A stretch of 64,000 nt of DNA from contig CANSRZ010000001.1 of the NCBI GenBank assembly GCA_947649575.1, forward strand, positions 184,734 to 248,733, given 5' to 3'. A program made the translations under genes and the position numbers. The notes beneath the pieces are model-generated. The model made no database searches. It worked only from the letters and a program-made list of their open reading frames with translations, and was not told where the DNA came from. This stretch comes from an uncultured Clostridia bacterium (GTDB taxonomy: Bacteria; Bacillota; Clostridia; Christensenellales; UBA1242). Below, piece after piece: positions 1-64,000 of the stretch (position 1 is its first letter; the number at the start of each line of letters is the position of its first letter).

Positions 1-280
1 CTTTGAACTATTAACGCTTTTTAAATTTGCTTTAAACACTTTTCATATCTAACAAAATTGCAAATTCTGCAAAGCGTTAAGATTAAATTTATTTTATATA
101 CTTTTAAAAAGATAATAAAAATAAAGTTCATTTGCGATGCGATGGCAAAAATTTGCCAAGTAATACAAATTATTTTTCTTTTGAGTGCATTATGCAGCTT
201 TTTTAAGAAAAGCAAAATTGGCTCTTCTTAGTCGTGGAACATCTGGTTCCCTTTTCTTTAAAAGAAAAGTAACAACAAAA

Positions 281-1462
281 TTATCTAATTTTTTCTTGGA
301 TAATGTCAACACATGGAAGAGAGCCGTCCTCAATAAATTTGAGAGTTGCTCCGCCACCAGTCGATAAGAAGTTGATTGATGAAGCAAGTCCGCTTTGTTT
401 GACAGCACTTACGCTATCTCCTCCGCCAACAATTGAATATGCTTTGCTGTCAGCTATAGCTTTGGCAATTTTAAATGTACCCTCCTTAAAGCGTTCATCC
501 TCATACTTGCCAAGCGGCCCGTTCCATAAAATTTGTCCAGCCTTTAAAATTTCATCACTAAACAGCTTGATAGTCTTTGGCCCAATGTCATAACCAATCA
601 TATCGTCAATCATAAAATCAACAATCTCTTTTTTCTCTTTCTTATCGCTTTCTCTTATAGCAATATGGTCAATTGGAAGAAGCACACGCTTGCCCTTTTC
701 ACGAGCATAGTCAAGCACTTCTTTAGCCACTGGCACACTTTCTATTGAAGTCTTGCTTGAAGCCACTGCAATGCCCTCAGCCACCAAAAATGTGTAAGCC
801 ATTGCTCCGCCAAGCAAAATACAGTCTGCAATATCAATAAGCTTTTTGATTGTTTTGATTTTATCCTTAACTTTTGCTCCGCCAATAATTGCAACAAACG
901 GACGTTTTGGATTTTCAAGACAAAGCCCCATATTATGAAGCTCTTTTTCCATTAAAAGCCCAATCGCATTTGGCAGAATTCTGCCTACGCCATAGATTGA
1001 AGCATGTTTACGGTGAGAAACTGAGAATGCATCATTAACAAACAAGTCGCCCAATTCTGAAATCTTTTTAGCAAAATCCATATCACAGGCTTCTTCCTGC
1101 TCATAAAAACGAACATTTTCAAGCAGCAAAATTTCGCCGTTATTTAAAGCATCAATGCGTTCTTTAACGCCCTCAGCCAAGATATGATTTGAAAAATGAA
1201 CTTTATTTGGGAACTTTTTCATAAGATAAAGCGCAATCGGCCAAAGCGACTTTGTGATTTCAAAGCCGTCAGGACGACCAAGATGCGACATCAATACAAC
1301 TTTTGCGCCTTGTTCTGACAAATATTTAATTGTAGGAATTGCTTCATTCACACGAGTCATATCAAGCATACGCCCTGCATCATCAATAGGCACATTAAAA
1401 TCCACACGAAGCAAAACGCGTTTACCTTTCAAATTTACAAGATCTTTGATAGTTCTTTTCAT
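281..1462 (-). CDS. pgk: Phosphoglycerate kinase
   Basis: Translation from MKRTIKDLVNLKGKRVLLRVDFNVPID with SHLGRPDG, GGAKVKDKI and GGGDSVSAV motifs. Start placed at the internal Met (ORF track gives 1510). Confidence 0.97.
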   Translation of the reverse strand: MKRTIKDLVNLKGKRVLLRVDFNVPIDDAGRMLDMTRVNEAIPTIKYLSEQGAKVVLMSHLGRPDGFEITKSLWPIALYLMKKFPNKVHFSNHILAEGVKERIDALNNGEILLLENVRFYEQEEACDMDFAKKISELGDLFVNDAFSVSHRKHASIYGVGRILPNAIGLLMEKELHNMGLCLENPKRPFVAIIGGAKVKDKIKTIKKLIDIADCILLGGAMAYTFLVAEGIAVASSKTSIESVPVAKEVLDYAREKGKRVLLPIDHIAIRESDKKEKKEIVDFMIDDMIGYDIGPKTIKLFSDEILKAGQILWNGPLGKYEDERFKEGTFKIAKAIADSKAYSIVGGGDSVSAVKQSGLASSINFLSTGGGATLKFIEDGSLPCVDIIQEKIR

Positions 1463-1618
1463 AAAAATCTCCTTATGTAACAATTTTACTACAAAAACAA
1501 TAAAATTCAAAGTAAATTAATATATTATCAAAATGAATTTAGTTTAAATATAAATTAAGTTAAAATTTCTTTTTAAAAAAAACAAAAAAGTTTTCTAGAA
1601 AGAATAAGCAAAAATAAA

Positions 1619-1740
1619 TTCTTGACGCTTTCTTATTTTTGCAAGGCTGATATATTGAAGAATTTGTTAAAACAAAAATATGGAAGCGTTAATATTTAGA
1701 TTTCTTTTGCTTCTTTTCTCTAAAAGAAAAGAGAAAAAGT
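1619..1740 (+). repeat. Dispersed hairpin + CTTTTCT/AGAAAAG palindrome element (copy between pgk and dus)
   Basis: ttGACGCTTTC...GGAAGCGTTaatattt then ttcttttgcttCTTTTCTctaaAAGAAAAGag. Confidence 0.65.
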
Positions 1741-1743
1741 ATG

Positions 1744-2664
1744 TCAATCTAAAATACTTTTCAATATTTCCAAACTGTTTTCAATGCTTGGACTGGTTGC
1801 AAGCGCAAGTCTGGTTTCGCTCGCACATGGCAATCCGCTGACATACCACAAAAAGTGTTTGCGAAGATATAGCGTCAGCCATTTTTCTTCATAATATTTT
1901 CTTAAAGTTTCAACATGCTGGCAAACAACTTTAAATTTATCTTTTGGAGGTTGTTTGCCTTTAAGTTCATCAAAAATCCAAGGCCTGCCCATTGCGCCAC
2001 GCCCAATCATAATGCCGTCAACACCTGTGGCTTTCATCGCCTGATAGCTTGCATTATCAACCACATCGCCGTTGCCAATAACTGGAATGTTGACATTTGC
2101 TTTAAGTTTAGCAATTGCCTCTAAGCCAGCCTTGCCAGAATAACCCATTGCAGTTGTTCTTGCATGAAGCGTGATAAAACTTGCCCCGCTTTCTTCGCAC
2201 ATTTTGCCGAACTCGGTTGAAATATCCCTGTCAAAGCCAAGCCTGAACTTGACTGAAAGTGGTCTGTCAGTGGCCTTTGCGCAAGCTGAAATAATTTTGC
2301 TTGCAAGCGAAAGATTTTTCATAAGCGCACTGCCCTCGCCATTCTTGACAATCTTTGGCGCAGGGCAACCCATATTGATATCAATGATATCATAATGCGC
2401 AAGCAATGGATTTGCTAAACTTTCCGCCATAACTTCTGGCTCATGCCCAAAAATTTGTCCAATTTTGATTTTCTCTTTTGGCGAACAAATCGTCATAAAC
2501 TCTGTCTTTTTTGGATTATGAAGCATTGCCCTGCAAGAAAGCATTTCGCTCCAAGTTATATCCGCGCCAAAAATGCTGGCTATCTCACGAAAGCCAATGT
2601 CGCTCACTCCTGCCATTGGCGCAAGAGCCAATAGGTTATTTAAATTTAGTTCTTCTTTATTCAC
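1744..2664 (-). CDS. dus: tRNA-dihydrouridine synthase
   Basis: LAPMAGVSDIGFR, DINMGCPAPKIVKNGEGSALM and GIMIGRGAMGRPW motifs. Confidence 0.95.
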   Translation of the reverse strand: MNKEELNLNNLLALAPMAGVSDIGFREIASIFGADITWSEMLSCRAMLHNPKKTEFMTICSPKEKIKIGQIFGHEPEVMAESLANPLLAHYDIIDINMGCPAPKIVKNGEGSALMKNLSLASKIISACAKATDRPLSVKFRLGFDRDISTEFGKMCEESGASFITLHARTTAMGYSGKAGLEAIAKLKANVNIPVIGNGDVVDNASYQAMKATGVDGIMIGRGAMGRPWIFDELKGKQPPKDKFKVVCQHVETLRKYYEEKWLTLYLRKHFLWYVSGLPCASETRLALATSPSIENSLEILKSILD

Positions 2665-2700
2665 ATAAAGATTTTAACAAATTTGCGTGAAAAAGCAAAG

Positions 2701-2973
2701 CTATTTCACGCAAAGTTTTAAGTTTTTATATGCTTTAAATGTCGTAACTTTCTGAGGCTTTGTATAATAAAAGCGTTTTGTGATTGGATTAACTTTTCTT
2801 ACACTTGCCCTATCCTTAACAAAAAATTTGCCAAAGCCTGCAATTGCAACGCTTTCTCCTTTGCACAAAATCTCTTTCAAGGTTTTATCAAATGCTTGAA
2901 AAACATTAGAAATCTCCTTTGAACTTTTTCCACATTCCTTTGCAATAAGTTTTAAAAAATCAGTTTTATTCAT
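2701..2973 (-). CDS. HU-family DNA-binding protein
   Basis: MNKTDFLKLIAKECGKSSKEISNVFQAF...VAIAGFGKFFVKDRASVRKVNPIT is HU/IHF-like. Probable start at internal Met. Confidence 0.85.
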   Translation of the reverse strand: MNKTDFLKLIAKECGKSSKEISNVFQAFDKTLKEILCKGESVAIAGFGKFFVKDRASVRKVNPITKRFYYTKPQKVTTFKAYKNLKLCVK

Positions 2974-4495
2974 TTTTTTGCCCTCCACTTTCATGTTTGC
3001 CGAAAAACTTCAAAAACAAACCTCTTAAAACAGGAAAAGCCAAAATAAAATAACAAATTCCGCCAATAACAGTGCCTAAAACAATAATCCAGATATTAGC
3101 CAGCTTGATTGACGTCAATAATTTAACAACAAGATACATCACAATTGAAGCAAGCAGAGGCGTTAAAACATAGAACGCAGGAATTTGAACAAGTTTTCCA
3201 AGCTTAAACAATACCATGATAACAACAATTAAAGCCAAAACAATGTTTGAAATTGGGATTGCAAAAATATTAACAGCACTAGTGCGCGCAAGCGTAAAAA
3301 CTAATATAATTTTTGCCAGTCCGCCAAAAAGAGTAGCCAAAAATGAATACACAAAATATCCTCTTGCCTGCAAAATAGCCAACATACATTGCATGATTGC
3401 TGTCAAAACTATGCTGACGCCTCCTATCATTGTAAGTTCAACTGCCTGAGTTAGCATAGGCGATATTGTTTTAGGATAAATAAACATATATAAATTGCCA
3501 GAAATGGCAACAATTCCAAACACAAGAGGCAAAACAACAGTCCACATGGCAATAAACGATGTTTTGATAATATTTCTCTGCCCCTCAACATCATTTTTGC
3601 TGGCAAGATAAGAAATTTTTGGAAGAAGCGTCATTGCAAGAGCAAGCGATATGATAAGCGGAAAGTTGAGAATTGCTCCCACAACCCCTGTTTGAAGCCC
3701 AAAAAGAGAAGTCGCAAATTCTTTTGAATAACCCGCTTTCATAAGGCAAGAAACAATGACCAAACTGTCAAACGCATGCGTAAACGAAATAACCGCTCCG
3801 CTTAAAGACAACGGAACAATTGCAGAAATCAAAACAGGGAAATTCCCGCGCTCGGCAGGTGAAACAAATTTAATTTTTCTTAAAGTATAAATTCCTAGAT
3901 AAACAAATGCCAAGACTTCGCTTAAAGTTATCCCCAAAAATCCGCCAAACACACCGCTTGCAAGACCACGTTTAGCAAAAAAGTAAGCAAACAACAATCC
4001 CAAAACAAGTTTGAACACTTGCTCGATAATTTGACTGACCGCTGTTGGAATCATGTTTTCATAGCCTTGGATTACTCCGCGCAAAACGCCTATAAACGCG
4101 CCAACAGGAATCAAAACAAGAAAAAGTTTATAAGAAAGCGCTCCCTGGTCAACCCCTTGAACATGAGCAATATTGCCAGCCAACATAAAAAAGGCTAATC
4201 CAATCAAAACGCCAACTGAGATTGTCAAAAGCACAGAAAGCTTGAAATAATCTGAGATTTTATTGATTTCTCCCCTTGCCCGAGCTGAGGAAATCAGTTG
4301 AGAGAGGCTGTTTGTAACACCGCCAGTCACAAACACCAAAGCGAGCGAATATAAAGACATAACCATTTGAAAAACTCCAATTCCCTCAATGCCGAGAATT
4401 GAAGTTAATGGCAATCTAAACAGCGCACCAAAGAATTTACAAACAAAACCGCTGATAATAAGTGCGATAGCACCCTTTCCAACCCCTTTAAACAT
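2966..4495 (-). CDS. SpoVB/MurJ-like polysaccharide or lipid flippase (MATE/MOP superfamily)
   Basis: Multi-pass membrane protein; GVFQMVMSLYSLALVFVTGGVTNSLSQLIS resembles SpoVB family. Overlaps the HU gene start. Confidence 0.8.
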   Translation of the reverse strand: MFKGVGKGAIALIISGFVCKFFGALFRLPLTSILGIEGIGVFQMVMSLYSLALVFVTGGVTNSLSQLISSARARGEINKISDYFKLSVLLTISVGVLIGLAFFMLAGNIAHVQGVDQGALSYKLFLVLIPVGAFIGVLRGVIQGYENMIPTAVSQIIEQVFKLVLGLLFAYFFAKRGLASGVFGGFLGITLSEVLAFVYLGIYTLRKIKFVSPAERGNFPVLISAIVPLSLSGAVISFTHAFDSLVIVSCLMKAGYSKEFATSLFGLQTGVVGAILNFPLIISLALAMTLLPKISYLASKNDVEGQRNIIKTSFIAMWTVVLPLVFGIVAISGNLYMFIYPKTISPMLTQAVELTMIGGVSIVLTAIMQCMLAILQARGYFVYSFLATLFGGLAKIILVFTLARTSAVNIFAIPISNIVLALIVVIMVLFKLGKLVQIPAFYVLTPLLASIVMYLVVKLLTSIKLANIWIIVLGTVIGGICYFILAFPVLRGLFLKFFGKHESGGQKNE

Positions 4496-4548
4496 AAAAA
4501 TAATTTGAGAAAAATTTGAAAAAATATGCAAAAATTTGAAAAAGGGTA

Positions 4549-4577
4549 TTTACAAACTCAAAATAATGTGCTATAAT
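4549..4577 (+). promoter_or_regulatory. Sigma-A type promoter for the 198-aa ORF
   Basis: TTTACA - 17 bp - TATAAT, followed by an aagaggtg RBS and ATG. Confidence 0.7.
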
Positions 4578-4601
4578 AGCCATGAAATAAATTTTTAAGA
4601 G

Positions 4602-5198
4602 GTGAAAAATATGGAATTTAAACTATATAATAGAGAACCAAAATACAAAGATATTTTTAATCCACAAACAGGCAAGGCTTATGGCGTAGTTGACGGATAT
4701 AAAACAAACAATATTTATGCTATACGTATGATAGTTGAAGTTATAAGAAATGGGAATTTTGATAATGCTCCACAATCAATGAAAAAATTGGTGGCACAAC
4801 ATGCTATGCCAACTATGGACCCAGCAAATAGCGAAGACTTGATTGAAAAAGTTTTACAATTTCAAAAAGCATGGCCAGAAATCAAAAAACATCAAGAATT
4901 CAAGGATGGAATAGAAGATGTAGCGACTGTTTTTAAGGCAATTAATGATACAACTTATGCTGCTTATGTTAACAAATACGCAAAATGCCCTACTTTCCCT
5001 GTGTATTTTGACACACACAAATTCTTAGACAGTATCTTAGACAAAAATGGTAAATTGATAAATCCAGACTCTCCTACTCAATTACAACAAATTGAAAAAT
5101 ATAGAAAATTAACAAAAGATTGGATAAATGAATTAGACAAATATCCTGAAACAGCGATTAACCCACCAAATGCATATTCAGACGCAGAACAAAGCTAA
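4602..5198 (+). CDS. Hypothetical protein (198 aa)
   Basis: Open ORF with promoter, RBS and terminator; no family recognised. Confidence 0.8.
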   Translation: MKNMEFKLYNREPKYKDIFNPQTGKAYGVVDGYKTNNIYAIRMIVEVIRNGNFDNAPQSMKKLVAQHAMPTMDPANSEDLIEKVLQFQKAWPEIKKHQEFKDGIEDVATVFKAINDTTYAAYVNKYAKCPTFPVYFDTHKFLDSILDKNGKLINPDSPTQLQQIEKYRKLTKDWINELDKYPETAINPPNAYSDAEQS

Positions 5199-5204
5199 AA
5201 TAAT

Positions 5205-5238
5205 AAAAAAGTAAGGTTTATAAACCTTACCTTTTTTT
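5205..5238. terminator. Bidirectional intrinsic terminator
   Basis: aaaaaaGTAAGGTTTATAAACCTTACttttttt between convergent genes. Confidence 0.85.
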
Positions 5239-6652
5239 ATAATCCTAGTTCAATTATATCTTCAATCGGCGATGTGTTTCCTGCATCATTCACAAGTTCT
5301 ACCCCTGCGCCTTGTTTAGTGACTTCTTCAACTTTGTTTTCGTTGACTACAGTGCTATTTTCTAGTTGCTTTTCACCAAAACCTGATCCTGCATCCATTA
5401 AAAAGTCTAAAGCTTCTTCTTTATTTTGATCGGCCACTTTCAGCTTCTCTGGCACTCCTACAACTTCGATTTTTGGAGTTTTTGCTCTGCCAAGAACCTC
5501 GCCAACATTTTTGGCAGTCTGCAAAATCAAATCTGCAACTGCTGCAATTTCTTTAAGCCCTTTGCCAACTCCGTATTTTTTCTTGTCATCCTTTTTCTCT
5601 TCTTTTTTATTTTCTTTCTTTTTGTCTTTTTTAGGCTTGCTGCCCCCTGCTTTTTTATCAGCTTTCTTGCCAGCCGCTTTTTTCTTAGCCCCGCCCGCTT
5701 TCTTTGCAGGAGAACTTGCTTTTTCTTCTTTTTTCTGCCTATCTTTCTTTCTCAAAACTCCGCGCTGGCTCTCTTGAACCTTTGCTCTAAAAGTTTCAAC
5801 TTTGCGTATTGGCGCACTGTATTCGCTTTTGATAACCTTTATTTCTGCCTTGTTCCTCTCTTCCTTGAAAACATTTGCCTCGCCACCATGCTGTTCAATA
5901 ACCCTATCAAGAATCTTTCTCAGCATAATGTATCTTTTTGCAACATTAACATTGCCAAGGTCTTCAAGCTTCATTTCGCGATTATATTCTTCAATAATCT
6001 GTCTGCCAAGAGGTCCCTCATTTTCAAGCAGTTGCAACACGCGCATAACATAAATCTGACTGGATAGGTCAACGATTTCTTCCATGCTGTACCAGTCTTC
6101 AATATGCTTTTGAATTTGCATAACAAGAGGCATGTATTTGCCCTCGTCAATAGGCATCAAAATAGGATTAATATTAAAAACTTTTCTAACCTTATTCCAA
6201 AATTCGTCAGACTTAGGCTCGACAATCTTAGCAACAAAACTTCTCAGGCTTTGCAGATTTTTATAGCCCACAACTTTTTCGATAATATATAAAGAAGCCA
6301 CAAAATCATCACGACCTGCCTCAATCTCTTCTTCAAATTCAATAACAAAAAATAAATCTTTGGTGGCAACTCGTGAATAAGCCTCAATCAAGTTGTAACC
6401 CTCAGTCAATTGCTCCTTAGGTATCAGCGCAAGATTACGCCTAACATCTTCACTGATAACATATTCGCCCTCTTCGTTAACCTCGCCAAGCAAACGATTT
6501 CTAGCCTCGAACTCTTTGATAGAAGCCTTGTAATAGTCAATATCAGCTTGCTCAGTCAACACCTCGTCGCCGTCAAGAACTTTGCAAGGTATCGCTTCGC
6601 TTATGGCCCCCATAGCAATTCCGCTTTTATCTCCCTTAAATTTCTTTGGCAT
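5237..6652 (-). CDS. Hypothetical protein with Lys/Ala-rich low-complexity linker
   Basis: Starts MPKKFKGDKSG; central KKAGGAKKKAAGKKADKKAGGSKPKKDKKKENKK tract between ordered-looking segments. Confidence 0.75.
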   Translation of the reverse strand: MPKKFKGDKSGIAMGAISEAIPCKVLDGDEVLTEQADIDYYKASIKEFEARNRLLGEVNEEGEYVISEDVRRNLALIPKEQLTEGYNLIEAYSRVATKDLFFVIEFEEEIEAGRDDFVASLYIIEKVVGYKNLQSLRSFVAKIVEPKSDEFWNKVRKVFNINPILMPIDEGKYMPLVMQIQKHIEDWYSMEEIVDLSSQIYVMRVLQLLENEGPLGRQIIEEYNREMKLEDLGNVNVAKRYIMLRKILDRVIEQHGGEANVFKEERNKAEIKVIKSEYSAPIRKVETFRAKVQESQRGVLRKKDRQKKEEKASSPAKKAGGAKKKAAGKKADKKAGGSKPKKDKKKENKKEEKKDDKKKYGVGKGLKEIAAVADLILQTAKNVGEVLGRAKTPKIEVVGVPEKLKVADQNKEEALDFLMDAGSGFGEKQLENSTVVNENKVEEVTKQGAGVELVNDAGNTSPIEDIIELGL

Positions 6653-6709
6653 AACCCACCTCTTCAATATAATTTTACTATATTTTGAAGAATATTGCAA
6701 GAATTATTT

Positions 6710-6955
6710 TTATTTATTTAAAAGTTCAAGTAATTTTTTCATTTCTTCATCAACCTTACAAAAAGTCGAAACAGGAACTTTGAAGTAATCACTAATCTTT
6801 TTTAACAAAACAATATTTGGTTTTCTAACGCCTCGCTCTATCATAGAAATCATTTCCCGATGAACACCCAATTCTTCACTTAATTTGGCTTGAGTTAAAT
6901 CTTTTTTCTCCCTAAGCGTTCTTAAAACTTTAGTGTTTATAGTATATTTTGTCAT
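6710..6955 (-). CDS. XRE-family HTH transcriptional regulator
   Basis: LRTLREKKDLTQAKLSEELGVHREMISMIERGVRKPN. Confidence 0.9.
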   Translation of the reverse strand: MTKYTINTKVLRTLREKKDLTQAKLSEELGVHREMISMIERGVRKPNIVLLKKISDYFKVPVSTFCKVDEEMKKLLELLNK

Positions 6956-6974
6956 TACAGCCTCCTTTTAATTT

Positions 6975-6993
6975 ATCTGATTATAAATCAGAT
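6975..6993. promoter_or_regulatory. Palindromic operator candidate between divergent XRE genes
   Basis: ATCTGATT-ATA-AATCAGAT, perfect 8-bp arms in the divergent intergenic region. Confidence 0.5.
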
Positions 6994-7032
6994 TGAAAGT
7001 TTTTTTTATAAAAATATGTCAATATAATAAAT

Positions 7033-7242
7033 ATGAATAATCAAACATTAGGCCAAAGACTTAAAGACTTGCGTAAAGAAAAAGGATTAACGCAAGTAAC
7101 TTTAGCTCAAGAATTAAATGTTGATAAGTCTACTATTGCAAAGTATGAAACAGATAAGATTGAACCAAGTCTTTCTATGTTAATTACTTATGTAAAGTTT
7201 TTTGGCGTATCAGCTGATTATATTTTAGGTTTAGAAGATTGA
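7033..7242 (+). CDS. XRE-family HTH transcriptional regulator
   Basis: GQRLKDLRKEKGLTQVTLAQELNVDKSTIAKYETDKIEPS...SADYILGLED. Confidence 0.92.
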   Translation: MNNQTLGQRLKDLRKEKGLTQVTLAQELNVDKSTIAKYETDKIEPSLSMLITYVKFFGVSADYILGLED

Positions 7243-7469
7243 TAATCTTCTTTTATTTTATGCCAAATTTGATTTGATAAAGTATCGATATCATTGGTGT
7301 CAAAAATTTTCTGCAACTTTTTTACATTTTTAGGATATCCCCACAAATATTTATTGCGTATATATTGGCAAACACCAAAATGCATAGCAAAAGCATCATC
7401 AACCAAGTTGTTAAAATCAAAAGACTTTTCCAAGTCTTTTTTTATTATTGTTATTATACTTTTAAACAT
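7218..7469 (-). CDS. DUF6794-like small protein
   Basis: HFGVCQYIRNKYLWGYPKNVKKLQKIFDTNDIDTLSNQIWHKIKEDYQ pattern. Confidence 0.6.
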   Translation of the reverse strand: MFKSIITIIKKDLEKSFDFNNLVDDAFAMHFGVCQYIRNKYLWGYPKNVKKLQKIFDTNDIDTLSNQIWHKIKEDYQSSKPKI

Positions 7470-7511
7470 TACAACTCCATATTTTTAACTCTTTACAATC
7501 ATCACAAAAAG

Positions 7512-7546
7512 TTATAACTATTAGAAATTATTACATTTAGTTATAA
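7512..7546. promoter_or_regulatory. Inverted-repeat operator candidate upstream of XRE gene
   Basis: TTATAACTA - 17 bp - TAGTTATAA immediately before the ATG at 7556. Confidence 0.4.
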
Positions 7547-7555
7547 TATAAAATT

Positions 7556-7768
7556 ATGAAAACTATTTGCAAAATCTCAAAAAGAATTAAAGAATTAAGA
7601 GAAGAAAAAGGCATATCTCAACAAAAACTAGCAGAGGCTTTAAATTTCAAACAATCCGCAATATCAATGTGGGAAACTGGCGCCAGAACTCCCGACTTGT
7701 ATTGCCTTATTGATTTGTGCATTTATTTTCAAGTTTCTGCCGACTATCTGTTGGGATTAGAAGACTAA
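7556..7768 (+). CDS. XRE-family HTH transcriptional regulator
   Basis: KRIKELREEKGISQQKLAEALNFKQSAISMWETGARTPD...SADYLLGLED. Confidence 0.92.
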   Translation: MKTICKISKRIKELREEKGISQQKLAEALNFKQSAISMWETGARTPDLYCLIDLCIYFQVSADYLLGLED

Positions 7769-7847
7769 TTCGTCCCTTGATTATATTTTACCATCACATT
7801 CGGTGATAAGTCAAGCAAAAAATCACAATTTGTAATAAAATTTTTAC

Positions 7848-8060
7848 ATGAAGTTAAATAAATTTGCAGAAAGACTGACAGAATTAAGAAATTATCACAA
7901 TATTTCACAAGAGCGATTAAGTGAAATGCTTTTTGTAAAACAAAATACAGTTTCTATGTGGGAAACTGGTGAAAGAGAACCTTCTTATGACACCCTACTT
8001 AAATTAAGTAAAATTTTTAATGTAACAACAGATTATTTATTAGGTAATATTGACTATTAA
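7848..8060 (+). CDS. XRE-family HTH transcriptional regulator
   Basis: ERLTELRNYHNISQERLSEMLFVKQNTVSMWETGEREPS...TTDYLLGNID. Confidence 0.92.
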   Translation: MKLNKFAERLTELRNYHNISQERLSEMLFVKQNTVSMWETGEREPSYDTLLKLSKIFNVTTDYLLGNIDY

Positions 8061-8084
8061 AAAACAGCCGTTTGGCTGTTTTTA
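8060..8084. terminator. Intrinsic terminator between XRE gene and rplI
   Basis: AAAAACAGCCGTTTGGCTGTTTTTA. Confidence 0.75.
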
Positions 8085-8525
8085 TTCTGCTATAACTTCA
8101 ACAGTGATTTTTGCAACGATTTCTGGATAAACTCTGATTGAAACTTGATAGCTTCCAAGTGTTTTGATTGGCTCTTTAAGCTCAACCTTTTTCTTGTCTA
8201 TTGCAAAGCCTAATTTTTCAAGCGCGTCTGCAATCTCTTTGCCAGTCACTGAGCCAAAAGTTTTGCCATTCTCACCACACTTGATTTTCAATGTTATTTG
8301 TTTGCCATTAATTTCTTTTTGCAAAGCTTTTGCTTTTTCAAGTTCTTGTTGCTTGTGATATGCATTTGCAACTTGTTTGTTTTTATTTTCAGAAATCGCT
8401 GAGTTGTCAGCCATCTTTGCGCTTCCTGTTTTTAGCAAAAAGTTTTTTGCATAGCCGTCGCTGACTTCTTTGATTTCGCCTTTTTTGCCTGTGCCTTTAA
8501 CGTCTTTTAATAAAACAACTTTCAT
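8082..8525 (-). CDS. rplI: 50S ribosomal protein L9
   Basis: [36 protein letters not shown]. Confidence 0.97.
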
Positions 8526-8611
8526 AATTTTCTCCTTTTGATTATATTTTAAAGTTTTTTGTGTATTTTGTCAAACTTTTGGCAATAATTGAGGCAAAAA
8601 GGAGTGGATTA

Positions 8612-8923
8612 ATGGATATAAGATGCAGAAAAACGCGTTGCAAATTTAATAATTGTTATACATGCAAAGCAAAGGAAATTGGCGTTACAAAGAAAGTGAT
8701 TTGTGGAAGTTTTGAAAAAGACCCAGACAAGCCAGAGATTGACACTACAAAGCATTTGTTTGAAGAGCCACCAAAATATTCACCTCAACGCGACAGCAAA
8801 ACTGCAATAATCACCTGTGAAGCGCCTTGCCTTTTTAACAAATGTGGCAAATGTGTATCAAATGGAATCACAGTTAACGCAATCAAAGAGAAACCATATT
8901 GCGTAAGTTTCTTGGAGAAATAG
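8612..8923 (+). CDS. Tandem DUF1540-like Cys-rich protein
   Basis: Two repeats: CRKTRCKFNNCYTCKAKEIGV...C and CEAPCLFNKCGKCVSNGITV...C. RBS aaaaggagtgg before ATG at 8612. Confidence 0.75.
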   Translation: MDIRCRKTRCKFNNCYTCKAKEIGVTKKVICGSFEKDPDKPEIDTTKHLFEEPPKYSPQRDSKTAIITCEAPCLFNKCGKCVSNGITVNAIKEKPYCVSFLEK

Positions 8924-8981
8924 CAATCTAATATTACACAAATTATAAACAAATAAAATATATTTACTATATTCAATCAAG

Positions 8982-9016
8982 ACAAAAAAAAGTGTTCTTA
9001 TTTGAACACTTTTTTG
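8982..9016. terminator. Intrinsic terminator
   Basis: aaaaaaaAGTGTTCttatttGAACACTtttttt. Confidence 0.8.
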
Positions 9017-9032
9017 TATTTGGCATTGACAA

Positions 9033-9236
9033 TTACACGCCATATTTATTTTTAAATTTCTCAACGTTACCGCTGGCATCAACAACTTTCTTCTTTCCTG
9101 TGAAGAATGGGTGGCATTTGTTGCAAATATCAATGCTAAGTGTGTCACCTTTTGTTACACTTTTTGTTTTAAAAGTGTTGCCACATGCACAAGTTACAGT
9201 AACTTCATGATAATCTGGATGGATTTCCTTTTGCAT
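9033..9236 (-). CDS. rpmE: 50S ribosomal protein L31
   Basis: [27 protein letters not shown]...[13 protein letters not shown]; Cys motifs retained. Confidence 0.97.
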
Positions 9237-9263
9237 AATTTTTCCCCTTTTAATAAAATTTAA

Positions 9264-9560
9264 TTAATCTCCAACATATGGAAGAAGAGCAACATTTCTT
9301 GCGCGCTTAATAGCGGTAGTAAGTTCTCTTTGATGTCTAGCGCAAACACCAGTTTGACGTCTTGGCAAAATTTTGCCTCTTTCAGTCACATATTTTCTGA
9401 TTTTTGCAACATCTTTATAATCAATTTCCTTTTCGCCAGCAACGCAGAAAGCGCAAACTTTCTTTTTAGCAGGCTTACGGAATTTTTTAGGTGCAACAGG
9501 AGCAGATTTTTCTTCAGTTTTAACTGCTTCTTGTGCAACTTCTTTGATTTCTTCGCTCAT
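9264..9560 (-). CDS. rpsR: 30S ribosomal protein S18
   Basis: [53 protein letters not shown]. Confidence 0.97.
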
Positions 9561-9597
9561 AATATACTCCTTTTATAATTTTTTGTTTTAATGTTAC

Positions 9598-9690
9598 TTT
9601 TCTTGCAAGAAAAGTAACCAAAAGAAAACTAATTTGCGACACTCGTCAACACGTTGTCTTCGTGTCGCAAATGACCATTATTTTTGTATA
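9598..9690 (-). repeat. Same element family, copy in the ssb-rpsR interval
   Basis: Perfect palindrome GTTACTTTTCTTGCAAGAAAAGTAAC followed by caaaagaaaa and hairpin tTTGCGACACtcg...cGTGTCGCAAa. Confidence 0.7.
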
Positions 9691-9841
9691 TTCCTCTCAA
9701 CACTATTTTTTATACAAGCATTGACTGGATAACAATTTGCATTTTTATTAAGTTTACAAGACCGCCAAGCGTTAGGCTTGTTATGACCAAATAAACTATG
9801 CCTGTGCTGTCTGCCTTTAAGACAGAAAGTGCCTAAGGCAC

Positions 9842-10261
9842 CTAGAATGGCAAGCTGTCGTCGTCAATTGGCTCAAGTTCAGAAGTTTCTTTCTTGCCTG
9901 CTGGTTTAGAAACAGGTGCTGATGGCATATCGCCAGCATCAGTTGGCTTTGTGCCTAAGAATTCAACTTCATCAGCAACGATTTCAGTTGTGTAACGCTT
10001 TGTTCCGTCTTGTGCTTCATAACTAGAAGTTTGAAGACGACCAACAACGCCACATTTTGAACCCTTTCTTAAAAACTTAGCACAGTTTTCAGCGGCTGCA
10101 CGCCAAACAACAACGTTAAAGAAATCAGCTTCTCTTTCGCCGTCAGCGTTTTGAAATCTTCTTTGAACTGCAACTGAAAATCTGCAAACAGCAACTCCGC
10201 TGTTGGTTGTTGTAAGTTCTGGGTCACGGCTTAAATTGCCAGTAATAATAACTTTATTCAT
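9842..10261 (-). CDS. ssb: Single-stranded DNA-binding protein
   Basis: MNKVIITGNLSRDPELTTTNSGVAVCRFSVAVQRRF and acidic EPIDDDSLPF tail. Confidence 0.97.
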   Translation of the reverse strand: MNKVIITGNLSRDPELTTTNSGVAVCRFSVAVQRRFQNADGEREADFFNVVVWRAAAENCAKFLRKGSKCGVVGRLQTSSYEAQDGTKRYTTEIVADEVEFLGTKPTDAGDMPSAPVSKPAGKKETSELEPIDDDSLPF

Positions 10262-10352
10262 AATTTTTCTCCTTATAGAGCATTCTCAAAATGCCCTCTC
10301 TTTTGTTAAGATATGTTTAAATCTTCGTAAATACTTCTGCAAGAAATGTCAA

Positions 10353-10634
10353 TTATTTTCTTACGATTTGAACGCGAACTACTGCTTCAGTGATTGTCAT
10401 AAGTTTTTTAAGACCGTCAACTTCAGTGCCAGCAAGTTCAAAGTTCATGAGAACGTAAAAGCCTTCGTTTTTAAAGTTGATTGGGTAAGCAAGCTTTTTC
10501 ATGCCCCATTTATCAATTCCGTTGACAACTCCACCTTTGCTTTCAACGAAAGAAGAGAATTTTTTAATTAATTCTTCTCTTTTTTCTTCGGCTGTGTCAG
10601 CAGAAATGATATAAAGAACTTCATACTTATTCAT
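10353..10634 (-). CDS. rpsF: 30S ribosomal protein S6
   Basis: MNKYEVLYIISADTAEEKREELIKKF...KLAYPINFKNEGFYVLMNFE; start at internal Met after AGGAGG-like RBS. Confidence 0.96.
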   Translation of the reverse strand: MNKYEVLYIISADTAEEKREELIKKFSSFVESKGGVVNGIDKWGMKKLAYPINFKNEGFYVLMNFELAGTEVDGLKKLMTITEAVVRVQIVRK

Positions 10635-10887
10635 ATTTCTACCTCCTTTTTGGACTATTGGTTTTTCTACAAAACTAGAAAAACAAAGAAAGCAGTTTTT
10701 TACTGCTGAAATAATATTAACATAAAAATAAAGCAAAGTCAAGCATAAATTTAATAATATATATTTTAATTTTAATTAGTTCTCTTACAAAAATATTTAA
10801 AATGATACAAATTTGACGCAAAAAACTGATATTAACATAAATTTTTGCAATTTTGTCATGATTTGATAATTTTTAAGATAAATAAAA

Positions 10888-10925
10888 CAACACACCTTTA
10901 AAATTTCATTAGTGTGTTGTTTGTT
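10888..10925. terminator. Intrinsic terminator downstream of prfA
   Basis: AAACAACACAC...GTGTGTTGTTTG stem. Confidence 0.6.
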
Positions 10926-10955
10926 TAGTTTTTAAAAGAAAAGTTATATATTTTA

Positions 10956-12041
10956 TCAAGCATTGGCAAGTTTGTCAGCACGGTCTTTAAGTTCAAGCGC
11001 TTCAATAAACAAGTCAATATTGCCATTAAGGACATCTTCAATATTGTAAGATGACACATTGACGCGATGGTCAGTCACGCGACCTTGTGGATAGTTGTAA
11101 GTGCGAACTCGTTCACTACGGTCACCTGTGCCGACTTGGTCTTTGCGAGTTTGCTTATACTCGTTGTCTCGCTGAGTTTTATAAAGGTCATAAAGCTTTG
11201 CTCGCATTATGCTCATAGCACGCTCTCTGTTTTTGATTTGGCTGCGCTCGTCTTGGCAAGCAACAACAATTCCTGTTGGGATATGAGTTAAACGGATTGC
11301 ACTTTCTGTTTTGTTTACATGCTGACCGCCAGCGCCAGACGCACGATAAGTGTCTATTCTTAAATCGCTTTCATTTATTTCAACGTCAACGTCCTCAACT
11401 TCTGGAAGAACTGCCACTGTTGAAGTTGAAGTATGTATTCTTCCTTGTGACTCTGTTTCAGGAACGCGTTGAACGCGGTGAACTCCGCTTTCATATTTCA
11501 ATTTTCTGTAAGCACCTTTGCCCTTGACCATAAAAGTGATTTCTTTGATTCCGCCAAGCTCTGTTTCAGAAATATCCATAATTTCTGTTTTCCAGTGATT
11601 TTTATCAGCATAATATGTGTACATTCTTGTTAAAACTGAACAGAACAAGGCAGACTCTTCTCCGCCAGCAGCTGAACGGATTTCAATAATAACGTTGTTG
11701 TCATCATTTTCATCTTTAGGCAAAAGTAAAATTTTGCATTCTTCAACCTGCTCTTCAATTTTAACTTTTAATGAGCCAATTTCATCATAGAACATGTTGC
11801 GCATTTCATTGTCGGTTTCATTCTCATAATCTTTTTGACAACCCTCATAATCGTTTACAAGTGTTTGCAATTTATCATGAGCAAGAGCAAGTTCTTCCAA
11901 ATTAGCGCGCTCTTTGCAAAGCTTTTTGTATTCCTTGTTGTCAGAAATAATTTGAGGCTGCAAAATAAGCGAGGTTAGTTCGTCAAATCTCGCCTTTGCT
12001 TTGCCTGTTTTTTCCAAAATATCAGTTGCTAATTTTTCCAT
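10956..12041 (-). CDS. prfA: Peptide chain release factor 1
   Basis: RASGAGGQHVNKTESAIRLTHIPTGIVVACQDERSQ; GGQ motif. Confidence 0.98.
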   Translation of the reverse strand: MEKLATDILEKTGKAKARFDELTSLILQPQIISDNKEYKKLCKERANLEELALAHDKLQTLVNDYEGCQKDYENETDNEMRNMFYDEIGSLKVKIEEQVEECKILLLPKDENDDNNVIIEIRSAAGGEESALFCSVLTRMYTYYADKNHWKTEIMDISETELGGIKEITFMVKGKGAYRKLKYESGVHRVQRVPETESQGRIHTSTSTVAVLPEVEDVDVEINESDLRIDTYRASGAGGQHVNKTESAIRLTHIPTGIVVACQDERSQIKNRERAMSIMRAKLYDLYKTQRDNEYKQTRKDQVGTGDRSERVRTYNYPQGRVTDHRVNVSSYNIEDVLNGNIDLFIEALELKDRADKLANA

Positions 12042-13734
12042 AAATTATCCTTTCTTTCTTTTGATAGTCCTTAATAACTCGCGTGTCAATATAGCCAGCA
12101 TCTTTCATAAGCTTCCTTACAGCACTCGCTTGCCCATGGCCAAGCTCAAACATTAAACATCCGTTTTTGTTAAATCTTTTTACACTTCCAGCAATAATTG
12201 CTCTATAAAAATCAAGCCCGTCCTCACCTCCGTCAAGCGCAAGTTTAGGGTCATACTTTTTGACCTCGTCATCAAGTTTATCTATCTCTCCGCTTGCAAT
12301 ATATGGCGGATTTGATATGATTATATCATACTTTCTAAATTTTTTCAAGCCAGAAAATAAATTACTTTCAACAAAATCAACTTTAACTTTGTTCTTCTTG
12401 GCATTATTCTCCGCCACTTGTATAGCAGGCTTAGAAATATCCACTCCTGTGACTTTGACATCTGCATTTTTGGCAATAGCCACCGCGATTGCTCCACTGC
12501 CTGTACAAAGGTCGCAAACCTCTTTGTATTTGTTCTCTTTGATAAGTTTAAGTGCTTCGCTGACCAAAAGCTCGGTCTCCATTCTTGGCGACAAAACTTT
12601 TTTGTTAACATCAAATCGCATGCCATAAAATTCAACAAAGCCAAAAATACTTGATAAAGGTTCGCCTTTTGCACGACGCTGAGTTGCCAGCATAATCTCG
12701 CGATAATCTTTGTTTGATATTGAATGAACAAGTTTGATTTCTGCTCGATTTTTCCCAAGCACTGTTGCAATTATCCAATCAACATCGCTTTTTTCATATT
12801 TGTTAACAGCCGTCAGTTTAGTTTGCATTTCTGTTACAACAGCAGAAAAAGCTATCATGCCGTCCTCAACAGCTGATATGTCTTTGCTTGCTCCAATATC
12901 ACTTTCAAGTTGCGCCACGCGTGCAATTTCCTCCTGAGTTATATTTGGCTTCATGGCAATAAACCATGAGGTTATCAAACAAATGTTATTGACCCAAGCG
13001 CGTTCGCTTTTTTCAAGCAGATTTAAAACTTCATAACAAATTGCCATGCTTGCAAGCACAATAACAAGGTTGATAAGCAGGTTAGCCCACCAGTTAAAAT
13101 TAACTGCAATTAATGATACCATAAAAATGCTAAACAATAAAGTAAAAACTAAAAAATTTACATAATTTAATGGTTTATGCCAACTTTTTTTGATATTTTC
13201 GCTGTTTTTTGCGCTTTTTTGCATAATTTGCGAGGTTGCGCCATTAAATCTATAAAAATATTGCATGCTTGGAAGCAGGCGCAAAAGTAGTAAAATTAAA
13301 TAAAATAAGGCAACCTTAATTATCGCAATTATAAAAGCTCTCAGGCGTAAATTTGCAGAATTGCCCATTAAAACAAAAGAAAGTTTGGCAGGCAAAAAAC
13401 CTAGCAAGAAAAATGCTATCACAAAACTGCTTGCCACGCTGATTAATATAAAAAAATATCTGGCTGAAATATAAAATGTCTTGGAAATCTTTTTTGAAAA
13501 TTTGCTATCTTCACTGTTAGTTATTGAAAAGCTTGCGTCAAAACAAGCAAGCAAAGCAAAAAGTCCGCAAAAGAAATATTGAATTCCTCGCACAAAAATC
13601 CAATTATATTTGATTATTTTATTCTTGCTTTGGCGAGCCTTAACCTTTTTGCCACCGTCATCATCCACAACGGCAACAACATTTTTGCCTCCGCCAAAAC
13701 AACTAACCCCGTTCACGCATGGGAAATAATATTT
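12022..13734 (-). CDS. prmC: Fusion: N-terminal divergent DUF1385-like membrane domain + C-terminal PrmC (release factor glutamine methyltransferase)
   Basis: C-term VCDLCTGSGAIAVAIAKN...IIISNPPYIASGEI...LALDGGEDGLDFYRAI (PrmC NPPY). N-term MKYYFPCVNGVSCFGGGKNVVAVV...GIQYFFCGLFALLACFDAS and LLRLLPSMQYFYRFNGATSQI matches the DUF1385 layout. Overlaps prfA. Confidence 0.85.
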   Translation of the reverse strand, partial: KYYFPCVNGVSCFGGGKNVVAVVDDDGGKKVKARQSKNKIIKYNWIFVRGIQYFFCGLFALLACFDASFSITNSEDSKFSKKISKTFYISARYFFILISVASSFVIAFFLLGFLPAKLSFVLMGNSANLRLRAFIIAIIKVALFYLILLLLRLLPSMQYFYRFNGATSQIMQKSAKNSENIKKSWHKPLNYVNFLVFTLLFSIFMVSLIAVNFNWWANLLINLVIVLASMAICYEVLNLLEKSERAWVNNICLITSWFIAMKPNITQEEIARVAQLESDIGASKDISAVEDGMIAFSAVVTEMQTKLTAVNKYEKSDVDWIIATVLGKNRAEIKLVHSISNKDYREIMLATQRRAKGEPLSSIFGFVEFYGMRFDVNKKVLSPRMETELLVSEALKLIKENKYKEVCDLCTGSGAIAVAIAKNADVKVTGVDISKPAIQVAENNAKKNKVKVDFVESNLFSGLKKFRKYDIIISNPPYIASGEIDKLDDEVKKYDPKLALDGGEDGLDFYRAIIAGSVKRFNKNGCLMFELGHGQASAVRKLMKDAGYIDTRVIKDYQKKERIIYGKISN

Positions 13735-13865
13735 CATAACAAAATTATTGACTTTAATATAGAATTTAATCAACTTTTGTTTTAAAGAAAATTTGCAAAA
13801 GAAGACTTAACAAAACATTTACAAAATTTATTAAATATTTAATGATAAGAAGCTAAGAACCAAAA

Positions 13866-13951
13866 CAAGCCATTCTAACTTTTAAATTTAAAGTTAAAAC
13901 GGCTTGTTTTTATTTTTCTTTTGCTTACTTTTCTTGCAAGAAAAGTAACAC
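13866..13951 (+). repeat. Same element family, copy upstream of the DUF1385-PrmC gene and downstream of secA
   Basis: CAAGCCattctaac...GGCTTG hairpin then ttttcttttgcTTACTTTTCTTGCAAGAAAAGTAA. Confidence 0.7.
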
Positions 13952-13959
13952 ATAATAAT

Positions 13960-16689
13960 TTATTTTCCACAACAATTTTTGTATTTTTTGCCACTTCCAC
14001 ATGGACATGGGTCATTGCGTCCAATTTTATCAGAAGTGTTTACAACTGTTTGTTGCACTTGAGGTTTTTGTTTTTTCTTGGCTTGCTCTGCTTTCTCTTC
14101 TGGCGTAAGTTCTTTTCCAGTCATCACAACCGTAAAGTTTGGCTGCGCTGGCATTTGTTGAACAGGCTCAGGTCTGTCAATATGAGTATTTAACAAGAAA
14201 AGGCATGTCATGTTTCTGATTTTGTTGACCATATTTTCAAACATTTCTGAGCTGTCTTTTTTATAAGCCAAAACAGGGTCTTGATTGCCAAATCCTCTTG
14301 CAAAGATTTCATTTTTAAGAGTTTGCATATCTTCAATATGGCTCATCCAGTTAACGTCAACCATTTTAAGCAAAATAAATCTTTCAATTGCGCCAAAATC
14401 ATAGCCATACTCGGTTGCTTCTTTCATGCGGTCAGTATATTTTTTTACAACCATATCTGTCAATTTATCACATACTTCAGAAACATCACAATCTTCAACA
14501 AATTCCTCTGTCACAACATTTGAGCCTTTTTCAAAGAAGCCCTTTTCTAGGTCTTGATTGATTTTTGTCAAATCCCACTCAAAATATGGCTTGTCGTCAT
14601 TCAAATCCTCATAACAAATCTTTGAAATTTGTTCTGGAAGCATGCTCATAATCTGGTCATGAACAGGTTCACCGTCAAGCACCTTATTACGCTCTGCATA
14701 AATGATTTCACGCTGTTTGTTTAAAACATCGTCAAAGCGAAGCACTGTTTTACGCATGCCAAAATTTTGAAGTTCAATCTTTTTTTGAGCGCCCTCAATT
14801 CTGCGAGAAAGCACTTTAAGCTGAATTGGCGTTGAATCATCCAAACGTAAGAAAGAAGCCATTCTTTTAAACCAATCGCCACCGAAACGACGAATAAGGT
14901 CATCCTCAAAAGACAGGAAGAACACGCTTGAACCTGGGTCACCTTGACGCCCCGCACGACCTCGAAGCTGATTGTCAATTCGTCTGCTTTCATGACGTTC
15001 TGTTCCAATTATATGAAGTCCGCCAAGTGCTTTAACTTCTTCTTTCTCTTTGTCAGTTTCCTCTTTAAAAGAGTTGTAAAGGCTTGTAAATTTCTCTCTT
15101 GCGTCATTAAGTTTTTTGTCATCAACAGTGTTGAACGCTGTGGCATAAGAAATCTCTTCTTCGCTAAATCCAAGGTCTGTCATCTTCTTTTTAGCCATGA
15201 ATTCAGGATTGCCGCCTAAGAGAATATCAGTTCCACGACCTGCCATGTTTGTTGCAATAGTTATCGCTCCGCGTCTGCCCGCTTGCGCTACAATAGCACT
15301 TTCTTGCTCGTGATTTTTAGCGTTCAAAACAATATGTTTTATACCCGCCTCTTTTAAGGCTTTTGAAAGAAGTTCACTTTTGTCAATGTTGATTGTGCCC
15401 ACAAGCACTGGCTGACCTTTTTCTTTGCAACCTCTGATTTCTTCAATAATTGCCTTAATCTTGCCTTGCTCTGTCACATAGACAATGTCTGGCTCGTCAA
15501 TGCGTAGTTTTGTTCTGTTTGTTGGAATAGTTACAACGTCAAGATTATAAATCGACCTAAATTCGCCTTCTTCTGTTTTTGCAGTACCTGTCATGCCTGA
15601 AAGCTTTTTATACAATCTGAAAAAGTTCTGGAATGTGATTGTTGCAAGGGTTTGATTTTCATCCTTAATTTGCACGCCCTCTTTGGCTTCAATTGCCTGA
15701 TGAAGTCCTGCATTAAAGCGTCTGCCAGGAGTTAAACGACCAGTAAACTCGTCAACAATAACAACCTCGCCGTCTTTGACGATATAGTTTTCATCGCGAT
15801 GCATTGTGAAATTTGCTTTAAGAGCGTTATTGATATAGTGATTAAGTTCAAGATTTTCGATATCAGAAAGACTGTCAACTTTAAAATATCTTTCAGCCTT
15901 AGTTATTCCGCTGTCAGTCAAGAAAAGTTGCTTTGTTTTTTCATCAATATCAACATCATCCTCTTTTTTAAGAGTTTTGACAAATTTTTGCGCAGAAATA
16001 TATCCGTCGCTTGATTTGTTGCCTCTGCCTGAAATGATAAGCGGAGTTCTTGCCTCATCAATCAAGATTGAGTCAACTTCGTCCACAATTGCAAAGTTAA
16101 GCCCGCGTTGAACACGCATATTTCTGTTAACAACCATGTTGTCACGAAGATAGTCAAAGCCAAGTTCGTTGTTTGTGCAATACGTGATATCACAAGCATA
16201 AGCCTGTTTCTTTTTATTTTCATCCATGCTGTTTAAAGTTACGCCAACAGAAAGTCCAAGAAATCTGAAAACTTTGCCCATCCATTCAGCGTCACGTTTT
16301 GCCAAGTATTCATTGACTGTCACAATATGAACGCCTTTGCCAGAGATTGCATTAAGATAAGCAGGAAGTGTTGCCACCAAAGTTTTACCCTCACCAGTAG
16401 CCATCTCTGCAATACGCCCTTGATGAAGAGCAATTCCGCCAATAATTTGTACAAAAAAGTGACGCATATTAAGCACTCTGCTTGACGCTTCACGGCAAAC
16501 GGCAAAAGCCTCTGGCAATAGGTCATTCAAAGTTGTGCCAGCATTATATCTATCCTTAAACTCTTGAGTGCAAGCAGTCAATTGTTCATTTGTGTAATCC
16601 TTATATTTTTCTTCAAGTGCAATCACCTGATTTGCAATCTTTGTAAGTTTTTTAATCTGAGTTTTATTCTCACTAACAAAAAGTCCCAT
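13960..16689 (-). CDS. secA: Preprotein translocase subunit SecA
   Basis: MATGEGKTLVATLPAYLNA, VDEVDSILIDEARTPLIISG, C-terminal SEC-C motif DPCPCGSGKKYKNCCGK. Confidence 0.98.
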   Translation of the reverse strand: MGLFVSENKTQIKKLTKIANQVIALEEKYKDYTNEQLTACTQEFKDRYNAGTTLNDLLPEAFAVCREASSRVLNMRHFFVQIIGGIALHQGRIAEMATGEGKTLVATLPAYLNAISGKGVHIVTVNEYLAKRDAEWMGKVFRFLGLSVGVTLNSMDENKKKQAYACDITYCTNNELGFDYLRDNMVVNRNMRVQRGLNFAIVDEVDSILIDEARTPLIISGRGNKSSDGYISAQKFVKTLKKEDDVDIDEKTKQLFLTDSGITKAERYFKVDSLSDIENLELNHYINNALKANFTMHRDENYIVKDGEVVIVDEFTGRLTPGRRFNAGLHQAIEAKEGVQIKDENQTLATITFQNFFRLYKKLSGMTGTAKTEEGEFRSIYNLDVVTIPTNRTKLRIDEPDIVYVTEQGKIKAIIEEIRGCKEKGQPVLVGTINIDKSELLSKALKEAGIKHIVLNAKNHEQESAIVAQAGRRGAITIATNMAGRGTDILLGGNPEFMAKKKMTDLGFSEEEISYATAFNTVDDKKLNDAREKFTSLYNSFKEETDKEKEEVKALGGLHIIGTERHESRRIDNQLRGRAGRQGDPGSSVFFLSFEDDLIRRFGGDWFKRMASFLRLDDSTPIQLKVLSRRIEGAQKKIELQNFGMRKTVLRFDDVLNKQREIIYAERNKVLDGEPVHDQIMSMLPEQISKICYEDLNDDKPYFEWDLTKINQDLEKGFFEKGSNVVTEEFVEDCDVSEVCDKLTDMVVKKYTDRMKEATEYGYDFGAIERFILLKMVDVNWMSHIEDMQTLKNEIFARGFGNQDPVLAYKKDSSEMFENMVNKIRNMTCLFLLNTHIDRPEPVQQMPAQPNFTVVMTGKELTPEEKAEQAKKKQKPQVQQTVVNTSDKIGRNDPCPCGSGKKYKNCCGK

Positions 16690-16827
16690 TTTTACTCCTA
16701 TAACAAATGTAATAACCTATTTTAGCAAAAAAAAAGCATTTTGTAAATATTTTTATAGCCATTTTTGAAAAAGAATGTTCCAAACTGACAAATCATGCCC
16801 AAAACCGCCAATTTTCTTATCAATCTA

Positions 16828-16856
16828 TTGACTTTCAAGCGTTTAGATGATATAAT
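16828..16856 (+). promoter_or_regulatory. Sigma-A type promoter for the 848-aa ORF
   Basis: TTGACT - 17 bp - TATAAT. Confidence 0.75.
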
Positions 16857-16883
16857 AAAATTATATAATTTTTAGGAGTAAAT

Positions 16884-19430
16884 ATGGGATTTTTTCAAAA
16901 TTTTATCAATTTTTTTCATAGGGGCAAAGGAATTGTTAAAACTACTAATCAAGCATATAAAGCTGTTAATTTACAAGATGCAAGACGCATATCTGAACAA
17001 AGAGCAAAGCGTGCAAGTTTAAAAGTTTTTAACCAAATTGTTGAAAATGCAACAACTGCTGACGATGTTTTGGAGGCTTATGCTGATTTAGTTCTTGACG
17101 CAAGTGGTGCTGGATTTTTCTCAGAATCTGAAATTAAAAAAGAGGCTACTGGAATTGTTAAAGTTCAACTTAAAGCACAAGCGCTTTTCCAAAAAGAACA
17201 AGACCGTGCAAGTCAAGTTCAAGCACGCGGTGCAAAAAACATGTTAGAAGCTTCTGACGGAATTGACCTCGATGGTGACGAAATTGAATCTGGCACAGAG
17301 ATTATTGCAAACCCTGCAAGAATGTTTACTCCTGTCAGCAGGCAAGAAAAAGCAGAACTGATTGAAGCAAAACGCCAAAAACTTGAAAGCAGAATGATTG
17401 CCACAAAACGCGCTCATTTTGTTATGTCAACAATTGATAAATTTATTGAAAAAATCACTGTAAAATCTAAAACAAAAATGAACAGGCAAGAAAAAGAACT
17501 TTTCAACAAAAAAATTCAAGCGTTTGTTGAAAAAATCAAAATTCAACTTGCTGAAGACAGAGTGTCTCACCCTGATATCACAATTGACGGACAAGGTGGC
17601 GAGATTTCAACAATGCTTTACAACCTTGTCCAAGCAAGGGATGTCTCTGACAATCATTCTGTTGGAAGCAAATATGTAGGCTTAAAAGCTAAACTTACAG
17701 ATAAAGCAGACGTTGCCATTATGGAAAAGCTTATTGACGCAAGACCACAAGTTTTTATTGAAAAACTTGATGAGATTATTGCAGAAGAAAAAGTAGCGCT
17801 TAATGAATGCAAACTTTCTGAGCTTGTTGATGAAATCGGACTTTACAACTCAAACGTAGAAAATATCAAGGCTGAAATCAATGAACGCAAAGAGGATATT
17901 GAAGCGACCAAACAAGCAAAGGCAATTGAGAAAAAAGCAGAAGACAAAGTTAAGTTAACTCAAGAAGCAATGGACGCAGTAGATAAAGCAGATGTAACAA
18001 CTTTTATAGACACAAACATGCCCGCTTTCTATTTCCGTGACGGCGTTTGGAATGGCATAACTTTGACAAACGAGGCTGACTCAAAAGGCAAACGTGATAA
18101 AAAATATAGAAAACAACTTGCTCAAAGCAAACTTGTTATCACAAAGGCAGTGCAAGAGGCTATGGAGTTTACAGAAGAAGAAAAACTTGCTCTTGCTCAA
18201 AAATTAGTTGCTGCTTACAAAAAAGGCAAAAATTTGGACGAAACGATTTTGCAAGAAGTGCCAACACTTAACTATCAAGACCTTTGCAATCGACTTATTC
18301 AAAGAAAAGATTTTAATGGTGAGCCTGAATATTATTATATCAATCCATTAACAGAAACTGTTGCAGGCAAAGGCAAAAAAGCAAAAGCCATAACAAATGT
18401 TATCACAGAGGGCAAGCTTATCACGGCAAATCAATTTAAACTTATGGAAGAATATTATTCTTCTCTTCCAGAGAGTCAAGACAAGCCTTTTGGTGAGCTT
18501 GATGATGTGGCTATGCATAAACTTTATGACGCTGTCAGCAATGAAGCAAGCACTTACCCTGCTGGGAAAAATAATCATAAAAAATATGCAAGTTTTTCAA
18601 GCGATGAAGCCATAATTGCCTATGCGCGTCAGGCTATTGAAAAAAATGATATGGCAACAGAAGTTCGCAAACTTGACTTGCGTGCCTGTGCAAAAGATTT
18701 TATCGCAAGTGAACTTGAAAATGCTACAAATCAACATACTGAGGCTGTTCAAATTCATAACAAGGCTCAGCAAATGCTTGCCCAAACAATTGATGCTATA
18801 AATGTTGAAATAACTGCTCTTAACAACCTTGGGAACACCATTAATGAGCATAAGCAATTTATTTTAAACAGAACTGAGAAAGAAAACGAAGATTTAGGAA
18901 GCGACACAAAAAGAAAATTAGCCACAGTCATCAAGCCTTTAAACGAAGTTGCTGAGTTTAATGCAGACCCTACAACTGTTGAAGAGCAAGATTTAGACAA
19001 TGTGCCAATCTCAATGACAGAGAAAGAGCTTCAGGCTATCTCAGATTTTGCAATCACAGACAGAAACATTGAAGTTGATGTGACAGGTCGTCCAAGCAAA
19101 GCAGGAATCAACACTATAAAACGTCATGCAACAACAACTTTCCCAGCGAAAGCAATTGCAGTTGCAGACAATATGACGGATGTTATCAAAGATGTTCTCG
19201 CTTTGATTGAAACTGACACAAAATCTATTTCTACAAAAGCAACAAAAACTGCAAGGGTAAAACAGACATCAGTAAAAGCAAAAACTAATTCTTCTGATAA
19301 CAAAAAATCTCAAAAACCTGCTGAAACAACAAAGCCAAAAACATCCAAAACTAATAAAGCTTCAACCAAAAAGTCAGAAAGACCTACAAATTCAGCAACA
19401 ACACCGATTGAAGAAGAGCCTCAAGCATAA
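16884..19430 (+). CDS. Large hypothetical coiled-coil-rich protein (848 aa), basic Lys/Thr/Ser-rich C-terminus
   Basis: Continuous ORF with RBS aggag; charged helical composition; KPAETTKPKTSKTNKASTKKSERPT tail. No family recognised. Confidence 0.85.
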   Translation: MGFFQNFINFFHRGKGIVKTTNQAYKAVNLQDARRISEQRAKRASLKVFNQIVENATTADDVLEAYADLVLDASGAGFFSESEIKKEATGIVKVQLKAQALFQKEQDRASQVQARGAKNMLEASDGIDLDGDEIESGTEIIANPARMFTPVSRQEKAELIEAKRQKLESRMIATKRAHFVMSTIDKFIEKITVKSKTKMNRQEKELFNKKIQAFVEKIKIQLAEDRVSHPDITIDGQGGEISTMLYNLVQARDVSDNHSVGSKYVGLKAKLTDKADVAIMEKLIDARPQVFIEKLDEIIAEEKVALNECKLSELVDEIGLYNSNVENIKAEINERKEDIEATKQAKAIEKKAEDKVKLTQEAMDAVDKADVTTFIDTNMPAFYFRDGVWNGITLTNEADSKGKRDKKYRKQLAQSKLVITKAVQEAMEFTEEEKLALAQKLVAAYKKGKNLDETILQEVPTLNYQDLCNRLIQRKDFNGEPEYYYINPLTETVAGKGKKAKAITNVITEGKLITANQFKLMEEYYSSLPESQDKPFGELDDVAMHKLYDAVSNEASTYPAGKNNHKKYASFSSDEAIIAYARQAIEKNDMATEVRKLDLRACAKDFIASELENATNQHTEAVQIHNKAQQMLAQTIDAINVEITALNNLGNTINEHKQFILNRTEKENEDLGSDTKRKLATVIKPLNEVAEFNADPTTVEEQDLDNVPISMTEKELQAISDFAITDRNIEVDVTGRPSKAGINTIKRHATTTFPAKAIAVADNMTDVIKDVLALIETDTKSISTKATKTARVKQTSVKAKTNSSDNKKSQKPAETTKPKTSKTNKASTKKSERPTNSATTPIEEEPQA

Positions 19431-19440
19431 AAAACACAAA

Positions 19441-19468
19441 TCACTCTTGCTTTAAGAGTGATTTTTTA
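19441..19468 (+). terminator. Intrinsic terminator
   Basis: TCACTCTTgctttAAGAGTGAttttttattt. Confidence 0.8.
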
Positions 19469-19545
19469 TTTTCTCTAAGCAAATTCCGCCACCAATTTAA
19501 TGCAAAAAAAATATCAAATTCAGCCAGGTTTTCTTTTCTCTATCC

Positions 19546-19575
19546 TTGACAATAATATGATTTATATGTTATATT
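19546..19575 (+). promoter_or_regulatory. Sigma-A type promoter for the 2192-aa ORF
   Basis: TTGACA, about 18 bp, TATATT; followed by cggagg RBS. Confidence 0.65.
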
Positions 19576-19607
19576 ATATATAATTTAGAAATATATCGGA
19601 GGAAATT

Positions 19608-22600
19608 ATGGCAGAATTCATAGATACAATCAAAACCTTTTCAGATCCTGAAACAGGTGCAAAATATTTTCTTTGTAAAAGTAGCACAGGAGCTTCAATA
19701 ATATTGATGCAAGATAGTGCTGGCAGTTTTTATACCTCCCTTACTGATACAGCAGGAGCAAGGCACTGTAAAAAAATTTTGGGCACTGGAGCAGACGCTA
19801 TAACCAAACGCGGACTCTCTTCAGACGACTATCAGCTTAAGTTAGATAACAACTCAGCATTCCCAATTGAAACAAGTAGATATGGTGACCAACTTGCCCA
19901 AGATATCAAAAATATATTAGACGGAAAAGAAACCATTACTCCGCAAGAAGAAAGCCAAACTATTAAAAAAGAATCTCCGATTTTTCAAAGTCTACATCAG
20001 CAAGCAGTCAAAGTTGCAAAAGAAACTGACTACGTTTCTCCGACCGCTGAAATAGAAACTTTAAAAAAACAACTTGATGCTCAACGTCAAGAAGCACAAG
20101 AATATCATAACGCAATTAATAAAGCTACTGAGGAAGTCAGAAAAACTGAAGATGAAATCCTTGGTCATAATGCAAAATCATCTCTTAGAGATGTGTTAAA
20201 CAAAAAGAACACTGCACCTACTCTTGATGACGAACTTGCAAAAGACGGTTTAACAGCCGACCCTATTGAAGAAGATCCTACAATTGCAGAACTTAATCGT
20301 CAAATTGCTGAAATGGAAGCCCAAGCTGACAAGCGTGCAAAAGAAGCGGCAGACTTATCACAGATTAATGCAACTGAAAAAGCAGAACATGAAAGTTTTG
20401 AAATAGGTCAACAAGAATTGCAAGATGAGCTTGACGAATTCAATCGAGATATTTTGGGACTTGAACATGAAGAAAACGACGCTTCACCTTTTGAAGATAT
20501 AACAGCGCCTGAGACACAAGTGCAACAAACTGAAAGTATTTCAGAAACTCCTAAAAATTCATCAATCAGCCCAAGCGAATTTGCACATGATATTTCTCGT
20601 GGCATGATGAGAGATAATGCACGAAGCACTGAATCAATAAATACTGCTGACGCAATTAATAAATTGAAAGGAACAGATTATTCAAAATTATCCTTAGCTG
20701 AAAAACTTCAACAAAATGTAGAGGACGCTTCGGCTAATTTAAAATATGATGAAGCAAGCCCTTACACTTTTGAAATTAACGACAAATATTCTGGTGGCAA
20801 AACCAAGATAACTACCCTTGTAGGCAAAGATTCAACTCCTGCACAAAATTTTTCTTTTTATGATGAAAAAGAAAGGATGACTTACTTTGATTTGCAGCGC
20901 GAAGATGCATATAGTACAAAAGGCATAAGCGCTTTTGGCAAAGTTCATGAAATTATTATGCGCGACACCAATGGCGACTGCTATTATAGTGTAACAAAAA
21001 CGGCAAGAGATCGTAAAACTGGAGAAGTTAAACGCCAACAAAGCGAAATCAGAAAAATTGAAAAAGTTAGCACAGTCAAAAAAGCGGATAATTTTGGCAA
21101 TGAAAACGAATATTATGAAATCGCTTTAAGTGATGGCTCAGTTATTTCTAAAAGATTAACTGACGAAAACAAGCAAACAATAAAAGACATAAACGCTCTT
21201 GTAAGCGGAAAGAGAATAAAAGCAACACAAGTTCGCAGTGAATCTGCTTTCTGGGCGCATGCATCTGATGTTTCTGCAACACCTACTCAAATAAAAGAGG
21301 CTGAGTCAAGCAGAAAATTTAGAGAAAAACAACAACCAAACTCTGGACTTAAAGCAGAAACTCCTGAGTATAAACCTGAAGAATATACTTTTACTCCTGA
21401 ACAATTTGCTCAGGCAAGACAAGCTCAAGAAGCAAGAATTCAAGCAGAACTTGCTGAGAAAGCTAAAGAAGAAGAGCTTGCAAGACAAGTGCTTGCTGAA
21501 GTGCAAGAAGCCGAAGAACGCATTGTTGCCAAGGCAGCGGCTGGAAAAAAGACAGCAGCGGAAACTCCACAGCCTCAACCTGCTAAACCTAAGCAGCCTC
21601 AACCTGCTAAGCCAAGCGCTAAAAAGAAAGCAGAGCGTGCTGTTACTCGCAAAAAAGTTGCTGAGAGAACTGCTCCAAAAATTCAAGGCATTCAAAGTGC
21701 TTTAAAACTTAAAACCGCTGCAGGCAAAACTTTAAGACCATCAAAAAACTTCCCTAGACTATATCAAACAATGACTTATGTTGGCCCAGACAGAGATAGA
21801 AGCAGGCTTGCTCAATTTACTCGCACTGTTGACGGGCAATTGGAAAATGTTGCAACACTCAGAAAAGACAGACTTGACATTTCTGCAAGTCAATTTACTG
21901 AAGAGGATTTCAAGCAACTTCAAAGCATGGGTCTTGTTGCACAGGATGCTGTTTATGATCCAAATTCAACAATATCCCTTGCAGTTGGAGGCAAAAACGG
22001 CATTTCTGCTTTCAATAATGAAAACGAAACAGAAATCACTGTTCAAAATCAAGATGGAGCAATCTATTCTTGCACTCTTGACCCGCTTGGAATAAGACTT
22101 TCTGGCTATAATGCCAATGGCAATGCTTGCGTGATTGATAAACGTGCAAAACTTGAAAACATTTCTCAAAATGACATCCTCAATGTTGCGGTTTCATCTG
22201 AATTCTTAAAAGCTATGCTTGATCCTAATAATGAAACCATTCCAACACCAAAAAATATAGGCAATATCCCTCCTCAAATGATTGGAGTGTGCCTTGCTGA
22301 ACAAACGCCAAATGCGGACGGGTCTATTTCGTTCCCAACAGGCAAAAATGTTAATGCAAAATTCAAAATGATTGCCGTGCCTACTGGTGAGGAAATTGAC
22401 GGCGTTAAACAATATTATTATCTTGCCAAGAACACTGAGCGCGGAACTACTTTTGTTTATGACGGCAACGGCTTTAAACCTTTTGATAGATACAACTTTA
22501 TTGAAGCCGCTGATGGTCATGAAACGCCATATATTGGACTGCATCAAGGTCAAACTTCAAAAAGTGTTGGCTCTGCACTTGTAACCCGTGGCTTAAAAAT

Positions 22601-25600
22601 CCCAACAGACGAAAAAGGCAATCCAAACAAACAATTTATGGCATCAGTTGAGAATTTTCTTAATTCTGACCCTGCGATTTCTAAGAAAGATAATGCACCT
22701 ATTGAAGCAGGCAACAAAGGTCAACGCGAGGGCTTTACAACTGCCCATGCTGGAAATATGATGGCAGTGCAATCAACTCAAATTAGCGGGCGCGACATAA
22801 CTGCTCAGGAATCTGGCGCGCAACAACCTGCTCCAGTTTCTGAACTTGGCGGAGAAAATGGCATTGCTGGCGGAATCAGCGGGCGCGAAGCCCCTGCTCC
22901 TATGCAAGAAACTCCTGCGCCAGACGGCGGAGATATAGGTGGCGGAAATGGCGACGGTGAAGAACCTGTTCGTCCAAGACCAAAGGCAAATACGCCTGGT
23001 GAGAGAAGCAATCCTTATGTTCAGCCACCAAGCACACAAAAACTTGTTACAAAGCAACCCCCAAAACTTAACGAGGACTGGATTCGTTATGGCGGATTTG
23101 CAGTTGGCGTGTTGTTATTAATTCTCGCCTTTGCAATCCCTGGAATGGCAGTGCTTACACCTCTTCTTTTGGGAGGGGGTCTTGCTATTGGCTTAGGCTC
23201 ACAATTTTTGGCTAACTATGCAAGCGTATTAAATGAAAATCCTTATAATAAACTTGCCAACATGTATATGAAAGAAACTGCTGCTAAAAAAGAACTTGAA
23301 GCAGAAGAAAGCGCAGGCAAATTCTGGGAAAAAGAAACTGAATTTGGCGCTGTGAATGATAATTATATTGAACTTCACGATGCCTTGCTTGCCAACAAAG
23401 ATAATGGAATGGCATTCTTCAAGCAACTTGAAGAGCAAGGTTTGTGGGATGAAACAAGAATGCATGATTTCTTAGCTCAAGGCAATGTTGAAACAAGAAA
23501 TGCATTCTCTTCAGACTTAAAACGCATAATGGAGCTTAGCGCTCTTGGCAACCTGACCCCTGCTCAAGCAAAAGAACTTAAACAACTTAAACGCGAGTTT
23601 ATATCAGACTATGGATTTGCAAAAGAGGGCATGTCTGAGCAAGAACTTGACGAAATTGCAAACAAAGCATTCAGTTCAACAAAGGCTATGCGTGGAGCAG
23701 TTATAAATATTGACAATTTGAATGCTCTTGAAAGACAGAGAAACGAGCTTCACAAAGAAGTTGGAGATACTCTTCAATTTGCTTCTTGGAGAACTATTGA
23801 AAAAATTATTAATCAGCCAAATGTTGACATCGCTCAGTTTGTGAAAGAGCATACTCATGACCTTGCAAGAAGAGCATTACTTTCAAAACTTACTCAATCA
23901 GAGATGGAGGCAATGTTTGAAACATTCCCTCAACTTAACGAGCCTGCTCTTGATAAAAATGGGCAACCTATTTTGGATGAAAACAACAAACCTATGACAG
24001 TTTTGGCTCATGCAGTCAAAGAACTTGAACAAGCAGAAAAGCAAGTTCAAAAAATGGCAAAAACTCATGCAGATAATTTGAAAGAAATGTCTGCAGTTGA
24101 CAAAGTGTTAGATACAATCGTTCGTGTTGTTGAAGCCCCTACAAAAGAAAGCGATGCTTTTGAAGATTTTGATGAAGTTTTGATGAATACTTCACAAATT
24201 CAAAATGCTACTGGCGATTTGCTGTTATCTTTATATCAAGAGCAATGTCAACGTCAAAGTGCAAGCAGAAACTTGACAACTCCTGAGCCTCAAACTTCTT
24301 CAATTGACGCATTCGGCAAAAAATTAGGAAGTTATGAAACAAATGTTGATATGTCAGACTTTAACAACTTGTGCTATAACAAGCAACAACTTATGGCAAA
24401 CCCAGCAATTGCAAAATTGATTGCTAATGAAATTATTTCAGCTGGTGAACTTGCACTGTCCACAAACGGACTTTCAGGCATAGAAATTGGCAAAGAAAAT
24501 CAACTTACTGACCATATCCGTGAAGTTGTATCTGCACGAATAAATGAACTTGAAGAAGCCAACAGCAGACGACCACTTAATACAGAAGAAACTGCTGAAT
24601 ATACTCAACTTCGCCAGGCTGACGGATGCCTTGAAGTTTTGGCAAATGAAGCAGAACATCGCTTGACTGCAAAAGAACAGATTATTCCTGATGCCGAAGA
24701 TGCACTTCGTGCTAAACTTGGCCTTAAAACTACAAAAGACAAAGCCGACGGCAGAGAATATGTTGACAAAGACGGCTCTGTTGTGTCAACAGGAACTTTG
24801 GATAACAATGGACTACAAGTTGCAAGCAAACAACTTGAACAATTGATTCCTGGTTGGGCAGAACTTGATAACGATGAAAAAACAAGAAGAGCAAACTTTT
24901 ACGCAAGTTGCAAAGCAAGAATTCAAACTCCAAGACTTACTGAGAGAAATGGAGCAAACAAAGCCCCTACTCAACAAGAACTTGACGCATTAAAAGAACT
25001 TGACAGTTATTTTGCTCAAATTTACAGCGAGGGTTATGCTGAAACTGTTCTTGCAAACAAAGAACGCACTGCTCTTGCCGATCATCATAAAAATATACAA
25101 ACAGTAACAAAAGCAAGAAACAAAACACTTGCAATGCATCGCACTTTGGCAGGCTTTGGAATTGATAATCAAGATATCAGTCAAGTTATCAAACTTGCAA
25201 CCGAAAATGCAGGCAATGACGAAATCGCTCGAAGTGATGTTGCACAAGCTCTTGTACAAATTCATGGCAAAATGAAGATTGTTGATCAAGCAAAAGACGG
25301 CGTTACAAGAACGACAACTTTGGCTGAACTTATCAATCTTGAAGAAAATGACATGAATGATGACAATCGAGTTAACAACAAAAAAGTTAGCGAAAAAGCA
25401 AAAACTGCAAAGCAGAAAGTTAAAGAAAAGAAACTTGCTTGCAATAAACGTTTCAAAGATAATGTTGAAAATGGCGCTCCTGCTGATATAATTGGCGCAA
25501 ATCAAGCAAAACTTGAAGCAAGACATTTCAAGAAAGTTGAACCTGATGCAAACTTTGTTAAACAAACTGGGCAAGAAATTCCAGAGTCTGTTCAACAGGC

Positions 25601-26186
25601 AGAAGACAAAGAACTTGACTTTATCAAAAAGTCTGATGGGATTTTAAGAAGTCTTGTTTCTACAAACAAAAAAGGTCAAAACCCAATGCAAAGATTTGCA
25701 ACTGATAAGGCCTCTCCTCAAACAGCAAGTGACAGCGTTAAAAAATTGCAAGACAGGCTTAAAGGTGCTTTCTCAGCAAAAGAATATGCTAAACTTTCAG
25801 CCGAAATCAATTGGGATGCGGTTGATAAAGAGATTAACTCAAATCAATTTACAACCAAGAAATTCTTTGAACTGCGTGCAAAGATTATCAAAATCATTGC
25901 AGAAAAAGAAAAGAAACTTAAAAAGATTGCAAAGCAGAAACGTGAAAAAGCTGTTAAAAAGAAAAAGCTTAAAGAGAAAAAAATCAAGGGCGCAAGCAAA
26001 TCAGAACAAGTTGCAGCTAAAAACACTATCGAGGCAACCTCTTTGCGCGTTGCAAACAAACGCTCTGATGAAGCAAAACACAATGCATTGCGTGAACAGC
26101 TTGGTCAAGAAATACAAGCTCAGCATCAAGCTCAAGCACAGCCACGTCAATCAACCCCTGACGCAAGCGGCCCATCTGCTGGCTAA
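19608..26186 (+). CDS. Giant hypothetical protein (2192 aa) with one central hydrophobic segment and long charged helical regions
   Basis: Continuous ORF; hydrophobic FAVGVLLLILAFAIPGMAVLTPLLLGGGLAIGLG near the middle; QPQPAKPKQPQPAKP linker; Lys-rich C-terminus. Confidence 0.88.
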   Translation: MAEFIDTIKTFSDPETGAKYFLCKSSTGASIILMQDSAGSFYTSLTDTAGARHCKKILGTGADAITKRGLSSDDYQLKLDNNSAFPIETSRYGDQLAQDIKNILDGKETITPQEESQTIKKESPIFQSLHQQAVKVAKETDYVSPTAEIETLKKQLDAQRQEAQEYHNAINKATEEVRKTEDEILGHNAKSSLRDVLNKKNTAPTLDDELAKDGLTADPIEEDPTIAELNRQIAEMEAQADKRAKEAADLSQINATEKAEHESFEIGQQELQDELDEFNRDILGLEHEENDASPFEDITAPETQVQQTESISETPKNSSISPSEFAHDISRGMMRDNARSTESINTADAINKLKGTDYSKLSLAEKLQQNVEDASANLKYDEASPYTFEINDKYSGGKTKITTLVGKDSTPAQNFSFYDEKERMTYFDLQREDAYSTKGISAFGKVHEIIMRDTNGDCYYSVTKTARDRKTGEVKRQQSEIRKIEKVSTVKKADNFGNENEYYEIALSDGSVISKRLTDENKQTIKDINALVSGKRIKATQVRSESAFWAHASDVSATPTQIKEAESSRKFREKQQPNSGLKAETPEYKPEEYTFTPEQFAQARQAQEARIQAELAEKAKEEELARQVLAEVQEAEERIVAKAAAGKKTAAETPQPQPAKPKQPQPAKPSAKKKAERAVTRKKVAERTAPKIQGIQSALKLKTAAGKTLRPSKNFPRLYQTMTYVGPDRDRSRLAQFTRTVDGQLENVATLRKDRLDISASQFTEEDFKQLQSMGLVAQDAVYDPNSTISLAVGGKNGISAFNNENETEITVQNQDGAIYSCTLDPLGIRLSGYNANGNACVIDKRAKLENISQNDILNVAVSSEFLKAMLDPNNETIPTPKNIGNIPPQMIGVCLAEQTPNADGSISFPTGKNVNAKFKMIAVPTGEEIDGVKQYYYLAKNTERGTTFVYDGNGFKPFDRYNFIEAADGHETPYIGLHQGQTSKSVGSALVTRGLKIPTDEKGNPNKQFMASVENFLNSDPAISKKDNAPIEAGNKGQREGFTTAHAGNMMAVQSTQISGRDITAQESGAQQPAPVSELGGENGIAGGISGREAPAPMQETPAPDGGDIGGGNGDGEEPVRPRPKANTPGERSNPYVQPPSTQKLVTKQPPKLNEDWIRYGGFAVGVLLLILAFAIPGMAVLTPLLLGGGLAIGLGSQFLANYASVLNENPYNKLANMYMKETAAKKELEAEESAGKFWEKETEFGAVNDNYIELHDALLANKDNGMAFFKQLEEQGLWDETRMHDFLAQGNVETRNAFSSDLKRIMELSALGNLTPAQAKELKQLKREFISDYGFAKEGMSEQELDEIANKAFSSTKAMRGAVINIDNLNALERQRNELHKEVGDTLQFASWRTIEKIINQPNVDIAQFVKEHTHDLARRALLSKLTQSEMEAMFETFPQLNEPALDKNGQPILDENNKPMTVLAHAVKELEQAEKQVQKMAKTHADNLKEMSAVDKVLDTIVRVVEAPTKESDAFEDFDEVLMNTSQIQNATGDLLLSLYQEQCQRQSASRNLTTPEPQTSSIDAFGKKLGSYETNVDMSDFNNLCYNKQQLMANPAIAKLIANEIISAGELALSTNGLSGIEIGKENQLTDHIREVVSARINELEEANSRRPLNTEETAEYTQLRQADGCLEVLANEAEHRLTAKEQIIPDAEDALRAKLGLKTTKDKADGREYVDKDGSVVSTGTLDNNGLQVASKQLEQLIPGWAELDNDEKTRRANFYASCKARIQTPRLTERNGANKAPTQQELDALKELDSYFAQIYSEGYAETVLANKERTALADHHKNIQTVTKARNKTLAMHRTLAGFGIDNQDISQVIKLATENAGNDEIARSDVAQALVQIHGKMKIVDQAKDGVTRTTTLAELINLEENDMNDDNRVNNKKVSEKAKTAKQKVKEKKLACNKRFKDNVENGAPADIIGANQAKLEARHFKKVEPDANFVKQTGQEIPESVQQAEDKELDFIKKSDGILRSLVSTNKKGQNPMQRFATDKASPQTASDSVKKLQDRLKGAFSAKEYAKLSAEINWDAVDKEINSNQFTTKKFFELRAKIIKIIAEKEKKLKKIAKQKREKAVKKKKLKEKKIKGASKSEQVAAKNTIEATSLRVANKRSDEAKHNALREQLGQEIQAQHQAQAQPRQSTPDASGPSAG

Positions 26187-26277
26187 ATAAAAAAGAACTC
26201 ATTTTAAGGCACTTATGCTTTTTCAGCACAAGTGCCTTAAAGAGATTTTATACAATTGAATAAAGGAAACACTTAAT

Positions 26278-27372
26278 ATGAAAATCGGAGTTGTAGGCCT
26301 GCCAAACGTAGGCAAAAGCACATTATTTAATGCAATCACAGAGGCTGGCGCAGAAAGTGCCAACTATCCTTTTTGCACAATCGAGCCAAATGTTGGCATA
26401 GTTGACGTTCCTGACGAACGTCTTGGCAAGCTTGCCGAATTTTATCACACGCAAAAAGTTATCCCTGCTGCTATTGAGTTTGTTGATATTGCAGGGCTTG
26501 TTGCAGGTGCAAGCAAAGGCGAGGGCTTAGGCAATAAATTTTTAAGTCATATCCGTGAAGTTGATGCAATCGTGCATGTTGTGCGCTGTTTTGATGACCC
26601 TAATATCATCCATGTAAGTGGCTCTGTTAACCCTACCCGCGATATTGAAGTTATCAATCTTGAACTTGCTCTTGCAGACCTTGAAACTGTTACAAAAAAA
26701 TATGAACGCGATGCAAAGCTTGTAAAAACTGGTGATAAAACCCTAATAGCAAGCGTTGGCTTGCTTGAACGCATCAAAAACGCACTTGAAAATAATGTTG
26801 CTGTTCGCGTTTTGGAACTTAGCGATGACGACCAAAAAATCTTAAAAGGTTTTCAACTTCTCACTGCCAAGCCTGTGATTTATGTTGCCAATGTTTCTGA
26901 AAAAGAAATTGCTACTGCTGAGAGTAATCCTTATGTTGAAGAAGTTAAGCAATATGCTCTGCGTGAAAACGCAAAAGTTATCACTCTTTGCGCCAAGATT
27001 GAAGAGGAGTTGACTACTTTGGACAAAGACGAGCGCGAAATGTTTAAGGAAGAACTTGGCATAAAAGAGTCAGGACTTGAAAAGTTAGTCACAACAAGTT
27101 ATGATCTTTTAGGTTTAATGAGTTTTATCACTGCTGGAGAAAAAGAAGTGCGTGCCTGGACGATTGCCAAAGGCACAAAAGCACCTCAGGCGGCAGGCAA
27201 AATTCACACTGACTTTGAGAAAGGTTTTATTAAAGCTGAGATTGTGTCCTATGACGACCTTATGACTGCTGGATCTTATCTCAAAGCCCGCGAGGCTGGC
27301 AAAGTGCGCATGGAGGGAAAGGAATATGTCGTTCAAGACGGCGACATAATTGTATTCCGCTTTAACGTTTAG
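26278..27372 (+). CDS. ychF: YchF-family GTPase/ATPase
   Basis: MKIGVVGLPNVGKSTLFNAIT, YPFCTIEPNVGIVDVPDERL, C-terminal TGS-like region. Confidence 0.97.
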   Translation: MKIGVVGLPNVGKSTLFNAITEAGAESANYPFCTIEPNVGIVDVPDERLGKLAEFYHTQKVIPAAIEFVDIAGLVAGASKGEGLGNKFLSHIREVDAIVHVVRCFDDPNIIHVSGSVNPTRDIEVINLELALADLETVTKKYERDAKLVKTGDKTLIASVGLLERIKNALENNVAVRVLELSDDDQKILKGFQLLTAKPVIYVANVSEKEIATAESNPYVEEVKQYALRENAKVITLCAKIEEELTTLDKDEREMFKEELGIKESGLEKLVTTSYDLLGLMSFITAGEKEVRAWTIAKGTKAPQAAGKIHTDFEKGFIKAEIVSYDDLMTAGSYLKAREAGKVRMEGKEYVVQDGDIIVFRFNV

Positions 27373-27412
27373 CAACCAATTGTTGCACGACTGTCAACAA
27401 TCAATTTTAAAA

Positions 27413-27480
27413 AAGCACATTATGCTCGTTCAACTAAAAAAAGTGCATAATGCACCTTTTCTTTTAAAGAAAAGAAGATT
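27413..27480 (+). repeat. Same element family, copy between ychF and mrnC
   Basis: GCACATTATGC...GCATAATGCACC hairpin then CTTTTCTTTTAAAGAAAAG. Confidence 0.6.
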
Positions 27481-27491
27481 AATGGTGAAAA

Positions 27492-27896
27492 ATGAATAAT
27501 AAAGAAATTTTACAAAAAATTTTAACTGCTGGCAACATATTAACACTTGCTTATATTGGCGATAGTGTTCATACCCTTTTTGTTAGAGAAAAAGTTTTAA
27601 AAAACCTTGGGCTAAAAATGGACAACTATAATAAAGAGGCAAGCAAGTTTTGTAAAGCCGCCACGCAAGCAAGAGTTTTGCGAGAAGTTGTTATGCCCCT
27701 GCTTAACGAAGAGGAAGCAGGCATTGTTCGTCGAGCAAGAAATGCCAAACCAAAACATCAAGCCAAAAACGCAAGCAGTGCTGATTATGCTTATGCCACA
27801 GCATTTGAAGCGCTGGTTGGCTATTTATACTTAAAAGATGACAAAAATAGACTGCTTGAAATTTTAGAAATTTCTTGCAAGGAGGAGAAATGTTAA
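27492..27896 (+). CDS. mrnC: Mini-ribonuclease 3
   Basis: LAYIGDSVHTLFVREK...RRARNAKPKHQAKNASSADYAYATAFEALVGYLYL. Confidence 0.95.
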   Translation: MNNKEILQKILTAGNILTLAYIGDSVHTLFVREKVLKNLGLKMDNYNKEASKFCKAATQARVLREVVMPLLNEEEAGIVRRARNAKPKHQAKNASSADYAYATAFEALVGYLYLKDDKNRLLEILEISCKEEKC

Positions 27897-28615
27897 TTGA
27901 GGGAAAAAACGCGGTTAGAGAAGCGTTGAACAGTGAAATCACAATCAATAAAATTCTGGTTGATAAAAATTTGCAAGGCAGAAAGGATGAACTTATTGAT
28001 TTGGCTTTTAAAAACAAAATTAGAGTTGAATTTTTGCCAAAACAAATACTTGATAAAAAATCGCAAACTGGACACCACCAAGGTTTTATTGCAGAGGCTG
28101 TTGAATTTGAATATTCTGAAATTGATGACATTTTAGCAAATGCTAAAAATAAAAACCAACAACCTTTTATTGTTTTACTTGACGGAATTGAAGACCCCCA
28201 TAATTTTGGTGCAATCATTCGTTCTTGCGAGTGTGCTGGCGTTCATGGAATTATCATTCCAAAAAACCGTGCCTGTCAAGTCAATGAAACCGTTATTCGC
28301 ACAAGTACAGGCGCTATTGCAAATATGCCAATCGCAAAGGTGACAAATCTTAAAGAGGCAATTGACACTCTCCAAAAAAATGATGTTTGGGTTTATGTAG
28401 CCGAAACTGGTGGAGAAAATATCTATAAACAAAAACTTAATGACCGCGCAATCGCAGTTGTAATAGGCAGCGAGGGCAACGGAGTTAAGCAATCAATTCG
28501 CACTTATTGCGACGGAATTCTCACCCTCCCCCTGCAAGGCAAGGTCAATTCCCTCAACGCCTCGGTCGCCTGCGGAATTGTTGTGTTTGAAATATTAAGG
28601 CAAAGACAAGTTTAA
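27890..28615 (+). CDS. rlmB: 23S rRNA (guanosine-2'-O-)-methyltransferase RlmB (SpoU family)
   Basis: EGKNAVREAL...LLDGIEDPHNFGAIIRSCECAGVHGIIIPKNRA...VIGSEGNGV; start at internal Met with ggaggag RBS. Confidence 0.95.
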   Translation: MLIEGKNAVREALNSEITINKILVDKNLQGRKDELIDLAFKNKIRVEFLPKQILDKKSQTGHHQGFIAEAVEFEYSEIDDILANAKNKNQQPFIVLLDGIEDPHNFGAIIRSCECAGVHGIIIPKNRACQVNETVIRTSTGAIANMPIAKVTNLKEAIDTLQKNDVWVYVAETGGENIYKQKLNDRAIAVVIGSEGNGVKQSIRTYCDGILTLPLQGKVNSLNASVACGIVVFEILRQRQV

Positions 28616-28656
28616 TCTGTTTCTTTGAACAGCTTCAAACTTTTTAAGGAGAAATT

Positions 28657-29211
28657 ATGAAACACGTTATTATTTGTGGAACTTGTCGCTCTGGAAAAAC
28701 ATTGCTTGCTCTTAAACTCAAAGAACTTGTGCCAGAACTAAACTATCTTTCCGCTGATATTGCTACACTTGCTTTAAAAAAGGTTAGTGATAAAGATTTT
28801 GCCAGAAAAGATGTGTCAGAGTTTCAGGATTTTCTTTACGAAATCTATTATCGCTATAAAAAATATAACGAGGGCTATTTAATGATTGAGGGTGTATATA
28901 TCAAAGGCGATGACTCCGTTTTGAAATACAACTCCCCTGACACAATTATAGTTTTTGTAGGCAGACCTCAGCTTACACCCGAAGAAAGTTTTAATGAAAT
29001 CCGCGAAAGTGAAAAGCATGTTGACTCATGGACAAAAAGCAAAACCGACGAACACATTTTAAGAATGACAAAAGGCGAAATTGCAGAAGATAAACGCAAT
29101 CTTGAATTTTGTAAACAACATGGTTTTTATTTCTTAGACACATCACACAATCGCATGACTGCTATCGAAAACTTTGCAAAAGAACTCGCAAAAAATTTAA
29201 ATAAAACCTAA
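28657..29211 (+). CDS. P-loop nucleotide kinase-like protein
   Basis: MKHVIICGTCRSGKTLLALKLKE Walker A. Confidence 0.7.
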   Translation: MKHVIICGTCRSGKTLLALKLKELVPELNYLSADIATLALKKVSDKDFARKDVSEFQDFLYEIYYRYKKYNEGYLMIEGVYIKGDDSVLKYNSPDTIIVFVGRPQLTPEESFNEIRESEKHVDSWTKSKTDEHILRMTKGEIAEDKRNLEFCKQHGFYFLDTSHNRMTAIENFAKELAKNLNKT

Positions 29212-29329
29212 TTTTATAGCTTTTTTAAGAAATTTTGCTAAAATTTAAGCCAAATTTCTTAAAATATGCTAAAATTATGCAAAAGTCGATTACTATTATA
29301 AAAAGTGCCATTGGTACAAGGAGGTAAAA

Positions 29330-29953
29330 ATGCAAGATATTGAAATTTTGTCAGACGAGCAACTTGTTGTTCTTGCTCAGAACGACGACGAAATCGCTTT
29401 GAACGAAATTTTTAATCGCTACAAAAGCAGAGTCAATGCCATTGCAAGAAGTTACTTCCTTATCGGCGGAGATATTGAAGATATTGTTCAAGAAGGTATG
29501 ATTGGACTTTACAAAGCCATTCGCTCTTATACTTCTGATAAAAAAGCGTCATTCAAAACTTTTGCTAGTGTCTGTATAAAACATCAAATTCAAAATGAAG
29601 TTAAAAAAGCAAGCAGTGAAAAGAATATGATTCTTTCAACAGCCATTCCAATTTTGGAGCAAGCCGACTTTGATGAGGATAGTGAAAAAGGTGAAGTGAT
29701 TATAATGAGCGACCTGCCCTCACCTGACGACAAGGTTATTGCAAAGGAAAATGCAAAAGAGTTAAATCAAAAAGTCAATGAAAAACTTTCCTCGCTTGAA
29801 CGCAAAATTTTATCGCTTTACTTACGAGGCTATAATTACACTGAAATTGCAACCTTAGGCGATGTCAACAAAAAGTCGATAGACAACGCCCTAACCCGAA
29901 TAAAAAGCAAACTTTCTTTCTTAAAAGAAGAAAGCAACAAAAAGATTGTATAA
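29330..29953 (+). CDS. sigH: RNA polymerase sigma factor, SigH-like
   Basis: DIEDIVQEGMIGLYKAIRSYTSDKKASFKTFASVCIKHQIQNEV plus region 4; mrnC-rlmB-x-sigH neighbourhood. Confidence 0.85.
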   Translation: MQDIEILSDEQLVVLAQNDDEIALNEIFNRYKSRVNAIARSYFLIGGDIEDIVQEGMIGLYKAIRSYTSDKKASFKTFASVCIKHQIQNEVKKASSEKNMILSTAIPILEQADFDEDSEKGEVIIMSDLPSPDDKVIAKENAKELNQKVNEKLSSLERKILSLYLRGYNYTEIATLGDVNKKSIDNALTRIKSKLSFLKEESNKKIV

Positions 29954-29961
29954 GGAGAAGT

Positions 29962-30852
29962 ATGAAAAAAGGAATTCTAATCGGCTTTACAAAGTGGCAA
30001 ACCGAAAGTGCATACAAAATATATGCAAATTATTTTGAAAAGCAAAACATACAACTTGACCTTTTAAAAATCGACGAATATGTACTTTGCATTGAAAATG
30101 ATAAACCAAACATTAATGTCAAAGATTATGATTTTTGCGTTATGCTTGTAAAAGACCAATATATTTCAACTTTATTTGAAAAACAAAAGAAACCTTGTTT
30201 TAATGGCTATTATGAAATGACTTCTTCTGATGACAAATTTTTAACTTATGTTAAACTTGCTGAAAATGGCATACCTTTACCAAAAACACTTTCAGGCAAT
30301 ACGGATTTCGATGGATTAAAACTTCCCGATTATAAGCGAAGCGAAAATTTTAGAAACAATGTTGAGAAAATTTTGAACTACCCTTTTGTTGCAAAACCAA
30401 CCTATGGTTATGGTGGCAAAGGCGTTGAAATTGTAAACAACCGAAAGGAATTTGATGAATTACTTGATAACATTGGACAAGCAGCATATTTATATCAAGA
30501 ATTTATCCCTGATAATCCAGGCTCTGATATTAGAGTTATGGTTGTCGGCGGAAAAGTTATTTTCTCAATTATGAGAAATAATCCAAACAGTTTTATAAGC
30601 AATGTTTCAAGTGGCGGAAATGCAGTCCAATATCAAGCAAGCAAAGAACAAAAACAACTTGCTGAAAAAGTAGCAAAAATTTTAGGTTTGACTCATTGTG
30701 CGGTTGATTTCTTTAATACTGTTGACGGCCGACCATTAATTTGCGAAGTTAATGCTAACGCTGGCGGAATTGAAATCAATGAAAAATTGACCGGCATAAA
30801 CCAAGCTGAGAAATTTGTTGAATATATTATTAAAAAAGTTTATAAAGATTAA
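29962..30852 (+). CDS. RimK-like ATP-grasp ligase
   Basis: YPFVAKPTYGYGGKGVEIV...YLYQEFIP...DIRVMVVGGKV...LICEVNANAGG. Confidence 0.85.
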   Translation: MKKGILIGFTKWQTESAYKIYANYFEKQNIQLDLLKIDEYVLCIENDKPNINVKDYDFCVMLVKDQYISTLFEKQKKPCFNGYYEMTSSDDKFLTYVKLAENGIPLPKTLSGNTDFDGLKLPDYKRSENFRNNVEKILNYPFVAKPTYGYGGKGVEIVNNRKEFDELLDNIGQAAYLYQEFIPDNPGSDIRVMVVGGKVIFSIMRNNPNSFISNVSSGGNAVQYQASKEQKQLAEKVAKILGLTHCAVDFFNTVDGRPLICEVNANAGGIEINEKLTGINQAEKFVEYIIKKVYKD

Positions 30853-30861
30853 GGAGAAAAT

Positions 30862-32847
30862 ATGGAAAAATTTGTAAGACCTAGACCTGAGTTTCCTAAA
30901 TATGCAGTTGTTACTGGCGGCATGCCTTATAGTAATAAGTTTTTGCACTTCGCTCATATCGGCTTACTGCTCAGAGCTGATACTTTTGCTCGCTTTATGC
31001 GTGACAGAATTGGTAAAGACAATGTCGTTTTTGTTTCTGGAACTGACTGCTATGGCTCACCTGCGATGGAAACTTTTAGAAAATTAAAAGAAGCGGGCGA
31101 AACTGATTGCAAATCTTTAAGCGAATTTGTTGAAAAAATGTATCACATTCACGAAGAAACTTTCAAAGAATGGGGCGTTTCTTTCAATTTTTACGGCGCG
31201 TCTGCTTTTGGGCGCAGTGGAGAAATACACACAGAACTTAGCAAGGAATTTATATTCGCACTCAAAGACGCTGACATGCTTTCAAAACAAAGTTCTTGGC
31301 AATTTTATGATAAAAAATATAAGTGCCTGCTTAATGGCCGTCAAGTTGTAGGTAAATGTCCTATTGAGGGTTGCCAATCAGAAAAAGGTTATGCTGACGA
31401 GTGCGACCTTGGGCATCAATATCTTCCGCAAGACCTTATTGACCCAATAAGCAATCTTAGCGGTGAAAAGCCTGAACTTGTTAAAATTGAAAACTGGTAT
31501 TTTGATCTTGATAAATGTAGTCCTATCCTCACCGAGTGGATTGACGACATTGCAAAGCGTTCTGATACACCTCCTTTTATGGTTAAAGAACTTAAAGAAT
31601 TTTTCAAAAAGCCTGAAATTTATATTAAAAAAGAATATTTTGCTAAATTTGAAGAAATCAAAAACAAATTACCAGCCTATGTTGAAGCTGAAAGAAAGCC
31701 AACAACTCCAAGCATGACCATTATTTTTGACAAACTTAAAGACCGAGAAAATGCTTGCGAAATTTTGGCAGAGAATGGAATACGTTACAGAACTGGCAAA
31801 ACTTTAACTCCTTTCAGATTAACTGGCGATGTTGAGTGGGGCGTTCCTTGCCCTGAAATAGATGGACTTAAAGATCAAACTTTCTATGTTTGGCCTGAAA
31901 GTTTGTGGGCGCCTATATCTTTTGTTAAAACTTATCTTGAAAAAATCGGCAAGGACAACGACGAGTGGAAAAAATATTGGTGTGATGACAATGCTGAAGT
32001 ATATCAATTTATTGGTGAGGACAATCTTTATTTCTATTCAGCTGCACAGCAGGCTATGTGGCTTTACACACAAGGTAAAAACCCTATGCTTAAAGCACCA
32101 AATGGCAACTTGCATGTAACACGCATTGTTCCTATCAAATCACTGCTTCTTATGGGCAACAAAGCAAGTTCTTCTGGCTCAGTTAAGCCTCCAATGGCAA
32201 AGGATTTATTAAACTACTACACTCCTGACCAATATCGCATGCACTTTTTGGGTATGAACCTTGGCAATAACAATGTTAGCTTTATTCCAAAGCCTTTCAA
32301 CCCAGATGCAAAGCCTGAGGACGCTGACCCAGTGTTGAAAGAGGGAAATCTTCTCACTAATGTTTACAATCGCATTTTAAGAACTGTTTTCTACACACTT
32401 CAAAAAGAACTTAACTCCACCCTCCCAATTTTGCAACCAGACGAACAAATTAAAGAAGAGTGCACTAAAGCTATCCTTGATTATGAACGCTTTATGTATG
32501 ACAAAAAATTTCATCAAGTTATTAATGTTGTGGACGTATTTGTGCGAAATATAAATAAATATTGGGTTAAAAATGTAGCAAATGCTCAAACAACGCAAGA
32601 AAAGCAACAACTCATTGCAAACACTATGCAATATATTGTAACTGCAAACACACTTCTACACCCACTTGCTCCTGTTGGAACTGAAAAAGTTTGTGATTAT
32701 CTTGGACTTAACGAAAACAAAGCTTTTGACTGGCAATTTATCTTTGACGATTGGTTTACGCTCTTGAAAGATCAGCAAAATCCAAAAATAGTTGAACTCA
32801 AAGAAAAAGAAGACTTTTTCAAAAAGCTAGACTATCAATTCAATTAA
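30862..32847 (+). CDS. Methionyl-tRNA synthetase-like class I aaRS with altered HIGH and KMSKS signatures
   Basis: GGMPYSNKFLHFAHIGLLLRADTFARF...VFVSGTDCYGSP...CPIEGCQSEKGYADECDLGH...LLLMGNKASSSGS. Confidence 0.85.
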   Translation: MEKFVRPRPEFPKYAVVTGGMPYSNKFLHFAHIGLLLRADTFARFMRDRIGKDNVVFVSGTDCYGSPAMETFRKLKEAGETDCKSLSEFVEKMYHIHEETFKEWGVSFNFYGASAFGRSGEIHTELSKEFIFALKDADMLSKQSSWQFYDKKYKCLLNGRQVVGKCPIEGCQSEKGYADECDLGHQYLPQDLIDPISNLSGEKPELVKIENWYFDLDKCSPILTEWIDDIAKRSDTPPFMVKELKEFFKKPEIYIKKEYFAKFEEIKNKLPAYVEAERKPTTPSMTIIFDKLKDRENACEILAENGIRYRTGKTLTPFRLTGDVEWGVPCPEIDGLKDQTFYVWPESLWAPISFVKTYLEKIGKDNDEWKKYWCDDNAEVYQFIGEDNLYFYSAAQQAMWLYTQGKNPMLKAPNGNLHVTRIVPIKSLLLMGNKASSSGSVKPPMAKDLLNYYTPDQYRMHFLGMNLGNNNVSFIPKPFNPDAKPEDADPVLKEGNLLTNVYNRILRTVFYTLQKELNSTLPILQPDEQIKEECTKAILDYERFMYDKKFHQVINVVDVFVRNINKYWVKNVANAQTTQEKQQLIANTMQYIVTANTLLHPLAPVGTEKVCDYLGLNENKAFDWQFIFDDWFTLLKDQQNPKIVELKEKEDFFKKLDYQFN

Positions 32848-32895
32848 TTATTCTTTCTCTTTATATCAATTTTAAATAATTAAAAGTAAAGTTTA

Positions 32896-33004
32896 ACGCT
32901 TTATTAAATCCGCAAATTTGTTTTTTATAAAGAATATACTCAAAGCGGATTTAATAAAGCGTTAATATTTTTCTTTTGTTTACTTTTCTTTTAAAGAAAA
33001 GAAA
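32896..33004 (+). repeat. Same element family, copy between the MetRS-like gene and trxB
   Basis: AACGCTTTATTAAATCCGC...GCGGATTTAATAAAGCGTT (19-bp perfect arms) then tttcttttgtttaCTTTTCTTTTAAAGAAAAG. Confidence 0.75.
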
Positions 33005-33032
33005 GTAAAAAACAAAAATTAAAATTTAAAAA

Positions 33033-33935
33033 TTATCTCAAAAATTGCATTGCTTTTGTCACGGCAAGTGCGCCGTCGGAGGTGGCGCAAACAATCTGAC
33101 GAATGCTCCCCTCACGAATATCCCCGCACACAAACACACCTGAGGCTGAGGTCATAAGGTCAGCGTTTGCTTTAACATATCCTTTTTCGTTAAGCTCCAC
33201 TTGCCCTTTCAAAAATTCAGTGTCAGGCGTCCTTCCAATTGCAACAAAAACTGCCGAGAGCTTCAACTCTTTTTTCTTGTTGTCTTGCTCAAAAATTAAA
33301 CTTTCAACTTTGTCTGAGCCTAAAATCTGAGCAGACATAGCCGAATTTAACACTTCAACATTTTCACACTTGTCAAGCTCGTCTTGTGAATAATTGCTAA
33401 CCTTAAAGCCGTTTTTGGTTAACACATACACCTTTTTGCAAATGCCAGCAAGATAAATTGCGTCACTAACTGCACTATCCCCCGAGCCAACAACTGCCAC
33501 TTCTTGCCCTTTGAAAAAGTTGCCGTCACAAACAGCACAATAACTTACGCCTCTGCCTTTAAACTCCTGCTCGCCAGCAATATTTAACTCGCGAGTTTTG
33601 CAACCTGTTGCCAAAATAACAGCTTTTGCTTTGTATTCATTCTTCTTTGTGAAAACTTTTTTAATTTCACCTGAAAAGTCAACTTTTAATACTTCTTCCA
33701 TCAAAAATTGAAGCCCTAAACTTTTTGCATGGTTGTAAAAATTTTGAGCCAAATCAAAACCGTTCACTTTTTTAAAACCTGTATAGTTTTCAATCTCGCC
33801 AATCTGAGCAACCTGCCCGCCAGGAACAAACTTTTCAAATATCGCAACCTTTTTGCCAGCACGCTTAGCATAAATCCCCGCAGTAATTCCCGCAGGTCCT
33901 CCTCCAATAATCAATATGTCAAAAATATCGTTCAT
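33033..33935 (-). CDS. trxB: Thioredoxin-disulfide reductase
   Basis: IIGGGPAGITAGIYAKRAG, SYCAVCDGNFFKGQ, VVGSGDSA, FVCGDIREGSIRQIVCATSDGA. Confidence 0.96.
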   Translation of the reverse strand: MNDIFDILIIGGGPAGITAGIYAKRAGKKVAIFEKFVPGGQVAQIGEIENYTGFKKVNGFDLAQNFYNHAKSLGLQFLMEEVLKVDFSGEIKKVFTKKNEYKAKAVILATGCKTRELNIAGEQEFKGRGVSYCAVCDGNFFKGQEVAVVGSGDSAVSDAIYLAGICKKVYVLTKNGFKVSNYSQDELDKCENVEVLNSAMSAQILGSDKVESLIFEQDNKKKELKLSAVFVAIGRTPDTEFLKGQVELNEKGYVKANADLMTSASGVFVCGDIREGSIRQIVCATSDGALAVTKAMQFLR

Positions 33936-33946
33936 AAATTCTCCTT

Positions 33947-34840
33947 TTATTTAAAATTCTCAACCATTTCAGCAAGTTTTTGACAACGTGCAAAAGCCTC
34001 TTTCAAAAACTTTTTATCCGTCCAATCTAAATATAACTTTGGCTTGCCACAACTGTTTTTGTGGAGTTCAAGCATGATAACATTATCATAGTCAGTTTTT
34101 GCCAAATTTTTACAAACTTTTGCAAAATTAATTTTGCCGTCAAAGGGCAAACGATGAAGATCTCGTGTGTAATCACAGCCAAATTGATAATCCATCAAAT
34201 TGTCATGCAAATGAATTGCCAACAGCCTATCCTCAAATCTTTTCAAAAGATTAACATTAGGCAAATAAAGATTATGATGTCCTGCGTCATAGCAAAAGCC
34301 AAGATAATAAGACTTGATATTAGAAAATAAATAATCCAAATATTTCACTGAACATTTATCCAAATTTTCAAGTGCTATCTTAACATTGTTTTTCTTTGCA
34401 AAATCAACTATTTTTTCAAAACATTTAAGTCCGTTTTGGTTTGGCGAAAGAGGGATATCACTTGGACTGCCGTCAGTTGGATGCATAACAGCAATAGGAA
34501 CTTCATATTTCCCGCAAATAGCTATCTCAGCCAAAATGTTATCAACATATGCTTCGTTGGAAGCCCCCACAGCCCAAATATCCTGTGGATGATTTGTGCT
34601 TAAATGCACATAAGGGATTTGAAGCCCCAGCCTTTTAGCCTCCTTGATAGCATCTTCAAAACACCCTGCCTTGTTTGCAATCATAACAGCCTCAAATCCA
34701 GCCTCTTTCACATTTTGTAAAATTTCTTTAAAATCATTGCCCGCCTCATTGTTTGAGTTTATCCCCAAAACAAAAGAGTTATTAACCATATTTTTCTCCA
34801 TAAAAATATTATAACACAATCCAATAAAAAACAAAAACAA
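33947..34840 (-). CDS. Sugar phosphate isomerase/epimerase (xylose isomerase-like TIM barrel)
   Basis: VAMHPTDGSPSD-like, ALENLDK, GFCYDAGHHNLY, LLAIHLHDN. True start may be an internal Met. Confidence 0.8.
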   Translation of the reverse strand: MFLFFIGLCYNIFMEKNMVNNSFVLGINSNNEAGNDFKEILQNVKEAGFEAVMIANKAGCFEDAIKEAKRLGLQIPYVHLSTNHPQDIWAVGASNEAYVDNILAEIAICGKYEVPIAVMHPTDGSPSDIPLSPNQNGLKCFEKIVDFAKKNNVKIALENLDKCSVKYLDYLFSNIKSYYLGFCYDAGHHNLYLPNVNLLKRFEDRLLAIHLHDNLMDYQFGCDYTRDLHRLPFDGKINFAKVCKNLAKTDYDNVIMLELHKNSCGKPKLYLDWTDKKFLKEAFARCQKLAEMVENFK

Positions 34841-34871
34841 AAATACCGACTTTTAAATCGGTATTTTTTTG
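34839..34871. terminator. Intrinsic terminator
   Basis: aaaaATACCGAtttttaaaTCGGTATttttttt. Confidence 0.8.
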
Positions 34872-34908
34872 CAATCAGTTTTTATAACTTACATCTTCAC
34901 TGTTTTTG

Positions 34909-35613
34909 CTAAATTTCAATAATATCATCAATTTCTGGGATTAGCAATTTCTTTTTATAATTGTTGTACACCTCGTCTATCATATGTACAGAATAAAATC
35001 TTTTCTTTTTATATTTTTTTCGCAATGCTACAACTTCGCTGACGCAAAGATGACGAGAACTGTTGTCTGTATTAGAAGTGTCTATAAAAATAGTATCCGT
35101 TTTTTCAATCATTTTCATAAGTCCCTCGCACATAATTGTGTCGCCCGAAAATCCAACATTTTTGCCAAACTTGTCGGTCACAACATAGCAAACACAATCT
35201 TTGATGCTATGTTCCGCTTTAAATGCCTCTATTTTATAATTATCAACTTCAACATTATTGCCCGCTTTTAAAACAACAAATTGTAAATGCTTATTAATTT
35301 CCTTTTTATATCTTTTTGTTGAGGTCACTTTATACATTTGCATAAGCGGATTAAGCGCATTTTTGGGAGCAATTACTTTAACTTTAAAATCGTTTGGTAA
35401 ACTGCAAATTTTGTCAACCAAAATATGCAAATCAGCAAAATGGTCAGAATGAAAATGTGTAATCAAAATATATTTGATTTTTTGAAAATCAACTTTCCCC
35501 CAAATAGATTTCATAATGCCTTGAGGAATATCCACAAGCATTTCCTCATTAATCAAAAATGAACTTCCTGCTCTGTTGCTCCAAGTTAGCCCGTTGCCCA
35601 AAACTTTAACTTT
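34909..35613 (-). CDS. MBL-fold metallo-hydrolase
   Basis: ILITHFHSDHFADLHIL, VGFSGDTI, FYSVHMID. Confidence 0.9.
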   Translation of the reverse strand, partial: KVKVLGNGLTWSNRAGSSFLINEEMLVDIPQGIMKSIWGKVDFQKIKYILITHFHSDHFADLHILVDKICSLPNDFKVKVIAPKNALNPLMQMYKVTSTKRYKKEINKHLQFVVLKAGNNVEVDNYKIEAFKAEHSIKDCVCYVVTDKFGKNVGFSGDTIMCEGLMKMIEKTDTIFIDTSNTDNSSRHLCVSEVVALRKKYKKKRFYSVHMIDEVYNNYKKKLLIPEIDDIIEI

Positions 35614-35665
35614 CATAAAAAACTCCTTGCTTACTATTTTACACAAAAAATAAAAAAATGTCTAA

Positions 35666-35693
35666 CAAAAAAGTGACAATTGTCACTTTTTTT
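35666..35693. terminator. Intrinsic terminator
   Basis: aaaaAAGTGACAATTGTCACTTttttt. Confidence 0.8.
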
Positions 35694-38304
35694 AATTTTT
35701 AAAACCTCTTTCTGTAAGCCTTGCTATAATCTCATCGCTAGTCGCAGAAGACGCCTCTGCCAAAAAGAATAAACTCCTCAGCATTGGCAAATTATCATTC
35801 ATTCCGTCAACTAAACCAAATGCAGAAAAATCCGCCCCGACGAACTCTTTACGAGAGTTCACTCTTGAAAAACTGTTGTTAACCGTCACTGCGTTACTTC
35901 CGCCATAGAACATTGCAATGTCCATATTGCTTGCACCATTAAATGAACAGTTTTCAATTATTGGAACAGCCGTTGTGGATGAATTTTGTCCTAGTATAGC
36001 GCCAACAGATGTCGCAGTTTTATCCATTATATAAATCTGTCCGCTTGCCATACAGTTTTTGATTGTGCCATTCCCTATAGAAGCAGCAATGCCACCGCAA
36101 ACTGTGTCCGCAGTAAGCACGCCACGCGAAATGCAGTTTTCAATCATTTGACCACCACTGCCCGCAATTCCGCCAACTTTGATACTCACTCGATTAGTTA
36201 TTGGTGTACTAATTACCAAATCTCTGCCTGTTAAATTTCCTTCATTGATGCAATTTTTGATAATGCTTTTGCTTGAACAAGTTCCCACAATGCCACCAAT
36301 GTTACCCATACCTATGCCACTTGGGCTACCAGTCAAAGATCCATAATTTATACAGTTTGTCACTTCGCCCGTACTTTCTGACGCAAAACTCAGACTTCCG
36401 ACAATGCCTCCAACAGCCACTAATCCTGAACTTGTCAGCGATCCCGCAAACGTACAATCAGAAATTTTGCAATTGCCTGAAGCCATGCCAATAAGTCCAC
36501 CTAGCATACCATAACTACCATTCCCCAATATATTTGCTTGAACATGGCAGTTTTCAATGTTGCTTTCAGTGATACTACAAACAACCATACCACCAAAGAG
36601 CATGCTTGAGTTTCCACTTTGCGTAAACATATATCCGTCAACAATATTGATATTTTTGATAGTTGCATTTTTGACATTTAAAAACAAACCTAGATAAAAC
36701 ATTGCTGCAGCCTCACTTGTTGGATCAACAGCAAGCCTTAAACCCGATATGTTTTTGCTACCGCCGTCATAAGTTCCACTAAAAGCATTAGCACTTGTGC
36801 CAATCCCATACCAATCAAAGTCGCCAAGGTTCAAATTTGCTGTCTGTTTAAAATATTTACCTGCATAATCTTTCCCAAGCGTGCACTCATATGCCAACCC
36901 CGCAAGTTTCTCTTCGCTGTCGATTATGTATGGATGCTCCTTAGACCCGTCACCTTTGCCGTCAGTTTCATAAGACGTGTCCGCCAAATCAGTCCAACGA
37001 TCAGCCTCCCATCTCAAAATAGGATAACCGTCGTTTTTAACTTTGCTTAAAAGCCAAACATTTTCAAAGTCCCAAGGATATTTATTGTTCCATAAAGCTT
37101 CGTCTTGATACCAACTTTTATCTTTTGCATGCTCAACAATGTTTTCATCCCGTACACCCTTGCCTTCGCCGTCGTCAGCAGTGTACTCACCACCATAGTA
37201 GCAAGCGTCAATAATGGCAGGAAACTGAACGGTGGCAGCAATACTTAAAGCATTGCCTTTTGTAGTTTTTACTAAACCAGTATTAAAACAATTATAAAAA
37301 GGCACTCCCATTACACTAGATCCAAAAATAGTAACGCCAACTGCATTTGAACAAATGCCGCCAGCAGTATTATAAGCAGTTATGTTACTCAAATTAAAAC
37401 AATTTTTTATAACACTACCATTATTGGCAACATAAACTATTCCTCCGTAATAGCCATTACCATCATCTAGCCCAACATATTCTCCAGCCTTACCAAATGT
37501 CCCTTTGTTATAACAATTAACTATAGAAGCATTCATTATGAAACCAGCAATGCCAGCTAATCCGCTCCAACCACTGATCGAAGCCTTATTATAACAACTT
37601 TCGATGTTTACAAACAATGCATAACCTACAACTCCAGCAATATAACTATTACCTTTTATTTCAGAATTTTCTATACCTATATTTTTAATCTCGGCATAAT
37701 CTTGTACATCACCTACAACATAACCAAAAAGACCTTTATTATTAGCAAAATTTCCCTCTTCAATAGTATCTGTAGCCTCATACCCGCCTGCTTTTGTAAA
37801 AATACCAGTTACTTTGTGACCTCCCCCGTCATATTTACCAGAAAAATATCTGTTTATCTCTGTGCTATCTTTCCCATACTGGCTTCCTATTGGCATCCAC
37901 CAATAAGATGATAAATCTATATCAACTGTTTGCTTAAAATATATATGAGTGTAATAATAAGTAGTAGTTGTCGAACCTCTTGTGACAACATTTTTCTCAC
38001 TTTCGTTGGCTACATTATCATAAAAAACACGATACGAAAGTCCTGCAAGCTCTTGCGCAGAAGTAATTAGATATGGTTCACTTTCAGTACCTTTACCTTG
38101 CCAATCGATATCATATCCCGTTCCACTATCTCCCCAATATTTAGTAATATCATTTGGCTGAGTTGCGCTTTGAGTTGTTTCAGGTTGTTCTGACTGTGAT
38201 TTTGCAGAAAAATCAACCAAGCCCAAAACCAGCCCCAATGTTAGCGCAACAACTGCACAGGCTGAGATAACTGAGATTATAATATTCCTTTTCTTTTTAT
38301 TCAT
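35692..38304 (-). CDS. GLUG-repeat surface protein (paralog 1) with N-terminal membrane anchor/signal
   Basis: N-term MNKKKRNIIISVISACAVVALTLGLVLGLV; GTESEPYLITSAQELAGLSY; many GGIVG...I.NC.N.G repeats. Confidence 0.88.
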   Translation of the reverse strand: MNKKKRNIIISVISACAVVALTLGLVLGLVDFSAKSQSEQPETTQSATQPNDITKYWGDSGTGYDIDWQGKGTESEPYLITSAQELAGLSYRVFYDNVANESEKNVVTRGSTTTTYYYTHIYFKQTVDIDLSSYWWMPIGSQYGKDSTEINRYFSGKYDGGGHKVTGIFTKAGGYEATDTIEEGNFANNKGLFGYVVGDVQDYAEIKNIGIENSEIKGNSYIAGVVGYALFVNIESCYNKASISGWSGLAGIAGFIMNASIVNCYNKGTFGKAGEYVGLDDGNGYYGGIVYVANNGSVIKNCFNLSNITAYNTAGGICSNAVGVTIFGSSVMGVPFYNCFNTGLVKTTKGNALSIAATVQFPAIIDACYYGGEYTADDGEGKGVRDENIVEHAKDKSWYQDEALWNNKYPWDFENVWLLSKVKNDGYPILRWEADRWTDLADTSYETDGKGDGSKEHPYIIDSEEKLAGLAYECTLGKDYAGKYFKQTANLNLGDFDWYGIGTSANAFSGTYDGGSKNISGLRLAVDPTSEAAAMFYLGLFLNVKNATIKNINIVDGYMFTQSGNSSMLFGGMVVCSITESNIENCHVQANILGNGSYGMLGGLIGMASGNCKISDCTFAGSLTSSGLVAVGGIVGSLSFASESTGEVTNCINYGSLTGSPSGIGMGNIGGIVGTCSSKSIIKNCINEGNLTGRDLVISTPITNRVSIKVGGIAGSGGQMIENCISRGVLTADTVCGGIAASIGNGTIKNCMASGQIYIMDKTATSVGAILGQNSSTTAVPIIENCSFNGASNMDIAMFYGGSNAVTVNNSFSRVNSRKEFVGADFSAFGLVDGMNDNLPMLRSLFFLAEASSATSDEIIARLTERGFKN

Positions 38305-38380
38305 AATATTTCCTCCTATTTATTTTGCGAAAAATTATTATTTTTAGTCAAAAAGTTTTATGTACGCAATTATTAAGTAA

Positions 38381-38409
38381 TTATATTATATTTTAGAGTT
38401 ATAGTCAAA
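38381..38409 (-). promoter_or_regulatory. Canonical promoter proximal to GLUG paralog 1
   Basis: Minus strand TTGACT - 17 bp (ATAACTCTAAAATATAA) - TATAAT. Coordinates approximate to a few nt. Confidence 0.7.
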
Positions 38410-38462
38410 CAAATTACTTAAATTATGAGTAATGTAGAGATTAATTTCGCAGTTTCAAATAT

Positions 38463-38490
38463 ATGATAGCAAATCCCCCCCCCGTGTCAA
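38463..38490 (-). promoter_or_regulatory. Candidate phase-variable promoter with poly-G spacer upstream of GLUG paralog 1
   Basis: Minus strand TTGACA - 16 bp (C-G9-ATTTGC) - TATCAT. Confidence 0.6.
38475..38483. repeat. C9/G9 homopolymer
   Basis: aaatCCCCCCCCCgtg on plus strand. Confidence 0.95.
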
Positions 38491-38534
38491 CTTTTTATGA
38501 AAGAAAGTTCAAACTTTTTTTCGTTTCCACTTGA

Positions 38535-38543
38535 GGGGGGGGG
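38535..38543. repeat. G9 homopolymer, inverted relative to 38475..38483
   Basis: cttgaGGGGGGGGGata on plus strand. Confidence 0.95.
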
Positions 38544-38623
38544 ATAAAAAGTGCCATTTAAACAACATTATTCTTCTTATCAGGATGATGAGGCATGGGT
38601 ACACAGCAAGCACTTGATGTTGA

Positions 38624-38828
38624 ACAACAAAAAAAGCAAGCCAAATTGACTTGCTTTTGAATAAGTTTTGTAAATTATCTCTTTGAGAATAAGGTTTCAA
38701 AGCATTTTTAGGAGCAATAATCTTAACTTTATCATGCCAATCCGATCTGCAAATTTTATCAACTAAAATATGTAAATCACCAAAATAGTCAGAATGAAAA
38801 TGAGTAATCAAAACATATTTGATTTTTG
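38624..38828 (-). pseudogene. Chimeric remnant: rpsI 3' end/terminator copy joined to an MBL-hydrolase fragment
   Basis: 38624-38690 matches 40048-40112 (caacaaaaaaagcaagcc...aaattatctctttgagaat). About 38702-38828 matches about 35356-35485 (ITHFHSDxFxDLHILVDKIC...IAPKNALxP). Confidence 0.8.
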
Positions 38829-40043
38829 ATTGGGAATTTTCTCTTTTCTTATCAAAAAGCCCTCTTTATCCATTTTGAAATTTCTAAATCTTAAAATCAA
38901 GAATAAAACAAGTGCTAAAACGCCACAGGTTATTTGTGCAATATCTGTGTTAAATGGAGTAAACAAAAAGACTGCCAAAATTGTTCGAATTACTTTTGAT
39001 AATAAACCAATTATTGTTGCTTTTGTTGGCGAATACTCAAGCTGTATAAAAGTTTGAAGATTTGATTTAACAATTGTTATAAGCATATCAGAAATTTGAA
39101 TTGCAAGATAAATCAGACCGATAGACAAGACAACATTGAAAACTTTGAAAAGCGAGAAAAACAAAACAATTGCTAAAATAACATAACAAATCGTAACCGT
39201 TCCTGAATAAATTAAAGCTTTTTTATAATTGTAACAAGATTGTGATATATCAATTTTAGCAATCTTTACTGAAATACCGTCCCAAATCGGATCTGTTATT
39301 AAGTTTATAAAACTGAGTGCAATATAATATTCCTGCCCAAAACTGAACGCCAAACGAAAGCCAAAAAGATAAATAATCAGCATAAAAATTTCGCCAACAA
39401 TACTCATAGACTCATATCTGAAATTTTTGATTATGCTAAAATCAAATTTAAACTTTTTAAGGTTAATCGCAAACCAGACTGCCACATAAACAAACAGCGC
39501 AGAAAGGTTAACGGCAAGGATAATAATCTGATTTTTAGTTATCAATGCTGTTATGCAAACAGTAAGCAAGTTTAAAATCATAAAACCTAGACTGCAAAAA
39601 TTTGCAAATTTATCTTTATTTTCAAAATATAACTTTTCTGTAACCAAGTTGCAAACATAGCTTAAAAACAACTGGCCAATAGCCATTAATGTAAAGTTAC
39701 GATAAATATCTGTTTCCATGTTCATAAAAGCAATATATTTATCAACAAAAACAGCGATTATTGCAAAAATAGTGATTCCAAAAATCAGCCCCAAAAATAT
39801 GCCTGTGTTTACACAATTTTTATTGTCCTCTTTGTTTGCCCGAATGCTTGAAGCTGTTGCAAAAAAGCATAACAGTGTGCTGATAACAAACTGCAAGGGA
39901 TAGGTTATAGAAAATATGCCAGAATATGCAGTATTGCCAGTTATGACGCCCAAGAGGAAATAGGTCAAAACATTTAATACTGAAAAAGCAAATAAAGTTA
40001 ATGACAAAGTGAAGTATCTTTTCATATTGGGATATTCTAACAA
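38808..40043 (-). CDS. MATE-like multi-pass membrane transporter; last codons derive from the MBL fragment
   Basis: Polytopic hydrophobic protein (MKRYFTLSLTLFAFSVLNVLTYFLLGVITGN...), 411 aa; C-term NQKSNMF* read out of frame from MBL-derived DNA. Start may be internal MKRYF. Confidence 0.7.
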   Translation of the reverse strand: MLEYPNMKRYFTLSLTLFAFSVLNVLTYFLLGVITGNTAYSGIFSITYPLQFVISTLLCFFATASSIRANKEDNKNCVNTGIFLGLIFGITIFAIIAVFVDKYIAFMNMETDIYRNFTLMAIGQLFLSYVCNLVTEKLYFENKDKFANFCSLGFMILNLLTVCITALITKNQIIILAVNLSALFVYVAVWFAINLKKFKFDFSIIKNFRYESMSIVGEIFMLIIYLFGFRLAFSFGQEYYIALSFINLITDPIWDGISVKIAKIDISQSCYNYKKALIYSGTVTICYVILAIVLFFSLFKVFNVVLSIGLIYLAIQISDMLITIVKSNLQTFIQLEYSPTKATIIGLLSKVIRTILAVFLFTPFNTDIAQITCGVLALVLFLILRFRNFKMDKEGFLIRKEKIPNQKSNMF

Positions 40044-40049
40044 AAATCA

Positions 40050-40081
40050 ACAAAAAAAGCAAGCCAATTTTGCTTGCTTTT
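40050..40081. terminator. Intrinsic terminator downstream of rpsI
   Basis: aaaaaAAGCAAGCCaattttGCTTGCTTtt. Confidence 0.75.
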
Positions 40082-40097
40082 GATATAAATTTGCAAA

Positions 40098-40508
40098 TTA
40101 TCTCTTTGAGAATTGAGAAGCTTTTCTTGCTTTTTTAAGACCGTATTTCTTTCTCTCTTTCATTCTGCTATCGCGAGTAAGAAGACCAGCTTCTTTAAGT
40201 TCTTTCTTGTAAGTTTCGCTAGCTTTAACCAAAGCTCTTGCAAGACCGTGGCAAATAGCACCAGCTTGTCCAGCAATACCGCCTCCGTCAACGCGGATAA
40301 TAGCGTCAAACTTGTCAGCAGTTTGTGTAAGAGTGAGTGGTTGTTTAGCAACCAAAACAAGAGTATCTCTTTGGAGATATTCGCTAAGTTCTCTTTCGTT
40401 TACTGTAATTTTACCATTCCCTGGGAATAATCTAACTCTGGCAATTGAGCTTTTTCTTCTGCCAGTAGCAATAATTTGACTTCCAGTTTTAACTTTTTTC
40501 TCTGCCAT
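40098..40508 (-). CDS. rpsI: 30S ribosomal protein S9
   Basis: [24 protein letters not shown]...[24 protein letters not shown]. Confidence 0.98.
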
Positions 40509-40951
40509 TATTTTCTTACTCCTTTAACTTCAACTGCTTGTGGTTGTTGTGCTTGGTGATTGTGGTTTGCGTCCTTAGAAACATGAAGTCTTGTAAATTG
40601 TTTTCTTCCAATGCTAGTTTTTGGAAGCATGCCTTTAACAGCAAGTTCAACAACTTTTACAGAGTTTTCTCTCATCATTGTTCCATAGTCAACTTCTTTA
40701 AGTCCACCAATATAGCCTGTGTGCCATCTGTGTTTTTTGTCAGTAAGTTTTTTGCCTGTAAGCACAACCTGGTCAGAATTGAGAACGATAACAAAATCGC
40801 CACAATCAACATGAGGTGTGTAAATAGGCTTAACTTTGCCAGTTAATATATCAGCAACTGTAGTAGCCACTCTGCCAAGAGGGAGTCCAGCTGCGTCAAC
40901 AACGAACCATTTTCTATCAATGTCCGCTGGTTTTGCCATAAATGTTTTCAT
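40508..40951 (-). CDS. rplM: 50S ribosomal protein L13
   Basis: [27 protein letters not shown]...[10 protein letters not shown]...[20 protein letters not shown]. Confidence 0.97.
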
Positions 40952-40961
40952 TATAAAAATT

Positions 40962-41060
40962 CCTCCGTTAAAATTCCCCGATTATTGGCTTTTTATCCGC
41001 GGGGCTAGTGCAAACAAAAAACGCCTTAAATCAAGACGATTATATTTTACACAATATAAC
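40962..41060 (-). promoter_or_regulatory. Possible ribosomal-protein (L13) leader structure
   Basis: GC-rich hairpin CCCCG...CGGGG (GCCCCGCGGATAAAAAGCCAATAATCGGGG on minus strand) just before the rplM RBS. Confidence 0.4.
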
Positions 41061-41120
41061 CCCATTTGTCAAGCGTTTTTTGCAAATATTTTCGAGATTT
41101 CTTAAAAAATAATATTTAAA

Positions 41121-43783
41121 TTAATGACTTTGTTTAAATCCTTTACTGTCAAGCCATTCTTGAGTCACCTCTTCGCCGAATTCAGCTTGCCAGAACAAAT
41201 CTTTCAATATAGGTAAATTATTATTCATTCCCTCAACTATTTTAAACGTACTTAAATCACTGTCGCTGTAATAGCCTTGATTATTAATGTAAAAATAACA
41301 ACCCCCAATCATACTCCCTGCAGTTTGTATACCAGTAAATTTTACTATTTTAACATTACTGTTGCCAACAAAATTAGAGTATCTAACATAATGTCCTGTA
41401 AGTTTTCCTACAATTGCACCTACATTAGCACCTACGCCGCCATTAAACACAATCTGTCCAGTGCCCATGCAATAAGAAATAAATGAATTAAGAGCTTCAC
41501 CAATAAGTCCACCGACATTGTCTGAGCCTACAACAACTCCGTCAAAAATGCACTTTGTTAAAATTGTATCAGATTCCAAATATCCAGCCAAGCCGCCAAC
41601 TTTATCAACGCCTTTCACATTGGAATATACATAGCTATTTTCAATTTTATTTTGTCCAGCCCCACGTCCCACTAAACCGCCAACTTCAATATTTGTTGCC
41701 TCAACATTGCCAGTGGAATAGGAATTTTTTATAGTGCTACCCTCAGCAAGTCCCACGATTCCGCCAATGTAATTCTTGCCTTTAATATTACCTTTGTTTA
41801 TACAGTTATCAATCACGTTGTCAGTAGTTGTTCCGTAAGTATATCCAACAATTCCGCCAAGTTTTTCTGAATTTGTACCCGACAACCCCTCAACGCTACC
41901 GCTAAAACTGCTGTTCAAAACCTCTGCGCGCCAACTATATCCCCCAAGACCTCCAACATTAGTTTTTCCCTTAACAACTGCGTTGCTATGGCAATTTTCG
42001 ATTACAGAGTTAGTATCAAAAAGCCCAACAATAGTACCCACATTGCTACCGCCAATTATTGTGGAATTCTTTATAATAACATTTTTTACTGTTGCAGATT
42101 CAATTGTTCCAAATAAACCAACGTAACTAGCCTCAGATTGGTTTATGTACAACCCGCTGATTACAAAATTTCCGCCGTCATATATATCAGCAGCAAAAGC
42201 AGTACCATCGCCGTTCCCCGTCCCAATCGGTGTCCACTCGTAACCGCCTAAATCAATGTTTGCCGTCTGCTTAAAACAATCGCCCTCAAAAGTATTATCG
42301 CCACTATTAACTTGCTGAGCAATGCCCGCAAGTTTATAAGGAGTGTCTATAATATAAGGGTCATTTTCCGATCCCGTCCCATCAAAATTAGTATCCCCCA
42401 ACTCAATCCAATTAGTTGGGGGTGGCAATTGCCATTTAAAAATAGGATACCCATCATTAAGATCAGACTTTATTGCCCATATATTTTCAAAATCCCAAGG
42501 ATATTCTGCGTTCCACAATAATTCACCATTATCTTTTGCCTCTGGTGCAAAAAAATCTGGGCTTTTTGCGCCGAGCTCTAAATATTCTATTCTCTTCGTT
42601 GTATCAGTGCCAGAGCCAACACCAGCTGATAATGTACAACTTCCGCCATAATAAAGATTATTTAACACAGCCTCTGAATATTGAGAACCACCAGTAATAG
42701 CTCCTTTATAATTCGCTGTGCCAGCTACGAATCCAGCATTATAGCAATTACTTAAACAACTATATGAATTCATATAACCTGCCAGCCCGCCAACATAATT
42801 GCCTGATCCTGCTATCCAGCCAGTATTATAACAATTACTGATTATACTTCTTGCATACACGATACCTGCAATACCACCAACATAACCACTTTCACCAGCC
42901 GTCACAGTACCAGTATTATAGCAATTCCCCAAGATATAACCTTGAGAGCTCCCAGTCAAAGTTCGAATTTCACCCAACACCGCTCCTACAATACCTCCAA
43001 CATATTGTTTCCCATATAATTTACTTGTATTATAACAATTTGAAATTAAAACTCCTCCACAATAGCCAACAATACCTCCAACCCAATTTGTACCTTCTAT
43101 ATTTGAATTCACAACACCAAGATTTTTTATGCTAGTTTTTAAATAATTAGATGAATTAACTACAACATAACCAAATAATCCCTTATTATTATCAGCATAT
43201 GTAGACGTGTCAGCCTTGGTAAATACACCTGAAACAGTATGTCCATCTCCGTCATATGTTCCAGAGAAATATTTGCCAGATACTGCATTATTAGGATTAT
43301 AATCGCCAATCGGTTGCCACCAATAAGCTGACACATCAATATCACAAGTTTGTTTAAAATATTTGTTTAAGAAATAATATGGCCCTCTACCATCTCTATC
43401 CCCTGAACTATTTGTAAAATACTCTTGCTTTTGATTTGCATATACAGCATAACTCAGTCCTGCAAGTTCTGCCGCACTAGAAATAAGCCACGGGTCTGCT
43501 TCTGTTCCACTGCCTGACCATTCCATGTCTAACACTGATTTGTCAGATCTATAAGCTTCATGCCAGTACATGTCATTTGTTGGCTCGGTGACGCCTTGGG
43601 TTTGCTCGGGTTGTGGATTATTTTCTACATTTCGCGAAGCGAAATGGTGGCTAAAAAAGTACCCCCCCCCGCGATTATTCCTATTGTGGATATCATCGCA
43701 AGAAGAAGTACTATTGGGTTTTTTATTGTATTTTTTCGTTTATTTTGTCCCGTCGATGTGGATAACTTTTGTTTGTTTTTCAT
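41121..43783 (-). CDS. GLUG-repeat surface protein (paralog 2), phase-variable; out of frame at G9 in this assembly
   Basis: Body 41121-43571 in frame. Upstream ATG at 43783 with gaggtg RBS and promoter encodes MKNKQKLSTSTGQNKRKNTIKNPIVLLLAMISTIGIIAGGG, then G9. One extra G gives YFFSHHFASRNVENNPQPEQTQGVTEPTNDMYWHEAYRSD. Confidence 0.88.
43662..43670. repeat. C9/G9 homopolymer inside the GLUG paralog 2 coding region
   Basis: gtaCCCCCCCCCgcg on plus strand; G9 on coding strand. Confidence 0.97.
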
Positions 43784-43816
43784 AAGTTTTTCACCTCGTT
43801 TTTTTATTTCTCTTTT

Positions 43817-43846
43817 ATTATATATCTTTTTCTTTTACTTAGTCAA
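43817..43846 (-). promoter_or_regulatory. Promoter for GLUG paralog 2
   Basis: Minus strand TTGACT - 18 bp - TATAAT upstream of ATG 43783. Confidence 0.65.
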
Positions 43847-43932
43847 TTATTTTGGGGATAAATAAATATTTTTTAATAAATATATTAAATACAAAAATTT
43901 TAATTAGCAATAATTTTTATGAAAAAATCTGT

Positions 43933-44649
43933 TTAGCCCACTTGAACATTATCATTCAAATTTTGGCAAGCATTGTAAGCATCAAAACCGACCTCACAAT
44001 TCACGCTTTTGCGAATATGAGTATAAATATTTTCAAGAGTCTTTTGCGTTGACTGTTCAAGACGTTCGCGCATTTCGTCAATCCCAATATTGCCATCGCA
44101 CTGAGATGCAAGCACTTTCAACTTGTTTGGATCTTGGATCAAAGACGCAATATTATCCAAAAACTGGCAATCTTTTTTGAAATTGTCCTTACAAACCTCG
44201 CCGTTAACATCTTCAGCCACCTGAGTCACTTTTTTATAATACCCAAAAGATCCAATTTTTTCGCCTTTTTCAGTCAATCTTGCAACAGCCTTATTATGTA
44301 AAGATTTGATTTTATCTTGACGTGAATTTTTAGTTTGAAGAATTTCACAAACCTCATTATTGCAAAGCGAACTAATTTTTTTAACAACATCTTCTTCGCT
44401 ATAATTCGCATTTATGCCAGACTTGAACGCAAGTTCCAGCCCAACCTTTTCTTCATCAGAGAGTTCATATAAAGATTTGCCCAGTCTAGTTGTTTTTTGC
44501 TCTCTTTTCTTGCCAGAAATTTTATCATTGTATGCCAAAACAAGAGCATAAAACTGCTCATTGGTCAATTCTTCATCAATGTTTCCCTCAGGCAAACCCA
44601 AAAATTGATTAAGTGATGGAAATAATTGTTTTACTTGTGCGTCAGACAT
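43933..44649 (-). CDS. Hypothetical protein (about 238 aa)
   Basis: Open ORF from MSDAQVKQLFPSLNQF; no family recognised. Confidence 0.7.
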   Translation of the reverse strand: MSDAQVKQLFPSLNQFLGLPEGNIDEELTNEQFYALVLAYNDKISGKKREQKTTRLGKSLYELSDEEKVGLELAFKSGINANYSEEDVVKKISSLCNNEVCEILQTKNSRQDKIKSLHNKAVARLTEKGEKIGSFGYYKKVTQVAEDVNGEVCKDNFKKDCQFLDNIASLIQDPNKLKVLASQCDGNIGIDEMRERLEQSTQKTLENIYTHIRKSVNCEVGFDAYNACQNLNDNVQVG

Positions 44650-44752
44650 AAAAACCTCCAACAATGTTTAATTACAACATTATTGTACCATAAATTTTTG
44701 ATATCTCCAAGCGATTTTTGCATTTTTATGCAAAAAATTGCATAAATTTATA

Positions 44753-44786
44753 GAAAAAAAGAGTGGCCTAGTCACTCTTTTTTATA
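44753..44786. terminator. Intrinsic terminator
   Basis: aaaaaAAGAGTGgcctagtCACTCTTtttt. Confidence 0.75.
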
Positions 44787-44807
44787 TTCCGCTATTAAAT
44801 TTAATTT

Positions 44808-45308
44808 TTAAGCTTTCTTAGCTTTTTTATTCTTTTTGCCGATATTGCTAAGGCAAGTTGCAACCAAAGTTCCTATAGAAAGAACAAAGTTAACGCCAAT
44901 TGCCCAGCCAAGTTCAAGAACTGTCATACCAAGAATATTATCATTTGCTTCTACAACAATGCAGATATCCATGATAAGTGCAAAGAACATGCAAACAACT
45001 GCAATGATAGCCAAAGTAATGTTAACAAGTCTGATAATTTTGTCAGCTTTGTCTGATTTAATAACGTCAAAGCATCTTAAAATGCCATAGATTGATGATA
45101 AAATCAAGAGGCAAGCAATGATTGTTGCAAGAAGCAAGCCAATTGCCATAATGACCATTTTTGCATCATTGCCTGAGAAATCGATGCAGTCATAACCAGA
45201 GCCTGAAATGCCCATAGATGTCATATGAGGTTGACTCATAAACACCAAGAAAAGAACTGATAGTAACAACATTGCTGTGTTACAAATAAAAGATTTAAGA
45301 TTTTTCAT
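44808..45308 (-). CDS. Hypothetical membrane protein, four predicted hydrophobic segments
   Basis: Hydrophobic segments MLLLSVLFLVFM, IMAIGLLLATIIACLLIL, ITLAIIAVVCMFFALIM, AIGVNFVLSIGTLVATCL. Confidence 0.75.
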   Translation of the reverse strand: MKNLKSFICNTAMLLLSVLFLVFMSQPHMTSMGISGSGYDCIDFSGNDAKMVIMAIGLLLATIIACLLILSSIYGILRCFDVIKSDKADKIIRLVNITLAIIAVVCMFFALIMDICIVVEANDNILGMTVLELGWAIGVNFVLSIGTLVATCLSNIGKKNKKAKKA

Positions 45309-45325
45309 AATTTAATTTCCCTTTA

Positions 45326-46264
45326 TTATTTAGATTTTTTTGTTTGATTTGAAGTTGTTTCCTTGTCTTTGGTTGCTCCGACAACTTCTGTCATGCTTGC
45401 AAGTAAGCCTGCGACATTTTGAATTTCGCTTGGAATGATAAGTTTTGTGCTTTTGCCATCAGCAACAGCTTTAAGAGCATCAAAACCTTGCAAAGTGATA
45501 TAAGCAGGATTTGGCTTAGCACTGTTAATAAGTTCAATAGCTTTGCTTTCACCCTCTGCCTTTGCAATAGTTGCCGCTTTTTCAGCTTCGGCTCTCAAAA
45601 TCTGAGCTTCTTTATCAGCTTCAGCTCTCAAAATCTGAGCTTGCTTTTCACCCTCTGCAACAAGAATGCTAGATTTCTTTTCACCCTCTGCTTTCAAGAT
45701 TTGTTCACGGCGTTCACGTTCTGCACGCATTTGTTTTTCCATGGCTTCTTGAATATCACGTGGTGGCAAAATGTTTTTAAGCTCAACGCGGTTGATTTTA
45801 ATTCCCCAAGGGTCAGTAGCCTCGTCAAGAATAACTCTCATCTTTGTGTTAACTGTATCACGAGATGTTAAAGTTTCATCAAGTTCAAGTTCACCAACGA
45901 TGTTACGAAGAGTTGTTGCAGTCAAGTTTTCGATTGCACGAACTGGATCATCAACACCATATGTGAAAAGTTTTGCATCAGTTATTTGAAAATAAACAAC
46001 TGTGTCAATTTGCATTGTAACGTTATCTTTTGTGATAACAGGTTGTGGCTTAAAGTCAGCCACGATTTCTTTGAGTGAAATAGCTTTGCCAGCACGGTCA
46101 AAAAATGGAATAACCATATGAATGCCTGTTTCAAGCGTTTTTCTATATTTACCTAAGCGTTCAACAACAACGGCAGTTGCCTGTCGAACAATGCGCACAG
46201 AAGCGCACAACAATATAAGTGCGAGTGCACCAATAACAATTAAAGCAATAACCCAACCTTGCAT
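45326..46264 (-). CDS. SPFH/Band 7 (stomatin-like) protein
   Basis: RLGKYRKTLETGIHMVIPFFDRAGKAISLKE...AEGEKQAQILRAEADKEAQILRAEAEKAATIAKAEGE. Confidence 0.93.
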   Translation of the reverse strand: MQGWVIALIVIGALALILLCASVRIVRQATAVVVERLGKYRKTLETGIHMVIPFFDRAGKAISLKEIVADFKPQPVITKDNVTMQIDTVVYFQITDAKLFTYGVDDPVRAIENLTATTLRNIVGELELDETLTSRDTVNTKMRVILDEATDPWGIKINRVELKNILPPRDIQEAMEKQMRAERERREQILKAEGEKKSSILVAEGEKQAQILRAEADKEAQILRAEAEKAATIAKAEGESKAIELINSAKPNPAYITLQGFDALKAVADGKSTKLIIPSEIQNVAGLLASMTEVVGATKDKETTSNQTKKSK

Positions 46265-46779
46265 TATTTTTTACCTCCTTTTCTAACTTCGGCAGTTTTT
46301 TGACTGTTATTTTCAGTAACAGTTTGCTCCTCTTTTTTCTCTTCGATAGCCTTAACAATAAGTTTATTGCCGTCTACCTTAACAACTTCAACAATAGCGT
46401 CTTTATCTATTGTTTGTTGATTTTCTCCGATTGCGCTCCAAACAACGTCGTTGATTTTGACTGAGCCAATCGTTTCAAAGTCTGTTTTTGAAAGCATTCT
46501 AAGCTTTTTGCCCACGATTGCATCAACATTTGTCTTTTCATTAGCATTTTTGAGCAATATTTTTTTAGCCCATTTTCTGACAAATATGATAAGCAATGCC
46601 GAAATGATAACAAACAGCAAAATTTGAAGCCACAAAACTTTATTACCAATAAAAGCAGACATAATGAATGGCGGGATTGCACCAACTATGAACCAGACCG
46701 AAACAAGTTCCATAGAGGCAGCTTCCGCGATGGCTGACACAACAATAACGCCAAGCCAAACCCAAAACATAACTTCCAT
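46264..46779 (-). CDS. NfeD-family membrane protein
   Basis: Hydrophobic N-terminus and C-terminal OB-like region (GSVKINDVVWSAIGENQQTIDKDAIVEVVKVDGNKLIVK), adjacent to Band 7 gene. Confidence 0.85.
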   Translation of the reverse strand: MEVMFWVWLGVIVVSAIAEAASMELVSVWFIVGAIPPFIMSAFIGNKVLWLQILLFVIISALLIIFVRKWAKKILLKNANEKTNVDAIVGKKLRMLSKTDFETIGSVKINDVVWSAIGENQQTIDKDAIVEVVKVDGNKLIVKAIEEKKEEQTVTENNSQKTAEVRKGGKK

Positions 46780-46907
46780 AAATCCCCTCCTTTTTATAAT
46801 TTTACAGCCATATTATATAAAATCTCGCAAAAATTGTCAACTAAATTAACAATAGTTATATATATGCAGAAAATTTTTATTTGGTCTCAAATTTATTTTC
46901 TAAAAAT

Positions 46908-47348
46908 TTAACTTTTGGATTTTTTAGACAAAAGACTTAAATTTTTGGACAAAGAAATAGTTTCTTTTGAAATTTTTACAAGTCTATTTTCGTCCGCCAC
47001 ATAGTTTTCAAAGTTAATATCAAAACCTAGTTTTCTTATTTCATCTTGAATATAATGTAATTGTGTGCAATGCGGCGACCTATCCACACTTGCAAATATA
47101 ATTTTTTTGATTTTCTTGGCTCTAATCATACCCAAAATCTTTGTAATAGCCATATTAATATGCGTTTGCTCTAAACACAGATCAAAAATTGGCAATTTAA
47201 ACTTTTCAAGCTCTTCAAATGCTTTCGGTTGCATCGTTTTAAGGCAACTTCCAACTATAATTATTTCTTCGCCGCAATCATAAATATTGCTTTTTAATAA
47301 ATCTTTCATTTTAACCTCGCTATAATTTTTCTGAACAAATTCCGTCAT
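46908..47348 (-). CDS. Small uncharacterised protein overlapping the PP-loop ATPase gene
   Basis: IIIVGSCLKTMQP...KIIFASVDRSPHCTQLHYIQDEIRKLGF; overlaps upstream gene by about 29 nt. Start could be internal. Confidence 0.7.
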   Translation of the reverse strand: MTEFVQKNYSEVKMKDLLKSNIYDCGEEIIIVGSCLKTMQPKAFEELEKFKLPIFDLCLEQTHINMAITKILGMIRAKKIKKIIFASVDRSPHCTQLHYIQDEIRKLGFDINFENYVADENRLVKISKETISLSKNLSLLSKKSKS

Positions 47349-48300
47349 TTTTGTAAGAATAACCCAAAACTAGATCTCTATTTTTTCTAGCGTCAAATTT
47401 TAATGAGCCATCCTTATTTAACGAATTTTTAATTAAATCTATTATACTATCAAAACTTCTATCAGTCAAATGTTTATTAGTTAAATGATATTGTATGTAT
47501 TCTCTTGAAGTTTCAACAAGGTTTTTCCTATAAAGATAGGAACACTCTGACTTAACAGGACTCAGTTTGAAACTTTTTATGTTTTTTAAGATCTCTTCTT
47601 CTCTGCAGTAAAAGAAAGGTCTTATAATATTTACTCCGTTTTTGATTTCAAGAGGAGCTTCGTTGGTCGAAATTTTGTGTTGCTGTAAAAGGAAATTTAA
47701 TCTTGGGAGAATTTTATTTTTAAAATCCTGCTGATCTTTAAACAGCTCGATACTATTTTCAACCAAATCATAAATATTTGACAATTTGAAAGTTTCATGC
47801 CCGCTTGTCCACCTATCTTCAAACATAAAATATGATTTTAATAATGAAGTTACAGCATCTGTTCCATGATGACCAAAAGCGATTTTATTTATTCCCACTT
47901 TTTCACTTAATGCTTTTAAAACCAAATATTTGGCATTATAACAAGGCGTGCAAATGGTCGTTGCAATTTCACCCTGTTTTTTATATACCATTTGAACGGT
48001 TTTGAAATATTTTTTAACTTCCTCTGCGATATCTGGCAAGCTATTTTCAATATATTTGTAGTCAACTACGGTACAAGGAATACTTTTATCTATCTTATTG
48101 ATATTTTGTACTGCTTTCGACCAGTCGGCGTTATAACCTATATCTATAATATATGCTTGCACATCAAAGCCCAACTTTTTTAAAATATAACATAAAAATA
48201 ATGAGTCTTTCCCGCCAGAATAAGCAACAATAACTCTTCCTTTATTTTGAAGTAACGAAAAATCGCTAATACATTTTTCAACTTTTTCTTCTATCAACAT
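47320..48300 (-). CDS. PP-loop ATPase (adenine nucleotide alpha hydrolase superfamily, TtcA/TilS-like)
   Basis: VIVAYSGGKDSLFLCYILKKLG PP-loop, ICTPCYNAKY CxxC, GHHGTDA. Confidence 0.85.
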   Translation of the reverse strand: MLIEEKVEKCISDFSLLQNKGRVIVAYSGGKDSLFLCYILKKLGFDVQAYIIDIGYNADWSKAVQNINKIDKSIPCTVVDYKYIENSLPDIAEEVKKYFKTVQMVYKKQGEIATTICTPCYNAKYLVLKALSEKVGINKIAFGHHGTDAVTSLLKSYFMFEDRWTSGHETFKLSNIYDLVENSIELFKDQQDFKNKILPRLNFLLQQHKISTNEAPLEIKNGVNIIRPFFYCREEEILKNIKSFKLSPVKSECSYLYRKNLVETSREYIQYHLTNKHLTDRSFDSIIDLIKNSLNKDGSLKFDARKNRDLVLGYSYKNDGICSEKL

Positions 48301-48321
48301 AACTTTATCCTATATAATTTT

Positions 48322-49119
48322 TTACTCCACTTCAACCACCACAGGCAAGTGATCACTATATTCAAGGTTCATGATATCACAAGCTGAAAGTTTTTGACCA
48401 ATGCTTTGGCTTGCCAATATGTAGTCAATTCGATATTGCCAAGAATTGTAACTTGTGTCTTGCCTTGAACGATAGCTTCGCCATGAATATTTGACTAAGT
48501 TTGGATTTTTATATCTGAAACAATCAATCATGCCAATATTTAACAAATCTGAAAATGCTTGACGCTCCATTGGCAAAAAGACAGATTTGTTTTTGCACTC
48601 TTTTGGATTGGTCAGGTCAATTTCATTGTGCGCAATGTTAAAATCGCCCACACAGATAACCTCATAATCCTTGTTCAGGTTGTCCAAAAATTTGTTCAAC
48701 GCTTGCAAATATTGCATTTTGAATTCAAGTCTGCTATTCCCGTTTGGAATATAGGCATTAACTATCGCAAGTTTGCCGCAAATTATAGTAGTTGTCCTGC
48801 CCTCTTTATCAGTCCAGAACTCACCCATATCATACAAAATATTGTCAGGCTTTTGTTTGATTAAAATCAATGTGCCAGCATAGCCCGCAACCTCTCCGCA
48901 GTTGTAAATTGCATGATAATCATCCAAACAGCCTTTTGTTTCCTCTGCGAAAAAAGAGAGTTGTTCCTTTTTATGGAACAAAATATCCGCTGTCAAACTT
49001 TGGTCGCAACGCACTTCTTGAAAGCAATAGACATCGGCATTAAACTTTTCAACCCACTCCAAAAGTCCAAGTTTAGCGCTTGCTCTTATGCCATTTATGT
49101 TATATGTAACAATTTTCAT
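48322..49119 (-). CDS. xth: Exodeoxyribonuclease III
   Basis: MKIVTYNINGIRASAKLGLLEWV...CFQEVRCDQ...VCVGDFNIAHNEIDL...YSDHLPVVVEVE. Confidence 0.95.
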   Translation of the reverse strand: MKIVTYNINGIRASAKLGLLEWVEKFNADVYCFQEVRCDQSLTADILFHKKEQLSFFAEETKGCLDDYHAIYNCGEVAGYAGTLILIKQKPDNILYDMGEFWTDKEGRTTTIICGKLAIVNAYIPNGNSRLEFKMQYLQALNKFLDNLNKDYEVICVGDFNIAHNEIDLTNPKECKNKSVFLPMERQAFSDLLNIGMIDCFRYKNPNLVKYSWRSYRSRQDTSYNSWQYRIDYILASQSIGQKLSACDIMNLEYSDHLPVVVEVE

Positions 49120-49156
49120 AGTTTAATTATATCAAAATTCAAAGAAAAAGTCAAAC

Positions 49157-49183
49157 AAAAAGCCTACGATTAAACGTAGGCTT
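49157..49183. terminator. Intrinsic terminator
   Basis: AAGCCTACGattaaaCGTAGGCTT. Confidence 0.7.
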
Positions 49184-49200
49184 ATATTTAATTGTAAGCA

Positions 49201-51122
<1,922 letters not shown>

Positions 51123-51178
51123 ATTTTTATCCTACAATATATTATGTAACATTTCAGCAAAAAAGTCAAGCAGATTTA

Positions 51179-51702
51179 TTAAATTGACAAATCTTTCAAA
51201 ATCATAGAAAGGATTTCTTCCTTAGTCATTTTTTCATCGATAATTTTTTCTTTAATATTTGGCATTAAGTCATGAGGAACCCACCATTTGCCCATTTCTT
51301 CTGCATCAAAAAGTTTAGACTTTTCTCGCGTTGCATAACGCTTTACAGTTTATTCAAAAGATATGTCAAACCAATATGGCAAAATTTCAATCTTCTTTGA
51401 TAAAATAAAATCATAAAAAGAACTTCATAATGCTTTGCTTTAAACTTTCCGTCAAGCACAATAAAATCAAACTTGTTTTCAATGCCCCACTCTATCATTT
51501 TCTCGATAGAAGTTATCGTAACCTCGTTGCGTTTTGTGCGAAAAGTTTCATCCCGCTTCAAATGATTTATTTGTCTTCTAAAATTGTCTTGCTCTAAATA
51601 TAAAACATCATACTTTGATTCCATGATTTAAATCAGCATTCCCGAAATGGTAGACTTTCCAGAAGCGGCATTTCCGCGTAAACTTATCAATTTTGTTTTC
51701 AT
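51179..51702 (-). pseudogene. Decayed P-loop kinase-like gene
   Basis: MKTKLISLRGNAASGKSTISGMLI* then in frame ESKYDVLYLEQDNFRR..., frameshift, then DISFE*TVKRYATREKSKLFDAEEMGKWWVPHDLMPNIKEKIIDE. At least two stops and one frameshift. Confidence 0.8.
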
Positions 51703-51711
51703 AATTCCCTC

Positions 51712-52278
51712 CTAATTATTAATTTCTTTAACAATTTCAACAAGTTCAGGGATTTCTTTAACTCCCGAAGAACGTCCAAAATGCCCGCCATACTCAAGTT
51801 CAATCCCTTTAGCCCCCAAGACCTCAGTGTATCTTGCAATTTCACTCTGTTTCCAAATGTGGTCGTCTTTGTTGAAAAAATTAAATTTTTTCTCAATATT
51901 CTTTGCGCAATATTCAATTTCGTCAACAGTTGGCACAAGTGGCCAAAGATATTCAAACCCCTTTTGCACGTCGCCAAATCCTGTGATAAGCCCGCCAGCA
52001 ACTGCAATCAATGCCTTGCATTGTAAGTTGTTTCTAGCAAAATATTTTAATATAAAATTAGTGCTTAAACTGTGACAAACAAAAATATCATCTTTGCCAA
52101 TAAATTGTTTAAACTTATCCATTTCTTGCGTCCAATTATCAATAGTTATATTTGGTGCAAGCGGAAACTTTGGCTCGTAAATTTTATAGCCAAGCTTCTT
52201 CAACTCTTCTTTCAGCTTAAGCCCAAAGCATTCGTCCAAACCGCAAGACATTCCGTGCATCAAAAAAACCTTTTTCAT
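51712..52278 (-). CDS. RBBP9/YdeN-like alpha/beta hydrolase
   Basis: MKKVFLMHGMSCGL..., DIFVCHSLSTNFILKYF nucleophile elbow, LEYGGHFGRSSGVKEIPEL. Confidence 0.85.
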   Translation of the reverse strand: MKKVFLMHGMSCGLDECFGLKLKEELKKLGYKIYEPKFPLAPNITIDNWTQEMDKFKQFIGKDDIFVCHSLSTNFILKYFARNNLQCKALIAVAGGLITGFGDVQKGFEYLWPLVPTVDEIEYCAKNIEKKFNFFNKDDHIWKQSEIARYTEVLGAKGIELEYGGHFGRSSGVKEIPELVEIVKEINN

Positions 52279-52390
52279 ATCAACCTCAATAACATTATAT
52301 CACATCATAAACATTTTCCCAAACAAAAAAGAGGTTCAAATTAAACCTCCCCACCCTGTTTATCAACCCAGGTACTAGCTACTTCTCATT

Positions 52391-52476
52391 TGGTGCTGGT
52401 GGTGGGAGTCGAACCCACACGTCCTTGCGAACTCAGGATTTTAAGTCCTGTGCGTCTGCCATTCCGCCACACCAGC
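52391..52476 (-). tRNA. tRNA-Leu (UAA)
   Basis: Reverse complement gctggtgtggcggaatggcagacgc...CAGGActTAAaaTCCTG...GTTCGACTCC...cca; encoded CCA. Confidence 0.93.
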
Positions 52477-52662
52477 TTAATGCGGATATTCTTGCTTCAC
52501 AACCTCCACTTTTATTCCATAAAAGTATACCGTCTGATCGCAAAATGCGGAAACTTGCGATCAGACGAAAACGCGCTCATGCTGGCGTTTTGTTGCAACT
52601 CTTATGAAAAGAATCGCAAGAATAATGTGAATTATTACTTAACAATAAAACACTTGATAAAT

Positions 52663-52737
52663 TGGAGGTACCACCCGGATTTGAACCGGGGAATAAAGGT
52701 TTTGCAGACCTTTGCCTTACCACTTGGCGATGGTACC
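52663..52737 (-). tRNA. tRNA-Cys (GCA)
   Basis: Reverse complement ggtaccatcgccaagtggtaaggcAAAGGtctGCAaaACCTTTattcCCCGGTTCAAATCCGGGtggtacctcca. Confidence 0.92.
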
Positions 52738-52930
52738 ATAATTGGAAATCTTGCTTTATATCCTCGATTTTTATTGTTATAAAAATCTTCTGTCTTGCCG
52801 CAAATTTTGATTATTGCTACTTTGAACACAACTTATTATAGAAATATCCAAAAGTTGTTGATAAGATAAAAGGCGTCAAAATCAAAATTCTGTTTACAAA
52901 ATTTAGATTTCTTCGCCTCCTGTCCTATTG

Positions 52931-53005
52931 TGGAGCGGAAGACGAGATTCGAACTCGCGACATTTGCCTTGGCAAGGCAACGCTCTACCACTGAGCCACT
53001 CCCGC
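52931..53005 (-). tRNA. tRNA-Gly (GCC)
   Basis: Reverse complement gcgggagtggctcagtggtagagcgTTGCCttGCCaaGGCAAatgtcgcgagttcgaatctcgtcttccgctcca. Confidence 0.93.
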
Positions 53006-53116
53006 GCATATAATTAACGGCTCAAAATCATTTTATCAACATTATTATTGACTTGCAGGCAAATGGTAAGGTTTTGACCAACCTGCATCGCCCCGCTTCT
53101 CTTCCAATTACCGAAA

Positions 53117-53150
53117 GCAAGGCAACGCTCTACCACTGAGCCACTCCCGC
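53117..53150 (-). pseudogene. Truncated tRNA-Gly 5'-half copy
   Basis: 34-nt identity (gcaaggcaacgctctaccactgagccactcccgc) to the tRNA-Gly at 52931-53005; no 3' half present. Confidence 0.85.
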
Positions 53151-53362
53151 ATTAGTATTAATCATCGCGAGTTCAATAACAATATATGCTTTAAAATCAC
53201 GATGCTTTAATACTATATCAAAACTTTTAAGAAAAATCAACTGTTTTTTGCAATTTTTTCAAAAAAAGTTTATTTTTTATCAGTTTTTATAGAATTTTTA
53301 TTGTTTTAAACAATATTTTTTCAAGAAAACAATGTGTTAACAAATTTTTACTGTTACTTACC

Positions 53363-53788
53363 CTACTTCTTCTTTAATTTATTTTTCTTTCTTTTTCCGT
53401 AAACCTGAGCGTAAACATCGTCACTTCCACAGCCGTCACAATTATTTTCATTGCAAGCATTATCATGGCTTTGACTATCATTTCGAGCAACCTCAAAGCC
53501 CTCACGACGCATAATTTCATCTTCCATCTTGTCAGAACTAGAAAATTCTTCATCATCTTTCAAAGTGTCCAGATACTCTCTCATTTGCTTTAATTTTTCT
53601 ATCCTTTTCTGCACATCAGCGTCGTCTGAATGATGTTTTTCAAGCATCTCTTGTTGTTCTTCTTCAAAACTTTGATGATTTTCATGATTATTCTTGTTTA
53701 TTTTTTTGTTTTTAGCAGCAGCACTTATCCCACCAAGAACGATAAATACAAAAATCATCATGATAAATATTGAAGTAAAAATTCCCAT
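53363..53788 (-). CDS. Small membrane-anchored charged/Cys-containing hypothetical protein
   Basis: N-terminal hydrophobic IFTSIFIMMIFVFIVLGGISAA, then charged region and CNENNCDGCGSDD. Confidence 0.7.
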   Translation of the reverse strand: MGIFTSIFIMMIFVFIVLGGISAAAKNKKINKNNHENHQSFEEEQQEMLEKHHSDDADVQKRIEKLKQMREYLDTLKDDEEFSSSDKMEDEIMRREGFEVARNDSQSHDNACNENNCDGCGSDDVYAQVYGKRKKNKLKKK

Positions 53789-53907
53789 TATCCCCTCCTT
53801 GATTATAATAATATATTACATCAAAAAGAAAAATTCGTCAATAATTTTTGAAATAAATTTGACTAATTCACTTTGATTTTGATAATATTTAATCAAGAGG
53901 TGAAAAC

Positions 53908-54831
53908 ATGATTGATAAAGACGGAATTGAACGCCCTGACAATCCGCATGCACACATGGTGGAAAATCTTATTGCTCCTAGTGATAGAGAAATTGACGAA
54001 AACTATAACTTTGTGAACAAAAACATATTCTTCCGATTTTGGGGAAGATTTTTCAGACGAATTGTAATCATGTTTATGGGGCCATGGCTGAAAAAACGAT
54101 ATAAATTGCAAATTTATGGCAAAGAAAACATCAAACTTGTGAAACGTAAAGGCGTTATTGTGACTGTAAATCATGTCCATAATTTTGATAACCTGCTGAT
54201 TGGAACAAAACTTTTACATCATCGCAAATGCTACTTTATCACGCTGAAAGAAAATGTCAACATGCCGTTTATTGGCTTTTTACTTCGTTCATTAGGCGGA
54301 ATTCCTATCCCCGACAGCACAAAGGCAATTCCATATTTCGACAACTGCATAACAGAACTGATGAAAAAGAAAAAGGCAGTTATCATTTGCCCTGAGGCTT
54401 CTCTTTGGCCATATTATCGTGACATCCGTCCTTTCAAAAAAGGAGCTTTTCGCTTTGCCGTAAAAAACAATGTGCCTGTGTTGCCAGTAGTTATATCTTT
54501 TAGGCGCAAGCTTAAAAAACACTCTGCAAAGAAAGGAAAAGAGAAATATAGATATTATTTTACTGTCATAGTCGGCAAGCCAACATATCAAAATCCTGAA
54601 TTGGAAGCACGCAAACAAGTGATTGACCTGACTGAACGCGTTCATGAATTTTATAAAAACACAATGGACTCTTTTTACACCGAAGAGGAAAAGCTTGAAC
54701 AACAAGAACTTGAAATGCTTGTAAAAGGAAATAAAAAGATAGCCAAACATTTTGAAGAAAAATTGAAAAATCAACAGTCCATACAAGATGAACTATTGGC
54801 TGATGATGAAAAATTAGAAGATGTGTTATAA
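53908..54831 (+). CDS. PlsC-like lysophospholipid acyltransferase
   Basis: VNHVHNFDN (NHx4D), IICPEASLWPYYRDIRPFKKGAFRFAVKNNVPVLPVV. Confidence 0.85.
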   Translation: MIDKDGIERPDNPHAHMVENLIAPSDREIDENYNFVNKNIFFRFWGRFFRRIVIMFMGPWLKKRYKLQIYGKENIKLVKRKGVIVTVNHVHNFDNLLIGTKLLHHRKCYFITLKENVNMPFIGFLLRSLGGIPIPDSTKAIPYFDNCITELMKKKKAVIICPEASLWPYYRDIRPFKKGAFRFAVKNNVPVLPVVISFRRKLKKHSAKKGKEKYRYYFTVIVGKPTYQNPELEARKQVIDLTERVHEFYKNTMDSFYTEEEKLEQQELEMLVKGNKKIAKHFEEKLKNQQSIQDELLADDEKLEDVL

Positions 54832-54889
54832 ATTTTTATAAAACTATTTACTTAAACTTTTACAATACTTTCCGCAGTTTAAACTATAA

Positions 54890-54919
54890 TAAAAAAGGAG
54901 CTAAAAACTCCTTTTTTTG
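54890..54919. terminator. Intrinsic terminator between convergent genes
   Basis: aaaaAAGGAGctaaaaaCTCCTTttttt. Confidence 0.75.
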
Positions 54920-55492
54920 TTATTTCTTTTCTTCACTTTGTTTTTCAAAACGTCTTTTTGTAATCGGCAGACAATCCTCTTTGTTTTTGTCATTAAAGGA
55001 CAAACATTTTGTTATCACACGCCCACCGTCCATTGACAGCATGCTCACTTTTTTTGCTTTAAGTTTGTTGCAATTTCTAAGTTCACAAATATCGACATAT
55101 TCTGACTTAATTTTGTTCGCTTGCAGCACAAGACTGTTAAGAATTTTACACTTCACCTTTTCAGCCTCAATATTCATGCTTTCAATAGTGTTTGCTTTAA
55201 CTTTTTTGGCAAAGATATATGTTGCAACAATGCTGTCAGCTTTGATTTTATCGACCTCTATGCGGTCAACAATAAGATTTTTAGCCTTTATAGAACGGGC
55301 TTTTAAAATAACAACCCCTCCGTCTTGTTTTAACTCATGCTTGCGTTTATTGCGCGTATCAAAAATATCGCACTTAAATTTAACGTCCACAAAAATGCCT
55401 AAAATTTTAAATTCGTAGACATTATCAGTGCCGTCTTTTAAATATTTTTTAAGTTCGCTTAGGTCTTTAATAGTAATCAAACTCATAATCAC
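54920..55492 (-). CDS. Bactofilin-like / short beta-helix repeat protein (uncertain)
   Basis: Periodic KAKNLIVDRIEVDKIKADSIVATYIFAKKVKANTIESMNIEAEKVKCKIL pattern. Confidence 0.55.
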   Translation of the reverse strand: MIMSLITIKDLSELKKYLKDGTDNVYEFKILGIFVDVKFKCDIFDTRNKRKHELKQDGGVVILKARSIKAKNLIVDRIEVDKIKADSIVATYIFAKKVKANTIESMNIEAEKVKCKILNSLVLQANKIKSEYVDICELRNCNKLKAKKVSMLSMDGGRVITKCLSFNDKNKEDCLPITKRRFEKQSEEKK

Positions 55493-55541
55493 TCCTACAA
55501 ATATATTTTATCATAATGCAAAATTAAAACAAAACATTTGA

Positions 55542-57305
55542 TTAAATTATAAAGTTAGAATTTGAACAAATATAAACAATCTGATAATTTTCTGCAAATT
55601 GTGACACAATTTTTTTAGCAATCTGCAAATTTTTATCATCCAAATTCACAAAGGGATCATCAAGAATTATAAACGGTTTTTCTTTGACAAAAACCTCTTT
55701 TAACAATGCTAAACGTCTGCAAATTGAAAGCAAATCTCTGTAACCTTGCGACAAATATTCACTTTCTTTCAAGCCGTCATTTGTAAGTTGATTGATGTTC
55801 AGGTTGATGTCTAGCATAAGTTTTTGTTGATTGTCAAACATAGAAAACAACTGGTCAAAAGCCTTTTGCATTGGCTGTAAATATCTTTGCGAAACATTGT
55901 TTTTTGCTTGCTCTAAAAGTTCAATCGCTTTTTCATAAAGCTTAATTCTTGCCAACCAGTCTTCCCTCTTTTCTTGCAACGACGCCAACTGATTGTTTAG
56001 CTCATTTATATTCTCTTCATTCAAAATCAAATCTTGACGGCACTTGTTTAGCCCTGCGCGAATTTCTGCAAGCGAATTTTCAAGACTATTTTCTTGAGCC
56101 TGCAAATTGTTATAGTCCTCACCGTCATGCTCTTCAGTTTGCTCTTCCAATTGAACATTCAACTGCAAAATATTGCCCTCCAACTCCTTGATATATTTCT
56201 CAACATCAGCAAGCCTCAACTGCTTTGCAAGCTCCTCTTTTTGCAAGTGTGAATTATGTTCATTAGCTCCAACTTTTTTGATGATTGCAACGCCAAACAC
56301 AATGATAGCAAGCACGATAATCACAATGCCAGACGTCAAAAGTGGCGTTTTTGCTTGCGCAAAAAAACTTGAAATAACAAAAGCGAAGCCAACAAGAAGC
56401 ATAACTACACAAATTGAAAGGCTAATCGTTAAGCCCCTGCTCTTTGTGTTTTGTCGCGTTTGCTGATTTAAAGAACTTGCCAAACTCTGTTTTTCTTGAT
56501 TAAGTTTTTCTAATTTTTCTTTATTCTCTTGCAATTGTGCAAGATTGATATCTTTCAACTTCTCTGCTACAATGCGAGTTTGATCTTGTTGCTCAAACTT
56601 TTTTAAGTCTTGCTTTAAATTTTCTAATTTCAAAGAAGTTGCTTCATAGTCTTTTTGCAATTTGACTTCATTTTCTTTATTAAATGCTTGCAAGTCTGTA
56701 CATTCTTTAATTTCTTGCTTTAAATAAACAATATCCTCTTGTTTTGGACAACTTGAACGAATTCGCTTAATTGCACTGTTTATTTTTGCCTGAGCGAATG
56801 TACAATCTGACAAGTCATTTTGATATTTATTTGCCCCTGTCAATGTAGCCCTCACCTCATCATTAACATTTCCCGTCAAGCCGTCTTGTGAAAAAAATGC
56901 AGTTATTTGAAAAGTTTCAACCCCAACGCCAAAAAGTTCAATGCCAATATCTTTTGAATAAGCATTGCTTAAAAGCCCCGTTTGCTCGTCAATCAACTGA
57001 AAACTATCACTTTCAGGAGTCTTTCCAAAACTTCTCACTATTGTAAACAACTTTCCATTTTGCCTAAAAGTTAAACTTCCGCCATAATTTCCGCCTTGCC
57101 AAGGAGCATATTTGCTTCGCTCAACGGCAAAAGCTTTGTTGTTCCCCTTTTGTTGCATGCCATAAAACATGGCCTTTAAAAATATTGTAAAAGTTGTTTT
57201 GCCATATCCATTTTTGTTGCAAATTGTGTTAAGCCCTTTTGAAAAATCATAGTCGATATTTTGAAGCTTGCCAAAAGAATTGATATGCGCCTTAATTAAT
57301 TCCAT
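55542..57305 (-). CDS. SbcC/YhaN-like SMC-family ATPase
   Basis: NSFGKLQNIDYDFSKGLNTICNKNGYGKTTFTIFLKAMFYG, coiled coil with central TM-like segment, YLSQGYRDLLSICRRLALL and PFIILDDPFVNLDD. Confidence 0.88.
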   Translation of the reverse strand: MELIKAHINSFGKLQNIDYDFSKGLNTICNKNGYGKTTFTIFLKAMFYGMQQKGNNKAFAVERSKYAPWQGGNYGGSLTFRQNGKLFTIVRSFGKTPESDSFQLIDEQTGLLSNAYSKDIGIELFGVGVETFQITAFFSQDGLTGNVNDEVRATLTGANKYQNDLSDCTFAQAKINSAIKRIRSSCPKQEDIVYLKQEIKECTDLQAFNKENEVKLQKDYEATSLKLENLKQDLKKFEQQDQTRIVAEKLKDINLAQLQENKEKLEKLNQEKQSLASSLNQQTRQNTKSRGLTISLSICVVMLLVGFAFVISSFFAQAKTPLLTSGIVIIVLAIIVFGVAIIKKVGANEHNSHLQKEELAKQLRLADVEKYIKELEGNILQLNVQLEEQTEEHDGEDYNNLQAQENSLENSLAEIRAGLNKCRQDLILNEENINELNNQLASLQEKREDWLARIKLYEKAIELLEQAKNNVSQRYLQPMQKAFDQLFSMFDNQQKLMLDINLNINQLTNDGLKESEYLSQGYRDLLSICRRLALLKEVFVKEKPFIILDDPFVNLDDKNLQIAKKIVSQFAENYQIVYICSNSNFII

Positions 57306-58345
57306 TACACATCATCTCCTCTTAACGCGTTTATGCCGATTTCGCAAATTGTGTTTTTATCCTCTTCGCTTATGTCTTGCAATTCGCTCACAATTTTTAA
57401 GAACTCTGCCTTGAAAGATAAAACTTCGCCTTTAAGTTTCTCTTTGTCAATTTTAAGTCGTGACTTGTCTATTAGTTCAAAATATGCGAAGCTAATGTCA
57501 AAATGATTTTGAAGCAAATTGATATATTTATCTTGACCGTCAGAATATTGCCCAGTTAGAATAACCCTGACAAAATCCTCTTTATCACAAGCGCGTGTTG
57601 CATTTTTAATCCTATCACATAAATCGTCATAACTAACAAAATTTGTTAAATCCGCTTCGCAAATTGCAAATTGGCGACCAGCAAGAACTTCAAACTTAAC
57701 AATTCCTGTGTCAGTGTCCAACAAAATAAAGCCCTTTTCGCCACATTCGTCAAAGCCATTCCCAGTCAGACAACCGCTATAAGCATAAACTCCGCGGTCA
57801 TCAAGTTTGCCAAACTCATAAGAATGCAAATGTCCAAGCGCTAAATAGTTTATATTTTTGTTTTTACATTCAAAAAGGTCAATATAATCATTGCCTTTTG
57901 CGTGAATATCGCCATGGAGTAGCATAATATTAAATCTATCACTTGCAAGTTTTGGCAAATTCAAATTTAAATTGCTCTGACCATAAATCGCAACTTTTTC
58001 GCCAAGTTCAAAGCATTCCAAGTCATGTCCAAAAAGCTTCAAATTTTCAGGAATTTCATGCCCTAAAAACAAAAAATCCTCATCATGATTGCCTTTAACA
58101 TAAAACACATTTTTGCCAAACTGCTTAACCTTATCAAGAAAAAACTTAACATGTTGATTTGTTGGATTTTTGCTATGAAAAAGGTCGCCAGATACAATAA
58201 TTGCATCAGCGTTAATATTTTCAGCGTATTCAAAAACTCGTCTGAGCCTTTCTGCATTTTCAGTTTTTAATATTTTTTGCAATTCTAATGAAAGCTTTCT
58301 GTTGCTTGCACCCAAATGCACATCAGATACATGGATTATTTTCAA
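57305..58345 (-). CDS. SbcD/YhaO-like metallophosphoesterase
   Basis: LKIIHVSDVHLGA...AIIVSGDLFHSKNPTNQHVKFF...YVKGNHDE...LGHLHSYE; probable TTG start. Confidence 0.88.
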   Translation of the reverse strand: MKIIHVSDVHLGASNRKLSLELQKILKTENAERLRRVFEYAENINADAIIVSGDLFHSKNPTNQHVKFFLDKVKQFGKNVFYVKGNHDEDFLFLGHEIPENLKLFGHDLECFELGEKVAIYGQSNLNLNLPKLASDRFNIMLLHGDIHAKGNDYIDLFECKNKNINYLALGHLHSYEFGKLDDRGVYAYSGCLTGNGFDECGEKGFILLDTDTGIVKFEVLAGRQFAICEADLTNFVSYDDLCDRIKNATRACDKEDFVRVILTGQYSDGQDKYINLLQNHFDISFAYFELIDKSRLKIDKEKLKGEVLSFKAEFLKIVSELQDISEEDKNTICEIGINALRGDDV

Positions 58346-58436
58346 GTTTGCCTCCGCTATATTAATAATAACATAATTTTTAAAAATTAGCAAAGTTATT
58401 TATCAAGAAAACAAAGGCTTTAAGTTAAGATTTTTC

Positions 58437-58467
58437 AAAAAAAAGACCTTTAAGATTTTAAAGGTCT
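58437..58467. terminator. Intrinsic terminator
   Basis: aaaaaaAGACCTTTaagattttAAAGGTCTaaatttt. Confidence 0.7.
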
Positions 58468-58472
58468 AAATT

Positions 58473-60077
58473 TTAGAAATGCACATCTACGTGTGAATTG
58501 GAATTTATTGCAATTTGATTTTTTTCATAAAGGCTTGCATTGTCACCTTCAACAAAGTTAACCTTAAAAGGATAGGTGTAAATATTATAACTATCTTTGA
58601 TAAAAGCAAGATTAATTCTGTTTTCAAGTTTTTCAACAGGTTTGTAATCAAAATCAGTCAATTCAAGCAAGAATTTTTGACCTGCATTGATTTTTACGTC
58701 AACATCCCCCTGCGTTCTGATTTTGTTTACAGTTCTGATATCTTGTTTGAAAGCAATTGAAATTTCGCCATTATCACTATCAAATTTATGAACAAGTCCA
58801 ACTGTGTTTGCAAGATGAATATATTTGCTGTTTATTGTGCTGTCATCAATAAGCACATTAATTTTGCCAGACTTTGTTTCAATTGAGCCAGGAGCATAAA
58901 TTCCACATTGTTTTTTAGCCTCAATAACAGCTTCATCCTTGCTATCTTGTGGATAAACGCCTGTTCCGATTGTAACGTTTCCAGAAGTTGTGTTAATCAA
59001 GTATTCGCCATACACTGCGCCAAGGTTTACATTAGCCTGATTGCCATATGGAATTGAAAGGTCTCCGCCAACTCGTTTGATTGTTATATTAGCTTTGCCA
59101 AGTCCATCACTTGCTTTATTAGTATCAAAAGAATTTGTAATATTATTAATATTTATACTTCCGTTTTTCAAGTTTAAAACTTTGACACTGCCTGTGATTT
59201 TTGTAGCAACAAACTGTCCGTCATTGATAACAAGTTGAAGTGGCTTGCTTGCAACAAGTTCTTTAAAAGTTGCACTCCCTTTGCCATTGATTGAAAATTT
59301 AACATCTTGCGCAACTGAAATTTTATCAAGATCAGTCTTGATTGCTCCGCCACCCGTTGAAAGGAACAATGTGTTGAAAGAATGTTCTTTATTAACACCA
59401 CTGCCAAGCCCAACAGCAAGATTAATATCTCCGCTCTCAGTTGAGGCAGTCAAGTTTTGAATATTAATTTTTGTAGTGCTTGCTTGTTCATCTTTAACAG
59501 AAGTGTTTCCAATTGAAACATCGCCAGTTTTTGTTGTGATTGTAAAAGCAGTATTTTCAAATCTAGTTTGGCTTGCAGTTCCAAGACAAACGTTGATTCT
59601 CACGTTTTTAGAAAAATACAAAAATCCCTCAGGCTCTTTAATAGAAACAGTCAAAACAGTGCGTGATTGGCTAGTATCCTCATCAACAACTTCTGAAAGT
59701 TTAACAGCATATTCAAAGCCTGTATATGACTTTGATTTTGCAAAACCTTTTGCGTGATTTTCTATAACAATGCTATCTTTTGTAACATTCTCATCGCTTG
59801 CAGTTGAAGTGTTTTTTGTTACAAAAACATTTGCATAATTTGAAGAGATAACAATATCGTCAATATTAGCAAAATCAATTGCGGTTGAGGCTTCGCCGTC
59901 AGTGGTCTTTGTCTGAACAATTGACTTATCATAACTAAAATATTTGTAACCTAAAATAACTTTATCTGGTGAAAAAATAAGAATCATAACTATAATCAGA
60001 AATGACGCAATCAAAATAAGGATAAGCATCAAAAGATAAAACCCAAAACCTTTTTTTACTTTATCACCGCTTGCCAT
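58473..60077 (-). CDS. Membrane-anchored DUF4097-like beta-repeat protein
   Basis: N-terminal TM YLLMLILILIASFLIIVMILIF, then repetitive GDINLAVGLGSG/GNVTIGTG/GKINVLIDDS strands. Confidence 0.75.
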   Translation of the reverse strand: MASGDKVKKGFGFYLLMLILILIASFLIIVMILIFSPDKVILGYKYFSYDKSIVQTKTTDGEASTAIDFANIDDIVISSNYANVFVTKNTSTASDENVTKDSIVIENHAKGFAKSKSYTGFEYAVKLSEVVDEDTSQSRTVLTVSIKEPEGFLYFSKNVRINVCLGTASQTRFENTAFTITTKTGDVSIGNTSVKDEQASTTKINIQNLTASTESGDINLAVGLGSGVNKEHSFNTLFLSTGGGAIKTDLDKISVAQDVKFSINGKGSATFKELVASKPLQLVINDGQFVATKITGSVKVLNLKNGSININNITNSFDTNKASDGLGKANITIKRVGGDLSIPYGNQANVNLGAVYGEYLINTTSGNVTIGTGVYPQDSKDEAVIEAKKQCGIYAPGSIETKSGKINVLIDDSTINSKYIHLANTVGLVHKFDSDNGEISIAFKQDIRTVNKIRTQGDVDVKINAGQKFLLELTDFDYKPVEKLENRINLAFIKDSYNIYTYPFKVNFVEGDNASLYEKNQIAINSNSHVDVHF

Positions 60078-60182
60078 AAGACCTCCTATATAATAATATT
60101 GTAACACATGCTTATGCTAATTTCAACAAAAAACAAAGAATTTGCTTAATTTTAAGCAAAAATCAATGTTTTTTGATGCTTT

Positions 60183-62006
60183 TTAATCAATAATAGCCTT
60201 TATTCTTCTTATTCCGCTACTGCTTGCCTCTTCCTTAATTATCTTAAAATGATGCAACTCTTTGGTGTTTTCAGCGTGAGGGCCGCCGCAAATTTCCTTT
60301 GAAACATTGCCGATTGTGTAAACTTTAACTTCCTCACCATATTTATTTGTAAACACACCAAGCGCACCTGCTTCTTTTGCTTTATCATAAGACATAACTT
60401 CACAAACAACAGGGATTTCTTGTTTGATAACATCATTAACAAACTCTTCAAGCTCTTTAATTTCTTCTGGAGTCATTTTGTGGTCTAAGTTAAAGTCAAA
60501 ACGAAGTCTTTCAGGAGTTATGTTAGAACCCTTTTGAAAAACATTTTCGCCAAACATTTTGCGAAGCCCTGCAAGCATAATATGAGTTGCAGTGTGAAGA
60601 TATGCACTCTCTTTTGACGCATCAGCAAGTCCGCCTTTAAATTGACCAGCAGATGCCACACGTGATTTTTCTTGATGCTCTTCAAATGCTTTCTTAAAGC
60701 CATCTTCGTCAACAGTATAGCCGCGCTCTTGGGCAAGTTCTTTTGTAAGTTCAAACGGGAATCCAAAAGTATCATAAAGACGGAAGCATGCCTTGCCAGA
60801 AAGTTTATTTTCAACAATTTCACCCTCTTTGGCAAATTGTTTGTGTCTTTCAATTCCGTTTAAAACTTTGTCAAACTCTCTGTGTCCGTCCTCAATAGCT
60901 TTTGCAAATTTGTTAACTTCTTTTATAAGTTCATCCTTAATCTTTTCTTTGTTCTCTTTGATGTCAGCATAATCAATGCCATATTCGTCAGCATAAAGAG
61001 AAGCGATATTAACAAGCTCGTTTGTGTCAAGCCCAATATTTCTTGCGCAGTTTACAGCGCGACGGATAAAGCGTCTTAAAATATAGCCTTGCCCTACATT
61101 TGACGGAACAACTCCACGCTCGTCACCTAAAATAAAAGTTGCCGAACGGATATGGTCAGCGATAATGCGATAAGAACGTTTTGATTTTTCATTATCCAAA
61201 TAGCCAACACCTGCTTTTGAAGCGATATAGTCAATTGCACGCTTCAAACAACCGCTATCATACACGCTTTTTGCGCCATTAAGAACAGTGATAGTTCTTT
61301 CCAAACCCATTCCAGTGTCAATGTTTGGTCTGTCAAGTTTAACAGCTTTTTCGCCAGCATTTTCAACTTTATATTGCATAAAAACGTCGTTCCAAATTTC
61401 AAGATATTTTCCGCAGTCGCAGGCAGGCGAACAGTTTTCTCCGCAAGCAGGCTTGCCAGTATCATAAAACATTTCGGTATCAGGTCCGCAAGGGCCAACC
61501 CCTCCCCCGAGCGCCCACCAATTGTTTTCTTTTGGGAGGAAAAATACGCGTTTCATGCCAGCGTCAAGCCAAGCCTTCTGAGCAACTTCATCACTAGGAG
61601 CAACCTCGTCACCAGCAAAAACGCTTGTAGCCAAACGCTCAACAGGGATGTTTAAATATTCAGGACTGGTCAAAAATTCATAAGAAAGAGCAATCATTTC
61701 TTCCTTTGGGCAAGTTCCCAAAAACCAGTTGCCAAGCATTTCAAAACAGGTTAAGTGGCTATCGTCGCCAACCTCGTCAATATCACCCGTTCTTATGCAA
61801 CGTTGCACGTCAAAAATTTTATTCCCCGCAGGATGTTTCTCGCCAAGAAGATAAGGCACAAGTGGATGCATGCCAGCCGTTGTAAACAAAACAGTCGGAT
61901 CATTTTCAGGAATAATCGACGCTCCTGGAATGCGTTTAAAGCCATGTTTTTCAAAAAATTTAAACCATAAATTTTTAAGTTCTCTATCAGTCATAATTTT
62001 CTCCAT
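60183..62006 (-). CDS. alaS: Alanyl-tRNA synthetase, short form lacking the C-terminal C-Ala domain
   Basis: LFTTAGMHPLVPYLLGEKHP, DDSHLTCFEMLGNW, LHTATHIMLAGLRKMFG, CGGPHAENTKELHHFKIIKEEASSSGIRRIKAIID at the very C-terminus. Start may be internal. Confidence 0.93.
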   Translation of the reverse strand: MEKIMTDRELKNLWFKFFEKHGFKRIPGASIIPENDPTVLFTTAGMHPLVPYLLGEKHPAGNKIFDVQRCIRTGDIDEVGDDSHLTCFEMLGNWFLGTCPKEEMIALSYEFLTSPEYLNIPVERLATSVFAGDEVAPSDEVAQKAWLDAGMKRVFFLPKENNWWALGGGVGPCGPDTEMFYDTGKPACGENCSPACDCGKYLEIWNDVFMQYKVENAGEKAVKLDRPNIDTGMGLERTITVLNGAKSVYDSGCLKRAIDYIASKAGVGYLDNEKSKRSYRIIADHIRSATFILGDERGVVPSNVGQGYILRRFIRRAVNCARNIGLDTNELVNIASLYADEYGIDYADIKENKEKIKDELIKEVNKFAKAIEDGHREFDKVLNGIERHKQFAKEGEIVENKLSGKACFRLYDTFGFPFELTKELAQERGYTVDEDGFKKAFEEHQEKSRVASAGQFKGGLADASKESAYLHTATHIMLAGLRKMFGENVFQKGSNITPERLRFDFNLDHKMTPEEIKELEEFVNDVIKQEIPVVCEVMSYDKAKEAGALGVFTNKYGEEVKVYTIGNVSKEICGGPHAENTKELHHFKIIKEEASSSGIRRIKAIID

Positions 62007-62091
62007 TTAACTTTAAAAGTTTAGCACATTTTTATTTTAAAAGCAAGCAATAACATTAGGAATTTTTGTTAAATTGTAGTATAATTTTGAT

Positions 62092-62826
62092 ATGAAAAGA
62101 ATTTTAATTAAAATTGCATATGACGGCAGCAACTATTTTGGCTGGCAAAAGCAAGCGGGCAAGCCAACAATACAAGGCGAAATCGAAAAGGCGCTCGAAA
62201 TTTTACTGGCTCACCCTTGCGAGGTTTTTGGCTCAGGGAGAACTGATGCAGGAGTTCACGCGCTTGGACAGACCGCGCATTTTGATATGGACATAAATAT
62301 CCCCGTTTCAAAACTTGCAGACGTGATAAACAATCTACTGCCTGACGACATATCAATTATTGAAGCAAAAGAAGTGCCAGCAGATTTTCATGCAAGATTT
62401 TCAATAAAGAAAAAGTGCTATGAATATAAGGTTTATGTCGGCAAAAAGAAAGACCCGTTTTTGGCAAAATATTCTTCATGGGTCAAAGACGAACTCGACT
62501 TTGTCAAAATGGAAGAAGCCAAAAAACTTTTAATTGGCAAACATAACTTTAAAGGATTTTGTTCTTCAGCCACAGCCGTCAAAGACTTTGAAAGAGAAAT
62601 TTATTCCATTGAAATTGAAAAGAAAAAGAACTATATCTATTTCACCTTTGTAGGCAAAGGCTTTTTATACAACATGGTCAGAATTTTGGTGGGAACTTTA
62701 ATAGATATTGGCAGAGATAAACTAGACATATCAAACATATCCAAAGCGCTCAAAACAGGAGACCGCCAACTTGCAGGAGTAACTATGCCCCCCAATGGCC
62801 TTTATCTGAAATGGACTGAGTATTAA
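62092..62826 (+). CDS. truA: tRNA pseudouridine(38-40) synthase
   Basis: IKIAYDGSNYFGWQKQ, GSGRTDAGVHALGQTAHF, GFLYNMVRILVGTLIDIG. Confidence 0.97.
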   Translation: MKRILIKIAYDGSNYFGWQKQAGKPTIQGEIEKALEILLAHPCEVFGSGRTDAGVHALGQTAHFDMDINIPVSKLADVINNLLPDDISIIEAKEVPADFHARFSIKKKCYEYKVYVGKKKDPFLAKYSSWVKDELDFVKMEEAKKLLIGKHNFKGFCSSATAVKDFEREIYSIEIEKKKNYIYFTFVGKGFLYNMVRILVGTLIDIGRDKLDISNISKALKTGDRQLAGVTMPPNGLYLKWTEY

Positions 62827-62859
62827 TTTTTTAACAAAATTTAAACAATTTAACCAAAA

Positions 62860-62893
62860 TAAAAAACATTAAGCATAACGCTTAATGTTTTTT
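62860..62893. terminator. Bidirectional intrinsic terminator
   Basis: aaaaaACATTAAGCataacGCTTAATGTttttta. Confidence 0.85.
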
Positions 62894-62895
62894 AT

Positions 62896-64000
62896 TTAAA
62901 TCTTTATCCAGCCTTTGAAAGTTGTTGAAATATTAACCGCATCGCCAAACTCTGCCATCCAGAATAAAGCTTTTTGAATAGGCAACCCGTCGTGCATCTC
63001 ACCAGCCACACCAAACCCAGTAAAGGTGCCAGCTGTGTAATATTTTGATTGATTTATTACAGCAAAACAACTGTCAAAGCCAATTCCTGTGGTGTTTGAG
63101 CTTGCTTTTAATCCAACTCCCTTGTTGCTTGTTCCGATAAAACTGCAATTGACAATCGAAGCACTTGGATTGCTTGTTGTGCCTCCTCCAACTAATGCTC
63201 CAGATAAACTAGCATCCGCACTTAAAACCAAATTTGCTTTAACCAAACAGTCTTGCACAATCACTGTATAACTTTCTATACACGCGCCAACAATGCCACC
63301 AGCATTTCCGTTTGAAGTTGAAGTTTGTTCAACCTTGCCAACCGCAATACAATTTAAAACTTCACCCGCTTTTGCGCCTGCTATGCCGCCAACTGCCGAA
63401 TTGCCAGAAATATTGCCATAGTTAAAACAATTGCTGATTTTTGCTCCGCCATAGCCAACTATGCCGCCGATAAAATCTACGCCACTAATCACAGCACTAT
63501 TTGTACATTCCAAAACAGAACCACCGTCTGCACGCCCAGCAATGCTACCAACATTATTTGAATGTGATTTTATTTCTCCGCTTTTAACATGGCAATTGAT
63601 TATAGACGAGCCAATCGAATATCCAACAACGCCACCTGCGTTTGAACGCTTGCTGATTAAGTTTACATTTGTCAAAACAACATTTTTCACTGTTGAACTG
63701 TCAACAAAAGAAAATAATCCGCTTGCAGCAGCCCCTCCATCGTCAAAAGTAAATCTCATTCCGTCAATTTCAAAATTATTGCCGTCATAAGTCCCCTTAA
63801 ATCGATTATTAACTCCGCCAATTGGCACCCACTCATAGCCGCCTAAATTCAAGTTTTTTGTTTGTTTAAAATATTTACCTTCCAGCAAATCATTATTTAC
63901 ACATTTCTCGGCCAAACCTGCTAACTTTTCAGGTGTGTCAATCAAATATGGACTTGCTTCAGTCCCCTCGCCAGACCAAGAAGTGTCGGCAATTTCAACC
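62896..64000 (-). CDS. GLUG-repeat surface protein (paralog 3), 5' part beyond the window edge
   Basis: Frame stays open to 64000 (VEIADTSWSGEGTEASPYLIDTPEKLAGLAEK); GGIVGYGGAKISNCFNYGNISGNSAVGGIAG repeats. Confidence 0.88.
   Translation of the reverse strand, partial: VEIADTSWSGEGTEASPYLIDTPEKLAGLAEKCVNNDLLEGKYFKQTKNLNLGGYEWVPIGGVNNRFKGTYDGNNFEIDGMRFTFDDGGAAASGLFSFVDSSTVKNVVLTNVNLISKRSNAGGVVGYSIGSSIINCHVKSGEIKSHSNNVGSIAGRADGGSVLECTNSAVISGVDFIGGIVGYGGAKISNCFNYGNISGNSAVGGIAGAKAGEVLNCIAVGKVEQTSTSNGNAGGIVGACIESYTVIVQDCLVKANLVLSADASLSGALVGGGTTSNPSASIVNCSFIGTSNKGVGLKASSNTTGIGFDSCFAVINQSKYYTAGTFTGFGVAGEMHDGLPIQKALFWMAEFGDAVNISTTFKGWIKI

Follow-up and report, generated by a model that had tools for sequence, protein, structure and literature searches.

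Here we report that the genome of an uncultured Clostridia bacterium very probably contains a genome-wide simple-sequence contingency system, in which a G9 tract near the start of one GLUG surface-protein gene would be a single switch among many. The gene lies in the window, by which we mean the whole stretch of 64,000 nucleotides that was analysed, and the case for the system was built on where the tracts lie, on their frames, spacer lengths and copy number, on recurrence across species, on the ON and OFF alleles found in relatives, and on length differences between tracts with identical flanks. The features of the gene, from promoter to body, are as follows.

43817 to 43846, minus strand: sigma70-type promoter TTGACT-18-TATAAT, without a G tract
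43792 to 43797, minus strand: ribosome-binding site GAGGTG
43625 to 43783, minus strand: N-terminal reading frame of 52 codons, with ATG, hydrophobic signal or anchor, G9 and stop codon TAG
43662 to 43670, minus strand: G9 tract, proposed translational switch, OFF in the assembled state
41121 to 43571, minus strand: intact ORF of the GLUG beta-solenoid body, 816 aa from an internal ATG (ORF reading, Pfam and predicted structure)

The first-pass annotation had placed promoter, ribosome-binding site, ATG, G9 and TAG on the minus strand, and direct reading found each of them there, with TTGACT at 43846-43841, an 18-nt spacer, TATAAT at 43822-43817, the ATG at 43783 and the TAG at 43627-43625. Its distance of 212 nt between the two ATG codons also held, and its description of a TAG shortly after G9 with an intact GLUG body in another frame is correct to the base. 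The N-terminal frame translates as MKNKQ...GIIAGGGTFLATISLREM and then stops. The body frame translates as YFFSHHFASRNVENNPQPEQ... and runs for 846 codons after the tract, to 41121; upstream it is open through the tract to about 43739, with no common start codon before 43571. Because the body frame is +2 (that is, -1) relative to the ATG frame, G10 or G7 would join the ATG to the body, as had been proposed.

The body matches the Pfam family Glug (PF07581) with E=1e-15 and 57.4 bits, against a curated cut-off of 20.5. A model predicted from two window proteins is mostly beta-solenoid (mean pLDDT 64.6, with 80-90 in the second repeat block), and its best match in the PDB is 3n6z (E=4.5e-6). At the N-terminus a hydrophobic segment follows a basic start and no sorting motif was seen by eye; the surface location of GLUG proteins, and their exposure on the cell, are putative.

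Poly-G phase variation is the best explanation of this gene, a reading well supported by comparison with other tracts and other genomes, and the window G9 would by extension be expected to switch. The ON/OFF switch first suggested for the locus is supported by the comparative data, but that picture was too small, as most members of the family seem to be switched through a promoter spacer and not through the reading frame. The genome (1.09 Mb in 9 contigs) contains 24 distinct runs of at least nine G (or C) where a first-order Markov model predicts 0.22, so the runs are not due to chance; exact G8 runs number just one. Thirteen of the 24 lie between -35 and -10 in near-identical promoters of the type TTGACAC-G(9-11)-...TTTGCTA, for which a reversed-pattern control gave no match in the same genome, and five lie in mirror poly-C promoters (TTGACA-N-C9-N-TATAAT), which places 18 tracts in promoters. 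Three more occupy the first codons of three GLUG genes (window 43662, L023:5023 and L024:5020), bringing those at a switch position, either promoter spacer or first codons, to 21; the remaining three are at window 38535, at C3:149286 and at a contig end (C7:1-9). The paralogue L023 and the third gene, L024, repeat the design of the window gene. All three coding tracts share one OFF phase; a fixed frameshift mechanism would produce the same pattern, which is a point against phase variation.

When a protein search of the genome for GLUG genes was combined with the tract map, exactly one tract was found in every close paralogue with an assembled 5' end (16 of 16). Thirteen have a poly-G promoter and no coding tract, and three have a coding tract and an ordinary promoter; the 16 leave aside three fragments that lack a 5' end (at the end of contig C1 and the starts of C4 and C9). 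Only one GLUG-like gene whose 5' end is assembled has no poly-G tract: a distant, giant ORF of 6563 aa on contig C2 (G000:C2, about 370-19794, minus strand, L192), whose GLUG-type similarity is weak. With one switch per paralogue, a population should be a mosaic of cells with differing subsets of surface proteins.

The window also holds an example of the promoter form, upstream of a second GLUG gene.

38463 to 38490, minus strand: poly-G spacer promoter TTGACA-C-G9-ATTTGC-TATCAT with a 16-nt spacer, one of 13 copies in the genome; candidate transcriptional form of the switch
38475 to 38483, minus strand: G9 tract inside the spacer of that promoter
35692 to 38304, minus strand: second GLUG surface protein, 870 aa, with a hydrophobic N-terminus, under the poly-G promoter
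38535 to 38543, plus strand: extra G9 tract (C9 on the gene strand), 60 nt upstream of the cassette tract

The second protein is 41% identical to the first, and no clear promoter is seen around the extra tract. The first-pass annotation had not linked these two further G9 tracts of the window to the first. Written for n Gs, the promoter of the cassette reads TTGACAC-Gn-ATTTGCTATACT, and downstream of each of the 13 copies comes an ORF whose N-terminus is hydrophobic. Ahead of most poly-G promoters lies an inverted copy of the promoter's own -35 region (CCCGTGTCAACT, 27 nt, AGTTGACACGGG), as compared at window 38475-38560, L010, L012, L013, L015, L017-L021, L025 and L028, and a conserved upstream block, CCTGCGAAGTCTGGCTTTGTT, also stands before most of them, giving the impression that one promoter block has spread through the genome by copying. 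A mobile phage element was considered as the carrier of the cassette and rejected, the pattern having no match in viral contigs. An exact-pattern scan of named genomes returned one other carrier, the uncultured Clostridia MAG contig CALWGA010000050.1; this MAG probably belongs to the same genus, and the contig is probably C50 of congener G057, which has the same promoter near a contig end. The poly-C promoters sit before a family-2 glycosyltransferase, a protein that combines an alpha-CTD with sigma region 4, and small proteins of which some contain hydrophobic segments. One of them, at the start of contig C1 (L009:139-900 of G000), has downstream a gene for a protein with RNA polymerase alpha-CTD and sigma-70 region 4 domains and, if phase-variable, could switch a regulator.

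The same designs recur in related species. Runs of G9 are present in 93 of 112 congeneric genomes, with up to 47 overlapping matches in about 1 Mb; in congener G079, unlike the others, all 37 matches are on one assembly strand. A search of these 112 genomes (species) for TTGACA-N(0-10)-G7-N(0-10)-TANNAT found poly-G spacer promoters in 57 and the poly-C form in 58, hundreds of spacer-form promoters across the genus, with the reversed pattern giving zero matches in every genome; the strict form is missing from about half of the congeners, a further point against phase variation. Promoter flanks are species-specific (AAAAAGGC-G8 in G013, TTCAATC-G9 in G011, C-G9-ATTTGC in the window genome), and the genes driven in congeners encode BspA-type leucine-rich repeats, DUF6273, List_Bact repeats and a GDSL-lipase lipoprotein with a collagen-like stretch. 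Beyond the genus, the promoter form occurs in 32 of 151 genomes of an order sample, several with many copies, and in 10 of 219 other genomes of a phylum sample, each with a single copy; multi-copy use is thus present in other families of the order and was not seen elsewhere in the phylum sample.

Tract length varies where the surrounding promoter does not. Promoters whose flanks are identical letter for letter within one genome form 15 sets, and in 11 of these the number of Gs is not uniform; tracts range from G7 to G12 in congener assemblies and from G11 to G14 in a sister genus of the order sample. Among the matches listed, the modal poly-G promoter spacer is 16 nt (82 of 146, against 22 at 17 nt), 16 nt is likewise the mode for poly-C promoters (58 of 150), and ordinary TTGACA..TATAAT promoters of the genus mostly have 17 (98 of 150, against 16 at 16 nt). 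Fisher tests against the ordinary promoters give p of about 4e-23 for poly-G and 2e-18 for poly-C among these matches, values that are overstated since the matches are the first listed and were not drawn at random, and since copies from the same species are not independent observations. Species whose tracts are G8 have a flank longer by one nucleotide, which keeps the spacer at 16 nt. With most spacers a nucleotide below 17, the majority of members are probably dim or OFF in the assembled state.

These lengths bear on two other accounts of the tracts. Spacer G tracts could be an invariant promoter element that serves a dedicated sigma factor or a DNA-binding protein, as the strict conservation of species-specific flanks among many copies and the preference for 16 nt might suggest. 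We consider this very unlikely, given that length differs among copies with identical flanks and that the same lineages put poly-G into codons and glycosyltransferase genes, where a promoter role is impossible. The tracts could also be G10 everywhere and under-called by the assembly, so that the genes are stable and ON: all three coding tracts are one short, most promoter spacers are 16 instead of 17, and one tract (C7:1-9) is at a contig end. Yet this assembly does contain G10 and G11 calls at other tracts, and congener assemblies show both ON and OFF states and lengths of G7-G12, with up to G14 in the sister genus. Length-dependent miscalling would not, moreover, lead the G8 species to compensate with a longer flank, and such an error is in our judgement very improbable.

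Tract lengths were also compared within coding sequences, and homologous surface genes of congeners have poly-G at the same place in ON, +1 and +2 states. Among 20 curated 5'-coding tracts (two ambiguous ones, L113 and L155, being omitted), 6 are in frame (ON), 9 need +2 and 5 need +1, a distribution compatible with 1:1:1 (chi-square p=0.52) and as random drift predicts. Downstream of all but one of the counted tracts the frame is long, staying open for 156 to 865 codons before a stop or the limit of the stretch read (61 in L092), and the OFF genes are therefore not generally decayed. In one pair of glycosyltransferase orthologues the tract is G9 and in frame (ON) in L096, and G10 and out of frame (OFF) in L057, a difference between species; their relative in the window genome, L022, has a poly-C promoter instead. 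This family-2 glycosyltransferase switch is hence seen in three species, as promoter poly-C (L022:5028-6363), coding G10 (L057:1501) and coding G9 (L096:4759). Other congener genes with in-frame poly-G resemble, by eye, UDP-galactopyranose mutase and LTA synthase/sulfatase (L050:1501, L051:1501, L114:2501).

The window gene itself offers a second way of reaching the body frame, just after the tract.

43628 to 43658, minus strand: heptamer T TTT TTA (43658-43652), a 5-nt gap and a perfect 8-bp hairpin, CATTTCGC-TTC-GCGAAATG (43646-43628)

By programmed -1 ribosomal frameshifting, ribosomes would slip on U UUU UUA past the G9, aided by the hairpin, so that the G9 allele would not be OFF but would yield a certain amount of full-length protein. 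The frame of the heptamer suits such a slip, a -1 shift is what is needed, the hairpin is perfect (-8.8 kcal/mol), and the element is shared with the paralogue L023 at 88-95% nucleotide identity, with flanks mostly at about 42-80% per 40-column bin. Perfect hairpins of at least 6 bp follow 5 of 19 surface-gene coding tracts against a 2% background, in a post hoc count in which paralogues are not independent. Small perfect hairpins were observed after many coding tracts (window 43628-43646, L024:5030, L091, L092, L100, L103), their sequences differing by family. The combination of a slippery heptamer in frame and a downstream structure is, however, confined to the window gene and L023: neither the third coding gene, L024, nor L156 has such a heptamer. 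Among relatives some would require +1, some -1 and some no shift at all, so the shift direction is not conserved, and hairpins occur as well behind tracts that are in frame (L100, L093) or +1 (L091). When all tract classes were tested together, structure was not enriched, which, set beside the positive narrower post hoc test, leaves the hairpin as a general partner of tracts at the level of a lead. Since homologues differ in shift direction and L024 is without the heptamer, and with promoter poly-G left unexplained, we regard frameshifting, which would in any case concern the window gene only, as unlikely; phase variation with a basal frameshift leak is a combination that we keep in consideration.

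Slippage of RNA polymerase, which would add or drop Gs at the G9 and give mixed mRNAs including an in-frame one, is suited to a 9-nt homopolymer in the first codons, and one shift would serve all three coding tracts. The promoter-spacer tracts are untranscribed, though, and this mechanism explains neither them nor the differences in DNA length among otherwise identical promoters nor the ON alleles of relatives; we judge it very unlikely.

We therefore return to slippage in the DNA. In the phase-variation model, slipped-strand mispairing during replication would add Gs to poly-G tracts or remove them. For the window gene and two others, with the tract in the first GLUG codons, its length would set the reading frame: the window G9 would join the start codon to an early stop (OFF), and a tract one longer or two shorter would join it to the body (ON). 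For the 13 other genes the tract within the -35/-10 spacer would set promoter strength, assembled spacers usually being 16 nt, one below the 17-nt optimum of ordinary promoters of the genus; an effect of tract length on transcription is suggested by this spacer arithmetic. Slippage would presumably be ongoing within a single population, and the benefit may be escape from phage, host antibody or competitors. Loss of mismatch repair was considered as a driver and rejected, MutS being present in the window genome and in all 72 near-complete congeners. The tracts must accordingly be mutable with mismatch repair intact, as Neisseria tracts are, and raised slippage through loss of repair gives the model no support.

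A broader proposal, which we hold tentatively and at slightly under even confidence, is that of lineage-wide bet-hedging in uncultured small-genome Clostridia. Nearly every member of the dominant surface family would have exactly one poly-G switch, in the promoter spacer or the first codons, with a default one base below the optimum, so that most would be dim or off and cells would activate a random few, and species would have rebuilt the design around GLUG, BspA-type LRR or DUF6273/List_Bact proteins with their own flanks. If true, a species-rich group of such Clostridia has its surface proteins and glycosyltransferases under a dense poly-G phasome, a single consensus genome makes the genes concerned look truncated or weakly expressed when they need not be, and ON/OFF states are measurable directly from existing metagenome reads. 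The offset of 16 against 17 nt is a concrete, testable statement on the default state. To our knowledge, most described cases of phase variation by slippage come from host-adapted Proteobacteria, Campylobacter, Treponema and mycoplasmas, and the known switches among gut Clostridia are invertible promoters; our literature search returned no relevant paper on poly-G phase variation in Clostridia or Christensenellales or with GLUG.

Several known systems resemble parts of this one. The Vlp lipoproteins of Mycoplasma hyorhinis have poly-A spacers between -35 and -10, and like the GLUG proteins they are surface paralogues of one family in which every gene has a homopolymer switch of its own at that place; unlike the poly-A of the single vlp gene cluster, the tracts described here are poly-G, are scattered over the chromosome and in some members would act in the coding sequence. 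Invertible promoters of Clostridioides difficile and Bacteroides likewise make surface and regulatory genes of anaerobic gut bacteria phase-variable, by site-specific recombination (PMC11868660), whereas repeat slippage is proposed here and no evidence of inversion was seen. For porA of Neisseria meningitidis and tp0126 of Treponema pallidum, expression depends on a poly-G that lies between -35 and -10 and is best at a total spacing of 17 (PMC7864442); in-vivo tprL tracts are 7-11 long, mostly 9 (PMC7864442), in agreement with the G9 peak seen here. The resemblance to porA and tp0126 extends to poly-G in a sigma70 spacer, surface proteins and lengths around 8-11 (PMC7864442), and control of output by total spacing may be shared as well; where those systems involve one or few genes, the present one has 13 near-identical promoters in a 1.1-Mb Clostridia genome, comparable promoter sets in congeners, and mirror poly-C versions. 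In Campylobacter, poly-G of at least 8 mediates switching, and 53% of tracts are G9 and 26% G10 (PMC6321876). That phasome is similar in its many poly-G tracts, its sharp peak at G9 and its surface and glycosyltransferase genes (PMC6321876), and its in-frame ON/OFF switching (PMC6321876) is the mode we would propose for the window gene. It differs in having 77% of tracts within ORFs (PMC6321876), against 18 of 24 in promoters in the window genome, and the tracts described here belong to an unrelated phylum, to unrelated gene families and to a genome in which the mismatch-repair protein MutS is present.
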